Of a DNA stretch of 64,000 nucleotides, positions 1 through 64,000 are shown piece by piece. Below the pieces are notes generated by a model. The model saw only the letters and a list, made by a program, of their open reading frames with translations. It was not told the DNA's origin and did no database searches. The DNA is from Pseudomonas sp. MM213. GTDB taxonomy: Bacteria > Pseudomonadota > Gammaproteobacteria > Pseudomonadales > Pseudomonadaceae. Positions within the stretch are counted from its first letter, which is position 1. Each line of letters opens with the position of its first letter. The DNA is taken from the NCBI RefSeq assembly GCF_020423045.1, contig NZ_CP081943.1:5456001-5520000 (forward strand), read 5' to 3'. Both the position numbers and the translations under genes were made by a program.

Positions 1-217
1 GCGCTTTTGGTCGTCGGTTGGCTGGAAGATTGTTGTTTTTGGTAGCCAAGGGTGTGTAGCAGGTCTGTATCGGCAGCAATCGCGAGAGCTGAAAGGATTT
101 TGTCAGACGGTTCTGTAACAAAAGTTTTTGCAGGGGGCTTAAGCTTTTTTTCACATGGGTTTCACCGACTGCCGACGCGAGCCTCTCTACCCTCGCAGCA
201 TCGAATGTAAGTGATGC

Positions 218-910
218 ATGCCGGTGAGGCGGCCTGATGTGGAATTGAGACTGAGTCTGTTCGGGGTCAAACGCTCGATTGATCTGAGCCGTTTTACCCG
301 CTATCGAAACACCGCAGTGGTACTCGCCTCGGCGCTGTTGGTGATCCCGTTGACCGTCTGGCTGTTGCGGCCTGCCGCCGTTCCGGACCTGGCCCATGGC
401 AATGTCTCGGGCGCCCGGGCGTTGTTATCCGGTTGGGCCAAGGGCGACATGATTGTGCTGGTGCGCCATGTCGAGCGCTGCGATCACTCGACGGCCGCGT
501 GTCTGACGGGCAATGACGGCATCACGGATCGTTCGCGCAGCGTCGCCGTGAGTGTCGGTGCGCAATTCGAAAGGCTCGGCCTGGGCGAGGCTGACGTTTA
601 CAACAGCCCGATGATGCGGACCGCACAGACGGCCTCCTACATGTTCAACAAGGTGAGTACCCATGAGGAGTGGTTGATCAATTGCAAGGGCACTATGTTA
701 CGTGACGCGCTGGCGCATAAAGTGCCAGGGCGTAATCTGATTCTGGTGACCCACAGTGAATGCATGGCGCAGATCGAAAAAGGCCTCAAGCTGCCGACGG
801 CCACTCTTGGCTATGGCGCCTCTTTGTTTATCTCCGCCGAATCGCTACAGGCGCCGCGAATGCTTGGTTATATCGAAGCTTCCGACTGGCGCTCGGTGAC
901 CAGCCAATGA
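218..910 (+). CDS. Membrane-anchored histidine phosphatase family protein
   Basis: A 230-residue histidine phosphatase (phosphoglycerate mutase-like fold). The phosphate pocket motif is seen as VRHVERC, with R83-H84 placing the catalytic histidine, and the second histidine lies in THSE near residue 179. A single hydrophobic stretch at about residues 31–51 follows a basic N-terminus, so the catalytic domain is probably held on the periplasmic side. The architecture resembles the Ais/PmrG group that trims phosphate from lipopolysaccharide core heptose; that substrate is inferred from family resemblance only. Its stop overlaps the start of the PAP2-type gene (ATGA), so the two are co-transcribed and probably act on envelope phosphate groups together. 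Confidence 0.8.
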   Translation: MPVRRPDVELRLSLFGVKRSIDLSRFTRYRNTAVVLASALLVIPLTVWLLRPAAVPDLAHGNVSGARALLSGWAKGDMIVLVRHVERCDHSTAACLTGNDGITDRSRSVAVSVGAQFERLGLGEADVYNSPMMRTAQTASYMFNKVSTHEEWLINCKGTMLRDALAHKVPGRNLILVTHSECMAQIEKGLKLPTATLGYGASLFISAESLQAPRMLGYIEASDWRSVTSQ

Positions 911-1781
911 GTAATCCCATGCGTTTTTACTACTTCAACTTCGGTATTCCACTGGCCTGCGCAGCCGTCGTTTTTCTGACGTTCGACATGACCAAAATCG
1001 ACATCGCGTTCAGTAATCTTTTTTTGATCCGCTGACCCAGACCTTCCCGCTCGACCAGGTTCACTTCTTTGAAAAGCTCACCCATAAATGGGCGCGCATC
1101 ATTCCGAACTGGACTGCTGAAATTGCCTTGATCGGCGCGATGCTGTCGTTTGTCTGGCCGCTGATCAACCCGCAAAAACGTCCGCGTCTTGGCCGATTCC
1201 TGGAGCGGAGCAAAGCCGCTCCGGTGCTGAAGTTTGCCTATGACCATCGTCGGGATTTTCTGTTTGTGGTGTTCGCGTTTGCCATTTGCACCGGGGTGAT
1301 CCATTTCCTCAAGGCGCACACCAGCGTGTATTGCCCAATTGAAACGACGCTATATGGCGGGAAAATTGCCCACATGGAGTGGTACGAAAACTTCCAACTG
1401 TTCAGGGAAGCCGGTGAGGGGCGCTGCTGGCCGGGCGGGCATGCGTCCGGCGGGTTCACCATGCTGGCGCTGTACTTCGTCGCGCGCCGCTACCGCTGGC
1501 GCTATTCGAAAGCGCTGATGTACGGCTCGCTGCTGCTCGGTTTCGTCTACGGCACGACGCGGGTCCTGCAAGGCTGGCACTACATGTCCCACACATTCTG
1601 GGCCGGGATCTTCGTGTGGCTGGCGTGTTTGCTGACGGCGTTGGCGTTTTATGGGCGAGCGCGGCTGGATGTGCCGGTGGATCAGATGACATCACTGTCG
1701 GCTGGCCGTCCGTCATCGCGAGCAGGCTCGCTCCCGCAAGGGAACGCGGTCCAGTGTGGGAGCGAGCCTGCTCGCGATTAA
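907..1781 (+). pseudogene. PAP2-family membrane phosphatase, frameshifted in a T run
   Basis: The reading frame opens at the ATGA overlap with the upstream gene (MSNPMRFYYFNFG...). It reaches a premature TGA at 1033–1035, just after a run of seven T at 1019–1025. Adding one T restores a continuous protein through LFFDPLTQTF into the downstream frame, which carries membrane segments and PAP2-type motifs: GRCWPGGHASGG (catalytic SGH-like site) and GTTRVLQGWHYMSHTFWAG (third motif with conserved R and H). It would be a polytopic phosphatase of lipid or undecaprenyl-type phosphates. A homopolymer sequencing error, a true null mutation and slippage-based expression all fit. The last roughly 30 codons run through a REP palindrome and look unlike family sequence. 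Confidence 0.75.
1716..1778. repeat. REP-type inverted pair (BIME)
   Basis: Two facing copies of TCGCGAGCAGGCTCGCTCCC lie about 20 bp apart. This is the classic Pseudomonas REP core in BIME arrangement. A single half of the same family lies at 2424–2447. The pair overlaps the 3' end of the PAP2 frame and so supplies its last codons. Confidence 0.85.
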
Positions 1782-1801
1782 CGATGACGCGGTATGCCTG
1801 C

Positions 1802-2062
1802 CTACTCCTGCGGATCAACGTTATCCAGTGCCTGGTTCACTGCCAGCTCCGCCAGCATGATGATCTGCGCAATGGCCAGCGCGGTGTTGCGCTGTGAACC
1901 GTCGAGGTAGGTGGCTAAATCGCTGGTCATGACGCTGGCGGATGCCAATGACTCGCAGGCATGGGCGAGGAGGTTTTCAGTGCCGATGTCGGGGAGAATC
2001 GTGAAAAAGGGGCTGGGGCGGTATGGGGGGGTAGTTGGGGGATCGGGGATTAATTTGTCCAT
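1802..2062 (-). CDS. DUF6124 family protein
   Basis: An 86-residue cytoplasmic protein of a small family common in Pseudomonas (DUF6124, formerly annotated DUF3077). The family core is recognisable: TENLLAHACESLASASVM, a single-site DG-rich turn (YLDGSQRNTALA) and a helical tail IIMLAELAVNQALDN. I chose the ATG at 2062 because AAAGGAAAA lies just upstream at good spacing; a longer frame upstream is basic and unlike the family. The function of the family is unknown. Many paralogues usually occur per genome, often as single-gene units, and this copy also appears to be monocistronic. Confidence 0.75.
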   Translation of the reverse strand: MDKLIPDPPTTPPYRPSPFFTILPDIGTENLLAHACESLASASVMTSDLATYLDGSQRNTALAIAQIIMLAELAVNQALDNVDPQE

Positions 2063-2471
2063 ACAAATTTTCCTTTTGCGTTGGAGCCGCCGCTTGCCGT
2101 TTCTCACGCGGCTAAGAGGTGGCAGCTATGTGCGGGGTGAGAAAACCGGTTATGGACACCCGGGCCAGACCAAAGTCTGCCCGCACACAGCCGCCATAAC
2201 GCATTTGCGGACAGCGGATAAGCTGGCGCGATTATGCGGTTACAGGCTCTGTATGACCATAAGTTGCCAGGTTCTCACACCCGATCACTGAGTTTTCAGT
2301 GACAAGCAAAGACTAAAGAGCCCGCTTCCGAGCAACAACCTTAAAAATCTGTGGGCGTTTTCTTCGTTTTTGGTAGGAGATGTCCTGCAATGACGACGAC
2401 ATTTTTATCGACAGTGAAGCCGCCATCGCGAGCAGGCTCGCTCCTACAGGAGACTGCGGTCGTACGCGTAA
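2063..2471. other. Intergenic region with no supported gene
   Basis: I see no credible coding sequence here. It holds the 5' region of the DUF6124 gene, a small palindrome CACTGA-GTTT-TCAGTG near 2286–2302, and a single REP half at 2424–2447 with the core GCGAGCAGGCTCGCTCC. Confidence 0.6.
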
Positions 2472-2567
2472 TCCGTGAGCAAAGTCATCAAGCGGATGGC
2501 GTACGGCTACCGGGACAGCGAATTCTTTTTCATGAAGACCAAGAGCGTCTTTCCCGGTAATCCGTGA
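2472..2567 (+). pseudogene. C-terminal remnant of an ISL3-type transposase
   Basis: About 31 in-frame codons read VIKRMAYGYRDSEFFFMK followed by a short tail and TGA. This resembles the very C-terminus of ISL3/IS1001-type DDE transposases (IKR-AYG-RD-E-F). An in-frame stop at 2469 precedes it, and no other part of the transposase or terminal repeat can be found nearby. It is an old fossil of an insertion sequence. Confidence 0.55.
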
Positions 2568-2573
2568 AGAACC

Positions 2574-2599
2574 AAAAAAAAGCCCGCGGGAGGGCGGGC
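2574..2599 (-). terminator. Rho-independent terminator of the DUF2252 gene
   Basis: Read on the minus strand, a GC-rich stem GCCCGC...GCGGGC is followed by eight T. It lies about 100 bp past the stop of the DUF2252 gene. Confidence 0.7.
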
Positions 2600-2695
2600 A
2601 AACCGTAGTTTCTTGAATGAGCGAGCGCAATGTACCGGTTGCCGGGGCGCGATGGGGTGAAGAAAAATTCATCTGCGCCGCGGCTAAGTCGGGGC

Positions 2696-4099
2696 TTACG
2701 GCAAATGATCGGCCGCAAAGTCCGCCTCCGACCGTGCCCGCAAACGCCCCTTGCGACAGGCTTGCTGGAAGCGTTCGAAGTCGCGGTCATTCTGTTCGGT
2801 ATAGGTTTTCGCATACTTGAACAGCGCATCGGCCAGCGCATCGCTTTTGCCGATATAACCGCTGATCTGCGCGGCATGCCCGGAGGATTTGGCATGTGCA
2901 CGGGCGAGGGCGCGGCCGCAGATTCGGCCGTAGGCGGCAAAGGCTTCGGCGTCGAAGGTTTCCAGTTCGGCGGAGATTTTCATGTCGCGCAACTGGCGCA
3001 CGTAAAAATGGCGACCGTTGGGGCCGGTGGTCCAGCCGAGGAACAGATCACTGGCGGACTGCATCAGCCGTTGGCCATCGACCACGCGCTGACCGTTGTG
3101 CCGCACGCGAGACTTGGCCTTCACGTAGTCGGCGAGCACCGATCGCCGTGCTTCCTTGAATTGCAGGAACAACGGGAACTCTTGCTCGTCAGTCAGCAGC
3201 GCCACCAGGCAGCGCGTGCCGACACTGCCGACACCGACCACTTTGAACGCCAGGTCCTGAACATTGAAGCGCGACAACAGCCCGCGCCGGTCGGCTTGCA
3301 GGGTCATCCGATATTCATTCATGAACGTCTCGTAGAGCGGTCGCCAGTCCGCGAGCCGCAGCCAGTCATCGTCGGCATCCAGCAGCGTGGTGTTTTTGTG
3401 CAGATGGAAAATTTCCGGCAGGTCATCGCGAATGATCAGACGGCCTGCGGCGTCACGTTCACTGATTTTCGGCAACAATTCGGCATGGGTACGACGTTCG
3501 GCTTTGGCGATGGCGCGCTCCACGTGCTCCAGCGTGGCTTTACTCGCCTGTTGCCGCAGATCGTCATAACTGATGGACTCGTACCAAGTCTCCAACGCGC
3601 TTTGCTCCGCGCATTCGAGCATCGTTTGCTGATACGCGGCGACCACTTCGCGGCAGACGTTTTCTTCCACGGTTTCGCCATGGCGCAGGTCACGGGCGGC
3701 CACCATGAAACTCGCCACCAGACGTTTGACATCCCACTCCCAGGGGCCGGGATGGGCCTCATCGAAGTCATTGACGCTGAACAGCAGGTTGCGTTCCGGC
3801 GTGGCGAAACCGCCGAAGTTCATCAAGTGACTGTCACCGCAGATCGTCGACACCAGACCCATGTTCGCCGTGCCGGCCAGGTCGTGAGCCTGCAACAGCG
3901 CGTTGCCGCGATAAAAGGTGAACGGCGACACCAGCATGCGGCCGTAGCGCAACTCGACCAGAGAATTGACCCGTCCCTCGCTGGAGCGCTTGATCAGTGG
4001 CAGCGGGTCACGACTGGTTTTTCCGGTGGCCGCTTGATCACTGCGAGGGCAGTTTTTTCGAGCGTCCTTGCCTTGCTTCAAGCGGTCTTTGAGGGTCAT
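2696..4099 (-). CDS. DUF2252 domain-containing protein
   Basis: A 467-residue protein of the DUF2252 family (COG4320), a cytoplasmic family with a kinase-like pattern of motifs but no established reaction. The diagnostic segment is visible: FYRGNALL near residue 63, GDSHLMNFGGF near residue 88, then NDFDEAHPGPWEWDVKRL, which together resemble the catalytic and metal-binding loops of aminoglycoside-phosphotransferase-like enzymes. The C-terminus has the family motifs FYVRQLRDMK and ARAHAKSSGH. Length is normal for the family. It is a single-gene unit with its own terminator at 2574–2599. The dense open frame on the opposite strand is a composition artefact. Confidence 0.85.
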   Translation of the reverse strand: MTLKDRLKQGKDARKNCPRSDQAATGKTSRDPLPLIKRSSEGRVNSLVELRYGRMLVSPFTFYRGNALLQAHDLAGTANMGLVSTICGDSHLMNFGGFATPERNLLFSVNDFDEAHPGPWEWDVKRLVASFMVAARDLRHGETVEENVCREVVAAYQQTMLECAEQSALETWYESISYDDLRQQASKATLEHVERAIAKAERRTHAELLPKISERDAAGRLIIRDDLPEIFHLHKNTTLLDADDDWLRLADWRPLYETFMNEYRMTLQADRRGLLSRFNVQDLAFKVVGVGSVGTRCLVALLTDEQEFPLFLQFKEARRSVLADYVKAKSRVRHNGQRVVDGQRLMQSASDLFLGWTTGPNGRHFYVRQLRDMKISAELETFDAEAFAAYGRICGRALARAHAKSSGHAAQISGYIGKSDALADALFKYAKTYTEQNDRDFERFQQACRKGRLRARSEADFAADHLP

Positions 4100-4288
4100 G
4101 GGGGCTCGGTAGATAAGAGTGATGAAAGGTCAGGTTTTGGTATCCGAACGATTTGTCTTGGATGGGATGAGTGTAGAGAAAAATGCTCAAAGCACTGCTT
4201 CAAGTTGGTTGATGTCATTTTGATGTTGAAGTGGGCAGTAATGGCCCCTAAAGTGATTGTTCTTATGTTCAAGAGAAGGAACTCCCGC

Positions 4289-4492
4289 GTGAAGATTATC
4301 CAGTGCTCTTTGATCTTGGGTGCCGTGTTCGTGTTGAACGGCTGTGTGGTGCAAAGCACCTATAGCAAGACCATCGCCGTTACCAAGGACGCCGACGGTC
4401 GGGTGATTCAAACCGTTGAAAGCGAGACAGTGGTTCAGCCAGCCTCGGGTTACCCACTGCGACTGGAAAAAATCAAAGGTGTTCAACCTTGA
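4289..4492 (+). CDS. Small predicted lipoprotein, unknown function
   Basis: A 67-residue protein beginning with a short basic start, a hydrophobic segment (CSLILGAVFVLNG) and a lipobox L-N-G-C, so it should be lipidated at the cysteine near residue 19. The mature part is small and polar (VVQSTYSKTIAVTKDADGR...). I prefer the GTG at 4289, which has AGAAGGA nine bases upstream, over the ATG at 4265, which would add eight residues. Nothing identifies a function. It faces the next lipoprotein gene across a shared bidirectional terminator. Confidence 0.6.
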   Translation: MKIIQCSLILGAVFVLNGCVVQSTYSKTIAVTKDADGRVIQTVESETVVQPASGYPLRLEKIKGVQP

Positions 4493-4550
4493 TGGTTCGT
4501 TGAAAAAACATCTCTTGGAAATTGATCGCCGGATAAAAAATCCAGGCAAC

Positions 4551-4596
4551 AAAAAAGCCGTGAAGCTTCGATTTCTCGACGCTTCACGGCTTTTTT
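4551..4596. terminator. Bidirectional terminator
   Basis: AAAAAAGCCGTGAAGC and GCTTCACGGCTTTTTT form a perfect stem around a 14-nt loop, with A and T runs on both sides. It sits between the convergent lipoprotein genes and can stop transcription from either. Confidence 0.9.
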
Positions 4597-4629
4597 CAGT
4601 CTGCGCAGCAAGAACCTCTACGAGCCAGA

Positions 4630-5175
4630 CTACTTGGCCTTCGCGCTCTTGATGTCGCTGATGATTTGCTGCGCAATCGCCTGGACCTGTTTTTTGGTCA
4701 TGGCCGACATCACGCCTTCCCATGCCGACGATGACGTGTCGTAGGTTCGGGTGCCGATCAGGCTCCCCGATTTCAAGTCAGAAAAATCGGCGCTGGAATT
4801 GACCCAGGCGTTGCCCACCATAATGCCAGCGGCAACACGTGCCCCCGGCGTCAGGTAGCGGAAGTTGCTCACGTTGATGGTGATGCCGACGCCGTCCTTG
4901 GTGCCCGAACTCAACGTCTGAACCTCTGTAAGGCTGTAGCCGGCACGGGCGGCTTCTGCTTGCAGGGCCTCATTCCAGTCTCGCTGCAAAAGGGGCCAGT
5001 CTTCATTCTGCTGGACCTTGCTGTTCCCTTTGAAATTGACCACCAGGTTTTGCTTCGCCGACTCCTGAATCGCCAGTGTTTCACCACCGCCACTTTTTAC
5101 CGACGCAGCACAACCGCTCAGAAGTGACACGGCCAGGAAGCATGAAAGGGAGAGCAAATACTTTGGGTTTTTCAT
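4630..5175 (-). CDS. DUF4410-type lipoprotein
   Basis: A 181-residue lipoprotein. A signal peptide with lipobox L-S-G-C near residue 22 predicts outer- or inner-membrane anchoring. The mature domain matches the DUF4410 pattern: a central region W..ALQ.EA.RAGYSL, then ITINVSNFRYLTPGARVAAGIM (a glycine-rich hydrophobic strand) and a C-terminal helix QVQAIAQQIISDI. The molecular role of the family is unknown. The gene is the last core gene before the island. Its end faces the small lipoprotein gene across the shared terminator. Confidence 0.7.
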   Translation of the reverse strand: MKNPKYLLSLSCFLAVSLLSGCAASVKSGGGETLAIQESAKQNLVVNFKGNSKVQQNEDWPLLQRDWNEALQAEAARAGYSLTEVQTLSSGTKDGVGITINVSNFRYLTPGARVAAGIMVGNAWVNSSADFSDLKSGSLIGTRTYDTSSSAWEGVMSAMTKKQVQAIAQQIISDIKSAKAK

Positions 5176-5323
5176 TGAATGTCCATATCGGGAACGATTG
5201 GGTTGGCGCTAAACAGTGAGTGATAGCGATATGATGGCAGTTGGCGCAATCCTGAGGCGAAGCCACTGATTTCGTCAAGCGGCGCGGTAGCTATCAATGA
5301 ACCGACGTCAATCGTTCAGGCAC

Positions 5324-5361
5324 AAAAAAGGCACTTGCGATAATCGCCAAGTGCCTTTTTT
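5324..5361 (-). terminator. Terminator, probably the original ssrA terminator displaced by the island
   Basis: The stem GGCACTTG(GCG)/(CGC)CAAGTGCC is flanked by A and T runs. Read on the minus strand it comes right after the ssrA-like 3' end at 5371–5395, in the same relation as the terminator at 40665–40691 to the intact ssrA. Both are followed by GTGCCTGAA. This fits a native ssrA terminator pushed 35 kb away by integration. Confidence 0.75.
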
Positions 5362-5370
5362 GTTTAGCTT

Positions 5371-5395
5371 GTTTGGTGGGCCGGGGTAATCTGAA
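5371..5395 (-). repeat. Distal attachment site: imperfect copy of the ssrA 3' end
   Basis: On the minus strand this reads GTTCAGATTACCCCGGC then CCACCA. The tmRNA 3' end at 40703 onward reads GTTCAAATCCCCCCGGCTCCACCA. The copies differ by a few substitutions and one deletion. I take it as the far attachment site of the element integrated at ssrA. It is too short and degenerate to be a tRNA gene. Confidence 0.65.
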
Positions 5396-5447
5396 CAGGC
5401 TTTCTATCTACTTGAAATAAATAGTAAATTCTGGTTATAAAATTTTA

Positions 5448-5468
5448 TTGGAATACTGTTTGGAATAC
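5448..5468 (+). repeat. Paired TTGGAATAC sites at the left end (putative integrase arm sites)
   Basis: Two direct copies of TTGGAATAC begin at 5448 and 5460. The same pair with the same spacing and orientation occurs at 40568 and 40580 next to the integrase start. Confidence 0.7.
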
Positions 5469-5557
5469 CGATGTGGGTCATTCCGCTCTAATAGCCACGC
5501 CTGCCAGCCTCGACAACTGCTCTCGATAGGAGCGCTTTCTAGATCGGCGCCAGATAT

Positions 5558-6184
5558 TTAAGTGCGTCCGGAGCGTGTGAGCTTGAAATACACCTCTTCA
5601 TTGTCCAATAGCAGTTGCTTGTGGATGGTTTCGGACTCCGCCGCCAGCTCCTCACCCTCCAACCCCTTCAAGCAAGCAATCTTGTCGCTCAGCTCTTTTA
5701 GGGCTGTATTAAGCCTCGCTTGAATGCTCACTGCCGCTTTCTTGGCCTGGCGCTCACTCTCTGCCATTTGTTTGATGTGCTGCTCAGTTTTGTCTTTCAG
5801 CTTCCTCATCTCCTTGAGATGTAAAAGCTCGCGGCTATGGGCGCCAGTAATCAGTTCTTCTAGCGTGACTGAAATGCTACATCCAGCTTTTTTTGCTAGA
5901 CGGTTGAGTTGAGCCTTTATCTCATTCTGGATCGGAATGTTGTACGCCCGTTTATTCCTGTTTCGCTCCCTGAATCTCTTTTGTGTAGCTGCATTCAGCA
6001 TCCTTCGAACGACCTCTCTGCCCTCCGGTTGTTCAAGGAGATAGGTAATGCAGATGATCAAGTCATCGCGGTGACCCCTTCTCTCACAGAGCAACATGTT
6101 TCTCGCTCTCAAATATTCGTCAGCCCAAAGGAGGTGTTCTGGGGGGAGTCGAGAAAGCCATGTCAGAGCTGAATCCAAAATCAA
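5558..6184 (-). CDS. Island protein with a ribbon-helix-helix-like segment and coiled coil
   Basis: About 206–208 residues, unknown function. The middle (YNIPIQNEIKAQLNRLAKKA... SVTLEELI, roughly residues 80–112) looks like a ribbon-helix-helix DNA-binding motif. The rest of the C-terminal half is charged and helical (KEMRKLKDKTEQHIKQ..., ALKELSDKIACLKGLEGEELAAE), predicting a coiled coil. No ATG lies near the start. TTG at 6178 has AGAGG at good spacing, and TTG at 6184 is also possible. It is divergent from the winged-helix gene across a palindromic region, so it may regulate island genes. I do not recognise a named family. Confidence 0.6.
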   Translation of the reverse strand: MILDSALTWLSRLPPEHLLWADEYLRARNMLLCERRGHRDDLIICITYLLEQPEGREVVRRMLNAATQKRFRERNRNKRAYNIPIQNEIKAQLNRLAKKAGCSISVTLEELITGAHSRELLHLKEMRKLKDKTEQHIKQMAESERQAKKAAVSIQARLNTALKELSDKIACLKGLEGEELAAESETIHKQLLLDNEEVYFKLTRSGRT

Positions 6185-6200
6185 GTCCTCTACGGTTGAT

Positions 6201-6220
6201 TACGTAATATTACGCCGTAA
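6201..6220. promoter_or_regulatory. Overlapping palindromes in a divergent promoter region
   Basis: GTAATATTAC (6204–6213) and TTACGCCGTAA (6210–6220) are perfect palindromes that overlap between two divergent island genes, one of which has a ribbon-helix-helix-like motif. They are candidate operators. Confidence 0.5.
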
Positions 6221-6287
6221 TACAAGTCCTTCAAAGCGTATTCATTTCTGCGATATATTAAGCGTCACGCCAATCTCGAGAACATAA

Positions 6288-7610
6288 ATGTCACCTCATC
6301 ACCTCCTTTTGCTATCTGAGCTGAGTGGCATCAGCGCTGCCTCAAAGCTTTTTTTCGTGAAGCTCCTGCAGCGTTTTTCGGAGAAAACGTCCTTTTGCTT
6401 TGGGGTGAAATTGTTTGCGTCTGAGCTGGCTGTTACTGATCGCGTCGTAACAAATGCTTTGAAGGATCTGACTGCTTGTGATTATTTGATTCGCACTGTC
6501 AGCATCAAGGGTCCTGGCAGACCTACTCCGACTTATCGTTTTGGGGGGGCGTACGAGGACGCACTCAAGACAGCCATAAGGGACGAGCAGTTGGTACAGG
6601 GGGCGTTAGTGGATCGTGTGCTGAAATCCCGCCATAGCGAGAAAGTGGAGGGGTTGAGTACCGCCAATCGGTTGTTGCTCGCTGTTTTGTTAGGGTACTC
6701 AGATCGAGTTGGCTCTGTGACTGACTTAGACAGGGGCAAGCTGTGCCGGCTAACCGGGCTGACTCCATCAAGTCTTCAGCGGCAGCTTAAAAAGCTTCAT
6801 ACCTTGAAAAGTATCCGTGCAATCGCTCCGGGCGTAATGGCATCGGATCTATTTGGACCAATATCAAGCTCAATTTTTCTGAACCTGCAGAACCCGACCC
6901 GCTGCTTAGTCGGAGAGAGCGCAAATTTTTTCATTTACACACCCATAAGAGATTCGACTCTGTACGTGACTGGTTTCATTACAAAGTCTCTTGCTTACAG
7001 GATGTTGGAGATTGGGGACAAACACAGTCGAGGGGTGCTAAAGAAGACATATGAACGAACCTGGTCAGATGCCCAAGGCTTGCTTCCGGATCTTGCGCGG
7101 CTTGAAAAAATGTCAGAGCTACTTAAGGAAAAGCGCGTTAGCAGGCAACAGCTGTCGGTGATTTTGCAGGCGCGTTTAGAAGAATACGCGTCATTTCTTC
7201 TTTCTCATCACTGGACTGATTTGGCGTGTGAGACCTATACCGCCGACGCGATACTAGTCGATAGAATCAAGCGTCACCTCAAGGGCGAGAGTGATGAAAC
7301 CAGCGCCATAAAAGCTGGGCGCATAGGTGTCAGGCAGACCTCTGCTGACTTGGCTTTGCTTCTGCACGACACATCTGTTCTGTTGGCGTGCTGGGTCCAG
7401 CGGATGATGAACTGGGTGGTTGGAACACCCTATGAACTTATGAGGCACGTGATTTTGCCAAGCTCGAATAATGTGGGCTGGCTTCTCAAATTCGTCATTG
7501 TTTCTTACAGCGATAGCCCGGACACAGCGCTCGGATGCTACGTGCTTAGTGATACACGCGAACAGAAACAGATCATTTGTAAGTACAAAGATGAGGCTGC
7601 TGCCATCTGA
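6288..7610 (+). CDS. Island protein with winged-helix-like domains, unknown function
   Basis: A 440-residue protein I cannot assign to a named family. The N-terminal region (about residues 25–85) reads like a helix-turn-helix for transcription control: FASELAVTDRVVTNALKDL..C.YLIR then a wing-like GPGRPTPTY. A second similar unit follows near residues 120–180 (LLLAVLLGYSD..., LCRLTGLTPSSLQRQLKKL). The C-terminal half has no recognisable motif. Base composition is lower in GC than the defence genes downstream. Its position before alpA and a Gp2-like gene suggests a role in regulation or replication of the element. The start is the ATG at 6288; the ribosome site is weak. Confidence 0.6.
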   Translation: MSPHHLLLLSELSGISAASKLFFVKLLQRFSEKTSFCFGVKLFASELAVTDRVVTNALKDLTACDYLIRTVSIKGPGRPTPTYRFGGAYEDALKTAIRDEQLVQGALVDRVLKSRHSEKVEGLSTANRLLLAVLLGYSDRVGSVTDLDRGKLCRLTGLTPSSLQRQLKKLHTLKSIRAIAPGVMASDLFGPISSSIFLNLQNPTRCLVGESANFFIYTPIRDSTLYVTGFITKSLAYRMLEIGDKHSRGVLKKTYERTWSDAQGLLPDLARLEKMSELLKEKRVSRQQLSVILQARLEEYASFLLSHHWTDLACETYTADAILVDRIKRHLKGESDETSAIKAGRIGVRQTSADLALLLHDTSVLLACWVQRMMNWVVGTPYELMRHVILPSSNNVGWLLKFVIVSYSDSPDTALGCYVLSDTREQKQIICKYKDEAAAI

Positions 7611-7735
7611 GCTTCGGCGATTTTTCTGTTCGCGATCCCAGGAGCTTGGCAGCGTGGCGGCCACGATTTCATCCACATCAGCGGAAATAAATACTCAGCC
7701 CCTTGATCCTCTGAACGAATGCGAGGAGCCAGTTC

Positions 7736-7930
7736 ATGAGGATAATTCGCCTGAAAGAAGTCATGAAAATGACGGGCCTGGGTCGGTCCACTGTGTACAA
7801 GTACATTGCCGAAAGCACATTTCCGAAACCCATACCGCTGGGCGACAGGTGTGTGGGTTGGTTGGAAAGTGAGGTGCTTGGCTGGATCGTCAGCAAGGTT
7901 GAGGAGCGGGATTTGCTGGTAGGCGTTTAG
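7736..7930 (+). CDS. alpA: AlpA family phage-type transcriptional regulator
   Basis: A 64-residue MerR-like helix-turn-helix protein of the AlpA family. The family pattern is complete: LKEVMKMTGLGRSTVYKYI (helix-turn-helix), FPKPIPLGDRCVGWLESEV and W at the C-terminus. GAGGAG precedes the ATG at good spacing. In P4-like elements AlpA proteins switch on the integrase or excision genes; that role is inferred here. It lies between the winged-helix gene and the Gp2-like gene, a common order in Pseudomonas islands with a P4-type integrase. Confidence 0.9.
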   Translation: MRIIRLKEVMKMTGLGRSTVYKYIAESTFPKPIPLGDRCVGWLESEVLGWIVSKVEERDLLVGV

Positions 7931-8110
7931 CAGAGTGCCATTTCGACAGCCGTGCTGGGTGCTCGCTTCGGTGGTTGGATGCAGTGATGGCTGGGCAGCT
8001 TTCACTCGCATATTTCTTTTCCGGAACAGTTTTGAGCGAGAGTGCGCGCTCTAGCCCTTGCGTGGCGTCGCTTGAGCCTTCAATAGTTCTTCTGTGTGGG
8101 TAGTATGCTT

Positions 8111-8263
8111 TAGATAGTTATTATCTATTTGATAGATAGATCGCCAAGCATTGGCTGACGCAGCAGGCCTAGGGGCATTAACCCCTAGGCAGAGAGTGAA
8201 CAAGCACCCAATCGCATAGGTTAAGAAAATACTCAGCGTGTTGTTGATATGTAAATCAACAAC
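8111..8263. other. Palindrome-rich region upstream of the Gp2-like gene, candidate origin
   Basis: The gap between alpA and the Gp2-like gene (7931–8275) holds three inverted repeats: TAGATA-5 nt-TATCTA at 8111–8127, a perfect 9-bp pair GCCTAGGGG/CCCCTAGGC at 8167–8190, and a perfect 9-bp pair GTTGTTGAT/ATCAACAAC at 8240–8263. Repeated GATAG units lie around 8130. None has a T run, so terminators are unlikely. Placement just before a replication-type gene suggests an origin or operators. Confidence 0.5.
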
Positions 8264-8275
8264 AGAGTACTAACC

Positions 8276-8935
8276 ATGCAGCGTCATCCTTCCAACAGAA
8301 ACCTGAGTATCCATTACGGTGAGACCTTCGAGGGTCTCCCAATCATGGCCAGTAAAGGACCCTTCATCTACGAGCATCTGGCAAAGCTTAAATTGACCAT
8401 AGAGCGTGCTCTTGCTCAGTACCCACGTGTATTCGCATTTCGGTGTGATCTTCGATTTCCTACTCACGTTCAGGTGAGTGATCAGGCCTGCTCGAATGCT
8501 GCGATTGGCGCCTTTATGGAGTCGTTCAAGGCCCAGATTGAAAGTAACCGTAATGCTGCAGCACAACTGAACCCATACGCACATACCAGCGAGGTGCGCT
8601 ACGTATGGGCGAGAGAGCAGGGGCAGGGCAGTCGAGTGCATCATTACCACCTGCTCATCCTGCTGAATCAGGATGCGTTCTATACAGTCGGAAGGCTTGG
8701 CTCTGCAAACTCCAACATGTTTCACCGACTGGAAGAGGCTTGGGCCAATGCGCTGAGGTTGTCGGTGGCTGAAGTGCAGGGTCTGGTCGAAGTGCCTGAC
8801 AATGCTACGTACCGCATACAGCGTAATGACCCCGTTGGGCAGGCGGCGTTATTCGAGAGGGCAAGCTATCTCTGCAAAGCGGCAACCAAGCCATTTGGTA
8901 ATGGCTATCACGTGTTTGACAGTAGCCGTAACTGA
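8276..8935 (+). CDS. Inovirus-type Gp2 / YagK-YfjJ family protein
   Basis: A 219-residue protein matching the inovirus Gp2 / YagK-YfjJ C-terminal family, found in P4-like satellites and islands and likely to act in replication. Visible marks are FAFRCDLRFP, EVRYVWAREQG, and the HxH-type strand VHHYHLLILLN near residues 121–131, similar to the metal-binding motif of HUH replication enzymes, then RASYLCKAATK..G.GYHVF at the C-terminus. Catalytic activity is inferred. The ATG at 8276 has no strong ribosome site; an internal ATG at 8345 is possible. It follows a palindrome-rich gap and is followed by a strong 16-bp hairpin. Confidence 0.75.
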   Translation: MQRHPSNRNLSIHYGETFEGLPIMASKGPFIYEHLAKLKLTIERALAQYPRVFAFRCDLRFPTHVQVSDQACSNAAIGAFMESFKAQIESNRNAAAQLNPYAHTSEVRYVWAREQGQGSRVHHYHLLILLNQDAFYTVGRLGSANSNMFHRLEEAWANALRLSVAEVQGLVEVPDNATYRIQRNDPVGQAALFERASYLCKAATKPFGNGYHVFDSSRN

Positions 8936-8953
8936 AAAAACAAACCCCAAACA

Positions 8954-8994
8954 GACTACAGCCGAACCCATGATCATAGGGTTCGGCTGTAGTC
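8954..8994. repeat. Perfect 16-bp hairpin after the Gp2-like gene
   Basis: GACTACAGCCGAACCC (8954–8969) pairs perfectly with GGGTTCGGCTGTAGTC (8979–8994) around a 9-nt loop that itself contains TGATCA. No T run follows. It could block transcription, protect an RNA end, or act as a single-strand replication structure. Confidence 0.75.
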
Positions 8995-9101
8995 GACTGG
9001 CGTTAGGTTTACTGTTGGCGACAGGCCTTTGCAGCAGCCATCACGTCATGCAACACGCTTTCAGGTGTACTTCATTGTTCAGCCGCCAGCGCCTGGCTTT
9101 G

Positions 9102-9330
9102 CTACTGCGTTTTGCGCTCGTCTAGCCGCTCGGACTTCACTGACTGCTCGGATGCAAACAGATCCGGCGCGTACTCATCTCGTCAACAAAGATCTAGGAG
9201 TAACACTTGGGCTTTGGCGTAGCTGAAGCCCTTCTGATACTCCTGCTTCGGGCCAGTTTGTACAACGCGGATGATCACGCGAGGGGAGTTCAAAGAGTAT
9301 GCCGTTGGCGCTCTTGGCCTCGTCGGGGCT
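9102..9330 (-). pseudogene. Degraded C-terminal fragment of umuC (Y-family DNA polymerase)
   Basis: The minus strand reads PRVIIRVVQTG, then YQKGFSYAKAQVLLLDLC, then an in-frame TGA at 9183–9185, then DEYAPDLFASEQ. This is the little-finger end of UmuC-type polymerases (GFSYSKAEVLLLDL...EYTDDLFA). The sequence upstream is out of frame and unrecognisable, and the usual C-terminal region after DLFA is absent. It is a fossil of an SOS polymerase gene, such as many islands carry. The rest of 8995–9665 shows no intact gene. Confidence 0.6.
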
Positions 9331-9665
9331 GAAAATCCCCTGCGAAGGCTCACGCGAACCTGCTGGTCAGAAGGTGTCTTGCTGCGGCTGGGCCAGTTTC
9401 TATGCGGCTCGGTCGCGTAGGCCGTGATTGCATCCCAGATGGGAGCAAGTCCTCGTACTGATCTCCCAGGCAGTCTAAGGCTTGTAGTGCTGACAGCTAC
9501 GAAGAGATACATCGCTGCTACAGTTGGATGTGCCTAGGAGAATATATGCACGTTCTGATCAGGGAGCAGGAACATTCGAGTTGGCCTTGCTAAATGCGGA
9601 ATATGCACAGGAACGTTTGTGTGAAGTTCTGGTACCGGTTCATCGAATAGTGACGGGAGCCTGAT

Positions 9666-12600
9666 ATGCCATGGAGTCCAGGACAACTCGTCCGCCACAT
9701 AGACGACCCGGCGAAAACCGGCACGGTCACCGATCAGACCCGGTTGCGCGCCTCCGGCTCCCAGTGCCGGGTAAACTGGAGTGGCCGCCTGGACTGGCAT
9801 TATGAGGAGGAGCTCGTCGCGGCTGAGTCGGGTGACAACGACGTCTACGAGCTGATCCAGGAAGGGCGCTACGGGCGAGTGGACGACCTGCGAAGGCTGC
9901 TCACGCATGTCCACCTCGCGGGACGGCTGGCGAACGTCGTCTACGCCATGGGGTTAACCCAGACTGACTTCTATCCGCACCAGTACAAGCCGCTGCTGAC
10001 CCTGCTGGATTCACCGGTAAACGGCCTGTTGATTGCGGACGAGGTGGGCCTGGGCAAGACGATCGAAGCCGGCTTGATCTGGACCGAGTTTCGTGCCCGT
10101 TACGACATGCGCCGGTTGCTCGTGGTTTGTCCCGCGATGCTGAGGGAGAAGTGGCGGCTTGAGCTGTCGTCGCGGTTCGGTCTCGAAGCGCGCGTCGTCG
10201 ACGCGGCCGAGCTCCTGCAGGAGCTCGAGTCCAGCGAGCGCCGAGAACGAGCATGGATCATTAGCTACCAGGGCATCCGTGTTCCTGGAGGTTGGGATCC
10301 CGCCGAGAGCGACGCGTCCCGGCGATCAGTCCGGGCCAGGCTCGCCGATCTTCTCTATCGCCATGCCGACCGGGAGCCCCTGCTTGATATGGTGACCTTC
10401 GACGAGGCGCACTACATGCGCAACGAAGGGACAGGTGCGTGGCGAACCGGTAGTCTGCTGCGCGACGTCAGCACGCATCAGGTGATGCTGTCGGCGACGC
10501 CGATCAACCTCGGCTCGGACGACCTGTTCAACGTGCTGCGTTTACTCGACCCAGACCACTTCGAATTCCCGGACGATTTCAGGAACGTCGTCTCGGCCAA
10601 CAGGCCGGTAATCGCGGCCAGCGACATCGTGCGCAACCCATCGAGCGACGCTCTGGACATCGTGGAGGCGATTCACAAGATCAAGTCGTCGCGTTACTTC
10701 GAGAGATCCGAGCGCGTCGACCGCCTGATCGAAGAGGCCGAGGCGGTCGACGAATGGACGAACGAAAGACGTGTCGAATTCGCGGCCAAGATTGAGCGGC
10801 TCAACCTGATCGCACACATCGTCACCCGAACGCGAAAGCGTGAGGTGGATATGAAGAGGGTCTTGCGCGACGTCACCGTGTTCGAGGCGGAGATGTCGCC
10901 CATTGAAGCCGAGCTTTATCAGGCGATCACGGAAGGTACGCGGGAATACGCGCTGATAAACGGCATCGAACACGGTTTCCTCCTCAGTACGCCCCAGCGG
11001 ATGGTCGCCTCCAGCCCTGCCGCACTGCTACGCACTTGGCGCGAGGATATGGTGGACGCGGACGCAATGGCCGTCGCGTCGGACGAGGCGGACGAGGACG
11101 AAGACTCGGTACGGGACGCGTCGTCGGGGCTCAAGCGGTATCTGGCCGGTCGAGTACTCCGCGAGTTCGATGCGGGCGAACTCACTCGGCAGGATTCGAA
11201 ATTCGCGGAGTTGAAGGATGCTTTGAGAAGGTTCCTGGCCGAGGATCGTGAGGACAAGGCGATTGTGTTCACGACCTTCCGGGGCACGGCCCGCTATCTC
11301 GTCAATCGACTTTCCGCCGAGAACGTCGAGGCAGGTTTGCTGATGGGGGGAGAGGAGTTCGACAAGGAGGCCGTGGTCAACGCGTTCCGGGAACATCGCA
11401 CCTGCCGTGTGCTCGTCTGCACCGACGTGGCGGCAGAGGGTGTCGATCTGCAGTTCTGCAGGCTCGTGGTCAACTACGACCTGCCGTGGAACCCGATGCG
11501 CATCGAGCAGCGTATCGGCCGTATCGACCGTATCGGGCAACAGTCGAACCGTATCCTAGTCTGGAACTTCGTACACAAGGAGACCATCGACGCCCTGATC
11601 CTCACCCGTTTGGCCAAACGAATCGGGGTCTTTGAGAGCGCGCTAGGTGAAACGGAAGAGATCCTTGGCAAGGTCCGACGTCTCGAGGATGTGCTGCTGT
11701 CCAAGCACCTGACGACCGATGAAGAAACGCGCCTGATTGAGGAAGTGGCACTCGCGATTGAGAACTCCAAACGCAAACAAGAGGAGCTGGAGCGTGAGGC
11801 GATCCAACTGGTCGCCCACGGCCAGCAGTTGCTGGCACAGATTGAGGCAGCGCGTGGTGAGGGAAAAACAGTCACCCGGCATGACTTGATTCGATACGTG
11901 GACGGTTACCTCAGGACTGTTCCTGGCTGCCGGGTCGTTGCTGCACGTGGCGAGCCAGACACCTTTGACATAGGTCTGAGCCCGAGTTTGGCGGCGGAGT
12001 TGGATGAGTTCGTCAGAAAGGAGAATCTGGTCGGAAAGACCGGGCTGGGCTCGGGGCAGACAAGGCGTTGCCGCTTTACCGACAGAATCACCGAGAAGCC
12101 GAAACCCGGTGAAGAGATCGTCCATCGCTTCCATCCGATCGTCCGTTTCCTGTCACACAAGGCCGAAAACTGCGAGGTTCGCTTTCCGCTCTATGCGTCC
12201 AGAGTCACCGCCAATGGCCTCACGGCGGGCCGGTACGCCGTGATGACCCGATTTGCAAGTTTTTCGGGCGTGAAGGAGGAAGAACATCTCCTCGTCGCCG
12301 CCATACCGCTAGATCGGGACACCCCCTTGGATGTTCGTGTAGCGGAAGCTCTACTCGATACGGTCAGGAAATCGGGCGTCGACTGGCCGACGGTTGCGCT
12401 TGATGTCTCTTCGGAGTCCGGGGTGGCCACCGTAGAGCGATGCGAGGAAATTCTCAGAGATCGCTACAGGGCACTCAATGGCGAGAAGCGGCGCGAAAAC
12501 AGTGATCGTGCCGACGTGCTATCGCAGCTATTGGAGGACCACGTCCGCAAGAAGCGTGACGGATTCGAGAAGCGCATCGCGGGTCACGAGACATTCGCTT

Positions 12601-12797
12601 CGCTGTATGGGAACAGTCCGGATGGCAAGCGACGCAAAGGTCTGGCGAACGCAGAGCGCAAGAAAATGGAGGATTTCCTGGCGAGGATGGAGACGCGCCG
12701 GGCAACGCTGATCAGGAAGAGCCAGACCTTTTCGGCGGAAACGCGCGAGATCTGCGTCTTACTCGTGGACGTAGTGCGGGAGGGGGAAAGGCCATGA
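9666..12797 (+). CDS. SNF2-family (RapA/HepA-like) ATPase, first gene of an unassigned two-gene module
   Basis: A 1,043-residue SF2 ATPase expected to translocate on or remodel DNA or protein-DNA complexes. The N-terminus (W-SPGQLVRH--DPAKTGTV) is a small beta-rich domain. The motor follows: Walker A DEVGLGKT (residues 125–132), DEAH (246–249), LSATPINL, then RecA lobe 2 with FTTFRGTARYL, DVAAEGVDLQ and QRIGRIDRIGQ (about 615–625). The remaining 400 residues are coiled-coil-rich and lack a visible nuclease motif. GGGAG precedes the ATG. The gene overlaps the actin-fold ATPase gene by four bases (ATGA). GC content is clearly higher than in the island genes to the left. It resembles DrmD of the adjacent DISARM in length and layout but is a separate protein. 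Confidence 0.85.
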   Translation: MPWSPGQLVRHIDDPAKTGTVTDQTRLRASGSQCRVNWSGRLDWHYEEELVAAESGDNDVYELIQEGRYGRVDDLRRLLTHVHLAGRLANVVYAMGLTQTDFYPHQYKPLLTLLDSPVNGLLIADEVGLGKTIEAGLIWTEFRARYDMRRLLVVCPAMLREKWRLELSSRFGLEARVVDAAELLQELESSERRERAWIISYQGIRVPGGWDPAESDASRRSVRARLADLLYRHADREPLLDMVTFDEAHYMRNEGTGAWRTGSLLRDVSTHQVMLSATPINLGSDDLFNVLRLLDPDHFEFPDDFRNVVSANRPVIAASDIVRNPSSDALDIVEAIHKIKSSRYFERSERVDRLIEEAEAVDEWTNERRVEFAAKIERLNLIAHIVTRTRKREVDMKRVLRDVTVFEAEMSPIEAELYQAITEGTREYALINGIEHGFLLSTPQRMVASSPAALLRTWREDMVDADAMAVASDEADEDEDSVRDASSGLKRYLAGRVLREFDAGELTRQDSKFAELKDALRRFLAEDREDKAIVFTTFRGTARYLVNRLSAENVEAGLLMGGEEFDKEAVVNAFREHRTCRVLVCTDVAAEGVDLQFCRLVVNYDLPWNPMRIEQRIGRIDRIGQQSNRILVWNFVHKETIDALILTRLAKRIGVFESALGETEEILGKVRRLEDVLLSKHLTTDEETRLIEEVALAIENSKRKQEELEREAIQLVAHGQQLLAQIEAARGEGKTVTRHDLIRYVDGYLRTVPGCRVVAARGEPDTFDIGLSPSLAAELDEFVRKENLVGKTGLGSGQTRRCRFTDRITEKPKPGEEIVHRFHPIVRFLSHKAENCEVRFPLYASRVTANGLTAGRYAVMTRFASFSGVKEEEHLLVAAIPLDRDTPLDVRVAEALLDTVRKSGVDWPTVALDVSSESGVATVERCEEILRDRYRALNGEKRRENSDRADVLSQLLEDHVRKKRDGFEKRIAGHETFASLYGNSPDGKRRKGLANAERKKMEDFLARMETRRATLIRKSQTFSAETREICVLLVDVVREGERP

Positions 12798-14539
12798 AGA
12801 GTTGGAAGGAACAACTACGGGACGTGAAACGAACCTTGCAGGGGGAGCACTCGAACGAGACGCTGGAAGAAAAGCCGACGATAGTCGACTTCATTCCCCC
12901 TGCTTCTTGGTTAGAAGCCTCCGACAAAAGCGGGGACGACACTCTACATTCTGGCTCCAAATCATCGGTTACCCATGGGCATCGAGATTCCTGCAAGCCG
13001 AGTCGGCCCACTGCCGCAGGGACAGCTTCCGCTCCCGCCGGTTCGTGTTCCAAGGGAGGAGGCGGTGCGAATAACCAAAAGGAAGATGCAGCGAAGAATT
13101 TGCCGGGTAATTCCCAGATATCAGATGACGCGCGATCAAGCACGCAGAACCATACGGCGCCGACGCCAGTCTTTCGGCCACATATCGATGGGGGACGCTC
13201 TTTGGCCATGCCCGGCTGGGCTGACGCCAGTAGCTCGTTGCAGCATCCCGAGCACCAGGGTGGGAGAACAGCGCCCATGGTGGTCAGAATCGGGGTGGAT
13301 TTCGGAACCGCCTTCACGAAAGTAGCGATTCGGGCGGGCGTCGACCTGGTCCCAGTCGACTGGTCCGCGGTCACCGGTGACGAGTCGACAACCGGGCGAT
13401 ATGTGATACCCGGCTTCGTCCACCGTGCACCGGATGGCGAGTACTTCTGGCGGCGACTCGCGGAGACCGATATCCAGGGCAACCTCAAACTTCCGCTCAT
13501 CGAGATGGCAGGTTCCGATGAGTGCCCGATGTCCGCCCTGGCTTATCTCGCATTGGTCATTCGCTACGCCAGGGCGTTTCTTTATCAGCACCCCGAGGTC
13601 GGGCGGAAACTGGCGGCCCGTTCGCTTCGTTGGGAGTTGAACGTCGGATGCCCCACCGAGCCACACGAGCGACCGGAGGTCGTGGACCTTTTCCGGCGCA
13701 TAGCTCGGACCGCTTGGCAACTGGCGGGAGTAAGCCATCTTCAGGAGTCTAACATCACTGCCGCGTGGAAGAGAGGCGAAGCGGACGTCGGCCTCGAGAC
13801 GGAGCCGGGCGTCGTGCCGGAGTTCGTGGCGCAGATCGCTGGTTACCTCGGTTCGCCCCAGGTGAGCGAAGGATTGCACGTGCTGATCGATATTGGTGCG
13901 GCTACTCTCGATGTGGCGACGTTTAACGTCGTTTTGCCAAATGATCTCGACTCCTCGCCGCGAATTCCAATCTTCTTCTCCGCCGTCCGTCCACTCGGAA
14001 CCCACTACCTGTACCACAACCGTCATTCCAGGCTCGACCTTGATTTTGCATGGGACGATGCGGCGCCTGTCGAGCCTGCCGATGGCTTCGCGAAACGACA
14101 CGGCAAGCGTCGGGATGATGTCGATACTGTCGACTCGGAGTTCGTGAACCGAGTCGCGAGATGCATCGCCGGGGTGACCGATGGCACCCGTACCAACTCA
14201 CGGGGAGATCCGCGAAGCTCTGCCTGGAGTGAAGGGCTGCCGATATTCGTCACCGGCGGCGGATCCAGTTGTGAACTCTATCGCCGGGCAATCGAAACCG
14301 GAGAGCTCAATCTGAAACGAAGGATGTACTTACCGAGCAGCTTCCGGTTCATCGAACTGGATCCACTCGGCGCGAAGTTCCCGCACTTCGGTATCGAAAT
14401 CGGAGGCCGGCTCAGCGTCGCGATCGGTTTGACGGAGGATGCGGAAAGCATCGCCCGTGTCGTTCCACATCGCGATATCGGGCCGATTATGCGGTCTGTG
14501 ACGGAGCGTATCGACCATACGGAGCTCTATGACGACTGA
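12794..14539 (+). CDS. Actin/Hsp70-fold ATPase with disordered N-terminus
   Basis: A 581-residue protein whose C-terminal part is an actin-like ATPase fold: phosphate-1 loop VDFGTAFTKV (about residues 168–177), phosphate-2 loop IDIGAATLDVATF (about 364–376) and the adenosine motif VTGGGSSCELY (near 486). No substrate-binding domain of the Hsp70 type follows the ATPase. Residues 40–160 are Ser/Gly/Pro/Thr-rich and probably unstructured. The ATGA overlap and ribosome site GAGGGGGAAAGG support the ATG at 12794; Met162 just before the fold is a possible internal start. Tight coupling to the SNF2 gene implies a joint function, perhaps ATP-dependent sensing or assembly; this is inference. No named defence family is recognised. 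Confidence 0.8.
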   Translation: MKSWKEQLRDVKRTLQGEHSNETLEEKPTIVDFIPPASWLEASDKSGDDTLHSGSKSSVTHGHRDSCKPSRPTAAGTASAPAGSCSKGGGGANNQKEDAAKNLPGNSQISDDARSSTQNHTAPTPVFRPHIDGGRSLAMPGWADASSSLQHPEHQGGRTAPMVVRIGVDFGTAFTKVAIRAGVDLVPVDWSAVTGDESTTGRYVIPGFVHRAPDGEYFWRRLAETDIQGNLKLPLIEMAGSDECPMSALAYLALVIRYARAFLYQHPEVGRKLAARSLRWELNVGCPTEPHERPEVVDLFRRIARTAWQLAGVSHLQESNITAAWKRGEADVGLETEPGVVPEFVAQIAGYLGSPQVSEGLHVLIDIGAATLDVATFNVVLPNDLDSSPRIPIFFSAVRPLGTHYLYHNRHSRLDLDFAWDDAAPVEPADGFAKRHGKRRDDVDTVDSEFVNRVARCIAGVTDGTRTNSRGDPRSSAWSEGLPIFVTGGGSSCELYRRAIETGELNLKRRMYLPSSFRFIELDPLGAKFPHFGIEIGGRLSVAIGLTEDAESIARVVPHRDIGPIMRSVTERIDHTELYDD

Positions 14540-14931
14540 TGAATCGGTGTGAAGCCTTTTTGAATCGCCGAGCTCTAGCAGGGCATGCGCATCAGCCTGA
14601 TCTGCAAAGGGCACGGCGATGTAGCCAAAACGCCGATGTCCGACAAGTGCGCGCCCGCAACTGACCATGCTGGCAAAAAGCATTGAGTATGGCTTTACCC
14701 ATGTTCAGGCAGTGGATAAGGTGACGGACATCGCATCATGGCAGGCCGTGGTACCTCAGGGTTGGCCAATCTACAGCGTTATCTGCGAGCACGAACGCTG
14801 CCGTTTCAGCCCTCGAACTCCACATCTGTACCCAAGTGAATTAGTGCTTTGCGCCCATAAAACGCGCCGGGCATAGGCTTTTGCTCATCCGTATCCATCA
14901 GTTAGATGATTACGGTGCTAAGGAGTTAAGA
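14540..14931. other. Intergenic region between the SNF2 pair and DISARM
   Basis: It contains short open frames (for example a 33-codon frame from 14584 and a 69-codon frame from 14667) that match no family I recognise and look like debris of older genes. Promoter elements for drmD should lie near its end. AAGGAG at 14920–14925 is the drmD ribosome site. Confidence 0.5.
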
Positions 14932-17900
14932 ATGACCGCAATGGCGGAAGACAGCAGCTACCGTGATATCCCGGAACCGGGTCAGCTCGTCGAAGTTAGG
15001 CGCCGGCAGTGGGTGGTGGCCGAAGTGGATGCTTCCAAACTGGGCAGCGTTCAGCAGCATGCCATCACGCTGGCTTCGATCGATGAAGATGCCTTGGGCG
15101 AAGAGCTCCAGGTGATCTGGGAGATTGAGCCGGGGGCGCACGTCATTGAGAGGGCAGGTTTGCCGGCTATCACCGGGCAGGACGACTCCGACACGCTTGA
15201 GGCCTTTCTCGATGCCGTGCGCTGGGGAGCAGCTACTAATGCCGATCGCGGTTTTCTCCAAGCACCGTTTCGCAGCGGAGTGAGCCTTCAGGACTTCCAG
15301 TTGGACCCGCTGGTGCGCGCGATCGACATGGCTCGCGTCAACTTGCTGATTGCCGATGACGTAGGTCTAGGCAAGACGATCGAAGCAGGTTTGGTCATCC
15401 AAGAAATGCTGTTGCGCCATCGTATCCGCACTGTGTTGATCGTTTGTCCCGCGTCACTGCAAGAGAAGTGGCGTGTGGAGATGATGGAAAAATTCGGCTT
15501 AGAATTCCGCATCGTCGACGGTACTTACATTAAGGAGATGCGACGCGAGCGAGGAATTCATGCCAATCCATGGACCTCGTTCCCGCGCCTGATCACGTCA
15601 ATGGATTGGGCCAAAACTGGGGATGGTCTGCGTGCCTTCCGCGATATCTTGCCGGCACATGTCAGCTATCCACGCAAGTTCGACATGCTGGTCGTCGACG
15701 AGGCGCACAACGTCGCGCCGGCAGCGAGTGCGCAATACGCCATCGAGAGTCAGCGCACCCGTTTAATCCGCACCATTGCCCCGCATTTTCAGCACCACCT
15801 GTTCCTGACTGCTACGCCGCACAACGGCTACACCGAGTCCTTCACTTCGTTGCTGGAACTGCTGGATGACCAGCGCTTTGCACGTAACATCATGCCGGAA
15901 GAGAAACAGCTGTCCCAGGTGATGATTCGCCGCCTCAAGAGTGAAATTACCGACAAGGATGGGCAGCTGATTTACGCCCAGCGCAAGCTGGAAGCATTGT
16001 CTGTCAACTACACCACCAGAGAAAGAGAGATCCATCGCAAGCTGCAAGAGTTCTGTGCCAGCAGGGAAACTGCGGATGACGAATTGGGCGGCGTGACAGG
16101 AGCGTCCTTCGTCAATCAGCTGCTGCGCAAGCGCTTGTTCTCATCGCCGGCTGCCTTCGCGTCGACCCTTGAAAAACATGTCGCGACTTTGGAGAACGGC
16201 GGAAACGGTAAGGCACGGACGGATTTGTCCGAGCGCATCTTGCTCAAGGCCATTCAGCGTGCGGAAGAGGATTACGCCAACGACGCGGATGTCGAGGTTG
16301 CGCAGCAAGAGGCCGTCGAGGAAGCCACGCGCCACTCGCGCCCCTTGAACGCAGAAGAGCGCTTCCTGCTCGACGAACTCAGGCATTGGGCTCAGCAGGC
16401 GATGAATCAGATCGACTCCAAGGCCAAAGCTCTGCTCGTCTGGATCGATCGGCATCTGAAGACCGATGGAGTCTGGAACGGCAAGCGTGTGATTCTCTTC
16501 ACCGAGTACCGCACCACGCTCGATTGGTTGCACCAGATTCTGGCAACTCATGATTTGGGTGGGGATCGCCTGATGATCCTTCACGGCGGCATGGATCACG
16601 ACGATCGAGAACAAGTGAAGGCGGCATTCCAGGCCGCTCCAGACGTTTCTCCTGTGCGCATCTTGCTGGCCACCGATGCCGCTTCCGAAGGTATTGACCT
16701 GCAGAACCACTGCAACTACCTCATTCATCTGGAGATCCCGTACAACCCCAACGTCATGGAGCAACGTAATGGTCGTATCGACCGTCACGGCCAGCGCGAA
16801 AAAGAGGTGATGATCTGGCACCCGGTCGATGCTCGTGAGGACGAGGGGGCTGTCGGCGGCCACAAGGAAGACATCCTGCGTGCGCTGCGCAAGCTTGACT
16901 CCATGCGCGCCGACATGGGCAGTGTGAACCCAGTGATCGCACCGCAGATGTCCGGGCTTATCGAGGGATCTCTGCGCGATCTGGATACCCGCCTGGCGGA
17001 CGCGAAGATCGCCCAGGCTCGTCGCTTCGTCCGTACCGAAAAAGACCTTACCAATCGGGTGGCCAAGTTGCATGAGCGCCTGGTCGAGACGCGGGAGGAC
17101 TTTCATCTGTCCCCCGAGCACATCCTGAAAGCAGTCGAGACTGGCTTGGCGCTGGCCGAGAAGCCAGCTCTCAAGCCATTGATTATGGAAGGTGCCGCGC
17201 CGGGGAGCATCTTCGAACTGCCACCGTTGGGAGGTGCTTGGGAGCGTTGCCGCGAAGGGCTGGAACATCCCTTTACTGGTAGGACCCGCCCGGTGACTTT
17301 CGATCATGAAGTCGCCAAGGGACGAGATGATCTGGTGCTCATCCATCTCAACCATCGCTTGGTACAGATGTGCTTACGTTTGCTGCGCGCCGAGGTCTGG
17401 GCTCAGGAGGACAACAAGCGGTTGCACCGGGTGACGGTGCGAGTGTTGCCTGACGATCGTCTCGAGGCCCCGGCTGTCGTGGTCGTGTCACGCTTGGTGA
17501 TCACTGGGGGTAACCATCATCGCCTGCATGAAGAGCTAACTGTGTCTGGCGGCTATCTGCGCGAACAAGGCTTCAAGCGCGAGGATGGCGTCACTCGTGT
17601 GCAATCCTGGCTGGACGAAGCGGAGCCGTGTCTGCTTGACGCCTCAGCGTTCGACAAACTGCACTATCGCTTCGCCGCTGCAGAAGAGGCCATCCAGCAA
17701 ACACTCACGACACGATCGCGTAACCGCCTCGAGTTTTTGGGCAACACCTTGGGGACCCGCAAGAAGAAAGAAACGGAAGACATTCTTGCTGTGCTCGAAG
17801 AATTGGATAGCGCCATTCGCAAAGAGCTGGGCAAGGACGAGCTGCCTGAGCAGTTTTCTTTGTTCAGTGAAGATGAGCGCACCCAAGTCCGCCGTGATAA

Positions 17901-18057
17901 CTCGGCATTGCAGGCACGTCTTGCGCGCATTCCAGCCGAGCGGGAGCAGGAAACTAGCGCCATCGAAACACGCTACGCAGAACCACAGGATCGCACCTTC
18001 CCGGTAGCCGTCATTTTCATCGTACCCGCATCGTTAGCCCTTGGAGGCCGCCCATGA
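14932..18057 (+). CDS. drmD: DISARM protein DrmD, SNF2-like helicase
   Basis: A 1,041-residue SNF2-family helicase, the marker of class 1 DISARM. Motifs: DDVGLGKTIEAGLV (Walker A, residues 142–149), DEAH (256–259), LTATPHNGY, then FTEYRTTLDWL, LLATDAASEGIDLQ and QRNGRIDRHGQ (about 611–621). I chose the ATG at 14932 because AAGGAG lies six bases upstream; the frame is open back to a TTG at 14881. It overlaps drmMI by four bases (ATGA), so the two are translationally coupled. In class 1 systems DrmD works with DrmMI and the DrmABC core to restrict incoming DNA; the exact step is not settled. Confidence 0.9.
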   Translation: MTAMAEDSSYRDIPEPGQLVEVRRRQWVVAEVDASKLGSVQQHAITLASIDEDALGEELQVIWEIEPGAHVIERAGLPAITGQDDSDTLEAFLDAVRWGAATNADRGFLQAPFRSGVSLQDFQLDPLVRAIDMARVNLLIADDVGLGKTIEAGLVIQEMLLRHRIRTVLIVCPASLQEKWRVEMMEKFGLEFRIVDGTYIKEMRRERGIHANPWTSFPRLITSMDWAKTGDGLRAFRDILPAHVSYPRKFDMLVVDEAHNVAPAASAQYAIESQRTRLIRTIAPHFQHHLFLTATPHNGYTESFTSLLELLDDQRFARNIMPEEKQLSQVMIRRLKSEITDKDGQLIYAQRKLEALSVNYTTREREIHRKLQEFCASRETADDELGGVTGASFVNQLLRKRLFSSPAAFASTLEKHVATLENGGNGKARTDLSERILLKAIQRAEEDYANDADVEVAQQEAVEEATRHSRPLNAEERFLLDELRHWAQQAMNQIDSKAKALLVWIDRHLKTDGVWNGKRVILFTEYRTTLDWLHQILATHDLGGDRLMILHGGMDHDDREQVKAAFQAAPDVSPVRILLATDAASEGIDLQNHCNYLIHLEIPYNPNVMEQRNGRIDRHGQREKEVMIWHPVDAREDEGAVGGHKEDILRALRKLDSMRADMGSVNPVIAPQMSGLIEGSLRDLDTRLADAKIAQARRFVRTEKDLTNRVAKLHERLVETREDFHLSPEHILKAVETGLALAEKPALKPLIMEGAAPGSIFELPPLGGAWERCREGLEHPFTGRTRPVTFDHEVAKGRDDLVLIHLNHRLVQMCLRLLRAEVWAQEDNKRLHRVTVRVLPDDRLEAPAVVVVSRLVITGGNHHRLHEELTVSGGYLREQGFKREDGVTRVQSWLDEAEPCLLDASAFDKLHYRFAAAEEAIQQTLTTRSRNRLEFLGNTLGTRKKKETEDILAVLEELDSAIRKELGKDELPEQFSLFSEDERTQVRRDNSALQARLARIPAEREQETSAIETRYAEPQDRTFPVAVIFIVPASLALGGRP

Positions 18058-21000
18058 AACCCCTCGATATCCATGATGAATGGTTGTCGCTGATCGAGGT
18101 CTCCGGTCCTTTTCTCGCCACGCCCGTACTGAAGCGCGTCTTCTCCACCGGTCTGCCGGCAGTCGTGCCGCGTATTCGCCAATATCTGCGTCAGGCCTAT
18201 GACGAATGGTGCGAGGCTCGTGACAACGACGATCCTAGGTTCGCCGAATTGCACCGAGCCTGGATTCATGAGGTGCTCGCCCGCGGCTTGGAATACGATG
18301 AGTCCGATAGCGGTGAACTTCTCCTGCGTGGTGAACGCATGCCTGCGGAACTACGCGTAACTCTGCCTGAGCATGGTGTCACTTTGGTGCCTGACTATGC
18401 GCTGGTCTCGGGTGGAAAAGGTCAGCTGCTCGTCCAAATCTATCCAGCAGGAATGGATCTTCAGGCTGCCCTGAAAATCGATGGCTGGATCGCCAGCCCA
18501 GCCGAGCGCGTGGAGCGGCTCTGCCGCGCCAGCGGCTGCCGCCTCGGGCTGGTCACAGATGGAGAGCGCTGGATGCTGGTCGATGCTCCTGTCGGCGCAG
18601 TATCGACCTTCGCCAGTTGGTATGCGCGCCTCTGGGGGCAGGAGCGGCTAACGCTGCAGGCCTTCCTTACCTTGCTGGGTATCAGGCGCTTCTTCGGTCC
18701 GTACGATGAAACCTTGCCCTCAATGCTGGACGAGTCCCTCCAGCACCAGGAAGAAGTTACCGATGCCTTAGGCGAGCAGGTCCGCCGCGCGGTCGAGGTA
18801 CTGATCCAGGCGCTGGACAAGGAAGACCGCGAACGCTCTCGGACATTGCTGCAAGGTGTCGAACCGGTCGAGCTCTACGAAGCGGGCCTGACCATCATGA
18901 TGCGTCTGGTGTTCCTATTGTCGGCCGAGGAGCGTGGGCTCTTGCTGATGGGGGAAGAGGTTTACGAGAGCAACTACGCCGTTTCCACTCTGCGTATGCA
19001 ACTGCGCCAGGAAACCGAGGAAGTGCTGGAGCGGCGCAACGATGCATGGTCCCGGTTGCTGGCTACCTTCCGCGCGGTGTATGGCGGTATAGAGCATGAA
19101 ACGCTGCGCCTCCCCGCCTTGGGCGGTTCGCTATTCGATCCTGACCGTTTTCCCTTCCTCGAAGGCCGTGCCAAGGGCTCCGACTGGAGGGTCGATGCTG
19201 CCCGCCCTCTACCGATCGATAACCGTACAGTGTTGCTCCTGCTGGAGGCTATCCAGCAATACGAAGGCCGTACCCTGTCCTACCGTGCATTGGATGTGGA
19301 GCAGATCGGCTACGTCTACGAGGGTCTGCTAGAGCGCACAGTCGCTCGAACCGAGCTGGTTACGGTGGAGCTGACCGGTGGCAAGGGCGCGAAGAAGACC
19401 CTCTATGGTCTGGAGGAGCTCGAAGCTCTGCACTTGCGGAGTGACGCTGCATTAGTTGATGCGCTTTCTGGTGCCGATGCGATCAAGCGTGGCGCAGGAG
19501 CTATCCGTAAGGATCTCGAGCGTTCGGTTGATGCCGCTCAGGCCAACCGCCTGCTCACAGCCTGCGCTGGCGATGATGAGCTGCGTAATCGTGCTCTGCC
19601 GTTCCTTCAGTTGCTGCGAACCGACCCTTGGGGTTATCCGCTTATCTATCCCAAAAGTGCCTTCATCGTTACAACGGGCAGCGATCGTCGCGAGACGGGT
19701 ACGCACTACACGCCGAAGTCCCTTACCGAACAGGTCGTCGAGAGCACCCTGGAACCCGTAGTTTACATCGGTCCAGCTGAAGGGCTTCCGCGAGAGCAAT
19801 GGCGTCTGAGGTCAGCGGGCGAGCTATTGGACTTGAAGATCTGCGATCCGGCCATGGGGTCGGGTGCTTTCCTAGTGCAGGTCTGCCGCTGGCTCGCCGA
19901 ACGCATTGTCCAAGCTTGGGCTGCGGAAGAGACCGCCAATCGGTACATAACCAGCGAAGGAGAAACTGTCGAGAATCTTGCGGGGCAGGAGGTTCTTCCG
20001 GCCAATCCCGAGGATCGTCTGGTGATCGCACGGCGTCTGGTCGCAGAGCGTTGTCTCTATGGAGTAGATCTGAATCCGCTAGCGGTAGAGCTTGCCAAAC
20101 TATCCATCTGGCTGGTGACCCTTGCCAAGGGTAGACCGTTTGGCTTCCTTGATCACAACCTCAAGTGTGGCGATAGTCTGCTGGGCATTCATCGGCTCGA
20201 CCAGCTGACTGAGCTGAGCATGACGCCTGGCGGGAGGGGGCAGCAGCGACTCTTCGGCAAGAGCATCGAAAAGGCGGTACGCGATGCTATTGAGTTGCGT
20301 AAGCGCCTGCGCGAGACGCCGATTCGTGACATTCATGATGTTGAGGCTATGGTGCGCCTGGATGCAGATGCGCGTCACTGTCTCGAGGTGCCTGAACGAA
20401 TAGCTGATGCGTTCATCGGAGAGGTGTTCGCTGCGAGCGGCAGGGGCGGGGACTTGGCAACAGAGCTCTCAGCTCTTGTCATCCAAGCAGGGCAGGCTGC
20501 CGATGGCGATAAGAACTCGCTCTTAGACATCATCAATCGGACAAAATCTATGCTCTCGGTTGATTTGCCCGCTGGGAAGTCAGGTCGCAAACCCTTCCAC
20601 TGGCCACTGGAATTTCCGGAAGTTTTTGAAAGTGATAACGGAGGGTTTGATGCAATTCTAGGTAATCCTCCATTTTTAGGGGGGCGGAGAATTCGCTCAG
20701 CACTTGGACTCACATTTCTAGATTGGTTGACCAGAGCGCTTTTCAAAGGTTCCAGTGGTAATGCAGATCTTTGTGCGTTTTTTTATCTACGTAGCAACGC
20801 ACTGGTTCGAAAAGATGGTGTTTTTGGACTTCTTGCTACAAATACTATCAGTCAAGGTGACACGAAAGCCTCTGGCTTAGATGTGATCTGTAAGGCGGCG
20901 ACAATAATTTCAGCAGTAACGAGCTTTGAATGGCCGGGTAAAGCCAATTTAACGGCTGTGATTTTGGTTATTTACAGCGGAGCATGGTTTGGACGCAAGT

Positions 21001-22394
21001 CACTCAATAACTGCGAAGTTGACTCCATAGATTCGTCTCTTGGGGCTGGTTTTGATTTCGAGGGTGATCCGTTTTTCTTGAGTGAAAACAAGAGTAAGTC
21101 TTTTCAAGGCTCAATTGTCTTGGGGAAGGGTTTTGTTATACCGAAAAAAGTTGCAGAGGCGTTAATTAGCAAAGATCCGAAGAACAAAGATGTTTTATTT
21201 CCATACTTGCGGGGCGAGGATTTTACGTCTAGTCCAAATCAACTCCCGTCGCTCTGGGTAATAAATTTCTTTGACTGGCCGTTGGATAGAGACTCGGGGG
21301 TTGAAGGATACAGTGGTCCGGTTGCAAGTGACTATCCAGACGCTCTGGAAATTATCAGAACAACGGTTAAGCCTGAAAGGACCAGAGTAGATGAGAATGG
21401 CGAGTATGTTCTCAGGAAGCCGCTTCCACAAAAATGGTGGATATATGCAGATAAAAGGCCTGGGCTCTACTCAAGAATAAAAGAATTTCGTCGAGTGTTG
21501 TTTCATTCGTTCACGGGTAAGTATGTTTCATTTGACTTTGTGCCAACCGGCTACGTATATGCTGGACCACACAATGTATTTGCTCTTGAGCAGTTTTCTG
21601 AGTTTGCTGTCCTTCAGTCATCGATTCATCAGGTATGGGCATGGCGGGTTGGGTCCACAATGCGAAATGATCTCCGTTACTCGAATAAGCAAGTTTTCGA
21701 AACGTTCGCATGGCCAAGTTCTTTTTCTGAACTTGAGTGTGTAGGGGGGAGTTTTCATCAGAAGCGCCATCAGTTAATGAGCTCTAAAAAAATTGGGTTG
21801 ACTGGTTTGCTTAATCAGTTTCATGATGGTTTGGATGATTCAATTGAAATGCAAGAGTTGAGAAAACTCTTTGCTGGCATGGACTTGGCTGTTCTTGCTT
21901 CATATGGCTGGAGCGACATTGATCTTCAGCATGATTTTCATGAGGTGGGCTACCTTCCAGAGCAAGATTGCATTCGATTCACTATCTCGGAATCTGCGCG
22001 AGTTGAGATCCTTCGGCGGCTTTCAAGTTTAAATCGACAGCGCTACGAAGTAGAAAATGCCCAAGGGTTTAATGTAGGGGTAGCCACGAAGCAACTTCCG
22101 CGTGCTAGTCGAGACCAAGGTGAGCCAACACCTCAACAGGGCCTAGATTTCGGTGATCCGATCGTTACGGTTGCTAGTAAGTCGGGAGATGGGAGTTTAG
22201 CGAGCGTAATTCTCGAGTGCTTGCGTGGACGTTCGATTTGGCTTGCCAAGAGCGAAATACTCGCAGCTACCAACCTCCTCGATGGGCAATGGAATACTGC
22301 GATCAATGACTTAATAGTTCGTGGTCTAGTCGAGCGACAAGGGGAGCGGCGCGGTGCGAGGTACCGTGCTACTACCTCTGTGCTGGAAAACTGA
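18054..22394 (+). CDS. drmMI: DISARM adenine methyltransferase DrmMI
   Basis: A 1,446-residue N6-adenine DNA methyltransferase of the large single-chain (PglX-like, COG1002) type. The SAM-binding motif I is DPAMGSGAFLVQ (residues 598–609), and the catalytic NPPF is at 871–874 (LGNPPFLGG). The first 590 residues form an N-terminal region with a nuclease-like or helical scaffold; the target recognition part follows the NPPF. Its role is to mark host DNA so DISARM spares it. Base composition shifts from GC-rich to clearly AT-richer close to residue 860 and stays so to near the end, which suggests replacement of the recognition region. It is coupled to drmD by ATGA overlap. drmA lies 1.8 kb further on, beyond rimO. 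Confidence 0.9.
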   Translation: MKPLDIHDEWLSLIEVSGPFLATPVLKRVFSTGLPAVVPRIRQYLRQAYDEWCEARDNDDPRFAELHRAWIHEVLARGLEYDESDSGELLLRGERMPAELRVTLPEHGVTLVPDYALVSGGKGQLLVQIYPAGMDLQAALKIDGWIASPAERVERLCRASGCRLGLVTDGERWMLVDAPVGAVSTFASWYARLWGQERLTLQAFLTLLGIRRFFGPYDETLPSMLDESLQHQEEVTDALGEQVRRAVEVLIQALDKEDRERSRTLLQGVEPVELYEAGLTIMMRLVFLLSAEERGLLLMGEEVYESNYAVSTLRMQLRQETEEVLERRNDAWSRLLATFRAVYGGIEHETLRLPALGGSLFDPDRFPFLEGRAKGSDWRVDAARPLPIDNRTVLLLLEAIQQYEGRTLSYRALDVEQIGYVYEGLLERTVARTELVTVELTGGKGAKKTLYGLEELEALHLRSDAALVDALSGADAIKRGAGAIRKDLERSVDAAQANRLLTACAGDDELRNRALPFLQLLRTDPWGYPLIYPKSAFIVTTGSDRRETGTHYTPKSLTEQVVESTLEPVVYIGPAEGLPREQWRLRSAGELLDLKICDPAMGSGAFLVQVCRWLAERIVQAWAAEETANRYITSEGETVENLAGQEVLPANPEDRLVIARRLVAERCLYGVDLNPLAVELAKLSIWLVTLAKGRPFGFLDHNLKCGDSLLGIHRLDQLTELSMTPGGRGQQRLFGKSIEKAVRDAIELRKRLRETPIRDIHDVEAMVRLDADARHCLEVPERIADAFIGEVFAASGRGGDLATELSALVIQAGQAADGDKNSLLDIINRTKSMLSVDLPAGKSGRKPFHWPLEFPEVFESDNGGFDAILGNPPFLGGRRIRSALGLTFLDWLTRALFKGSSGNADLCAFFYLRSNALVRKDGVFGLLATNTISQGDTKASGLDVICKAATIISAVTSFEWPGKANLTAVILVIYSGAWFGRKSLNNCEVDSIDSSLGAGFDFEGDPFFLSENKSKSFQGSIVLGKGFVIPKKVAEALISKDPKNKDVLFPYLRGEDFTSSPNQLPSLWVINFFDWPLDRDSGVEGYSGPVASDYPDALEIIRTTVKPERTRVDENGEYVLRKPLPQKWWIYADKRPGLYSRIKEFRRVLFHSFTGKYVSFDFVPTGYVYAGPHNVFALEQFSEFAVLQSSIHQVWAWRVGSTMRNDLRYSNKQVFETFAWPSSFSELECVGGSFHQKRHQLMSSKKIGLTGLLNQFHDGLDDSIEMQELRKLFAGMDLAVLASYGWSDIDLQHDFHEVGYLPEQDCIRFTISESARVEILRRLSSLNRQRYEVENAQGFNVGVATKQLPRASRDQGEPTPQQGLDFGDPIVTVASKSGDGSLASVILECLRGRSIWLAKSEILAATNLLDGQWNTAINDLIVRGLVERQGERRGARYRATTSVLEN

Positions 22395-22458
22395 CTGTCG
22401 TTACGTCGTGGGATGGTGGCCAGCTCTGCCTTTCGAGCTGCTTATGAGCTGTGTTGAA

Positions 22459-22509
22459 ATCGGCTGAGGAATGCTCATTCACAATGTGTAATTCTCGTCC
22501 TCAGCCGAT
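22459..22509. terminator. Hairpin between convergent drmMI and rimO
   Basis: ATCGGCTGAGGA (22459–22470) pairs perfectly with TCCTCAGCCGAT (22498–22509) around a 27-nt loop. It is placed where both convergent transcripts end. There is no clear T run, so termination strength is uncertain. Confidence 0.5.
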
Positions 22510-22520
22510 GTTACTTAGCT

Positions 22521-23846
<1,326 letters not shown>

Positions 23847-24214
23847 GGGGCTAACCTCGGTGGGCGCTCTGGTGGCGCTACTGATCAAAAAATGCGCAAT
23901 TTTAGCGGTGCGGTCGGCACTTGACTAGTACCCCTCTGAATCGAGTCTTACAGTGCAGGGATCTACCATGCCCTAAGAATGGGGCGCTATGGCGCTGATT
24001 CAGGTTGCGGAGTGGGAAGCTGCTATCCGGGTTACCATCCAGGCCGAACTGTCTCCAGGGTAGGGGGGGATTTGGCAAGTGAGCCTAGTGGCTCTGGTTC
24101 CAGAGAGCCCTGTAGCCAGGAGGGCTGGGGGTATGGCGTGCGTGGCACGATGCGCCAATGGTGGAGCAAGAACGTGTCCTGAGCCGGTGTTAAAGTACCG
24201 AGAATCTCGTCAAA
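23847..24214. other. Divergent intergenic region between rimO and drmA
   Basis: No gene is seen. It must hold the promoters of rimO (leftward) and of drmA-drmB-drmC (rightward), because rimO separates the latter from drmD-drmMI transcription. I see no convincing -35/-10 pair. Short GC-rich inverted repeats such as GGCTCT...AGAGCC occur near 24086–24106. Confidence 0.5.
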
Positions 24215-27200
24215 ATGGAAAATATTGTGAATGAGGGCCGAAGAGTGAGCATGGAAGAGCGCAAAGGCGAGAGGAGCCTGGAGGCATGGGTTATCGTTGA
24301 TCAAGGCTTGGAGCGTGATGCTCGCCTGGCCGACAAAGGGGTTCGCCTGAGGGGGCGGCACCCAGCCTTGCACGAAGGTGCCTGGGTTCTAGTTCTGAAC
24401 CCAGCTGGTAGCATCGTTCGCATTGGCCATGTGCTGTGTGTACGTGTTGATACGGACTGCACTTCCTTGTATTTCGACAAGGCCAAGACGATAGAACCTG
24501 CAGTGGGGATCGGTAGCACCGCTTTGCTACCTCCGACCACTGGTTGCGTCGTGCGAGCTCCATGGACCGAGTTCGCTGAGGCTATTCCGCGTGCCCTCGG
24601 CATCACCCTTGCCGAGATTCCTCTGATCGAGAACGAGGCTTACGTTCGCGAGCTACTGCAGTGTGCCATCATGGACGATCTTTTGGGGCCTGCCGGTGGA
24701 CCGGAAGAGCTCATCGTCGATATGAGCGTCCGCGATCGTTACCTCGTCGGCAAGCTTGCGCCGATGGAAAACACCGAACGCGGTGAGGATGTGGCTCCCC
24801 CGGAAAAGAATGAGGAGGACGAGCCTGCGGATCTGGAGCCGAAGTCCCAGTCGAACAAAGTCGACTCTCCTCAGAAAACTGGCGGCGGGGATTCCGAAGC
24901 CGAAGAGGAAGTGGATACGGCCTCGAACCAATCTCTCGCACCGTCGAGTATGGGCTTCACTTTTTGCGTCGATGGCGATGCGGAAAGTCTTGAGGTGGTG
25001 GTGAGTTGGGGGCGCTATGAGCGCTTCGACTCCGATGACCCTGCCCATGCCAAGGTGGTCAAGAAGGCGGTACGTGACGCCGAGGGCCGAGTGATCAAGA
25101 CCACTGAGCAAGTTCTCAAGGCCAAAGTCTGGCGGCGCAAGCCTTCTGGGGGAACTTTTCAGTTGGCGCTGAAGGATGGAGTGATTTCTCCGGTCATCCC
25201 AGATTCGGCCTGCCCAGAAGTGCTCATCCAGGGGACGGTGCGTTCACCGAACGAGAAGGGTGAGCGATTGGTGACGCTATTTCTGGTGAACGGCCAAACG
25301 GAACCGGATGAAAATCGTGATACCGCCTGGGTGTTCCAGCCGGAAATCCTCGTGCGGGCCAATGACGAAAGTTCGGTGAAAGATGTATTCCGTCGCCGTC
25401 CTGCTTTGGAGGCGGATGCTGGCGCTGCGGATGATGACGATTTACGCGAGCGCTTGGCGCTGGAGATGATCTATCGCGATCGGGTCGAGTTCGCCGTGGG
25501 CCATGGCGTCGCAGTGCATGCGGTAGTTGGCCCGGATGTGGCCAAGGCGGTAGAGCTGCGCACGGCGGTGATGCCGCACTACGAAGTGCCGGTCACCGAA
25601 ACGCCGGGCTTGGATCCGCAGGATCGGCCAGCGATGCGCAGATTGGTCGATGAAGGTCTGCTGGATATGAAGCGACTGGCAGAACTGGAGAGAGGCCAAC
25701 TCGTCGCTGCACTCGGGATACTGACCGAGGACTATGCAGCATGGATCGAAGATCAGCGCGCACGCATCGAGAGCGATGCGGCCGGCTATGCGCAGCGGGC
25801 CGATGAGGCGCTGAGCCACTGTGAGTCGATCCTTATTCGTCTGCGCGAGGGCGTGGGGCTGCTGGCGACGGATGACAAGGCCCTGGCGGCCTTCCGTTTC
25901 GCTAACCGAGCGATGGCGATCCAGCGGGTGCATAGCGCGTGCGCTTTGCAGCGTCGTCGCGGGCGTGCTGTCGAGCTGGCGGAGTTCGATGTACCGAAGA
26001 ACCGCTCCTGGCGTCCTTTTCAGTTGGCTTTCCTGCTGCTGTCCGTTCCTGGGCTGACCGATCCGAAGCATACAGATCGCACTCAGCCTCTGCAGGCCCA
26101 TGCGGATCTGCTCTGGTTCCCAACGGGCGGTGGCAAGACCGAGGCCTACCTGGGCGTGGCTGCATTCACCATGGCGATTCGCCGCCTACAAGGAAACTTG
26201 GGGGGCTACGATTCGTCTCGCGGGCTGGCAGTGATCATGCGTTACACCCTGCGTTTGCTGACTTTGCAGCAGTTCCAGCGAGCTACCGCGTTGATCTGCG
26301 CGATGGAGCATATTCGTCGGGAAGCTCTGGCCACGGGCGACAAGTCCCTTGGCGAGAGCGCATTCACCATCGGCCTTTGGGTCGGTAACAAGGTGACGCC
26401 AGGTACTACGGAGGATAGCCACAAGTTCATTGAGGCCGTTCGCACCCCGGGAAGAAACCCTACCGGAATGGCTTCGCCGGCACAGCTGACAGGCTGCCCT
26501 TGGTGCGGAACCGAGATAGATCCGTGCAGAGACATTGAGGTCGACAAGATAGCTGGGCGTACGACGATCTACTGTGGCGACAAGCTTAGCGCTTGCGACT
26601 TCTCGCGCGGCCGTTCGAGCAAGCAGGCACACCCTGGTTTGCCGGTGATGGTCGTGGATGAGGAAATGTATCACCGCCCACCATCGATGATGATTGCCAC
26701 GGTGGACAAGTTCGCCATGATGGCGTGGCGTGGTTCGATAAGGAACCTGTTCGGTCGGGTATCGAAGGAGTGTTCCCGGCATGGATTGCTCTGGCCTGGC
26801 TCGGATTGCAATACCGGCCACAGGGCTGTCGCGGGTAGGGCGGTTGCGACGGTCAAGACTATCTCTCCGGTGCGGCCTCCGGATCTGATCATCCAGGACG
26901 AGTTCCACCTGATCAGCGGTCCCTTGGGAACCATGGTGGGTCTCTACGAGAGTACGGTCGATGAGCTGTGCACGTGGCAGTTGGATGGTGAAGCGATCCG
27001 GCCGAAGGTGATCGCCTCCACTGCTACCGTGCGCAAGGCGCAGCAGCAGGTCAACAACGTATTCATGCGCCAGGTCTCGGTGTTCCCGCCCCATGGCTTG
27101 GACGTCGAGGACAACTTCTTCTCAGTGCAGCGGCCCATCGGGCAGAAACCAGGGCGGCGTTATCTTGGTATCTGCTCTCCGGGCAGCTCACGGCCGGCGA

Positions 27201-28279
27201 TGTTGATCCGTGTCTACACGGCAGCGCTGACCGCGGCTCAAGCGCTGTTCGATCGATTCGGCAAAGCCGCCGACCCTTACATGACCATGGTGGGCTACTT
27301 CAACTCGTTGCGAGAGCTGGGTGGCATGAAGCGTCTGGCCGAGGACGACGTGCAGACTCGTGCGTACCGTGTGCAAATGAGCATGGTGCAGCGGCCCGGT
27401 CTGGCACAGCGCAGCGTCATGAATATCCGCGAACTGACTTCTCGGGTTTCGAGCCAGGACATCCCCAAGTATCTCGATCAGCTCGAAGTGATGTTCAAGT
27501 CCGAATGGGATCCCGAGAAAGGTAGGTACGTGACCAAGTGGGAGGAGGGCGATGCGCGTGCGATCGACATCGTGTTGGCGACCAACATGCTGTCGGTCGG
27601 TGTCGACGTCAACCGCCTGGGCATCATGGCGGTCAACGGTCAGCCGAAAGGGACGGCGGAATACATCCAAGCGACCAGCCGTGTGGGGCGTCAATTTCCC
27701 GGTCTGGTCTGTACCGTCCTGACGTGGGCTCGTCCACGCGATCTATCCCATTACGAGACCTTCGAGCATTACCACGCGACCTTCTACAAGCACGTCGAGG
27801 CGCAGTCGGTCACACCGTTCTCGCCGCGCGCGATGGATCGTGGTCTGACCGGCGCGATGCTGTCACTGATCCGTGCCAAGAGCGATGATTTCGCGCCGAA
27901 CGACGGAGCGCAGAGCCTTAAACAGCCGAATCAGGCGGAAATGCTGGATGCCATGAAGGTGCTCGAAGCGCGCGCCGACAACATTGCGGAAGCACCTGCG
28001 AAGAAGCTCGCGGGCGACATGCTTAAGCAGCGTGCGGATCAGTGGGTGAACGAGGTAATGCAGGGGAACCGCATTTTGGCATATGAGAAGCGGGGGCCAG
28101 ACAAGGACAGAACTGTTGCCTTGATCAAGGCACCAGGGGCGCAGACTTGGGATAACTGGACGGTACCAATGTCGATGCGTGAGGTCGAGCCTGGAGTTCG
28201 TTTGGTCATGAACTCGGCAAAAATCAAAGACGATATTCAATGGAAGCCTCGCCCTGCGGCGGCCGATAAGGACGAATGA
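24215..28279 (+). CDS. drmA: DISARM core helicase DrmA
   Basis: A 1,354-residue SF2-type helicase, one of the three DISARM core proteins. An acidic low-complexity linker (about residues 185–245) follows the N-terminal domain. The motor has Walker A WFPTGGGKTEAYLG (starting at residue 634), a cysteine cluster CPWCG...CGDKL..C around 760–790 that may bind zinc, the DEFH box (895–898), STATVRKA, and a lobe-2 block MLSVGVDV...YIQATSRVGR (about 1125–1165). Starts at 24215 (ATG), 24245 (GTG) and 24251 (ATG) are all possible; none has a strong ribosome site. It overlaps drmB by four bases. DrmA and DrmB form the DNA-entry-sensing complex of DISARM. Confidence 0.9.
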   Translation: MENIVNEGRRVSMEERKGERSLEAWVIVDQGLERDARLADKGVRLRGRHPALHEGAWVLVLNPAGSIVRIGHVLCVRVDTDCTSLYFDKAKTIEPAVGIGSTALLPPTTGCVVRAPWTEFAEAIPRALGITLAEIPLIENEAYVRELLQCAIMDDLLGPAGGPEELIVDMSVRDRYLVGKLAPMENTERGEDVAPPEKNEEDEPADLEPKSQSNKVDSPQKTGGGDSEAEEEVDTASNQSLAPSSMGFTFCVDGDAESLEVVVSWGRYERFDSDDPAHAKVVKKAVRDAEGRVIKTTEQVLKAKVWRRKPSGGTFQLALKDGVISPVIPDSACPEVLIQGTVRSPNEKGERLVTLFLVNGQTEPDENRDTAWVFQPEILVRANDESSVKDVFRRRPALEADAGAADDDDLRERLALEMIYRDRVEFAVGHGVAVHAVVGPDVAKAVELRTAVMPHYEVPVTETPGLDPQDRPAMRRLVDEGLLDMKRLAELERGQLVAALGILTEDYAAWIEDQRARIESDAAGYAQRADEALSHCESILIRLREGVGLLATDDKALAAFRFANRAMAIQRVHSACALQRRRGRAVELAEFDVPKNRSWRPFQLAFLLLSVPGLTDPKHTDRTQPLQAHADLLWFPTGGGKTEAYLGVAAFTMAIRRLQGNLGGYDSSRGLAVIMRYTLRLLTLQQFQRATALICAMEHIRREALATGDKSLGESAFTIGLWVGNKVTPGTTEDSHKFIEAVRTPGRNPTGMASPAQLTGCPWCGTEIDPCRDIEVDKIAGRTTIYCGDKLSACDFSRGRSSKQAHPGLPVMVVDEEMYHRPPSMMIATVDKFAMMAWRGSIRNLFGRVSKECSRHGLLWPGSDCNTGHRAVAGRAVATVKTISPVRPPDLIIQDEFHLISGPLGTMVGLYESTVDELCTWQLDGEAIRPKVIASTATVRKAQQQVNNVFMRQVSVFPPHGLDVEDNFFSVQRPIGQKPGRRYLGICSPGSSRPAMLIRVYTAALTAAQALFDRFGKAADPYMTMVGYFNSLRELGGMKRLAEDDVQTRAYRVQMSMVQRPGLAQRSVMNIRELTSRVSSQDIPKYLDQLEVMFKSEWDPEKGRYVTKWEEGDARAIDIVLATNMLSVGVDVNRLGIMAVNGQPKGTAEYIQATSRVGRQFPGLVCTVLTWARPRDLSHYETFEHYHATFYKHVEAQSVTPFSPRAMDRGLTGAMLSLIRAKSDDFAPNDGAQSLKQPNQAEMLDAMKVLEARADNIAEAPAKKLAGDMLKQRADQWVNEVMQGNRILAYEKRGPDKDRTVALIKAPGAQTWDNWTVPMSMREVEPGVRLVMNSAKIKDDIQWKPRPAAADKDE

Positions 28280-30138
28280 GTATGGCAAACGAAAAGACCC
28301 CTGTTGGCTCGGTACGGCCGAGTCAGCTGCTGTGGACCTATGGCCCAGGTGCCCTGATCGATTTGCCTAACGTGTCGGTCATAACCTCTGGAATCGACGT
28401 TTGGGACAAGGACCGCTGTCAGCCGTTGATCGAAAATCGTCTGCTCGCAGCTGTGCAGAAGGTGCTTGGCCCTCAGGTCGAATCGCTACGTATGCCGCCC
28501 TTCACTAAGGGCGATTCAGTCGAGCCTTTTTCTGCAGAAGCCAATGTTGGTGTGCCGGTTCGTCCTTTCCCCCGCTGGCTGCGTTGTGTGAAGTGTGGGC
28601 TGCTGTCTCCCTATGACAGTGGTCTGTTCGAGCTCAAGGAAAGTCGGTACCGCCCAGAGGCGACACGTTTCGTTCACCAGGGTTGTCGAGGATCTAAGGG
28701 GGATCAACCTGCGAAGGATGCCGATGCCGTTCCGGCACGTTTCCTTTTGGCTTGCAAGAATGGGCACCTGGATGACTTCCCTTGGCAGTGGTTCGTCCAC
28801 AGTGGCCCCAGCGATTGCATAGGGACATTGCGCTTCTACGAAAGCGGCGCGTCTCTTCAGACCGAGAATCTTTGGGTGAAATGCGATACCTGCGGTGCCG
28901 CGCGTAACATGGCCCAAGCGTTCGGGCGGATCGGTAAGGAGAATTTGCCAGGTTGCCGGGGGCGACATCCTCATCTTGATCAGTTCGAACTGGATTGCGA
29001 TGCGGAACCTCGAGCTGTGCTGTTGGGGGCTACCAACAGCTGGTTTCCGATTTCCTTGTCTGCGCTGGCGATACCTCAGGCGAAGGATGGGCTGGCGCAG
29101 TTGGTAGAAGATGGTTGGAGTTTCTTCGGCGACCTGGATGAGCCGGAAGAGGTGCCCCTGACCATCAAGCTGTTGAAGAAGACTGGTTCGTTGCCCGGAA
29201 TCGATCAGTATTCCGCAGAGGCAATCTGGGCTGCCATTGAGGCGTACCGGTCCGGTGACGACGAAGGCGTCACCGAGGCTGATATCAAAGGGCCTGAATG
29301 GCGAGTGCTGATTGATAATTCACCGGTGAATGATTATCCGCACTTCATGTCCGAAGCGGTAGGCGTTCCCAATGGTTTCCAAGGCAAGATCTCCAGGGTG
29401 TTGCTGCTGAAGCGCCTGCGCGAGGTCAACGCTTTGCTCGGCTTTACGCGAGTCGAGGCACCTGGCGACTCTGGCGGTAGCGGATCTGGACCGATCCAGG
29501 CACCGCTGTCACGCATGAAACCCGATTGGGTGCCCGCGAATCAGGTACACGGTGAAGGTATCTTCATTCAGTTCGATGAGCAGTCGATAGCCGAGTGGGA
29601 GCAGGGTGCCGAGGTTCAGGCTGCTGATGTGAGTCTGCGAGGCGGACATAAAGGTTGGCGGAACTCCCGACACCTACGTCCGCCAGAAGACGGTTACCCA
29701 GGTGCCCGCTACGTGATGCTGCATACCTTGGCGCATCTGCTGATCCGAGAGCTGGCGTTGGAGTGCGGATACAACGCAGCCAGCATTAGAGAGCGGATCT
29801 ATGCTGAAGTGAGTGAAGAGGGTAATCAGTGCGGTTTCATCATCTACACGGCAGCCGCGGACTCCGATGGGACTTTGGGCGGCTTGGTCGAGCTGGGTAA
29901 GCCAGAAAACCTGGAGCGTCTACTAATCCAAGCTTTGCGGCGTGCGCGCATTTGCTCCTCCGATCCGCTGTGTGCTGAGCATGATCCGCAGAAAGACCGG
30001 AGTCTGCATGCAGCAGCTTGCCATGCATGTTCCTTCGTCGCGGAAACCTCGTGCGAGCGTGGCAACCGTTATCTGGACCGGGCGATGGTCGTACCTACTT
30101 TCGAGAATGCCACAGCGGCATTCTTTGAGGGTGCTTGA
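28276..30138 (+). CDS. drmB: DISARM core protein DrmB (DUF1998)
   Basis: A 620-residue DUF1998 protein, the partner of DrmA. N-terminal motif SQLLWTYGPGALIDLP is typical. Cysteine pairs CVKCGL (from residue 104) and CDTCGA (near 204), with a late cluster CSSDPLC...CHACSF..ETSC (about 558–612), suggest zinc sites. The helical signature HTLAHLLIRELALECGY lies near residue 483. It starts within the end of drmA (ATGAGTATG) and ends next to drmC, giving one transcription unit drmA-drmB-drmC. It has no catalytic motif of its own. Confidence 0.9.
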   Translation: MSMANEKTPVGSVRPSQLLWTYGPGALIDLPNVSVITSGIDVWDKDRCQPLIENRLLAAVQKVLGPQVESLRMPPFTKGDSVEPFSAEANVGVPVRPFPRWLRCVKCGLLSPYDSGLFELKESRYRPEATRFVHQGCRGSKGDQPAKDADAVPARFLLACKNGHLDDFPWQWFVHSGPSDCIGTLRFYESGASLQTENLWVKCDTCGAARNMAQAFGRIGKENLPGCRGRHPHLDQFELDCDAEPRAVLLGATNSWFPISLSALAIPQAKDGLAQLVEDGWSFFGDLDEPEEVPLTIKLLKKTGSLPGIDQYSAEAIWAAIEAYRSGDDEGVTEADIKGPEWRVLIDNSPVNDYPHFMSEAVGVPNGFQGKISRVLLLKRLREVNALLGFTRVEAPGDSGGSGSGPIQAPLSRMKPDWVPANQVHGEGIFIQFDEQSIAEWEQGAEVQAADVSLRGGHKGWRNSRHLRPPEDGYPGARYVMLHTLAHLLIRELALECGYNAASIRERIYAEVSEEGNQCGFIIYTAAADSDGTLGGLVELGKPENLERLLIQALRRARICSSDPLCAEHDPQKDRSLHAAACHACSFVAETSCERGNRYLDRAMVVPTFENATAAFFEGA

Positions 30139-30139
30139 G

Positions 30140-30904
30140 GTGCGCGATCTACTTATCGCGATATCCGAGTTGGTTTCCATCGTCTCCTTTGACCGTATCG
30201 CCGCTTTGGCGACCAAGGTCAGGGGAATTGACGCAGCCAAAGCTGGGGATCTTGGAGCTGGAGTGTTGTCTGCAAAGGCGAGCAATGCGCTCAAGGTGAT
30301 GATTAGTGCTTGGAAGGAGTCACCCTCCAGTGGAGAGACCCTGGCTGCAATGCTTTTGGCCGCTGCTCATGCATTTCGCCATGCGGAGAATCGGCAGAGG
30401 ATTGAGCTCGTATGGACTGGTCCGACCACAGGGCTCGTTCCTGCTCGGCGAACCGAGCAGGCATTGATCCAGGTGATTGATGCTGCTCAGCAACGATTGT
30501 TTGTCACGAGTTATGTTGCTTACGACATTGAGTCGATCGCCAAGGCTCTGAAATCAGCGGCAGAGCGAGGTGTAAAGATCGAGTTCTTGATGGAGCTCTC
30601 GAGTGCGCAAGGTGGCAAGGTTAGCATCGACCCTATCGGTAATCTGCAGAAGATAGTTCCGGATGCACTGTTCTATGTCTGGAAAGACAAAGGTGCAGCG
30701 TTCGTTAATGGCAGTGTGCATGCGAAAGTCGCAGTGGCAGATGGGGCATATTGCTTCATCACCAGTGCTAATTTGACCGGATACGCAATGGATCAGAACA
30801 TGGAGGCTGGGGTCTTGGTTTCTGGCGATCTATTGCCTGAGCAGCTCCATCGACATTTGGAAGCCTTGGCGATAACAGGGGTGATTGTTCCTATTGGTGG
30901 GTGA
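30140..30904 (+). CDS. drmC: DISARM core protein DrmC, phospholipase D-like
   Basis: A 254-residue PLD-superfamily protein, the third DISARM core member. A single HKD motif is seen, HAKVAVAD near residue 193, followed by ITSANLTGYAMDQN, as in PLD-type nucleases; a second half would come from a dimer. No ATG is available. GTG at 30140 has GAGG at proper spacing inside the end of drmB; GTG at 30131 would overlap the drmB stop. In DISARM, loss of DrmC has been reported to have little effect on some phages, so its nuclease role may be accessory. Confidence 0.85.
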   Translation: MRDLLIAISELVSIVSFDRIAALATKVRGIDAAKAGDLGAGVLSAKASNALKVMISAWKESPSSGETLAAMLLAAAHAFRHAENRQRIELVWTGPTTGLVPARRTEQALIQVIDAAQQRLFVTSYVAYDIESIAKALKSAAERGVKIEFLMELSSAQGGKVSIDPIGNLQKIVPDALFYVWKDKGAAFVNGSVHAKVAVADGAYCFITSANLTGYAMDQNMEAGVLVSGDLLPEQLHRHLEALAITGVIVPIGG

Positions 30905-30957
30905 TGGACTTATTCAACTTGCGAAGTTACATCTAGTCGATAAGAGGCGGGGTACAC

Positions 30958-31386
30958 GTGAGTTCAGGTACGTCGCGAAGCGACATCATGCGGGCCGTCA
31001 AGCGGGCCCACACAAGACCGGAGGTTGTCGTTCGCCAAGCACTACATGCTTTAGGGCTCAGGTTTCGTCTGCATCGCCGAGATCTCCCCGGTTCGCCGGA
31101 CATAGTCCTGCCGAAATTCCGGACGGTGGTCTTCGTGCATGGGTGTTTCTGGCACCGACATCCTGACTGCCGCTACGCGACTACCCCTAAGAGTAGACAG
31201 GAGTATTGGCTACCCAAGTTCGAAGCGAATGTAGAGCGTGATGCGCGGAAGGAAGCTCAGTTGCGAGAACTGGGCTGGCGTGTACTGGTGATGTGGGAGT
31301 GTGAAACTAAGAGCCTTGAGGCGCTGGAGGCCCGCCTCAGGCTTGAATTCGATCTTCCGCTTGGCGAACCGCTTCATAGGCCCTGA
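30958..31386 (+). CDS. vsr: Very-short-patch repair endonuclease Vsr
   Basis: A 142-residue Vsr endonuclease that nicks beside T:G mismatches left by deamination of 5-methylcytosine. The family core is intact: RSDIMRAVKRAHTRPE, LPGSPDIVLPK with the catalytic aspartate, FVHGCFWHRHPDC with the histidine and zinc-type residues, and LGWRVLVMWECE. GTG at 30958 follows AGAGGCGGGG. It lies 53 bp after drmC, so probably in the same transcript, and converges on the cytosine methyltransferase, overlapping its 3' end by 50 bp. The pairing with a cytosine methylase makes the repair role well supported. Confidence 0.9.
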   Translation: MSSGTSRSDIMRAVKRAHTRPEVVVRQALHALGLRFRLHRRDLPGSPDIVLPKFRTVVFVHGCFWHRHPDCRYATTPKSRQEYWLPKFEANVERDARKEAQLRELGWRVLVMWECETKSLEALEARLRLEFDLPLGEPLHRP

Positions 31387-32401
31387 TGTGTTGCATCAGG
31401 CTTTCTCCAATCACTTCTCCCAATCGCACCGGAACTGCGTTGCCGATCATGCGGCCAACGGCTTTGAAGGTGATCCGCTCTGGCTCCATGAACACGTAGT
31501 TTCTAGGAAAGGACTGTAGGATCGCTGCTTCACGCAGTGATAGAGCGCGGGCCTGATCAGGGTGACCGAAACGTCCGTTCCCGAAACCGTAGCAGAGGGT
31601 GGTCATCGTCGGGCTGGGGCAATCTGCGCGCATACGCCCGTATACGCTCGGATATGTTTTGCCGCTCGCTTTGCGATGGCATTCGGCGACTAGCTCCGGC
31701 GGCCAATCTTTCCAGGTTCCGCCCGGCCTGGAGTGAATGATGCGTCGCATGTTGATCGGGGTGAGTGTTGCTGCCCGGTGAAGTGGATCGTTCGGGTCAC
31801 ATTCTCCGGCCGCTAGGCGAGGCAGTGCGCCGATGGCGTCCTCGACATTGACTGGGGCGTCCAGATGCGTGGGAGGGATGATGCTTATGGGTATTCCCAG
31901 TTTGGAGGCGAGCAGAACATGGCGACGTCGCTGCTGTGGCAAACCGTATTCGACGCAAGCCACTCGCCCGTCCCAGATCTCGTAACCTTGGTCCCTTAGG
32001 CTTTGTACGAAGTCGTGGTAGACCTCGTGCTTGGTGACGTCAGGAACGTTTTCCATGGTTACCAGGTGAGGCTCAGTTTCTTCGATGAGGCGGCTGAAGT
32101 GATAGAGCAGCGGCCACTTACGATCGTTGCGGGTGTCTTTGCCTTGGTTGTAGGTCGAGAACGGTTGGCAAGGCGCACAACCGGCAAGTAGCCTGTATCG
32201 GTCAGGACGATACCAGGCCAGCAACTCTTCGGCTGTCACTTCCTGTACGTCTTTTTTGACAAAAGCAGCCTGGTTGTTCTCCTGGTAGGCGTATGCACAT
32301 TGGCCTTCGATGTCGTACCCGGCATGCACTGTAATGCCGGTGTTGCGCATGCCAGCGGTGAGGCCACCAGCGCCACAGAAAAGGTCAACAGCATCAATCA
32401 T
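31337..32401 (-). CDS. dcm: DNA (cytosine-5) methyltransferase, Dcm/DrmMII-type
   Basis: A 354-residue C5 methyltransferase. Motif I is DLFCGAGGLTAGM at the N-terminus, the catalytic motif IV is GCAPCQPFS with Cys78, and motif VI is ENVPD (E117). QQRRR (motif VIII) and a C-terminal GNAVPV block (motif X) are present. The target recognition segment lies between about residues 200 and 270. It is convergent with vsr, overlapping it by 50 bp, so it has its own promoter. Class 2 DISARM systems use a cytosine methylase (DrmMII); here one sits beside a class 1 set. It could protect host DNA for DISARM or be a separate solitary methylase-Vsr unit. Confidence 0.9.
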   Translation of the reverse strand: MIDAVDLFCGAGGLTAGMRNTGITVHAGYDIEGQCAYAYQENNQAAFVKKDVQEVTAEELLAWYRPDRYRLLAGCAPCQPFSTYNQGKDTRNDRKWPLLYHFSRLIEETEPHLVTMENVPDVTKHEVYHDFVQSLRDQGYEIWDGRVACVEYGLPQQRRRHVLLASKLGIPISIIPPTHLDAPVNVEDAIGALPRLAAGECDPNDPLHRAATLTPINMRRIIHSRPGGTWKDWPPELVAECHRKASGKTYPSVYGRMRADCPSPTMTTLCYGFGNGRFGHPDQARALSLREAAILQSFPRNYVFMEPERITFKAVGRMIGNAVPVRLGEVIGESLMQHIRAYEAVRQAEDRIQA

Positions 32402-32430
32402 TGGGATAGGTCCTCTTAGCAGGAGGTATT

Positions 32431-32925
32431 CTAGCTGGAACCTTTGTAAAGATCGAGCACGATATTTGGCACCGCTATCATATCGTGAGCTGTGTTTCGT
32501 GGACTTATGCCTTTGCTCTGATCGCCCGAACCTGTTCCATGCTCAGAAATTTGGTAAGTGGAGGGTGTCGGGCTGAACATCCCGAATCCGACCACTGCTA
32601 AATGGTGGCGGCAAAAATCCGGTCCGTTCAACCTATGGTGTCCCGGCTCATGCCAATAGTCTAGGTACGCTCGCTGGACAAGCTTTAGCTGAGATACAGG
32701 CACTTCAAGCATCTGCTGCTTGCTCACCGTATCCGAGGCAAAATCTGAAGCTGTCAGAACTTGCTTCCATGAACTGTAATCCAGCAGATTGATCGCTCGC
32801 TGAACGAGCACAAGTGATTTTATTGGATTCACCTGATCAAACTCCTCGTGCTCAGTGAAACCTTTTCGGTTGAGGTATATAAATCTCGCCGCCGATGCCA
32901 GCGACTCAGACTCTCCCAAATACAA
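32431..32925 (-). CDS. Hypothetical protein or methylase remnant
   Basis: An open frame of 164 codons, extendable without a stop to about 33044 but lacking an obvious start. Its first part (ESLASAARFIYLNRKGF) resembles a short stretch of Dam/D12-type adenine methyltransferases, but the following FNG...FNVP block and the DPPY motif are missing. The C-terminal half matches nothing I know. It may be a decayed methylase or an unrelated small gene. It lies just upstream of the cytosine methyltransferase on the same strand. Confidence 0.3.
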   Translation of the reverse strand: MYLGESESLASAARFIYLNRKGFTEHEEFDQVNPIKSLVLVQRAINLLDYSSWKQVLTASDFASDTVSKQQMLEVPVSQLKLVQRAYLDYWHEPGHHRLNGPDFCRHHLAVVGFGMFSPTPSTYQISEHGTGSGDQSKGISPRNTAHDMIAVPNIVLDLYKGSS

Positions 32926-33056
32926 TCCGCATTGAAATGCCTCAGTTTGAAAGGGACAGTCGTGGTCAACTGACCGACCGAAAGCGCTGTTACCTACGCG
33001 GCCTTTCTTCGCGACCTGTTGTGATGATTTGGTAAATTCTTACTTGCATAAGTCAC

Positions 33057-33111
33057 AAAAAAAGATTGAAGAGCCAACCCTGTAAATGGGCTGGTTCTTC
33101 AGTCTTTTTTT
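33057..33111. terminator. Bidirectional terminator
   Basis: AAAAAAAGA-TTGAAGAGCCAACCC pairs with GGGCTGGTTCTTCA-GTCTTTTTTT around TGTAAAT, giving a long stem with A and T runs on both sides. It separates the methylase region from the housekeeping genes of the island. Confidence 0.85.
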
Positions 33112-33154
33112 GTAGGTGATGGATCTTCTGGGTGCATGTGGGGGAGTGACGGAC

Positions 33155-33352
33155 TCACCGTTGTTTGGCGCTGCTTGAAATGCGGGTGTCTGCTTTTCTC
33201 AGGAGGCAAGCGAAAAGACCGCATCCCAGCACGACGGCAATCAACAGAGGCGGAAAGCGCAGCATCAAGCAGATAGCCAGCACGAAGGCACTGCTGCCGG
33301 CGAGTACGCAAATGAAAATGAACAAAGTGAGAAAAAATCGAGGCACTGTCAT
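33155..33352 (-). CDS. Small two-helix membrane protein
   Basis: A 65-residue protein with two hydrophobic helices, FFLTLFIFICVLAGSSAFVLAI (split by a short turn from) LLIAVVLGCGLFACLL, and a basic tail. AGGAAAG lies at good spacing before the ATG at 33352. Function unknown. It is the last member of the minus-strand group with radC and the DUF932 gene, ending before the bidirectional terminator. Confidence 0.55.
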   Translation of the reverse strand: MTVPRFFLTLFIFICVLAGSSAFVLAICLMLRFPPLLIAVVLGCGLFACLLRKADTRISSSAKQR

Positions 33353-33417
33353 GGACGTCTTTCCTGTAATGGGATGCTTAAAGTGCGAGTGATGGTGTGT
33401 CTTGCTGGATTGGATAC

Positions 33418-33915
33418 TTATAGATAGCCGCGTTCGGCCAATGACACGCAGCCTTCCGAGCCGACAACGATATGGTCCAGTGTCTGGGTGCCTACCAGGT
33501 TGAGTGCATCTTTCAGCGCATACGTCAGCTTGCGGTCTGCCTGGCTGGGTTCCGGGTCGCCAGAAGGATGGTTATGCACCAGGATTACCGCCGCCGCGTT
33601 GTGCGCGAGTACCAGCTTCACCACCTCCCGTGGATGGACGCTGGCTTCTTCCAGAGTGCCGCGAAACAACTGATGAAAGCCGAGCACGCGGTGTTTGCTA
33701 TCGAGTAGCAGCACTGCAAAAACTTCGTGCTCATAGTTTTGCAGTAGCATTTGCAGGTGGCTGAATACCTGATCGGGAGAGGTCAGCAACCGACCTTTGG
33801 CGAGACGCTGACGGGCCAACTGATGCGCCATGCGCAGAATGTCGATTTCGGTGACGGGGGAATCGATGAGGTAGTGGCCGGCGGTATCGCTGGCTTTGAG
33901 CTTGTGCAGTTTCAT
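33418..33915 (-). CDS. radC: RadC-family JAB/MPN domain protein
   Basis: A 165-residue RadC-type protein with the JAMM metalloprotease-like motif HNHPSGDPEPSQAD (about residues 112–125) preceded by the conserved glutamate region. The N-terminal helix-hairpin-helix of full-length chromosomal RadC is absent, as in the short forms carried on islands and plasmids. Despite the name, a DNA repair role is not supported for the family. It lies 18 bp downstream of the DUF932 gene in the same direction. Confidence 0.85.
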   Translation of the reverse strand: MKLHKLKASDTAGHYLIDSPVTEIDILRMAHQLARQRLAKGRLLTSPDQVFSHLQMLLQNYEHEVFAVLLLDSKHRVLGFHQLFRGTLEEASVHPREVVKLVLAHNAAAVILVHNHPSGDPEPSQADRKLTYALKDALNLVGTQTLDHIVVGSEGCVSLAERGYL

Positions 33916-33933
33916 GAGTGGTTGTCCTTTGGC

Positions 33934-34902
33934 TTACGCCACGAGTTGCAGGGCTGCATCCAGCGCTTTCTGTTTGATCACTGCACCTTGGCCAAACCAG
34001 GCGGAATCCATTCGGTACTCCGAGCTTCTGGCACGTCGTTCGTGATCTACGTACTCCGTCATAGCGTTCAGCAAACCCCAGGCTGTGCCGCGAGCGGAGG
34101 CCAGATCAGCGCCTCGGCCTTTTCCTTCGTACAGGCTTTGTACCTTCTCCATCGCCCGCTTGTTGGGCACCACCTCGGGAATAGGGGCATGGGCGTTGGT
34201 GTCGCACAGCACGTTCATAAAAAAGCCAAGGGCCTCTTTCGACTGAACCTTGCGTTCGGCGAGGGTGCGCATCCGGTACATGAATTCGTCCCATTGCGAG
34301 ACGGCAATGCCCAGTTGTTTCTTGACAGTTTGCGGATCAAAACGCGTGCGGTGTGCCACCTTGATGGCGTGAGTGGCGCCATTCAGAGAAATGCTGAGGG
34401 TATTGTTGCAGACCACGCGAACGGTGGTGGGCGTCGCGGTGGTGGCCAATGTCCCGTCGCAGGACGTGGCCAGCAGCAAGTAGCCGTTGACCTGGTCATT
34501 ACCCTTGAGCGCTGCGCCCTGACCAGTACGCGCCAGCGCCCAGAACTTGCGACCGCCCTTGAGCACGCCGGCAGTTTCCAGCTCATAGCCGGAGACCTCG
34601 GTGAGATCCCGGTAGAACTCCAGCACCTCGCGGGGCTGCACGGTGTGGTACCGCTGGGAAACCACCGACAGCGGAGCCTTGGTATCCGAACGGAAGAGCA
34701 CCTTCTGTTCCGGGAAGGAATGGATAGCGCCTAGGTGGCCGACGGCATCCGACTTGAAGTGCACGAGGCTTTCTTGAATCTGCCAGTCCATGCCGGCTTC
34801 GCGTTGCCAGACTTCGATGGGTTGTTTCTGTGTGAGCTGATTGCCCAGGCCATGCCACGGAGTAGCGCCAGCGTAGGCCATTGTTTCGACGAGATGAGCC
34901 AT
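33934..34902 (-). CDS. DUF932 (phage/plasmid-like) protein
   Basis: A 322-residue DUF932 protein (TIGR03299 type), common on plasmids and integrative elements. Opening TPWHGLGNQL, the middle GRKFWALARTG and the block TATPTTVRVVCNNTLS are characteristic. AAGGAAT precedes the ATG at 34902. The function is unknown; association with mobile elements suggests maintenance or anti-restriction, which is only a guess. Its neighbours are radC downstream and a zinc-ribbon membrane protein upstream. Confidence 0.85.
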   Translation of the reverse strand: MAHLVETMAYAGATPWHGLGNQLTQKQPIEVWQREAGMDWQIQESLVHFKSDAVGHLGAIHSFPEQKVLFRSDTKAPLSVVSQRYHTVQPREVLEFYRDLTEVSGYELETAGVLKGGRKFWALARTGQGAALKGNDQVNGYLLLATSCDGTLATTATPTTVRVVCNNTLSISLNGATHAIKVAHRTRFDPQTVKKQLGIAVSQWDEFMYRMRTLAERKVQSKEALGFFMNVLCDTNAHAPIPEVVPNKRAMEKVQSLYEGKGRGADLASARGTAWGLLNAMTEYVDHERRARSSEYRMDSAWFGQGAVIKQKALDAALQLVA

Positions 34903-34994
34903 GGTTGAGATTCCTTGGGGTGCATGCCGGCATAAGCGCTGTGCGAGGCGCAGCACTAACCGGACGATTGAAATGAAGGGGAGTGGTGCCGGAA

Positions 34995-35324
34995 TCAGGC
35001 CGGCAGGTTGAAGCGGTGACCGCAGAGCAGGCAGAGGTTGTGGGCCAGGACGTGACGGTCGAGCGACTCACCGAGCTGAGCGCCGAGCGCGCAGCCGCCC
35101 ACTCCACCGGCCAGGCCGCCGAGGATGGCGCCCGACACGGATCCAAGGGTGATGCCGACAGGCCCGGCGAATGCGCCAATCAGCGCCCCAGCCTGGCCGC
35201 CAGCCAGCGCAGCGCTGACGCCGCGCGCAGTACCGCACACAGTGCCGATGGCCGCGCCGATCTTCATGGCGTGATGGAAAGAAGCGACTTTGGAGGAGTG
35301 ACAGCGAGGGCATTGCAATGACAT
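34995..35324 (-). CDS. Zinc-ribbon protein with glycine-rich membrane segments
   Basis: A 109-residue protein. It begins MSLQCPRCHSSKV (CPxC) and ends LCLLCGHRFNLPA (CxxC), so the two ends probably form one zinc ribbon. Between them lie glycine/alanine-rich hydrophobic stretches (AGALIGAFAGPVGITLGSVSGAILGGLAGG) like those of glycine-zipper membrane proteins. AAGGAGGT stands before the ATG at 35324. No function is known. It precedes the DUF932 gene on the same strand and is probably co-transcribed. Confidence 0.65.
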   Translation of the reverse strand: MSLQCPRCHSSKVASFHHAMKIGAAIGTVCGTARGVSAALAGGQAGALIGAFAGPVGITLGSVSGAILGGLAGGVGGCALGAQLGESLDRHVLAHNLCLLCGHRFNLPA

Positions 35325-35603
35325 GGGGCGAACCTCCTTGGTGGTGATGTCATTGCTGTTATGTAGGGCTGAGATTTTTTCGAATCGAATCAACCCAATG
35401 TCGGGCGAGTGATTCAGTTTCTACGGCAGAAAGCGACCCGAAACAGCCTCTCGCTCTGGCCGTACCCCTGACGGAGTAGCTTCGTGCTGCTCGCGTTGAT
35501 GCCTGCCATTCATTACAGTGGAGGGCTTGTAGACTGACTTTCGCTTTCGGTCGCGACGCCCGTACAAGCGTAAAGACGAGAACCGCATGAGAGAGGGAAT
35601 TAC

Positions 35604-37382
35604 ATGCGCCTAGCAAATTTGAGCATTCGCAACTTCCGCAACTTTGCGACGATCGATATTCCGCTTGCCGGCAACGTGGTGCTGCTTGGCGAGAACCGCG
35701 TTGGCAAGAGCAATCTGCTTTTCGCCATTCGGTTAGTGTTCGATCCGACTCTTCCTGATTCATTACGGCAGTTGAAGCTTTCAGATTTCTGGGATGGCTG
35801 CGACATGACGGCGAACCCGCAGATTGAAGTGCATCTCGATTTTGCCGATTTCGATGGCGACGATGCACTGATTGCTTTGCTAACCGACTTTCGCACCGCC
35901 TGCGATCCCAAAGTCGCGCGACTGAGCTATGTCTTTCGTAAGAAGTCCGAGGTCAGCGGTGCGCCGCAGTCGGGCGAGGATTGCGAGTTCATCGTCTATG
36001 GAGGGGGTGATGAATCTCGCGCCATACCAAGTCGGGTACGCCGCAGGATCGCTCTCGACATGCTCGATGCCTTGCGCGATGCCGAAGGACAGCTCGCGTC
36101 ATGGCGCTATTCTCCACTTCGGCCGTTGCTTGAAGATGCGGTTGCTTCAGTCAGCCGAGCCGACTTGGAAGGCGTCGCCGCTGATCTGGAAGCGGCAACC
36201 AAGAAGATGGAAAACTTCTCGTCAGTGAAAGAACTCGAAGACTCGCTGCGCTCGGGTATTCTCAATCTGGCCGGCAGTGCGCATGACATCGGTGCACGGT
36301 TACGCTTCGCTCCGACCGATCCGCTGCGACTTTTTCGCTCGATAGCGATGTTCATAGACGAAGGAAAGCGCGGTATCGCCGAAGCTAGCCTGGGCTCCGC
36401 GAACGTCGCGCTGATCGCATTAAAGCTAGCCGAGTTTGCTTGGCGGCGCGCGAAGAACGAGCGTAACTATTCACTGCTTTGCATTGAGGAGCCAGAGGCT
36501 CATCTTCATCCCCAGCTCCAACGAGCCGTCTTCGACAAGCTCTTTCAAGATGCCGACCCAGCTCAAGCACTGATCGTCACCAGTCATTCCCCGACTCTTG
36601 CTGCGGTTGCACCGCTGCGATCAATCGTAACCTTACGGTCAGTAGGAGGCACGTCCAGCGCTTATTCGCTTGCCACGCTGCCAGTTACACCCGATGAACT
36701 TGACGATATCGAACGATATCTGACCGCTACGCGATCTGAGTTGCTTTTCGCACGAGGTGTCATCTTTGTCGAGGGCGACGCTGAGGAAGCGCTGCTCCCT
36801 GGGTTCGCAGATGCACTGGGCAATAACCTGGACCGACTCGGCATCACCATCTGCAATGTTGCTGGCACCAATTTCACACCATATGTGAAACTCGCTGCCG
36901 GCCTCGGTCTGCCGTTTGCGGTCGTTACCGATTGGGACCCGCTCGACGGCACCAAACCGCCGCTCGGCAAGGCGCGGACGCTGGGGATATATGATGCCTG
37001 GAGCGAGGTTACTGGAGCGCCTCCGTTGTCCCCCGCGGACCGCCCATATTGGGAAGCGGCAGATTTCGCAACCTTCAGTGAGGGTTGGGAGCCGCAAGGC
37101 ATCTTCCTGAATGACCAAACCTTCGAGGTAGCTGTAGCGAACACGCCCAATCTACTTGGGGCGCTGCTCGACATACTCGTCGAGCAAGGATTTGGTTCCA
37201 TACGCACGGCGCGAATCGCCGCTTGGCGCTCAGGCACGGAAGTCAACCCCGACCAGTTACTTGCCATGGTTTCCGACATCGGAAAAGGCCGCATGAGCGG
37301 AAAGCTCGCGAAGAAGCTGCCCGGGCTAACACCGCCTGCCTATATCGCTTCCGCCATCCAGTTCGTGGCATCCCGTGTCTAA
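35604..37382 (+). CDS. gajA: Gabija protein GajA, OLD-family ATPase/Toprim nuclease
   Basis: A 592-residue OLD-family protein: an N-terminal ABC ATPase split by a helical insert (Walker A GENRVGKSN at 29–37; Walker B LLCIEEPEAHLHP near 295–305; SHSP switch) and a C-terminal Toprim nuclease with FVEGDAEE (E390) and VVTDWD (D443, D445). GajA cuts specific DNA when nucleotide levels fall during phage replication and works in a complex with GajB. The gene overlaps gajB by eight bases. The length matches known GajA. The pair with a UvrD-type helicase identifies Gabija rather than a solitary OLD nuclease. Confidence 0.88.
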   Translation: MRLANLSIRNFRNFATIDIPLAGNVVLLGENRVGKSNLLFAIRLVFDPTLPDSLRQLKLSDFWDGCDMTANPQIEVHLDFADFDGDDALIALLTDFRTACDPKVARLSYVFRKKSEVSGAPQSGEDCEFIVYGGGDESRAIPSRVRRRIALDMLDALRDAEGQLASWRYSPLRPLLEDAVASVSRADLEGVAADLEAATKKMENFSSVKELEDSLRSGILNLAGSAHDIGARLRFAPTDPLRLFRSIAMFIDEGKRGIAEASLGSANVALIALKLAEFAWRRAKNERNYSLLCIEEPEAHLHPQLQRAVFDKLFQDADPAQALIVTSHSPTLAAVAPLRSIVTLRSVGGTSSAYSLATLPVTPDELDDIERYLTATRSELLFARGVIFVEGDAEEALLPGFADALGNNLDRLGITICNVAGTNFTPYVKLAAGLGLPFAVVTDWDPLDGTKPPLGKARTLGIYDAWSEVTGAPPLSPADRPYWEAADFATFSEGWEPQGIFLNDQTFEVAVANTPNLLGALLDILVEQGFGSIRTARIAAWRSGTEVNPDQLLAMVSDIGKGRMSGKLAKKLPGLTPPAYIASAIQFVASRV

Positions 37383-39156
37383 TCGTCTCGCGCTCACACG
37401 AGCGCTTGCGGAGCTCGAACGCAACCCGGAGCAATACGATGCAGCACACGAGCGCAGGCACTGCATCGTCCTGGCTGGTCCCGGCAGCGGTAAAACCAAG
37501 ACTTTGACCACCGCCATGGCGCGCACGCTAATGGAGGACGTGGTCGATCCGCGCGGGGTCGCCTGCATCACCTATAACAACGAGTGCGCGATCGAACTTG
37601 AAACGCGTCTCGCGAAGTTCGGCATCATGACCAGCGATCGCAGTTTCATTGGTACCGTCCACAGTTTTGCGCTCACTCAAGTCATTGCGCCTTATGCACG
37701 CTGCATTGCGGGGCTTCTCCCTAACGACTTTCGCGTGGCTACACGGAGTGAGATCAGCGCCGCGGTCGAGGCAGCCTATGAGGCAGTGTTCGGCGATGCA
37801 GGCAACCCACAAGACCGCTGGCGCTTCGCCGAGGAAAAACGCCGCTGCGATGTCGATCGCAGCCTGCCCTCCTGGAGAGGGCAAAACTACGAACTTGCCG
37901 ATTTCATTGAGGCCTATGAGGCCGAGTTACGACGCAATGGCTTGATCGACTTCGACGACATGCCGCTTATCGCTTTTCGCATGATCAAGGATCATCACTG
38001 GATCCGTGGCGCACTACGAGCTCGCTTCCCAGTCCTGTTCGTTGACGAATATCAGGATCTGGGCCACGCGCTCCACGAGTTGGTGTTGCTGCTCTGCTTC
38101 GAAAGCGGCATTCGTCTGTTCGCGGTAGGGGATGCCGATCAGTCCATTTACGGTTTCACGGGTGCCAACCCAGAACTGCTTCAAAGCCTAACCGAACGGG
38201 GTGATGTCAGTACGATCCGTCTGCGCTTCAACTATCGCTCGGGTGCGAAGATCATCCGCGCCTCCTTGGGTGCGCTCGGCGAAGAGCGCGATTATCGCGG
38301 TGTTGAAGGCGCTCCCGATGGCGAACTGACCTTCTGGCCTGTAAACGGAGACCACAATCTACAGGCGCAACATATCGCCGAGACCATCCTGCCAACGCTG
38401 CTCGGCCGCGGCTTTCAATCCGAACAGATTGCCATCCTCTATCGCGCCGCATGGCTCGGCGACAAAGTCGCCGAAACACTCGAACGCTCTAATACAGCCT
38501 TTATACGCACCGACAGTAATGCGCTGGTTAAGCGCAGCTCCCGCCTTGCTCGCTTCATCGAAGCCTGTGCCGGCTGGGTAACGGGCGGATGGCGTGTAGC
38601 AGAACCACCCTATGACCGATTGCTCGGCCAAGCTCTTGCTCTCGTCTATGGCGGGCGGGCGAGCGAGATCGAGGAACAGGCGCTTTCACGCCAATTGATA
38701 GCGTTCCTGCGCAGCTGTATTGATGCGGGTGAGACTACACACGCTTGGTTGCGCCGCTTTTACCAAGAGCTGATCGCACCATGGCAGGCCATAACACGAA
38801 ACGCCCATCAGGAATGGGAGGTTTGCTCGGAAATGATGGAGCGGACCAATCCGGAGCAGGGCCGTGACATGCCGCTCATTGCTTTCTCTGGCCGGATTGA
38901 AGGCTCCGGTCGCATCACCTTGAGTACGTTACACAGCGCCAAGGGGCGCGAATTTGATGCCGTCATTCTATTCGGCATCAACAATGGCGATTTCCCCAGC
39001 AAGCGTGACAAGCAGAGTGACCGGGCGCTTCGTGAGGCGCGCCGGCTGTTCTATGTTGGTGTGACACGCCCTCGAAAAGAACTGGTGCTTGTCTATCAGA
39101 AGAATTTTCACTCGCCCTGGGTCGCTGAACTCTATCAGCGCAGTCAGCAGGGGTGA
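37375..39156 (+). CDS. gajB: Gabija protein GajB, UvrD-like helicase
   Basis: A 593-residue SF1A (UvrD/Rep-like) helicase. Motifs in order: AGPGSGKTKTL (I), VDEYQD (II), GDADQSIYGFTGA (III), FNYRSG (IV), TLHSAKGREFD (V) and VGVTRPRKEL (VI). It begins at a GTG inside the end of gajA, so translation is coupled. GajB is thought to sense DNA ends and activate GajA. It is longer than the roughly 500-residue founding GajB, with an extra region between motifs IV and V. Transcription runs toward the integrase gene, which is convergent. Confidence 0.88.
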   Translation: MSNRLALTRALAELERNPEQYDAAHERRHCIVLAGPGSGKTKTLTTAMARTLMEDVVDPRGVACITYNNECAIELETRLAKFGIMTSDRSFIGTVHSFALTQVIAPYARCIAGLLPNDFRVATRSEISAAVEAAYEAVFGDAGNPQDRWRFAEEKRRCDVDRSLPSWRGQNYELADFIEAYEAELRRNGLIDFDDMPLIAFRMIKDHHWIRGALRARFPVLFVDEYQDLGHALHELVLLLCFESGIRLFAVGDADQSIYGFTGANPELLQSLTERGDVSTIRLRFNYRSGAKIIRASLGALGEERDYRGVEGAPDGELTFWPVNGDHNLQAQHIAETILPTLLGRGFQSEQIAILYRAAWLGDKVAETLERSNTAFIRTDSNALVKRSSRLARFIEACAGWVTGGWRVAEPPYDRLLGQALALVYGGRASEIEEQALSRQLIAFLRSCIDAGETTHAWLRRFYQELIAPWQAITRNAHQEWEVCSEMMERTNPEQGRDMPLIAFSGRIEGSGRITLSTLHSAKGREFDAVILFGINNGDFPSKRDKQSDRALREARRLFYVGVTRPRKELVLVYQKNFHSPWVAELYQRSQQG

Positions 39157-39261
39157 GATCTGCTTGGTTCGTTGCGTTACTGCTGACGCCATTATCGTCT
39201 CTGAATCGCTTTTGAGTTTCTGTACTTTACGGATGGAACTCCCTCTCGTATCTACGAACTC

Positions 39262-40518
39262 TCAGCGTATTGAGACGACTTTTCTGTTCTGATTTTCCTT
39301 GATAGCTGACATTGAGAGGTTGCCGGTCGCTGCTTCCTGGATGTGTTCGCTCCACCAGGACATCATCGGTCGTCTGCGTTCGATGTAGTCCGCCCGGTTA
39401 TAAGCACTGCGAACCTCATCCTTGTCCACGTGGGCAAGCGCCACCTCGATCAGTTCAGGATCCCAACCGTGCTCGTTGAGGATGGTACTAGCCATTGAAC
39501 GCATGCCATGGCTTACCAGACGACCTTCGAAGCCCATGCGCTTTAGCGCCATATTGGCTGTCTGGCTGTTGCAGTGGGTGCGAGGATTACGGTCTGCAGG
39601 GAACACGTACTCTCGGTGCCCACTGTAGGGCTTGATTGCTTCCAAGAGTGCCATGGCTTGCTCCGTGAGGGGGATAATGTGCGTCCGGCGTTTCTTCATG
39701 CGTTCTGCTGGAATCGTCCAGATCCGCTTGTCGAAGTCGATATCTGCCCAGCGGGTGGTTGCTGCCTCGGCAGGGCGGGTCATGGTGTGGAGCTGCCATT
39801 CGATCAGGCAGCGTGTCGTCCTTTTTATGCTGGCGTTGGCGATTGCTACCATGAGCTCATTCAGCTCATCGGGAGGGAGTGCCGCCATATTCTTCTTTTT
39901 CGGTTTCTTGAAGACTGAGCGGATCCCGCTAAGAGGGTTCGCGTGAATTAGTCCCGAATTGACCCCGTAGGTCATGATCTCGTTGAGTCGCTGTGTCAGG
40001 CGTTTAACGGTTTCGAGGCTGCCCTTGGTTTCAAGGGGTCTGAGCAAATTAATGACCTTAGGGGCACTGATGTCTGAGATCGGTGTGGTGCCCAGGTCCG
40101 GGAAGATGTGCAGCGTGAGAGAGCGCCAAATGTCTTCGGCATAGGCTGGGGTGACTGAGTCCTTTTTGAGTTCAAACCACGCTGTCGTCACGTTTTCGAA
40201 AGTGTGTTCTGTGGCCGCTTTTTTCGCTTGTCGATCCGCGTCGCGCCTCTCTTTCGGGTCCAGCCCCTGAGCAACGAGCTCCCTGGCCTCCACGGTTCGC
40301 TTGCGTGCTTGAGCCAGGCTCACCTCGGGGAAGGTGCCTAGTCCCATGTTGATCCGTTTTTTAGTTACGGGATGGATATAGTTGAAATTCCACAGCCTTG
40401 AGCCATTGATTCTCACTCGCATTTGAAGGCCGTTGCCATCAGTCAGCGTGTAGTCCTTTTCCTTAGGTTTGGCGGCTTTGACTTTGAGGTCTGAAAGGCG
40501 CGTGGCTTGGGCACCCAT
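39262..40518 (-). CDS. int: Tyrosine-type site-specific integrase (P4-like)
   Basis: A 418-residue P4-type tyrosine recombinase: N-terminal DUF4102-like arm-binding domain (LSDLKVKAAKPKEKDYTLTDG.GLQMRV), core-binding domain, then the catalytic domain with arginine in TMTRPAEA, SHGMRSMAST (HxxR) and the tyrosine near the end (RSAYNRADYIERRR). The ATG at 40518 matches family starts and has GGAG upstream. It lies 185 bp downstream of the ssrA 3' end in the same direction, the usual layout for elements that use tmRNA as attachment site. Paired TTGGAATAC sites lie directly upstream and may let the protein repress its own gene. Confidence 0.93.
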   Translation of the reverse strand: MGAQATRLSDLKVKAAKPKEKDYTLTDGNGLQMRVRINGSRLWNFNYIHPVTKKRINMGLGTFPEVSLAQARKRTVEARELVAQGLDPKERRDADRQAKKAATEHTFENVTTAWFELKKDSVTPAYAEDIWRSLTLHIFPDLGTTPISDISAPKVINLLRPLETKGSLETVKRLTQRLNEIMTYGVNSGLIHANPLSGIRSVFKKPKKKNMAALPPDELNELMVAIANASIKRTTRCLIEWQLHTMTRPAEAATTRWADIDFDKRIWTIPAERMKKRRTHIIPLTEQAMALLEAIKPYSGHREYVFPADRNPRTHCNSQTANMALKRMGFEGRLVSHGMRSMASTILNEHGWDPELIEVALAHVDKDEVRSAYNRADYIERRRPMMSWWSEHIQEAATGNLSMSAIKENQNRKVVSIR

Positions 40519-40540
40519 GGTGTACTCCAGTGCTGTTTGT

Positions 40541-40588
40541 GTATTCCAAAAATTACCAGCTGAGAGCTTGGAATACCACTTGGAATAC
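40541..40588. repeat. TTGGAATAC sites at the right end (putative integrase arm sites)
   Basis: Direct copies begin at 40568 and 40580, and an inverted copy (GTATTCCAA) lies at 40541–40549. They match the left-end pair in sequence, orientation and 12-bp spacing and overlap the integrase promoter region. Confidence 0.7.
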
Positions 40589-40664
40589 ACAGTCCCATAG
40601 ACGTTCGTGGACGCTCAGGGATCTTGTTAGCGCTGCAGTCCCCGTATTTACTGGGTTTCAGGCA

Positions 40665-40691
40665 CAAAAAAAGACGTCCGTGGACGTCTTT
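40665..40691 (-). terminator. Terminator downstream of ssrA, element-borne
   Basis: AAAGACGTCC/GGACGTCTTT forms a near-perfect palindrome followed on the minus strand by a run of seven to eight T. It stops tmRNA transcription 12 bp past the CCA and differs in stem sequence from the terminator at the far end of the island. Confidence 0.8.
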
Positions 40692-40702
40692 AGATGTGTA
40701 TT

Positions 40703-41096
40703 TGGTGGAGCCGGGGGGATTTGAACCCCCGTCCGCCAGTACTCCGCTGTCGGTACTACATGCGTAGCCGTGTCTATTAAGTTAACCCTCAGCGACCCGA
40801 CGGGCAGGGTGCTTTGGGCGAGTTGTGTAAGTTTTAGCCGCTTCGTCCACAACGTACTGCACGGCGATTCTGTTCTATATGACAATCACTTTGGGTTTAC
40901 AGACATCCCCTGATGATTGCTGGACCCGAAGGTACCAGAAGGGAAGGGCTAAGGCTGCTTACGCAGCGAGAGCGTATTCCCCGTAGGTTTCGTCATTGGC
41001 AACTATAAGAAGTTGCAACAGTGGATTTACGAGTTCTGTTACCAACTCGGCATGCACCTAAAGTTTCGCGACCGGCGTCGAATCCTAAACGGCCCC
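40703..41096 (-). ncRNA. ssrA: Transfer-messenger RNA (tmRNA)
   Basis: A 394-nt tmRNA. The 5' end reads GGGGCCGTTTAGGATTCGAC and the 3' end GTTCAAATCCCCCCGGC-TCCACCA, which pair to form the alanine-type acceptor stem with a T arm. The tag reading frame lies at 40959–41000 and encodes ANDETYGEYALAA followed by TAA, matching Pseudomonas tags. It rescues stalled ribosomes together with SmpB, whose gene is 10 kb to the right. The 3' end is the attachment site of the island and was rebuilt exactly enough to keep the acceptor stem and CCA. Confidence 0.97.
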
Positions 41097-41099
41097 GTG

Positions 41100-41150
41100 C
41101 CTGTTGCTCTGTGAATCAAAGTGAGCAGCAAGCCTGCGCAGTGTACGCCA
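41100..41150. repeat. Repeat copy 1, upstream of ssrA
   Basis: CCTGTTGCTCTGTGAATC followed by a GAGCAGCAAGCCTGCG block. It is about 85% identical over 50 bp to 41711–41761. GTTGCTC and GAGCA(G/A)C can form a stem. Located directly before the ssrA 5' end, it lies in the tmRNA promoter region. Confidence 0.6.
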
Positions 41151-41209
41151 ACGTGGCTCAGAAGGCCACCCGATGCTTGGCGCGAGTGATCATGGGGTGG
41201 GATCTTTGC

Positions 41210-41464
41210 TCAGTTTGCCAGCGACAATCCCTGGGTGGCCTCGGTGACGCATTTTTTGTCGTCCCCGGCAGCTTTTGAAGCTTCGGCACTGGCCAGCAGT
41301 CTTTTGATCTCCATTGTGGTGTTGTCGGCGCTCGCCGGCAGTGCATTCACTTTGGCTTTGAGCTGTTGCAGCTTGCTCGTACACAGGTCGTTGTCCGCTG
41401 CAAATACGGGAGAAGCCAACAGTGCAGCAGACATGAGCAAACCAGCGATCGCGGTACGTTTCAT
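41210..41464 (-). CDS. Small exported protein, paralogue 1
   Basis: An 84-residue protein with a clear signal peptide (MKRTAIAGLLMSAALLASPVFA, cleaved after AFA-type site near residue 22). The mature part is short, charged and helical, with two cysteines (DLCTSKL... KKCVTEA) that could form a disulphide in the periplasm. AAGGAAA precedes the ATG at 41464. It is a diverged duplicate of the gene at 41796–42068 (same signal peptide pattern, C-x-N/S-K spacing and second cysteine). Function unknown. Confidence 0.65.
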   Translation of the reverse strand: MKRTAIAGLLMSAALLASPVFAADNDLCTSKLQQLKAKVNALPASADNTTMEIKRLLASAEASKAAGDDKKCVTEATQGLSLAN

Positions 41465-41644
41465 GGGTATTTCCTTGTACGGGTAGTCTCGGTGCTGCCA
41501 TAGGGGCGGGGGCTCGGCCGAGGTCGAAAAACAAGCCACGATTGATCGGCCCTAACTAAAAGACTACGACGCTGCGCAAGAATTCGCTTTTCACCTGAAG
41601 GCTATGGAAAAAAGGTCCATGCAGGACCAAACCCCAGAAGCAAC

Positions 41645-41667
41645 AAAACCCGCAGTTGGCGGGTTTT
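41645..41667. terminator. Terminator after paralogue 2
   Basis: AAAACCCGC and GCGGGTTTT form a 9-bp stem around AGTTG, with T-rich sequence on both sides. It lies about 130 bp downstream of the gene at 41796–42068. Confidence 0.7.
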
Positions 41668-41710
41668 GGTTTGTTTCGCATTGGGTGGAGCCATCCTGAG
41701 CGCTCCCTGG

Positions 41711-41761
41711 CCTGTTGCTCTGTGAATCTTGATGAGCAACAAGCCTGCGAGTTGAACGCCA
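41711..41761. repeat. Repeat copy 2, between the paralogues
   Basis: Matches 41100–41150 (shared start CCTGTTGCTCTGTGAATC, then GAGCAACAAGCCTGCG). On the minus strand it can fold as GTTGCTC...GAGCAAC. It sits just past the stop of paralogue 2, so the duplication of the small genes probably included this flank. Confidence 0.6.
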
Positions 41762-41795
41762 GGAAAGCCCAACCGAAGGTTGGCATTGTGCCGGG

Positions 41796-42068
41796 TTACT
41801 TCCCGCCTTTGTTCGCGTCCTTGATTTGCTTGATCGTTTGTTCTGTCTCGGCGATGCAATCGTCAGTCCCTTCCTTGGTGCCTTTTGCCTGATCGGCTTT
41901 GGCTTGCTTGACGCTGTCCATTACCTGATCAGACATTTCTGGAGGCGTCTGTGCCCTGGCATTTTCGATGGTTTTAATGTTGACCGCACAGAGGTCTTCA
42001 GCGGCAAACGAGGGGGACGCCATCAGCGAGACAGTAACGAACAGACCTAACAGTACAGAACGTTTCAT
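41796..42068 (-). CDS. Small exported protein, paralogue 2
   Basis: A 90-residue protein with a signal peptide (MKRSVLLGLFVTVSLMASPSFA) and a mature helical part with two cysteines (EDLCAVNI..., TDDCIAE) and a lysine-rich end. AGGAGAT precedes the ATG at 42068. It is the paralogue of the gene at 41210–41464. Together with the repeat pair this shows a local tandem duplication beside ssrA. Function unknown. Confidence 0.65.
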   Translation of the reverse strand: MKRSVLLGLFVTVSLMASPSFAAEDLCAVNIKTIENARAQTPPEMSDQVMDSVKQAKADQAKGTKEGTDDCIAETEQTIKQIKDANKGGK

Positions 42069-42198
42069 GAGTATCTCCTTGAACTGAGGGCTCAGGTGTT
42101 TACCGGCCATCAGAACGGGCTGCCGAGGTTGGGTAAGGCCCGGCAATGTCCGGGCTTAACCAGTGGACTACGACGATTTGTCAGGGTTCTATTTTTCT

Positions 42199-45009
42199 TC
42201 AGATGCCCCTCGGCTGTGTGACCCGATCCACCAGATAGACCAGCCCGTGGTAGTCGATTCCGCCATGTTGCGTCAGACCGATCTCACAGGTGCGGCTGGT
42301 CGAAATCCCCTCGCTGCACTGTTGCACCGCGTCCTTGAGCGTACGCAGCGAATGGGCATTCAGCTCCGGCGTGGTGAAGCCCTTGTCACCGGCAAATCCA
42401 CAGCAGTGAATGCCTTCGGGGATGACCACGTTTTTGCTGCACTTGCGCGCCAGATCAATCAGCGCCTGGCTTTCCCCGAGGTGCTGAGTGCTGCACGTGA
42501 CATGCACGGCGATGGGCGCTTCCTGCGGTGTGAAGTCGAGTCGATCCATCAAATGCGTACGGATGAAACGCACTGGGTCGTACAGGTCCAGTCGAACATC
42601 TCCCAGGTCCTGAACCAGTCGCAAGGTGCAGGGGCTGGTGTCGCAGTAGATCGGATCGAGCCCGCCACGGCTGGCGTGCAGTAGTGCGCCAATCAGTTCC
42701 TGGCGCTTGTGTTCGGCCTGTTCGGCGTAGCCCTTGGAGGCAAACGGCTGGCCGCAGCAGAGACTGTCCTGATTGTCCGGAAAGACTACCTGGTATCCGG
42801 CTTTTTCCAGCAGGCCACGGGTTTTGTCGTACAGCGACATTTGCTCTTTATCACCGGCCGCCGGGCCCATGACCCGCGAGACGCAAGCCGCCAGGTACAC
42901 CACGCGAGGGCGCTCGTCCGACACGATCGGGCTGAAGCGAATGGCTTTTTCTGGCTGCGGCATGGCGTTGGTCCATTGTGGGACCTGGCCTTTGGACAAC
43001 TTCGTCAGCGTTGCCGAAAGCTTCGCCAGACGTGGCGCCCCCAGCAGCATCCGCGCGCCATTGGCCACATGCAGGGTGAAACGGGCGCCTTGCAGCGCGG
43101 TGGCGAAATTGCCTTCCAGCCAATTGGCAGTTTTCGTATGCGTCGCCTTACGGCCGCGAAGCTTTTTCACCAGCTCGCCAGTGTTGATTCCTACAGGGCA
43201 ACGCTGTGCGCACAACCCGGTGGCGGCGCAGGTGTCGATGCCTTGGTATTCGTAAGCGGCTTCGAGTTCCGTGGTGTCCACACCGGCACGTTTTTTTGCC
43301 TGAATGTCTCGCCAGATCACGATGCGCTGGCGCGGGCTCAGGGTCAGGCCTTTCGACGGGCAGACCGGCTCACAAAAACCGCACTCGATGCACTTATCCA
43401 CAATCTCGTCGGCGGCCGGCAACGGCTTCAGATGTTTGAGGTGGATCTGCGGATCGTCACTGAGGACCACGTCCGGGTTGAGAATGCCGTTAGGGTCGAG
43501 CAGGCGTTTGAGCTGCCACATCAACTGGTAGGCATCGCTGCCCCATTCCAGCTCCACGAACGGCGCCATGTTGCGACCGGTGCCGTGCTCGGCTTTCAGC
43601 GAGCCGCCGAATTCCACCGCGACCAACTGCGCCACGTCGTCCATGAACGCCTGATAGCGTGCGACTTCTTCCGGGTTGTTGAAGCCTTGGGTGAAGACGA
43701 AGTGCAGATTACCTTCCAGCGCGTGTCCGAAAAGGATCGCTTCGTCGTAGTGATGCTTGTCGAACAACTCGATCAGACGATTCACGCCGATGGCCAGTTG
43801 TTCTACCGGGAAGGTCACGTCTTCGATGATCACCGTGGTGCCGGTTTTGCGCACCGCGCCAACGGCGGGGAAGGTGTCCTTGCGAATGGCCCAGAGGCGG
43901 GCGTTCTCGATTGGGTCTTCGGTGAAGTCGACCTGTTTTTCCACGGGGAACGAAGTCAGCGACGCCATGATTTGCGCCAATTGCTCGTGCAGCAAAGTCG
44001 ACGACGCCGCGCGGGATTCGATCAGCAGTGCGCAGGCATTGTTCGACAGATGCTGTACGAAATCCGGCATGCCGGGTTTGTTCTGTACTGAACGCAGACT
44101 GCGACGGTCGAGCAGTTCCACGGCCGACACCGGTTGGCTTTTCAGTACAGTGACGGCGTTGCAGCAGGTCTCCACATCCGGGAACACGATCAGTGCCGAC
44201 GCCTTGTTCGGGTGGTCGATCACCGTGTCGTAGGTCACGGCACTGATGAACCCCAGCGTGCCTTCGGAACCCACCAGCAAGTGGCTCAAGATATCCACAG
44301 GCTCGTCGTAATCCACCAGGGCGTTGAGTGACAGGCCAGTGGTATTTTTCAGACGGTATTTGTGGCGGATTTTTGCAGCCAATTCGGAATTGGCGCGGGT
44401 CTCGCGGCCCAGTGTCGCTAAACGTTCAAGCAACGCTGCGTGGCTCTCACGAAACGCCGCGACGCTCGCCGCATCTTCGGTGTCGAGACGGCTGCCGTCG
44501 GCGAGCACCAGGCGAATACCGGCCAGTGTGTGATAGGTATTTTGCGCCGTGCCGCAGCACATGCCGCTGGCGTTATTGGCGACGATACCGCCGATTTTGC
44601 AGGCGTTGATCGAGGCTGGGTCGGGACCGATCTTGCGTCCGAACGGCGCCAGCCACGCGTTGGCCTGTGCGCCGATGACGCCCGGCTGCAGACGGATTTG
44701 CGTGCCTTGTCCGCGGATCTCGCGCCCGTTCCAGTTATCCCCAAGCACGATCAGCACCGAATCGCTGATGGCCTGGCCGGACAGGCTGGTGCCGGCGGCG
44801 CGGAAGGTCACCGGAACCTGATCCCGTTGCGCCAGTTTCAGTAGCGCCACCACTTCATCTTCAGACTCGACGCGGATCACCAGTTGCGGAATCAACCGGT
44901 AGAAACTGGCATCGGTGCCGAACGCCAATGTCGACAAGGGGTCGTCGAACCGTCGTTCTTGAGGTATCAGTTGCTGCGCATCTCGCAGGAAAGTCGCCGG
45001 TAGAGTCAT
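42199..45009 (-). CDS. FAD/Fe-S D-lactate dehydrogenase (Dld-II type)
   Basis: A 936-residue membrane-associated oxidase that should convert D-lactate to pyruvate and pass electrons to quinone. The N-terminal half is a VAO-type FAD domain (FRAAGTSLSGQAISD; GGIVANNASGMCCG; LLVGSEGTLGFIS). Then come two 4Fe-4S motifs CIECGFCEPVCPS and CAATGLCAQRCPVG, and a C-terminal CCG domain pair (SLCCGQPFASKG; IHCCGFAGDKG). It is the last gene of the lactate operon and overlaps lutC by four bases (ATGA). The fused layout and the context favour D-lactate over glycolate or 2-hydroxyglutarate, but related enzymes use those. Confidence 0.85.
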   Translation of the reverse strand: MTLPATFLRDAQQLIPQERRFDDPLSTLAFGTDASFYRLIPQLVIRVESEDEVVALLKLAQRDQVPVTFRAAGTSLSGQAISDSVLIVLGDNWNGREIRGQGTQIRLQPGVIGAQANAWLAPFGRKIGPDPASINACKIGGIVANNASGMCCGTAQNTYHTLAGIRLVLADGSRLDTEDAASVAAFRESHAALLERLATLGRETRANSELAAKIRHKYRLKNTTGLSLNALVDYDEPVDILSHLLVGSEGTLGFISAVTYDTVIDHPNKASALIVFPDVETCCNAVTVLKSQPVSAVELLDRRSLRSVQNKPGMPDFVQHLSNNACALLIESRAASSTLLHEQLAQIMASLTSFPVEKQVDFTEDPIENARLWAIRKDTFPAVGAVRKTGTTVIIEDVTFPVEQLAIGVNRLIELFDKHHYDEAILFGHALEGNLHFVFTQGFNNPEEVARYQAFMDDVAQLVAVEFGGSLKAEHGTGRNMAPFVELEWGSDAYQLMWQLKRLLDPNGILNPDVVLSDDPQIHLKHLKPLPAADEIVDKCIECGFCEPVCPSKGLTLSPRQRIVIWRDIQAKKRAGVDTTELEAAYEYQGIDTCAATGLCAQRCPVGINTGELVKKLRGRKATHTKTANWLEGNFATALQGARFTLHVANGARMLLGAPRLAKLSATLTKLSKGQVPQWTNAMPQPEKAIRFSPIVSDERPRVVYLAACVSRVMGPAAGDKEQMSLYDKTRGLLEKAGYQVVFPDNQDSLCCGQPFASKGYAEQAEHKRQELIGALLHASRGGLDPIYCDTSPCTLRLVQDLGDVRLDLYDPVRFIRTHLMDRLDFTPQEAPIAVHVTCSTQHLGESQALIDLARKCSKNVVIPEGIHCCGFAGDKGFTTPELNAHSLRTLKDAVQQCSEGISTSRTCEIGLTQHGGIDYHGLVYLVDRVTQPRGI

Positions 45010-45677
45010 TGGTCCTCCAGGATCAAAACCACCAGGTCTTTCGGGCCGTGGGCACCGTAAGCCAGGACTTGTTCGATGTCGGCCGTTTTCGACGGGCCGG
45101 ACACTAACAGCGCGTTGGTCGGCATGCCGTGAGCCCAGTTGAACTCCTGCTGCACCTGATAGAAGTTGTCACGGATTTCACTGGCCTTGAGCAGGGCGAA
45201 ATGTACGGGTGGCACCAGGCTCATCAAGCGTGGTTCTTCCCGCGTCGGCCAGAGAATCAGACTACCTGTGGCGGCGATTGCGCCGAGGGTGGTGGTGAGG
45301 CTGGCCGGTGTGTCGTTGAACAGCTCGGCTTTCCATTCTTCCACCGGACGGTCGTAGGCCTGCAGCGTCGGCAAGCCGGGATTTTTCGCCCAGTGCTGAG
45401 TGACACGTTGACCGTGCGACGTCGTCGGCGCAATCAACAGGCTCGGCAGCTGACGATCCTGCAGCAACTGAGCAAGCAACGAAGGCCAGGCTTCGCCGGA
45501 CGTCAGATGGATTTCTGTGTGCACCGCTTCCATCAGTTTGCGCAGCTGCGGAATGCGTTGTTCGGGGGCGTAGGTGTACGGCGCTGTCACCAGTTCGACG
45601 TCGAACTCGTCAGGCACGGGCGTGGTGCCGGTCAGACTTTTCCGTAACTTGGCGAGGATGTTTTGCTTGGCGCTCAT
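45006..45677 (-). CDS. lutC: L-lactate utilization protein LutC
   Basis: A 223-residue LUD-domain protein (LutC/LldG/YkgG), a subunit of the LutABC L-lactate oxidase complex. The LUD features are SLTTTLGAIAATGSLIL near the middle and GPSKTADIEQVLAYGAHGPKDL at the C-terminus. It has no metal or flavin motif, as is normal for the family. The ATG at 45677 overlaps the lutB stop by one base (TGATG), and its own stop overlaps the dehydrogenase start, so translation is coupled on both sides. Confidence 0.9.
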   Translation of the reverse strand: MSAKQNILAKLRKSLTGTTPVPDEFDVELVTAPYTYAPEQRIPQLRKLMEAVHTEIHLTSGEAWPSLLAQLLQDRQLPSLLIAPTTSHGQRVTQHWAKNPGLPTLQAYDRPVEEWKAELFNDTPASLTTTLGAIAATGSLILWPTREEPRLMSLVPPVHFALLKASEIRDNFYQVQQEFNWAHGMPTNALLVSGPSKTADIEQVLAYGAHGPKDLVVLILEDQ

Positions 45678-47131
45678 CAGCGGTCTCCCTGTTTGGCCAG
45701 ATGCTCGCGGGCCATGTCGTGCAGTGAGCGGGCAGCCGGTTTCGGGGCGCTGTGGTTTTGCGTCCATGGGCCGACGTTGCTCGGTGCGAGGGCACGCAGG
45801 CGCGTGGCGACAAAGCCGAACAGTCGATACAGCATCGGCGAGCTGTTGAGTTTCGCCCAGGCATTCCAGATAAAACGCTCCTTGCGCGAATACTTGCTGC
45901 CCTGGCCGCGCATCACTTGATGCGGGCTGTCCGGGGCTTTGACGTTCTCTTCCCGCAGGCGACGCAGTAGGGAAGGGATAGGGATTTTTACCGGACAGAC
46001 TTCGCCGCAAGCACCACACAGCGAGGAGGCACTCGGATGATCCGGGACATTCGCCAGGCCGACCATGTGCGGCGTGATGATTTTTCCGATAGGCCCAGGG
46101 TAAACCTCCCCATAGGCGTGGCCGCCGATTCGAGTGTAGACCGGGCAATGATTCATACAGGCGCCGCAGCGAATGCAGTTCAGGGTCTGGCGCAATTCAC
46201 TGTCGGCAAAGGCCTGGCTGCGACCGTTGTCCAGCAGCACAAGGTGCACTTCCTGCGGGCCATCGAGTTCATCGGCCTTGCGTGGGCCGGAGATCATATT
46301 GACGTAGGTGGTGATCGGCTGGCCGAGGGCCGAGCGGGTCAGCAGTGACACCAGCGGCACCACGTCACGCAGGTTTTCCACGACTTTTTCGATGCCGGTA
46401 ACGGCGATGTGTACCGGCGGCACCGTGGTGGTCATGCGCCCGTTGCCTTCGTTTTCCACCAGCAGCAAGGTGCCGGTTTCGGCCACGGCGAAGTTGACGC
46501 CGGAGACGCCGATGTCCGCTTCGAAGAATTTCTGCCGCAAGACTTTGCGACCGATCTGAATGAGTTGGTCAACGTCCTTGGTGTATTCCACGCCAAGTTT
46601 GTCATGGAACAAGGACGCGACCTGACCGGCATTCTTGTGGATCGCCGGCATAATAATGTGTGAAGGCTTCTCGTGGTCGAGCTGGACGATGTACTCGCCC
46701 ATGTCCGATTCCAGGCATTCAATGCCCCGTTCAGCGAGGAAATGGTTCATCTCCATTTCTTCGCTGACCATCGATTTGCCCTTGATCACTTGCCGCCCCT
46801 CGTGAGCGCGGATGATCGAGAGGACGATGCCATTGGCTTCGTCCACCGTTTCCGCCCAGTGCACTGTCACACCGTTGCGGGTCAGGTTCTGTTCAAGTTG
46901 CTCGAGCAGGTCGGGCAACTTCGATAACGCACGGGCGCGGACAGCGTTGCCCAGCGCTCGCAAATGTTCTCTTTCATGGGCATCGCTGAAGGACGCTGCC
47001 CGTTTTGTCATCAGAGAATCCATCGCAGTGCGAAAGTTGTTTCGCAGTTGCTTGTCACCCAACGCCTTGTGCGCGCGGGTGCGGAAATCTTCTTCTACGG
47101 CAACCGTAGGAATAATCGCGGAAGCGTTCAT
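45677..47131 (-). CDS. lutB: L-lactate utilization iron-sulfur protein LutB
   Basis: A 484-residue LutB/LldF/YkgF protein, the iron-sulfur subunit that oxidises L-lactate with LutA and LutC. An N-terminal LUD domain (KGKSMVSEEMEMNHFL; GTLLLVENEGNGRM) is followed by 4Fe-4S motifs CIRCGACMNHCPVY (about residues 310–325) and SLCGACGEVCPVKI, and a C-terminal LutB domain. The ATG at 47131 has GGAGGT five bases upstream and overlaps the lutA stop by four bases. The longer upstream frame lies inside lutA and is not used. Confidence 0.93.
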   Translation of the reverse strand: MNASAIIPTVAVEEDFRTRAHKALGDKQLRNNFRTAMDSLMTKRAASFSDAHEREHLRALGNAVRARALSKLPDLLEQLEQNLTRNGVTVHWAETVDEANGIVLSIIRAHEGRQVIKGKSMVSEEMEMNHFLAERGIECLESDMGEYIVQLDHEKPSHIIMPAIHKNAGQVASLFHDKLGVEYTKDVDQLIQIGRKVLRQKFFEADIGVSGVNFAVAETGTLLLVENEGNGRMTTTVPPVHIAVTGIEKVVENLRDVVPLVSLLTRSALGQPITTYVNMISGPRKADELDGPQEVHLVLLDNGRSQAFADSELRQTLNCIRCGACMNHCPVYTRIGGHAYGEVYPGPIGKIITPHMVGLANVPDHPSASSLCGACGEVCPVKIPIPSLLRRLREENVKAPDSPHQVMRGQGSKYSRKERFIWNAWAKLNSSPMLYRLFGFVATRLRALAPSNVGPWTQNHSAPKPAARSLHDMAREHLAKQGDR

Positions 47132-47952
47132 TGAACACCTCCGGTGCGCTGCCAAAGGAAACTGGCCAGGTGTTGGCCGCGCAATGCTTCCTTCTGTTTC
47201 TCCAGCGAGCCGTTTATGTTCATCAGGCAACCGCAGTCGGCACTGAGTACCTTGTGCGCACCGGATTCCTTCAACGCCCGGGTCTTGTCAGCCACCATCG
47301 CGCCGGAAATGTCTGGCATACGGACGCTGAAAGTCCCACCGAAGCCACAGCATTCACTTTCATGGCTGTGCTCGACTCGCTCCACATTCCCCAACTGCGC
47401 CAACAACTCGCGGCCGTGCAAGTGGGTGTTCATCTCACGACGTGCCGAACACGATGTGTGCAACGCCACTTTGACCGGTTCGCCGCTGTCCTTGAGCTGC
47501 ACCTTGCAGACAAACAACAGAAACTCGGCCAGCTCATATGTCCGGGCCGCCAGGGCCTGAACCTGTTTCAACGTTTGCGGCTCGTCCTTGAACAAGTCGG
47601 CATAGTGCTCGCGCAGCATGCCGGCGCACGATCCCGACGGCACCACCACCGGATAATCTCCAGCGAACAGCGCCAGTTGCGCGCGTGCCACGGTCCGGGC
47701 CTGGTCGGTGTAACCGGAGGTGTAGGCCGGTTGCCCGCAGCAGCTTTGCCCTTGCGGGTACTCGACACGAATGCCTTCGCGTTCCAGCAGGTGAATCGCA
47801 TCCATCCCGGCTTCCGGGTAGAACAGATCAACCACGCAGGTCCCGAACAGGTAGACCCGTGCCGGTTTTTCGCTGGGATATTGCCGAGGCTCGGGCAGTG
47901 GCGGGGCGACGCGGGTCGCGTTCGGCACGGCGTTGTAAAAAAGCTCGCTCAT
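47128..47952 (-). CDS. lutA: L-lactate utilization protein LutA
   Basis: A 274-residue LutA/LldE/YkgE protein with two CCG domains that bind iron-sulfur clusters: GQSCCGQPAYTSG (about residues 70–82) and ESECCGFGGTFSV (about 200–212). It forms part of the LutABC enzyme that turns L-lactate into pyruvate in the cytoplasm at the membrane. The first gene after the permease in the operon, it follows a pair of stem-loops. The end overlaps lutB by ATGA. P. fluorescens-type bacteria often have LutABC where others use the flavin enzyme LldD. Confidence 0.92.
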   Translation of the reverse strand: MSELFYNAVPNATRVAPPLPEPRQYPSEKPARVYLFGTCVVDLFYPEAGMDAIHLLEREGIRVEYPQGQSCCGQPAYTSGYTDQARTVARAQLALFAGDYPVVVPSGSCAGMLREHYADLFKDEPQTLKQVQALAARTYELAEFLLFVCKVQLKDSGEPVKVALHTSCSARREMNTHLHGRELLAQLGNVERVEHSHESECCGFGGTFSVRMPDISGAMVADKTRALKESGAHKVLSADCGCLMNINGSLEKQKEALRGQHLASFLWQRTGGVQ

Positions 47953-47991
47953 CAGGCGTGTCTCCGGGTGGTCCCGGTTATCCGTCCGCTG

Positions 47992-48077
47992 AGGCTGCTG
48001 AATATAGAGAGAGATTCTTTCAGCAGCCTTACAGACCGGGTTGTGAATAGCTGACGCCGGAGTCGTGGTCCGGCGTC
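47992..48077. promoter_or_regulatory. Two stem-loops in the lldP–lutA spacer
   Basis: AGGCTGCTGAA/TTCAGCAGCCT (47992–48002 and 48019–48029) and GACGCCGGA/TCCGGCGTC (48053–48077) form strong hairpins in the 150-bp gap between the permease gene and lutA. Neither has a T run on the minus strand, so they may set mRNA stability or partial read-through rather than full termination. Confidence 0.6.
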
Positions 48078-48103
48078 GGTTTTTGCGTTTTTTCGTGTAG
48101 TAC

Positions 48104-49798
48104 TTAGTGCACCAGCATGCCGGTGAACCAGTAGGCCTGAGCCAAGGTGATCAGGCCGACGATGGTTGCGAAGAACAGGCTGTGCTTGAGGGTGAAACGG
48201 AACAGGTCCGATTCCTTGCCGACCAGACCGGTCGCGGCGCAGGCCACGGCGATCGATTGTGGCGAGATCATCTTGCCGGTCACGCCGCCGCTGGTGTTTG
48301 CCGCCACCAACAAGGTGTCGTTGACGCCGATCTGGTGCGCGGTGGTGGCTTGCAACGAGCTGAACAGCGCGTTGGACGAGGTGTCGGAACCGGTCAGGAA
48401 CACACCCAGCCAGCCGAGGAACGGCGAGAAGAACGGGAACGCCGCGCCGGTGCCTGCCAATACCAGCGCCATGGTCGACGACATGCCCGAGTAGTTGGTG
48501 ACAAAGGCGAACGCCAGCACCATGCCGATGGACAGGATCGGCCAACGCAGCTCGTAGAATGTCTCTCTAAAAGTGGTCAGACCAGTTTTAATGTTGATCT
48601 TCAACACCAGCATCGAGATCAGTGCGGAGAAGAAAATCGCCGTACCGGTCGCGGAGATCGGATCGAGTTTGAACACGGCCGGGATGGCGGTCGGAGCGGT
48701 CACGATGGGTGCGACCTTGATCACCATTTGGTCCAGGTGCGGAATGGCGAAGTTGAACACCCAGCCGTACATCGAGCCGCCAGCGGCGAACATCGCCTTG
48801 AACGGCTTCAGGGTCCAGATGGTGACCAGCACGGTGAGGATGAGGAACGGCGACCAGGCTTTGAAAATTTCACCGAGGCTGTAAGGCGAGGCCACGGTTG
48901 TGCGCGGCTGACCGAAGCCGCCGGCGCTGGCGGTCACAACGGAGGCCGAAACGGCACCGACGATGTGTTGGCCTGCGGCGCGTTTCGGCTGCCAGACTTT
49001 CAGGAACAGCGTCAGGGAAATCAGGCTGGCCAGGGCCGAGGTGATGTCCGGCAGTTCCGGGCCGATGAAGTTCGACGTGAAGTATTGGGTGATGGCGAAG
49101 CTCAAACCGGCCACCAGTGCTGCTGGCCAGGTTTCCCGCACGCCGCGCAGGCCGTCCATCATGAACACCAGCCAGAACGGCACGAACAGCGACAGCAGCG
49201 GCAGTTGGCGGCCGGTCATGGCGCCGATCTTGAACGCGTCGATACCGGTCACTTGCCCGGCCACGATGATCGGGATCCCCAAGGCGCCGAAGGCCACTGG
49301 CGCGGTGTTGGCGATCAGGCACAGGCCTGCGGCGTACAGCGGGTTGAAGCCAAGTCCAACAAGGAGGGCGGCGGTAATCGCTACCGGTGCGCCGAAACCG
49401 GCTGCACCTTCAAGGAATGCACCGAAGCAGAAGCCGATCAGCAGCACCTGCAAACGCTGGTCGTCGGTGATCGACAGGACGGAGCTGCGAATCACTTCGA
49501 ACTGACCACTCTTGACCGTCAGTTTGTAGAGGAACACGGCGGCGACGATGATCCACGCAATCGGCCACAGGCCGTAGGCGAAGCCATACCCGGCGGCGGC
49601 GAATGCCATATCGACCGGCATCTGGAACGCGAAGATGGCCACCGCAATGGACAAGGCCAGCGTGATGCTGCCGGCCACGTGCCCTTTGAGTCGGAACACG
49701 GCCAACGCCAGAAAGAAAAACACGATGGGGATAACGGCTGCGAGCGCGGAAAAGCCGAGGCTGCCGAGCGGGGTATAGAGCTGTTGCCAGGTTTGCAT
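48104..49798 (-). CDS. lldP: L-lactate permease LldP
   Basis: A 564-residue LctP-family permease that imports lactate (and probably glycolate) with protons across the inner membrane. More than ten hydrophobic segments are seen. Family motifs include [17 protein letters not shown], the block [14 protein letters not shown], and at the C-terminus [14 protein letters not shown] and [17 protein letters not shown]. It is the first gene of the lactate operon, read away from lldR. The promoter region carries a perfect 17-bp LldR-type operator 53 bp before the start. Confidence 0.95.
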
Positions 49799-49850
49799 AT
49801 GGGGTGGCCCCTAATTGTTGTTGGTCAGGCACTGATCAGCGTTCTTGGAT

Positions 49851-49867
49851 AATTGGTAATACCAATT
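49851..49867. promoter_or_regulatory. LldR operator palindrome
   Basis: AATTGGTAATACCAATT is a perfect 8+1+8 palindrome with the AATTGGT/ACCAATT arms typical of FadR-subfamily (LldR/PdhR) operators. It lies between lldP and lldR and should mediate lactate-responsive repression. Confidence 0.8.
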
Positions 49868-50060
49868 TACAATCGCTGTTCGCTAGGGTAAAAGCCTTGT
49901 AGGCGGCGTGTCAATTTGCCGCCCTAAAACTTTTGTCGAACACGTGCTGTGGCGTCTGCTTGATCCGCTCGTACAAATGCCGTCTGGTAGGTGCTGGCAA
50001 AGCGCCGATAGGCCAGAATAGAGAGCCCGGCGAGCCGTCGGGATCGTGGAGAATTGAGTT

Positions 50061-50828
50061 ATGGGGTTTGATCAAATTCGTCAGCGCCGTTTGTCTGACG
50101 ATATTGTCGAGCAGCTCGAGGGGATGATCCTCGAGGGCACGCTGAAGGCAGGTGAGCGTTTGCCGGCCGAGCGCGCATTGGCCGAGCAGTTCGGCGTGTC
50201 ACGCCCTTCGTTGCGCGAAGCGATTCAGAAGCTGGCGGCCAAGGGCTTGCTGGTCAGCCGCCAGGGTGGCGGCAACTATGTGGTGGAGTCACTGGGCACG
50301 ACCTTCAGTGATCCGCTGCTTCATCTGCTTGAAAGCAACCCCGAGGCCCAGCGCGATCTGCTGGAGTTTCGCCATACCCTGGAAGCGTCCTGCGCCTATT
50401 ACGCAGCGATGCGGGCGACAGATGTCGATCGCGAGCGGCTGACCGCGGCCTTCAATGAATTGCAGGACTGCTACACCCGTCACGATGAAGTGAGTCGGGC
50501 GGAAGAGGGGGCGGCGGACGCGAAGTTTCACCTGGCAATCGCCGAAGCCAGTCACAACGCGGTGTTGCTGCACACCATTCGCGGGCTGTTCGATCTGCTC
50601 AAGCGCAACGTGGTGACCAACATTGGCGGCATGTACAAACAGCGCACGGAAACCCGCGACATGCTGATCACGCAGCATCGGGAGTTGTACATGGCGATTA
50701 TTGAGGGAAGGGCGGAGCAGGCGCGGGAAGTTTCCAGTCGACACATTCTGTATGTACAGGAAGTGCTGGAAGAGGTGCGTCAGGAAGTGCAGCGCATGGC
50801 CCGGGCGGAACGGCGCAAGGGGATGTAG
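50061..50828 (+). CDS. lldR: Lactate-responsive GntR/FadR-family regulator LldR
   Basis: A 255-residue regulator: winged helix at the N-terminus (GERLPAERALAEQFGVSRPSLREAI...GLLVSRQGGGNYV, residues 33–75) and an FCD ligand-binding domain with metal-type residues (FHLAIAEASHN; H in QHRELYMAI; SRHI). The start ATG at 50061 is the family start, though the ribosome site is weak. It is divergent from lldP and followed by a REP pair. LldR represses the lactate operon and is released by D- or L-lactate. Confidence 0.9.
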   Translation: MGFDQIRQRRLSDDIVEQLEGMILEGTLKAGERLPAERALAEQFGVSRPSLREAIQKLAAKGLLVSRQGGGNYVVESLGTTFSDPLLHLLESNPEAQRDLLEFRHTLEASCAYYAAMRATDVDRERLTAAFNELQDCYTRHDEVSRAEEGAADAKFHLAIAEASHNAVLLHTIRGLFDLLKRNVVTNIGGMYKQRTETRDMLITQHRELYMAIIEGRAEQAREVSSRHILYVQEVLEEVRQEVQRMARAERRKGM

Positions 50829-50860
50829 TCAGTTGGTTTTGTATCGTTCGTGCGATTGCA

Positions 50861-50922
50861 TTCGCGGGCAAGCCTCGCTCCTACAGATCACGCGATCCTG
50901 TAGGAGCGAGGCTTGCCCGCGA
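50861..50922. repeat. REP-type inverted pair
   Basis: TTCGCGGGCAAGCCTCGCTC with CTACAG faces CTGTAGGAGCGAGGCTTGCC across about 10 bp. It is a different REP subfamily from the one at 1716–1778. It lies between convergent lldR and smpB. Confidence 0.85.
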
Positions 50923-50941
50923 AGAGGGCCTCAGGCGAAAA

Positions 50942-51424
50942 CTACTCTTCCTTGCCCTTGTTGCGCACCGCTCGCTGCAGCTCGCGACCGGCGTCGCGTT
51001 CGCGTTCGGTATCACGCTTGTCGTATTCCTTCTTGCCCTTGCCCAGAGCGATCTCGCACTTGACCATGTGCTTGCTCCAGTACCAGGACAGGCACACGCA
51101 GGCGTAACCCTTTTGCTGCACGGCGGCGGCCAGCTTTTCCAGCTCGCGGCGGTTGAGCAGCAATTTGCGGGTGCGCGTCGGATCGGCGATGACGTGCGTG
51201 CTGGCGGTCGTCAGGGGCGTAATGTGGCTGCCGAGCAGCCATGCTTCGCCATCCTTGAGCAGCACGTAACTGTCGACCAGTTGCAGCTTGCTTGCCCGCA
51301 GACTTTTTACTTCCCAGCCGGCCAGGACCAGACCAGCCTCGAACCGATGTTCGATGAAGTAATCGTGTCGCGCCTTTTTATTCTGCGCGATGGTCCCTGT
51401 TGGGTGTTTCTTCTGTTTAGCCAT
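50942..51424 (-). CDS. smpB: SsrA-binding protein SmpB
   Basis: A 160-residue SmpB, the essential partner of tmRNA in freeing stalled ribosomes. The beta-barrel segments are clear ([45 protein letters not shown]) and the basic C-terminal tail ([22 protein letters not shown]) that mimics the mRNA path follows. The gene is divergent from the transporter and convergent with lldR. Its RNA partner ssrA lies only 10 kb away. Confidence 0.96.
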
Positions 51425-51542
51425 AGGGGCGGCATTATAGGGAGTTGCACGCGAGTCGGCTACGGTGATGCTGCGTGCTTGAGCAGGTTGATTGAATCCC
51501 GGACAATGCGCCCTCTTTTTTCAATGCTTGGACGTGGTAACG

Positions 51543-52946
51543 ATGTCGACAGACAAGGTTTCTGTCCACGGCAGTTGGGCTAGCCGCTGGGTCTTCATAC
51601 TCGCCGCGACCGGTTCGGCCGTGGGCCTGGGTAGCATCTGGAAGTTCCCGTACATGGTCGGGGTCTACGGCGGCGGTGCCTTTGTATTGATGTTCCTGGC
51701 CTGTATCGCACTGATCGGCGTACCGGTCATGCTGGCTGAAACCCTGATCGGCCGGCGCGCCCGGCAAAGTCCGGCCAATGCCTTGAAGGTGCTGGCGCTG
51801 GAGGCCGGGCATTCGGGCAAGTGGTCTTGGGGCGCATTCGCCGGGATGATCACGGCGTTGCTGATCCTGTCTTTCTATAGTGTCGTCGGCGGTTGGTCGC
51901 TGGATTACATCATCGACATGGGGCGCGGCGACTTTCAGGGGGTAACGCCGGATCAGGTCGGTGCGTACTTTGGCAACGTGATCGCCGATCCATGGCGTCT
52001 GACACTTTGGCATACGATTTTTATGCTGTTGTCCGCCGTCGTCATCGCCAGGGGCGTAGTTGCCGGCCTTGAGCGCAGCCTGCGCATCATGATGCCGTTG
52101 CTCTTTGTGATGGTTCTGGTGCTGCTGGGTTACAGCATGACCACCGGCCATTTCATGGAGGGCGTGCATTTCATGTTCGACTTCCACCCGGAAAAAGTCC
52201 TCGACGGCTTGTTGCCGGCCATGGGGCACGCGTTCTTTTCCCTAAGCGTCGGCGTTGGTTCGATCATGATCTATGGCGCCTATATGCCGAAACACTCGTC
52301 GATCTCCGGCACCGTGGTTGGTGTCGCGCTGCTCGATACCTTTGTTTCGCTGGTCGCGGGCCTGGCATTGTTTCCGATTGTGTTCGCCGCCGGCCTGAAC
52401 CCGAGCGAGGGCCCTGGCCTGATGTTCGTCAGCCTGCCATTTGCCTTTGGCAACGTAGCGTTTGGTCAGTTGATGGGGGTAGTGTTCTTCGTCCTGGTCG
52501 CGATTGCAGCCTGGAGTTCGGCGATTTCACTGCTTGAACCGATGGTGGCTTACCTGGTTGAACGCACTAAAGTCAGTCGCGCGTGGGTGACTTTCTGGCT
52601 GGCGTTCACCTGCTGGTTCGTCGGTCTGGGCACGGTGTTTTCCTTCAATATCTGGAAGGAAGCCAAGTTTTTCGTGAGCGAAGGCGGGATGTTCCACCTC
52701 TATCAATGGGGGGCGGCCGGCGGTCTGGATTTCTTTGGCGTGATCGATTTCTTTACCTCGCGGATCATGTTGCCACTCGGTGGTTTGTGTTTCGTGGTGT
52801 TTGCAGGATGGGTGATGGGGCGTGAAGCGGTGCGCGACGAGTTGTCGATCCGCAACCCCATGCTGTTCAATCTGTCCCTGTTTTTGATGCGCTATGTGGC
52901 GCCCATCGGCATTCTTGTAGTGTTTGCCGCCCAGCTGTGGAAGTGA
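51543..52946 (+). CDS. Sodium-dependent transporter (NSS/SNF family)
   Basis: A 467-residue neurotransmitter:sodium symporter family protein, likely importing an amino acid with sodium. The start segment WASRWVFILAATGSAVGLGSIWKFPY is the TM1 sodium/substrate motif. About 11–12 membrane helices follow, including GALFAGMITA-like TM4 and the unwound TM6 (FSLSVGVGSIMIYGAY). The substrate cannot be told from the sequence. The ATG at 51543 gives the family N-terminus; an in-frame upstream start adds an unlikely extension. It ends eight bases before ratA. Confidence 0.88.
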   Translation: MSTDKVSVHGSWASRWVFILAATGSAVGLGSIWKFPYMVGVYGGGAFVLMFLACIALIGVPVMLAETLIGRRARQSPANALKVLALEAGHSGKWSWGAFAGMITALLILSFYSVVGGWSLDYIIDMGRGDFQGVTPDQVGAYFGNVIADPWRLTLWHTIFMLLSAVVIARGVVAGLERSLRIMMPLLFVMVLVLLGYSMTTGHFMEGVHFMFDFHPEKVLDGLLPAMGHAFFSLSVGVGSIMIYGAYMPKHSSISGTVVGVALLDTFVSLVAGLALFPIVFAAGLNPSEGPGLMFVSLPFAFGNVAFGQLMGVVFFVLVAIAAWSSAISLLEPMVAYLVERTKVSRAWVTFWLAFTCWFVGLGTVFSFNIWKEAKFFVSEGGMFHLYQWGAAGGLDFFGVIDFFTSRIMLPLGGLCFVVFAGWVMGREAVRDELSIRNPMLFNLSLFLMRYVAPIGILVVFAAQLWK

Positions 52947-52953
52947 CGCTGAC

Positions 52954-53388
52954 ATGACGACACACATTCAACGTTCGGCTCTGCTGCCGTACCCGGCACA
53001 AGCGCTGTATGACCTGGTCAATGACGTGGCACGTTACCCGGAGTTTTTGCCGTGGTGCTCGTCGGCCGAAGTCCTGGAAAACTCTCCCGAGTACATGCGC
53101 GCGAGCGTTGGCGTGGCCAAGGGTGGCCTCAGTCAGCATTTCGTGACGCGTAACACTCTGGTCCCCGGGCAATCGATCGAGATGAATCTCGAGGAAGGCC
53201 CATTCACCCAGTTGCATGGCATTTGGGTGTTCAAGGCGTTGACCGACAAGGCCTGCAAGATCAGCCTGGACCTGTCGTTCGATTACGCCGGGCCGATTGT
53301 TCGCGCGACCCTGGGGCCATTGTTCAATCAGGCAGCCAATACGCTGGTCGATGCGTTCTGCCAGCGCGCCAAACAGATACATGGTTAA
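52954..53388 (+). CDS. ratA: RatA / START-like ribosome-association protein
   Basis: A 144-residue polyketide-cyclase/START-fold protein (RatA, also related to Coq10). Family motifs: the start MTTHIQRSALLPYPAQALYDLVNDVARYPEFLPWC and the end FNQAANTLVDAFCQRA. In E. coli RatA was described as blocking 70S ribosome formation; the ubiquinone-binding role of Coq10 is an alternative. The ATG at 52954 gives the family start. It overlaps rnfH by eight bases. Confidence 0.88.
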   Translation: MTTHIQRSALLPYPAQALYDLVNDVARYPEFLPWCSSAEVLENSPEYMRASVGVAKGGLSQHFVTRNTLVPGQSIEMNLEEGPFTQLHGIWVFKALTDKACKISLDLSFDYAGPIVRATLGPLFNQAANTLVDAFCQRAKQIHG

Positions 53389-53695
53389 GCCCGTGATCGA
53401 AATCGAGGTGGTGTATGCCGCCGTTGATCGTCAGGTGCTTCGCTGTGTGGCGGTGCCCGCAGGCACAACAGTGCGCGCAGCGCTGCTTGATTCGGGAATA
53501 GGCGAAGCGTTTCCAGAGCTCGATCTGGGCGAATGCCCTGTCGGGATTTTTGGCAAGGTGATCGCCGATCCGGACACACACCAGGTTCGGGCAGGGGATC
53601 GTATTGAGATCTATCGGCCTTTGCTGGCCGATCCGAAAGAGGTTCGCCGGTTGCGCGCGGCCAAGGCTGCCGAGGCCAAAGCCCGAAATCAGTGA
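53381..53695 (+). CDS. rnfH: RnfH-family ubiquitin-like protein
   Basis: A 104-residue RnfH (RatB) protein with a beta-grasp fold. The core IEIEVVYAAVDRQVLRCVAVPAGTTVRAAL and DRIEIYRPLLADPKEVRRLRA are typical. The partner function is not established; the gene is usually paired with ratA, as here. It begins within the end of ratA and is followed by a bidirectional terminator. Confidence 0.9.
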   Translation: MVKPVIEIEVVYAAVDRQVLRCVAVPAGTTVRAALLDSGIGEAFPELDLGECPVGIFGKVIADPDTHQVRAGDRIEIYRPLLADPKEVRRLRAAKAAEAKARNQ

Positions 53696-53716
53696 CCTGA
53701 TTAAATGCCAGACAAT

Positions 53717-53742
53717 AAAAAACCCGGACATTCCGGGTTTTT
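53717..53742. terminator. Bidirectional terminator
   Basis: AAAAAACCCGGA-CAT-TCCGGGTTTTTT separates the convergent rnfH and bamE genes with A and T runs on both sides. Confidence 0.92.
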
Positions 53743-53756
53743 TATTGCGTCGCAAA

Positions 53757-54284
53757 TTATTGCGGCGAGGTTTCCAGCGGTTCTGGCGTCGGGACTGGAA
53801 CGGTTTCTACGCCGTCCACGTCCTTCTGGATCTGATCCAGCAACGAACCTGGCTTGACCGGTTTTTCCGGTTTCGGCTTCTCGGCGTTTTCAACAGGTGC
53901 GGTCACATTAGTGCCACTGTCCTTGCCGAGAATGGCTTCGTCCCGGCTCACGCCTGGCATGAAATCACCAGAGAGGCTGACAAGTTGGTCATTTGGGTTG
54001 AAGATAACGCTAATGCGTTCCTGTTGGCGTTCACCGCCACCGGGTTGCAGGCTGTACAGATAATCCCAGCGATCGGCATGGAACGTGTCGGTCAACAGAG
54101 GGTTGCCCATGATAAACCGTACTTGCTTACGGGTCATTCCCGGGCGTAACTGGTTTATCATGTCCTGCGTGACGACATTGCCCTGCTGGATGTCGATTTT
54201 GTAAACCCCGGGGAATGAACAACCGGCGAGTGCGAGCAGTCCCACAAAGGTGAAACTGGTTAGCAAGAGCTTGGTGTTTTGCAT
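53757..54284 (-). CDS. bamE: Outer-membrane assembly lipoprotein BamE (SmpA/OmlA)
   Basis: A 175-residue lipoprotein of the outer-membrane beta-barrel assembly machine. A signal peptide with lipobox L-A-G-C near residue 22 is followed by the SmpA/OmlA domain ([30 protein letters not shown]...WDYLY). The last 60 residues are Pro/Glu/Lys-rich, an extension usual in Pseudomonas and absent from E. coli BamE. It is divergent from fur, the classical omlA–fur arrangement of pseudomonads. Confidence 0.95.
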
Positions 54285-54381
54285 CGGTGGGCGACTTCCA
54301 CTATCTTGGCTGGGACAACGTAAACGCCGATCATACCCGCATTAAGAGAAGCTGCGAAGCAGCATCGCGAGAAAGCTGACC

Positions 54382-54786
54382 ATGGTTGAAAATAGCGAAC
54401 TACGCAAAGCCGGTCTCAAAGTGACCCTTCCACGGGTCAAAATTCTGCAAATGCTCGATTCCGCCGCGCAACGCCACATGAGTGCCGAGGATGTTTACAA
54501 GGCGCTGATGGAGGCTGGTGAGGACGTCGGTCTGGCCACGGTTTACCGTGTACTGACTCAGTTCGAGGCAGCTGGCCTTGTGGTGCGGCACAACTTCGAC
54601 GGAGGCCATGCGGTCTTCGAGCTGGATGACGGCAAGCATCACGACCATATGGTCAACGTCGAAACCAGCGAAGTGATCGAATTCTTCGACGAAGAAATCG
54701 AGCGCCTGCAGAAAGCCATCGTCGACAAGTACGGTTTCGAGATGGTCGATCACAATCTGGTGCTGTACGTGCGCAAGAAAAAGTAA
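54382..54786 (+). CDS. fur: Ferric uptake regulator Fur
   Basis: A 134-residue Fur. The N-terminal winged helix (AEDVYKALMEAGEDVGLATVYRVLTQF) and the metal site HHDHMVNVE are intact. No cysteine occurs in the whole protein, so it cannot hold the structural zinc by CxxC motifs as E. coli Fur does; other Pseudomonas Fur proteins also lack CxxC. It represses iron-uptake genes when ferrous iron is bound. The gene is divergent from bamE and convergent with recN. Confidence 0.96.
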   Translation: MVENSELRKAGLKVTLPRVKILQMLDSAAQRHMSAEDVYKALMEAGEDVGLATVYRVLTQFEAAGLVVRHNFDGGHAVFELDDGKHHDHMVNVETSEVIEFFDEEIERLQKAIVDKYGFEMVDHNLVLYVRKKK

Positions 54787-54820
54787 GCATGTCGCGCGAA
54801 TTTCACATTCGCGAAACGAA

Positions 54821-54846
54821 CGAAGGCGACCCCAGGGTCGCCTTCG
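54821..54846. terminator. Hairpin terminator between fur and recN
   Basis: CGAAGGCGACC and GGTCGCCTTCG form an 11-bp stem around CCAG. It stands at the end of both convergent genes, with only a weak T-rich tail. Confidence 0.65.
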
Positions 54847-54861
54847 TGCTGTCTGCCGTTC

Positions 54862-56535
54862 TTAAATCTTTGCGGTAACGACCATTTTTTTCGCGTGTGC
54901 CAGGGATTCCTTGGTGAGGTCGATGCCGCCCAGCATCCGCGCGACTTCTTCAACGCGATCATTCTTGCTCAGCTTGGAGACGGCTGTGTGGGTCGCCTCT
55001 TCGCCACGCACCTTGTGCACAAATAGATGCTGATGCCCTTGCGCCGCCACTTGCGGCAAGTGAGTCACTGTCAGCACCTGTCCGCGCTCACCGAGGCGAC
55101 GCAGTAGCTGGCCGACAATCTCGGCCGTCGGGCCGCCGATGCCTACGTCCACTTCGTCGAATACCAGGGTGGGTACGCGTGAAGTCTGTGCGGTAATCAC
55201 CTGAATCGCCAGGCTGATCCGCGACAGCTCACCCCCCGAGGCTACTTTGGCCAAAGCTTTCAAGGGCTGGCCGGGGTTGGCGCTGACCAGCAGTTCTACC
55301 TGTTCGAGCCCGTTAGGCAGCAGCTCATCGCTGCTGTTGGGGCGCAACTCGATGGTGAAGCGGCCGCCGGGCATGCCCAGTCGCTGGATTTCCTGCTCCA
55401 CGGCGCTGGCCAGGCTGCTGGAGGCCTGGTGGCGCAGATCGCTCAGTTCGCGAGCCTTCTCCTGATAGTGGCGGGCATAAGAAGCCAGTTCATCGCCCAG
55501 GCGCTCGATGGATTCATCATTGGCATTGAGGGTTTCAATTTCATCCAGCAAGCGCTGCTGCATCTCGGCGACCTCGGTCGGCTGGATGCGGTGCTTGCGC
55601 GCCATGGTGTAGATCGCATCGAGGCGTTCTTCCAGGTACTGCAGGCGCGCCGGGTCGGCATCGAAGTTATCGAGGAAGCGATTCAGTTCGCCGACGGCCT
55701 CTTCAACCTGGATCTGTGCACTGGTCAGCAAACTGCTGGCTTCACCCAGTGCGCCGATCGAGTTGTTCACGCTCGACAGGCGGTTGAGGCTGGCGGTCAA
55801 GGCGTTCAGGACATTGCCGGAATCACTTTCGCTGCATTGTTCGACCACTTGCCGGCAGATGCCCAGCAGGGTTTCGGCGTTGGTCAGGTTCTTGTGTTCC
55901 TGCTCCAACTGCTCCAGCTCGTTGTCACCGAGGCCGAGGTTTTCCAGTTCTTCGAGTTGATAGCTGAGCAGTTGATGGCGGGCGCGTTGTTCATCGCCGG
56001 AGTTGGAGAGACGCTCCAGCTCCTGGCGAGTCTGGCGCCAGCGTTGGGCGGCCAATTGCACCTGGCGGGCAAGGTCGGTGGCGCCGGCGTATTCGTCGAG
56101 CAGGCGGCGGTGGGTGTCGGTCTTGAGCAGGGATTGGTGCTCGTGCTGGCTGTGGATATCAATCAGCAGCTCGCCCAGGGCCTTGAGATCACCAAGCGGG
56201 CAGGGCGTGCCATTGATATAGCCGCGGGAGCGCCCTTCGGCGGTGATCACCCGGCGCAAGATGCACGGGCCGTCGCTTTCAAGGTCGCGCTCGGCCAGCC
56301 AGGCACTGGCTTCGGGAATATCGACCAGGTCGAAGGTGGCCAGGATGTCGGCCTTGTCGGCGCCCGGGCGGACCACGCCACTGTCAGCGCGATCGCCCAG
56401 GGTCAGGCCGAGGGCGTCGAGCATGATCGACTTGCCGGCGCCGGTTTCCCCTGTGATCACACTCATCCCGCGATCGAGTTCGAGATCGAGATGTTCAACG
56501 ATGGCGTAATTGTGTACGGACAGGTGCACCAGCAT
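54862..56535 (-). CDS. recN: DNA repair protein RecN
   Basis: A 557-residue SMC-like ATPase that acts in double-strand break repair. Walker A is GETGAGKSIMLDALG (from residue 30). A long coiled-coil region with a central hinge follows. The ABC signature ASGGELSRISLAIQV and Walker B PTLVFDEVDVGIGG lie near the C-terminus. Full length for the family. It is convergent with fur and divergent from grpE. No LexA box was clearly seen in the upstream gap. Confidence 0.95.
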   Translation of the reverse strand: MLVHLSVHNYAIVEHLDLELDRGMSVITGETGAGKSIMLDALGLTLGDRADSGVVRPGADKADILATFDLVDIPEASAWLAERDLESDGPCILRRVITAEGRSRGYINGTPCPLGDLKALGELLIDIHSQHEHQSLLKTDTHRRLLDEYAGATDLARQVQLAAQRWRQTRQELERLSNSGDEQRARHQLLSYQLEELENLGLGDNELEQLEQEHKNLTNAETLLGICRQVVEQCSESDSGNVLNALTASLNRLSSVNNSIGALGEASSLLTSAQIQVEEAVGELNRFLDNFDADPARLQYLEERLDAIYTMARKHRIQPTEVAEMQQRLLDEIETLNANDESIERLGDELASYARHYQEKARELSDLRHQASSSLASAVEQEIQRLGMPGGRFTIELRPNSSDELLPNGLEQVELLVSANPGQPLKALAKVASGGELSRISLAIQVITAQTSRVPTLVFDEVDVGIGGPTAEIVGQLLRRLGERGQVLTVTHLPQVAAQGHQHLFVHKVRGEEATHTAVSKLSKNDRVEEVARMLGGIDLTKESLAHAKKMVVTAKI

Positions 56536-56695
56536 AAAGGCCGCTCCCAGGCTTTAGGTCTGGTTATTTATACAGTGTTTTATTTGCGGCTGACAATGCC
56601 CTCGCTTAGCTCGATTTGATTGATCCGACGAAATCGTTAGCGCATCGGGAAATGACAATGCAGCTGTTTTTTGTAGGGTTAATCACAACAAACCC

Positions 56696-56723
56696 CTTGA
56701 AGCTGATTTTTGCGGCCCCATAT
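56696..56723 (+). promoter_or_regulatory. Sigma-32 heat-shock promoter of grpE–dnaK–dnaJ
   Basis: CTTGAA (56696–56701), 14 bp, then CCCCATAT (56716–56723) matches the sigma-32 (RpoH) consensus almost perfectly. It lies about 55 bp before the grpE start. Confidence 0.85.
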
Positions 56724-56776
56724 AGCTGGGCAGAAGCGCGAGTTGAGCTCGCGGACGATATTGAAAGGAGAAATCT

Positions 56777-57343
56777 ATGGCTGACGAACAGACAGTGGAT
56801 ACGCAAAATCAAGAAGCCAACCAGGGCTCCGCGGCTTCGGGTGAAGACCTCGCGGCTCGTGTACAAGTGCTCGAAGAGCAACTGGCAGGCGCGCAGGATC
56901 AGGCTTTGCGTGTTGCCGCCGATCTGCAGAACGTCCGCCGTCGCGCCGAGCAGGATGTTGAAAAGGCTCACAAATTCGCTCTGGAAAAATTTGCCGGTGA
57001 TCTGCTGCCGATCATCGACAGCCTTGAGCGTGGTCTGGAGTTGTCCAACCCGGACGATGAAAGCATCCGCCCAATGCGCGAAGGCATCGAGCTGACCCTG
57101 AAAATGTTCCAGGACACCCTGAAGCGTTATCAGCTGGAAGCGATCGATCCGCATGGCGAACCGTTCAACGCCGTTCTTCATCAGGCAATGGCCATGCAGG
57201 AAAGCGCTGACGTCGAGCCGAACAGCGTGCTCAAGGTGTTCCAGAAGGGCTATCAGCTCAATGGTCGTCTGCTGCGCCCGGCCATGGTCGTGGTCAGCAA
57301 GGCACCGGCACCGGTTTCGCCTTCGATTGACGAGCAGGCTTGA
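56777..57343 (+). CDS. grpE: Nucleotide exchange factor GrpE
   Basis: A 188-residue GrpE, which frees ADP from DnaK. The long N-terminal helix ([30 protein letters not shown]) and C-terminal beta domain ([32 protein letters not shown]) are complete. AAGGAGA precedes the ATG. It is the first gene of the heat-shock cluster behind the sigma-32 promoter, with dnaK 100 bp downstream. Confidence 0.97.
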
Positions 57344-57445
57344 AATTAGCCGCAAGGCCCCCATTTAGAAGTCAAGCGTTTAAGTGCTACCGCAGTTAGC
57401 CACCACTGCTGCGGCAACCAAATCCAAAGTTTCGGGAGAGTGAAC

Positions 57446-59362
<1,917 letters not shown>

Positions 59363-59658
59363 GTTGTTGGTCGCCCGGTTGACTGCCTTTAGGCGGTGAC
59401 TGGTAGGATGTCGCCGCGCGGGAGCCTGCTCCCGCGTTGGCGTGTCTGGAGTACACGAATTTTTACAGCATGCGACAAGTTCGTGTGCTGGTGGTATGGC
59501 CGGGAATGCTCCTGCTTTTCGAGCCGAAAGTACCGCAGTGAATCAAAGACCAGGATCGTTGAATTGACGTGAGTTGGGTCCGGGCCTGTATTGGGGCTCA
59601 ACGAGTTCGGCAGGGCTCAGGAGAGGTTTGCCGAACGTCCTTAAGAGTGCAAAGACTT

Positions 59659-60783
59659 ATGGCAAAGCGTGACTATTACGAAGTATTGGGTGTTGAGCGT
59701 GGCACAAGCGAAGCGGACCTGAAAAAGGCCTACCGTCGCCTGGCGATGAAGCACCACCCGGACCGTAATCCCGATGACAAAGCGTCGGAAGAGATGTTCA
59801 AGGAGGCCAACGAGGCCTACGAAGTGCTGTCCGATTCCAGCAAGCGCGCGGCGTACGACCAATACGGTCATGCCGGTGTCGACCCAAGCATGGGCGGCGG
59901 CGGTGCCGGGTTTGGCGGTCAGAACTTCTCCGACATCTTTGGCGATGTCTTCAGTGACTTCTTCGGTGGCGGTCGCGGCGGTGCTCGTGGCGGCGCTCAG
60001 CGCGGCAGCGACCTGCGTTACACCCTGGAACTGAATCTGGAAGAAGCGGTACGCGGTACCACCGTGAATATCCGCGTTCCGACACTGGTCAACTGCAAGC
60101 CGTGCGATGGCTCGGGTGCCAAGAAAGGCTCTTCGCCAGTCACTTGCCCGACGTGCGGCGGTATCGGTCAGGTCCGCATGCAGCAAGGTTTCTTCTCGGT
60201 GCAGCAGACCTGCCCGCGTTGCCATGGCCAGGGCAAGATCATTTCCGACCCGTGCAACTCCTGCAACGGCGACGGTCGCGTTGAAGAGTACAAAACCCTT
60301 TCCGTGAAAGTGCCGGCCGGTGTCGATACCGGTGACCGCATTCGTCTGTCCGGCGAAGGCGAGGCGGGCGCTCAGGGTGGTCCGACGGGCGATCTGTATG
60401 TGGTGATCAACGTGCGCGAGCACGCGATCTTCCAGCGTGACGGCAAGCACTTGTTCTGCGAAGTGCCGATCAGTTTCGTCGATGCGGCGCTGGGTGGCGA
60501 GCTGGAGATTCCGACCCTTGATGGTCGGGTCAAACTGAAAATCCCTGAGGGGACTCAGACCGGCAAGCAGTTCCGTGTTCGCGGCAAAGGCGTTGCGCCT
60601 GTGCGTGGCGGCGGTGCCGGTGACTTGATGTGCCGTGTTGCGGTGGAAACCCCAGTCAATCTGGGTCGTCGTCAGCGCGAATTGCTGGAAGAGTTCCGTA
60701 GCTCCCTGGCGGACGACAATAGCCATTCGCCGAAAACCACCGGTTGGTTCGAAGGCGTGAAGCGCTTCTTCGGCGATCTGTAA
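59659..60783 (+). CDS. dnaJ: Chaperone DnaJ (Hsp40)
   Basis: A 374-residue class I J-protein. The J domain has the HPD loop (KHHPDRNPD, about residues 32–40), followed by a Gly/Phe-rich stretch, the zinc domain with four CxxCxGxG repeats ([32 protein letters not shown]) and the C-terminal substrate domains. The ATG at 59659 gives [12 protein letters not shown]. It stimulates the DnaK ATPase and delivers substrates. dapB follows nine bases after its stop. Confidence 0.97.
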
Positions 60784-61599
<816 letters not shown>

Positions 61600-61609
61600 G
61601 ATGCAGCCG

Positions 61610-61645
61610 AAACCGGGTTCCAGCATTGCGTTTGGGCCCGGTTTT
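61610..61645 (+). terminator. Terminator downstream of dapB
   Basis: AACCGGG and CCCGGTT form a 7-bp stem with a 19-nt loop, followed by TT-rich sequence, just past the dapB stop. Confidence 0.6.
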
Positions 61646-61776
61646 ATTACGCCAAGCGACGTCCTGTCGCATTCTCCGGCCTTTAGGGCTCATTGGCGGT
61701 AGACCAAAAAAGCCTTTTTCTGTAAGCTACAGCTTTAGTGTGTCCACTAAAAGCGCGCAGAATAATTCAGTGAAGA

Positions 61777-61813
61777 AGCGGGGTGACGTGTCCATACGTC
61801 ACTCCGCTTTTTT
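61777..61813 (+). terminator. Intrinsic terminator or attenuator before carA
   Basis: AGCGGGGTGACGT and ACGTCACTCCGCT form a stem around GTCCAT, ending in six T. It stands 46 bp before the carA start. It is either a second end for dapB transcripts or an attenuator in a carA leader. Confidence 0.7.
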
Positions 61814-61858
61814 ACAACCTGCGATCGCCCTTTCAGGCTTTATTTACGGGAGGTCTTC

Positions 61859-62995
61859 TTGACTAAGCCAGCCATACTCGCCCTTGCTGATGGCAGCATT
61901 TTTCGCGGCGAAGCCATTGGAGCCGACGGTCAAACCGTTGGTGAGGTGGTGTTTAACACCGCAATGACCGGCTATCAGGAAATCCTTACCGATCCTTCCT
62001 ACGCCCAACAGATCGTTACCCTGACTTACCCGCACATCGGCAACACCGGCACCACGCCGGAAGACGCCGAGTCCGATCGCGTCTGGTCCGCTGGCCTGGT
62101 CATCCGTGACCTGCCGCTGGTTGCGAGCAACTGGCGTAACACGATGTCCCTGTCCGACTACCTGAAAGCCAACAACGTTGTGGCAATCGCCGGTATCGAC
62201 ACCCGCCGCCTGACGCGCATCCTGCGTGAGAAAGGCGCGCAGAACGGCTGCATCATGGCTGGTGACAACATTTCCGAAGAAGCGGCCATCGCCGCGGCTC
62301 AAGGCTTCCCTGGCCTCAAAGGCATGGACCTGGCGAAAGTCGTCAGCACCAAGGAAACCTACGAGTGGCGCTCGACTGTCTGGGAGTTGAAAACCGACAG
62401 CCACGCGACCATCGACGCTTCCGAGCTGCCGTACCACGTGGTTGCCTACGACTACGGCGTCAAGCTCAACATCCTGCGCATGCTGGTCGAGCGCGGTTGC
62501 CGTGTGACCGTGGTGCCGGCGCAAACGCCTGCTGCTGACGTGCTGGCGATGAAGCCGGACGGCGTGTTTCTGTCCAACGGCCCTGGCGACCCGGAGCCTT
62601 GCGACTACGCGATCCAGGCGATCAAGGACGTGCTGGAAACCGAGATTCCGGTATTCGGCATCTGCCTCGGTCACCAACTGCTGGCCCTGGCCTCCGGCGC
62701 CAAGACCCTGAAAATGGGCCACGGCCACCACGGTGCCAACCACCCGGTCCAGGATCTGGACAGCGGCGTGGTGATGATCACCAGCCAGAACCACGGTTTT
62801 GCCGTAGACGAAGCGACCCTGCCAGCCAACGTTCGTGCGATTCACAAATCGCTGTTCGACGGCACTCTGCAAGGCATCGAGCGTACCGACAAGAGCGCCT
62901 TCAGCTTCCAGGGTCACCCGGAAGCCAGCCCTGGCCCGAACGACGTAGCGCCATTGTTCGATCGCTTCATCAACGAAATGGCCAAGCGACGCTGA
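61859..62995 (+). CDS. carA: Carbamoyl-phosphate synthase small subunit CarA
   Basis: A 378-residue glutaminase subunit that supplies ammonia for carbamoyl phosphate in arginine and pyrimidine synthesis. The amidotransferase nucleophile lies in [14 protein letters not shown], and the partner His/Glu in [11 protein letters not shown]. The start codon is TTG at 61859 ([13 protein letters not shown]) with GGGAGG seven bases upstream; no ATG is available near the family start. carB follows in the same direction after 118 bp. Confidence 0.96.
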
Positions 62996-63113
62996 TCGCT
63001 CGCCTTGATGCAGCAAAGCTTGAGGGCGGTCCCGACATCGGCGGCCCCCTCAAGGCTTCAAAGATTGAACAAGACGGCTTGCCGACTGACCTGCGGATTT
63101 GAGTGACAAACCC

Positions 63114-64000
63114 ATGCCAAAACGTACAGACATTAAAAGCATCCTGATTCTCGGCGCTGGCCCGATCGTTATCGGTCAGGCCTGCGAATTCGACTACTCC
63201 GGCGCCCAGGCCTGCAAAGCCCTGCGCGAAGAGGGTTACCGCGTCATCCTGGTGAACTCCAACCCAGCGACCATCATGACCGACCCGGACATGGCCGACG
63301 CCACCTACATCGAACCGATCAAATGGCAGACCGTTGCCAAAATCATCGAGAAAGAGCGTCCGGACGCGCTGCTGCCAACCATGGGCGGCCAGACCGCTCT
63401 GAACTGCGCACTGGACCTGGAGCGCGAAGGCGTTCTGGAGAAGTTCGGCGTAGAGATGATCGGCGCCAACGCTGACACCATCGACAAGGCTGAAGACCGT
63501 TCGCGCTTCGACAAGGCGATGAAATCCATCGGCCTGGACTGCCCGCGCTCGGGTATCGCCCACAGCATGGAAGAGGCCAACGCCGTTCTTGAACGCTTGG
63601 GCTTCCCGTGCATCATCCGTCCGTCCTTCACCATGGGCGGCACCGGCGGCGGTATCGCTTACAACCGTGAAGAGTTCGAAGAAATCTGCGCCCGTGGCCT
63701 GGACCTGTCGCCGACCAAAGAGCTGCTGATCGACGAATCCCTGATCGGCTGGAAAGAATACGAGATGGAGGTTGTCCGCGATAAGAAGGACAACTGCATC
63801 ATCGTCTGCTCCATTGAAAACTTTGACCCGATGGGCGTGCACACCGGTGACTCGATCACTGTTGCGCCGGCACAGACCCTGACGGACAAGGAATACCAGA
63901 TCATGCGTAACGCCTCCCTGGCGGTACTGCGCGAGATCGGCGTGGAAACCGGCGGCTCCAACGTTCAGTTCGGCATCTGCCCGGACACTGGCCGCATGGT
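63114..64000 (+). CDS. carB: Carbamoyl-phosphate synthase large subunit CarB (partial)
   Basis: The first 295 codons of the synthetase subunit, cut by the window end. The start [30 protein letters not shown], the ATP-grasp motifs [11 protein letters not shown] and [11 protein letters not shown], and [16 protein letters not shown] are typical. The complete protein should be about 1,070 residues. A hairpin at about 63023–63057 (TTGAGGG...CCCTCAA) lies in the gap to carA. Confidence 0.97.

Follow-up and report, generated by a model that had tools for sequence, protein, structure and literature searches.

A RapA-like SNF2 motor and an Hsp70-nucleotide-domain-like ATPase form one inherited gene pair, a candidate antiviral module found alone, with DISARM and with BREX

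The window analysed here is a 64,000-nucleotide stretch of the genome of Pseudomonas sp. MM213 (contig NZ_CP081943.1, positions 5,456,001 to 5,520,000) and carries two adjoining genes on the forward strand. The first (9666..12797, ATG start) encodes an SNF2/RapA-type motor of 1,043 aa; the second (12794..14539, ATG start) encodes a 581-aa ATPase of the actin fold that resembles the nucleotide-binding domain of Hsp70. The junction reads GGCCATGAAG, with the ATG of the ATPase gene at 12794 and the TGA of the SNF2 gene at 12795–12797, which gives an ATGA overlap. The SNF2 protein contains the motor motifs DEVGLGKT (residue 125), DEAH (246), SATPI (276) and QRIGRIDRIGQ (615), and the ATPase contains VDFGTAFTK (168), IDIGAATLDV (365) and VTGGGSS (486). 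The original prediction had described both reading frames and their overlap, a complete set of SNF2 motor motifs and three ATPase motifs; coordinates, lengths and junction letters all agree, and every quoted motif was located in the translations.

The pair stands next to DISARM, as had been claimed, and drmD, drmMI, drmA, drmB and drmC, the genes of a class 1 DISARM locus, were all found by profile matches. They lie on the forward strand and comprise the canonical class 1 DrmD, which is a second SNF2 protein (14881..18057, listed start TTG; NF038317, 1391.5 bits), the MmeI/PglX-like adenine methyltransferase DrmMI (18054..22394; PADLOC DrmMI, 1831 bits, and Pfam), the helicase DrmA (24215..28279; NF038325, 1463 bits), DrmB with an MZB domain (28276..30138; PADLOC DrmB, 257.6 bits) and the PLD nuclease DrmC (29942..30904; PADLOC DrmC, 347 bits, and PLDc). 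The listed ORF of DrmC overlaps drmB, and its true start is probably further in. A DrmMII-like cytosine methyltransferase, identified by profile matches, is encoded on the reverse strand (31337..32401), and a Gabija pair is located about 21 kb downstream of the SNF2/ATPase pair. No repeat of the ssrA 3′ end that would mark an attachment site was found in the window, and the 23-base pattern, with one mismatch allowed, had no occurrence elsewhere in the genome.

The SNF2 protein of the pair is most similar in fold to RapA, which ranks first in a structure search over 1,016 columns with a strong E-value and a modest TM-score (0.40–0.49). It is 31–40% identical to 19 other SNF2 proteins from several phyla, in which the motor motifs are invariant or nearly so; together with the constant columns of the ATPase relatives, this argues against a chance set of ORFs. 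Both PADLOC and NCBIfam label the protein DrmD. PADLOC model PDLC02623 matches it over the full length (1943 bits), and NF038317 (DISARM_DrmD) reaches 641.7 bits, barely above the cut-off of 610, versus the 1391.5 bits of the canonical DrmD next door. In the tree, canonical DrmD is split from the pair SNF2s by long branches, and HEPN-fused sister proteins score nearer. Since canonical DrmD is present as a distinct protein in all ten members of the window's clade, the label conflates paralogues, and sequence comparison indicates that the window SNF2 is a second, paralogous protein and not the orthologue of DrmD in the operon. Two further ideas on this protein were rejected. Canonical DrmD is absent from several 10-kb stretches, and the pair SNF2 was considered as its replacement in a DISARM subtype; canonical DrmD was found in all seven clade genomes queried (65–73% identity), and its coordinates, with contig numbering taken at face value, fit just upstream of drmMI in six of them, G819 (the genome of L061) being the exception. 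A pair-specific C-terminal SNF2 region was also abandoned, three of four sister proteins aligning along the whole model.

The predicted structure of the ATPase comprises an N-terminal helix (residues 4–16), a segment predicted to be disordered (17–125, pLDDT < 50) and a confident nucleotide-binding core at about 160–560. The model stops soon past this core and has no Hsp70 C-terminal substrate-binding domain, which bears out the predicted combination of a disordered N-terminus and a missing substrate domain. Hsp70 nucleotide domains rank first in the fold search, with Hsp70/Hsp110 ahead of actins and strong E-values; the TM-scores are modest (0.29–0.39 by query length, at most 0.58 by target). 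The protein has no match in Pfam (up to E = 1, PF00012 included), NCBIfam or PADLOC. Weak profile matches were obtained to DnaK (E 0.021) and to an actin-family protein, MreB, actin-like ATPases and ParM (E 0.015 to 2.2), the actin-type matches being no better. Residues D169, K176, K232, E343, D366 and G488–490 are constant in the motif columns of 86 or 89 readable sequences, and T172 (83/86), T371 (85/89) and D373 (88/89) vary slightly. E343 aligns with the NEP-Glu of DnaK, D366 is likewise aligned to DnaK, and the aligned residues presumably have the catalytic roles known for Hsp70. Alignment and model thus point to an Hsp70-type nucleotide-binding domain with its catalytic residues kept. 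Membrane anchoring by the N-terminal helix, a weak lead, was rejected: mean hydrophobicity is low in the DISARM clade, and a crude transmembrane threshold was passed by 1 of 70 proteins. Of the 70 proteins whose tail is long enough, 28 exceed shuffled sequences in the hydrophobic moment of this region (z > 1), among them nine of the ten in the DISARM clade; outside it the occurrence is scattered. The helix is not universal across the family. In neither the motor nor the ATPase can an effector enzyme be seen.

Both genes are present in 87 of 92 fetched loci, 88 of which were retrieved through the ATPase and four through the SNF2 protein. These loci include the best 80 of 147 confirmed relatives, so that distant members are under-sampled, and 92 overstates the number of independent cases because near-identical loci were kept (L002/L022/L107, L051/L052/L055, L095/L099, L043/L044 and L046/L057). 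For L044, labelled Bacteroidota but almost the same in sequence as the Desulfocapsaceae locus L043, misbinning is possible. Dropped from the locus sets were L001 and L006–L020 (shorter copies of other loci), L023, L024 and L028 (same contigs as L029, L034 and L074) and the weak match L026; L123, on the same contig as L062, is counted within the 92 loci and not within the 83 pairs compared for spacing. In two of the remaining five loci the SNF2 end lies at the edge of the contig, and just one of the five has room to show the SNF2 gene. Among the fetched loci, with the same best 80 of 147, none with room for the partner lacked it aside from L040, a 3.4-kb contig that speaks neither for nor against, and L026, a very weak match of 26 bits on a 5.9-kb contig without SNF2. 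The pair is found under ten phylum labels, with some pairs on plasmids. Viral carriage was considered and dropped, with no phage record and no confirmed viral contig found.

Genome scans gave the same picture of a rare pair. A strong ATPase match occurs in 5 of 398 phylum genomes (the window's own included), and an SNF2 match above 1,000 bits in the same five; the pair is present in 5 of 249 genus genomes, with the SNF2 gene split in one, and the family scan found the ATPase in 3 of 198 genomes, with SNF2 next door in each. The genes are at most 35 bp apart in 76 of 83 pairs and overlap in 28; seven pairs have the reversed order. Sequence distances measured pairwise for one partner track those of the other (r = 0.94, n = 77), which is no proof of binding, as such a value is expected for any linked genes. 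The pair is a single inherited module of an SNF2 protein of RapA architecture and an ATPase like the Hsp70 nucleotide domain, and the concern that they might be separable in most genomes is answered by their co-occurrence.

The genomic settings of this module vary. DrmA or DrmB relatives occur in at least 11 of the 92 fetched loci (including the best 80 of 147), a lower bound since many fetched stretches are short, and one further contig (L062/L123) has them in an additional stretch. In L043 the pair is inserted into a BREX locus: 20 bp separate it from BrxC on the upstream side and about 100 bp from PglX on the downstream side, with PglZ further on. Of 64 loci, 25 have the pair as an apparent unit of its own; four of these, the window among them, are inside DISARM loci. 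Pairs of this appearance include the plasmid pairs of Shinella and Cyanobacterium HL-69 (L002/L021) and the pair of Variovorax sp. WDL1 (L047). With a set of 24 query proteins, defence or neighbour relatives were detected in 38 of 67 pair loci versus 1 of 20 control stretches (fixed stretches from five genomes, all carrying the pair); the former count is raised by a query set partly drawn from the same neighbourhoods, own-locus queries being excluded, and by a few names given by position (BrxA, BrxB and HamB). Outside DISARM such relatives accompany the pair in 27 of 56 loci, and 29 of all 67 loci have no match.

These settings bear on the reading that the pair is one more component of a class 1 DISARM subtype, where it would extend or tune recognition by the DISARM proteins and be inert alone. 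The SNF2s of the window's ten-member clade all sit with DISARM genes, the spacing between drmA and the ATPase gene is -4 to 2 bp in L061, L072 and L084, and the libraries name the SNF2 protein DrmD; in this clade the pair could be a mere DISARM accessory. However, among the 85 pair SNF2s of the tree this clade is a small nested group, the DISARM label needs four changes on that tree, and other members are found alone or with BREX and further defence genes; the accessory reading is unlikely. The pair is therefore not always part of DISARM across the family, only in the window's clade. With this and separability both failing, and a profile match for the SNF2 protein only, a distinct module is supported. 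The claim that the pair matches no named system thus holds for the ATPase and not for the SNF2 protein, and the proposal of an undescribed defence system stands as a distinct module for which the searches turned up no description, but not as stand-alone action independent of DISARM at the window locus. Sensing and signalling by the pair, and a novel effector step, both put forward in the original prediction, are inferred.

Among SNF2 relatives without the ATPase, the nearest ones found are HEPN-fused proteins (506–556 bits). An N-terminal HEPN_Swt1 domain is present in all three of those scanned and the motif RNRWAH, of the Rx4-6H type, in all four, and the fetched stretches of all four are without an ATPase-like ORF; a Pfam search found no HEPN domain in the window SNF2. 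This arrangement fits a design in which an SNF2 sensor is joined to an exchangeable output module. An active fusion of a HEPN domain (Swt1/Abi2-type) to an SWI2/SNF2-ATPase, WQE_15321, is described in PMC3710099 and is assumed here to belong to the same sister group. In HEPN-SNF2 fusions the effector is the fused RNase and the fetched stretches show no gene for an Hsp70-like partner, whereas the window pair has a separate Hsp70-like ATPase.

Other known systems share single features with the pair. DISARM DrmD has the same RapA-like layout and here belongs to the same operon, while the pair SNF2 is paralogous to it, had most of its relatives turn up outside DISARM and has a near-constant Hsp70-like partner. 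CnuD of type III CoCoNuT systems (PMC11090510) is likewise an Hsp70-like ATPase in a defence operon; it has both a nucleotide-binding and a substrate-binding domain, its Walker A-like motif is degenerate, and its partners are McrBC-type GTPases, whereas the pair ATPase has no substrate-binding domain, keeps its nucleotide motifs and has an SNF2 partner. RapA-like SNF2 proteins also occur in modification-linked defence as BrxHII of BREX type 3, as the SNF2 helicases of BREX-related systems (PMC12839542) and in ARMADA (PMC12458937), where they accompany a PglX-like methyltransferase. The main text of the BREX paper contains no hsp70, ASKHA, chaperone, DnaK or whole-word actin, and the ARMADA paper has no mention of hsp70 or chaperone. 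No published description of an SNF2 protein paired with an Hsp70/actin-fold ATPase was recognised in a literature search whose scope excluded supplements, most subscription journals and preprints. Eukaryotic SNF2 remodellers, including INO80, SWI/SNF and RSC, carry actin/Arp modules. They would resemble the pair in combining an SNF2 motor with an ATPase of the actin superfamily fold; unlike theirs, the bacterial ATPase is nearest in fold to Hsp70 nucleotide domains and not to Arps.

The reading of the pair as an unnamed motor for DNA surveillance and its nucleotide-switch partner, acting alone or plugged into DISARM or BREX, has about an even chance of being right. The two proteins would form a complex, in which the SNF2 subunit may track along the DNA of an invader or, like RapA, along a transcription complex on that DNA, and the ATPase subunit may serve as a nucleotide-state switch that sets motor engagement or passes a signal on, a role perhaps comparable to that of actin-related proteins on eukaryotic SNF2 remodellers. 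At DISARM and BREX loci, modification and destruction would be supplied by the neighbouring system; the pair alone probably clears or stalls phage complexes or acts through a host effector.

Chaperone-like remodelling, with the Hsp70-like ATPase and the motor dismantling phage protein–DNA complexes such as replication or transcription machinery, would suit the precedence of Hsp70/Hsp110 over actins in the fold search, the retained catalytic residues and the likeness of the motor to RapA, which recycles RNA polymerase; with no substrate-binding domain in the model and no J-protein or exchange factor identified among the scanned neighbour families, a subset of the neighbours, it appears quite improbable. 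A housekeeping or DNA-repair module for RapA-like transcription recycling, prone to landing in genomic islands, agrees with the SNF2 architecture and the 29 loci lacking defence matches but poorly with the patchy occurrence, plasmid carriage, operon-like insertion into BREX and DISARM and HEPN-fused sisters, and is very unlikely.

The fuller form of the surveillance reading, with chances slightly short of even, is an unnamed immune module of two genes: a RapA-like SNF2 protein and, as its near-obligate switch or output partner, an Hsp70 nucleotide domain that has lost the substrate domain. The module would work alone in many bacteria, the cassette having been captured several times by DISARM and also by BREX, and a HEPN RNase would replace the switch in a sister lineage. 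The pair would then be the bacterial counterpart in kind of SNF2-Arp machines, devoted to immunity. For annotation, it is suggested that matches to PDLC02623 and near-cut-off matches to NF038317 should not be taken as DISARM by themselves. If the immune reading holds, an antiviral module of wide occurrence has so far escaped notice because its motor is filed under DISARM DrmD and its partner has no Pfam-A, NCBIfam or PADLOC model; defence systems would swap whole motor-plus-switch cassettes between DISARM, BREX and stand-alone forms, and bacteria would offer a compact two-protein system for studying the coupling of SNF2 motors to actin/Hsp70-fold ATPases.

The original prediction had placed two overlapping genes side by side in the window; they are an SNF2 motor gene (9666–12797, + strand, 1,043 aa) and an Hsp70/actin-fold ATPase gene (12794–14539, + strand, 581 aa). 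The overlap was confirmed as ATGA at 12794–12797, and every motif quoted for the two proteins is present in the window sequences. The SNF2 protein matches three Pfam families that all belong to the helicase core: SNF2-rel_dom, Helicase_C and ResIII. It is covered end to end by the PADLOC DrmD profile PDLC02623 (1943 bits) and lies narrowly over the cut-off of NCBIfam NF038317 DISARM_DrmD (641.7 vs 610 bits). The canonical DrmD is encoded by the ORF at 14881–18057 (+), with an NF038317 score of 1391.5. The remaining class 1 DISARM genes of the window, encoding DrmMI, DrmA, DrmB and DrmC, lie downstream, and the DrmMII-like methyltransferase of this DISARM is encoded on the opposite strand. The ATPase has no match to a Pfam family up to E = 1 or to an NCBIfam or PADLOC model up to 0.01, and a family search of both proteins found no nuclease domain in either.

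The two genes are linked. Distant ATPase relatives were found by tblastn in six plasmid records (Shinella, Aminobacter, Leptolyngbya, two Sphingobium and Cyanobacterium HL-69), and an SNF2 of the pair family adjoins the ATPase in all five records inspected. A contig scan over 84,980 species gave at least 147 confirmed ATPase relatives, the best 80 of the 147 being kept. Both genes are present in 87 of the 92 scored loci (88 reached via the ATPase and four via the SNF2). Among the five others, the SNF2 C-terminus lies at the contig edge in loci L053 and L059, the contigs of L090 and L105 start only 152 and 53 bases ahead of the ATPase ORF, and L040 has 736 bases upstream of the ATPase with no recognisable SNF2. 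In the reciprocal test on the phylum (398 genomes, including the window's own), five genomes have an SNF2 above 1,000 bits and the identical five have a strong ATPase match. A sixth ATPase match, in genome G340, was rejected as weak (E 8e-6; 26 bits, on a 5.9-kb contig without SNF2). Within the genus the pair is found in 5/249 genomes, with the SNF2 gene split in one; a sixth SNF2 match (genome G791) belongs to a sister lineage. No SNF2–ATPase fusion was found among the loci examined. Phylum labels, taken from records of which many are metagenome bins, are available for 74 of 89 ATPase rows and span ten phyla (49 rows Pseudomonadota; 15 rows unlabelled).

The intergenic gap is at most 35 bp in 76 of 83 pairs; the genes overlap in 28 of the 83, by four bases in 14. 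The order is SNF2–ATPase in 76 pairs and reversed in seven, which cluster in one cyanobacterial group on the SNF2 tree. In 64 loci the sequence extends 2.5 kb to either side of the pair. At 25 of these, no ORF of 120 aa reading in the same direction lies within 100 bp of the pair, which therefore resembles a unit of its own. DISARM loci account for four of the 25: L035, L062, L074 and the window itself, whose drmD begins 341 bp downstream of the pair.

The SNF2 tree comprised 91 proteins (85 of the pair, four sisters and two canonical DrmD); built with FastTree and flagged for long branches, it is adequate for the window's clade and not for the deep root. The window SNF2 falls within a fully supported clade of ten, all with DISARM genes beside them, as shown for L062 and L074 by further stretches fetched. 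The DISARM association requires four changes on the tree. A canonical DrmD is additionally present in all ten clade members, at the locus or by genome search (the window, L062 and L074, and the genomes of L061, L068, L070, L072, L073, L076 and L084). The place of the pair in the operon varies. In Pseudomonas it is ahead of drmD; in L061, L070, L072, L076 and L084 it separates drmMI, which is often accompanied by another gene (in L061 one matching a type II restriction enzyme model), from drmA. In L073, drmB is about 4 kb downstream of the pair, with a drmA match in the same stretch; in L068, drmMI is directly upstream, with a drmA match as well. The pair is therefore a module added to DISARM and is not DrmD.

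Two loci are BREX settings: L043, by its own gene identification, and L048, by similarity to L043. In both, BrxC lies 20–24 bp upstream of the pair and PglX follows it after about 100 bp. In four loci the pair has a PDC-S68 RecD-like gene as its neighbour, recognised from a profile match in L022 and L124 and from family membership in L058 and L064. Other pair neighbourhoods contain genes that are DruE-like (L124, L126), MkoC-like (L029), Dsr1-like (L082) or DpdE/DrmMI-like (L097), or a type III methyltransferase (L095), and Hachiman HamA is given by record annotation in L003. Set beside both the DISARM clade and these other settings, a role of the pair solely as a DISARM accessory seems rather unlikely.

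The island has further features. A full-length rimO (S12 methylthiotransferase; 22521–23888, − strand) lies between drmMI and drmA, and a second copy elsewhere in the genome is 88% identical; a search of the remaining fetched pair loci revealed no rimO relative, and neither did the DISARM regions of two related Pseudomonas, L162 and L163, where drmMI and drmA are separated by 2.6 kb of other sequence and by about 0.2 kb, respectively. DrmMI (18054–22394) is 66.6% identical to that of L162 over nearly its whole length and 43.7% identical to that of L163 over residues 601–1431, the portion present there. Among these related DISARM loci it is far more divergent than DrmA (95.1% and 93.4%), as though part of DrmMI had been exchanged. 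A Gabija pair lies downstream of the DISARM genes at 35604–39156 (+; GajA 774 bits, GajB 806 bits). The island appears to have been inserted at the tmRNA gene ssrA, because a tyrosine integrase gene (39262–41096, −) lies next to ssrA; searches of the window and of the rest of the genome for a repeat of the ssrA 3′ end gave none. A C4 antisense RNA with a1/b1 targets (2115–2316, −) and a YagK/YfjJ protein (8276–8935, +) suggest a P4-like satellite element in the left part. The 620-aa ORF at 2630–4492 (+), on the same side, has no Pfam or PADLOC match, and its coding strand is unsure because of a 467-aa antisense ORF.

The predicted ATPase structure has a mean pLDDT of 80.5, with a core mostly above 90 and residues 17–125 disordered. 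DnaK/Hsp70 chains are its best Foldseek matches (E 7e-11), and each of the 50 hits listed is a protein of the Hsp70/Hsp110 type; the TM-scores are modest, at 0.29–0.39 relative to the query and no more than 0.58 relative to the target. A profile comparison with the window's own DnaK gave a probability of 94.4 over 219 columns at 17% identity; the two phosphate motifs align, as does the NEP glutamate, and K232, with the alignment read by eye, is at most one residue from the DnaK lysine. In Hsp70 these are catalytic residues. As most of the catalytic columns are unvarying across the 86 or 89 sequences that could be read, with slight variation at T172, T371 and D373, the protein is, on sequence grounds, probably an active ATPase. 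Six homologues (L029, L030, L033, L034, L035 and L036) end in a double CxxC resembling a zinc ribbon. The SNF2 model has a mean pLDDT of 81.3; RapA is its top fold match (E 2e-34, 1,016 columns), the large rmsd (14.5) being of the kind that two-lobed motors give, and the motor motifs are invariant or nearly so (n = 59 sequences). Chaperone-like stripping by the pair is improbable.

When 24 proteins, either defence proteins or neighbours of the pair, served as queries, with own-locus queries excluded, relatives were present in 38/67 pair loci of at least 14 kb vs 1/20 control stretches; the query set is biased, having been partly picked from the same neighbourhoods, which raises the 38/67. With the 11 DISARM loci set aside, the count is 27/56. 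A pair without any immune role is very improbable. The evidence is evenly poised on whether the pair is an immune module composed of a motor and a nucleotide switch. The two proteins would then form a complex in which the motor may survey DNA and the ATPase may act as the switch, in defence against phages.

The nearest SNF2 relatives found without the ATPase partner, the sister lineage L127–L130, score 506–556 bits and carry about 165–210 additional N-terminal residues. HEPN_Swt1 was found in all three scanned (L127, L128 and L130) and RNRWAH is present in all four; no ATPase-like ORF was found near them in the fetched stretches of 9–20 kb, L129 lying at a contig start. These HEPN–SNF2 fusion proteins (L127, 9037–12669; L128, 8037–11585, also called DrmD by PADLOC with 404 bits; L129, 20–3673; L130, 1346–4939) are candidate single-gene defence proteins. 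HEPN–SWI2/SNF2 fusions are described in a published account (PMC3710099). Since the sisters have HEPN and no ATPase-like ORF, they support a design in which the partner of an SNF2 sensor can be swapped. The SNF2–ATPase pairing is absent from the Pfam, NCBIfam and PADLOC models run and was not found in the literature searched, mainly the main text of open papers and few preprints. SNF2-based and Hsp70-using systems are known kinds of defence, and these results suggest that the pairing of SNF2 with an Hsp70-like protein is new.
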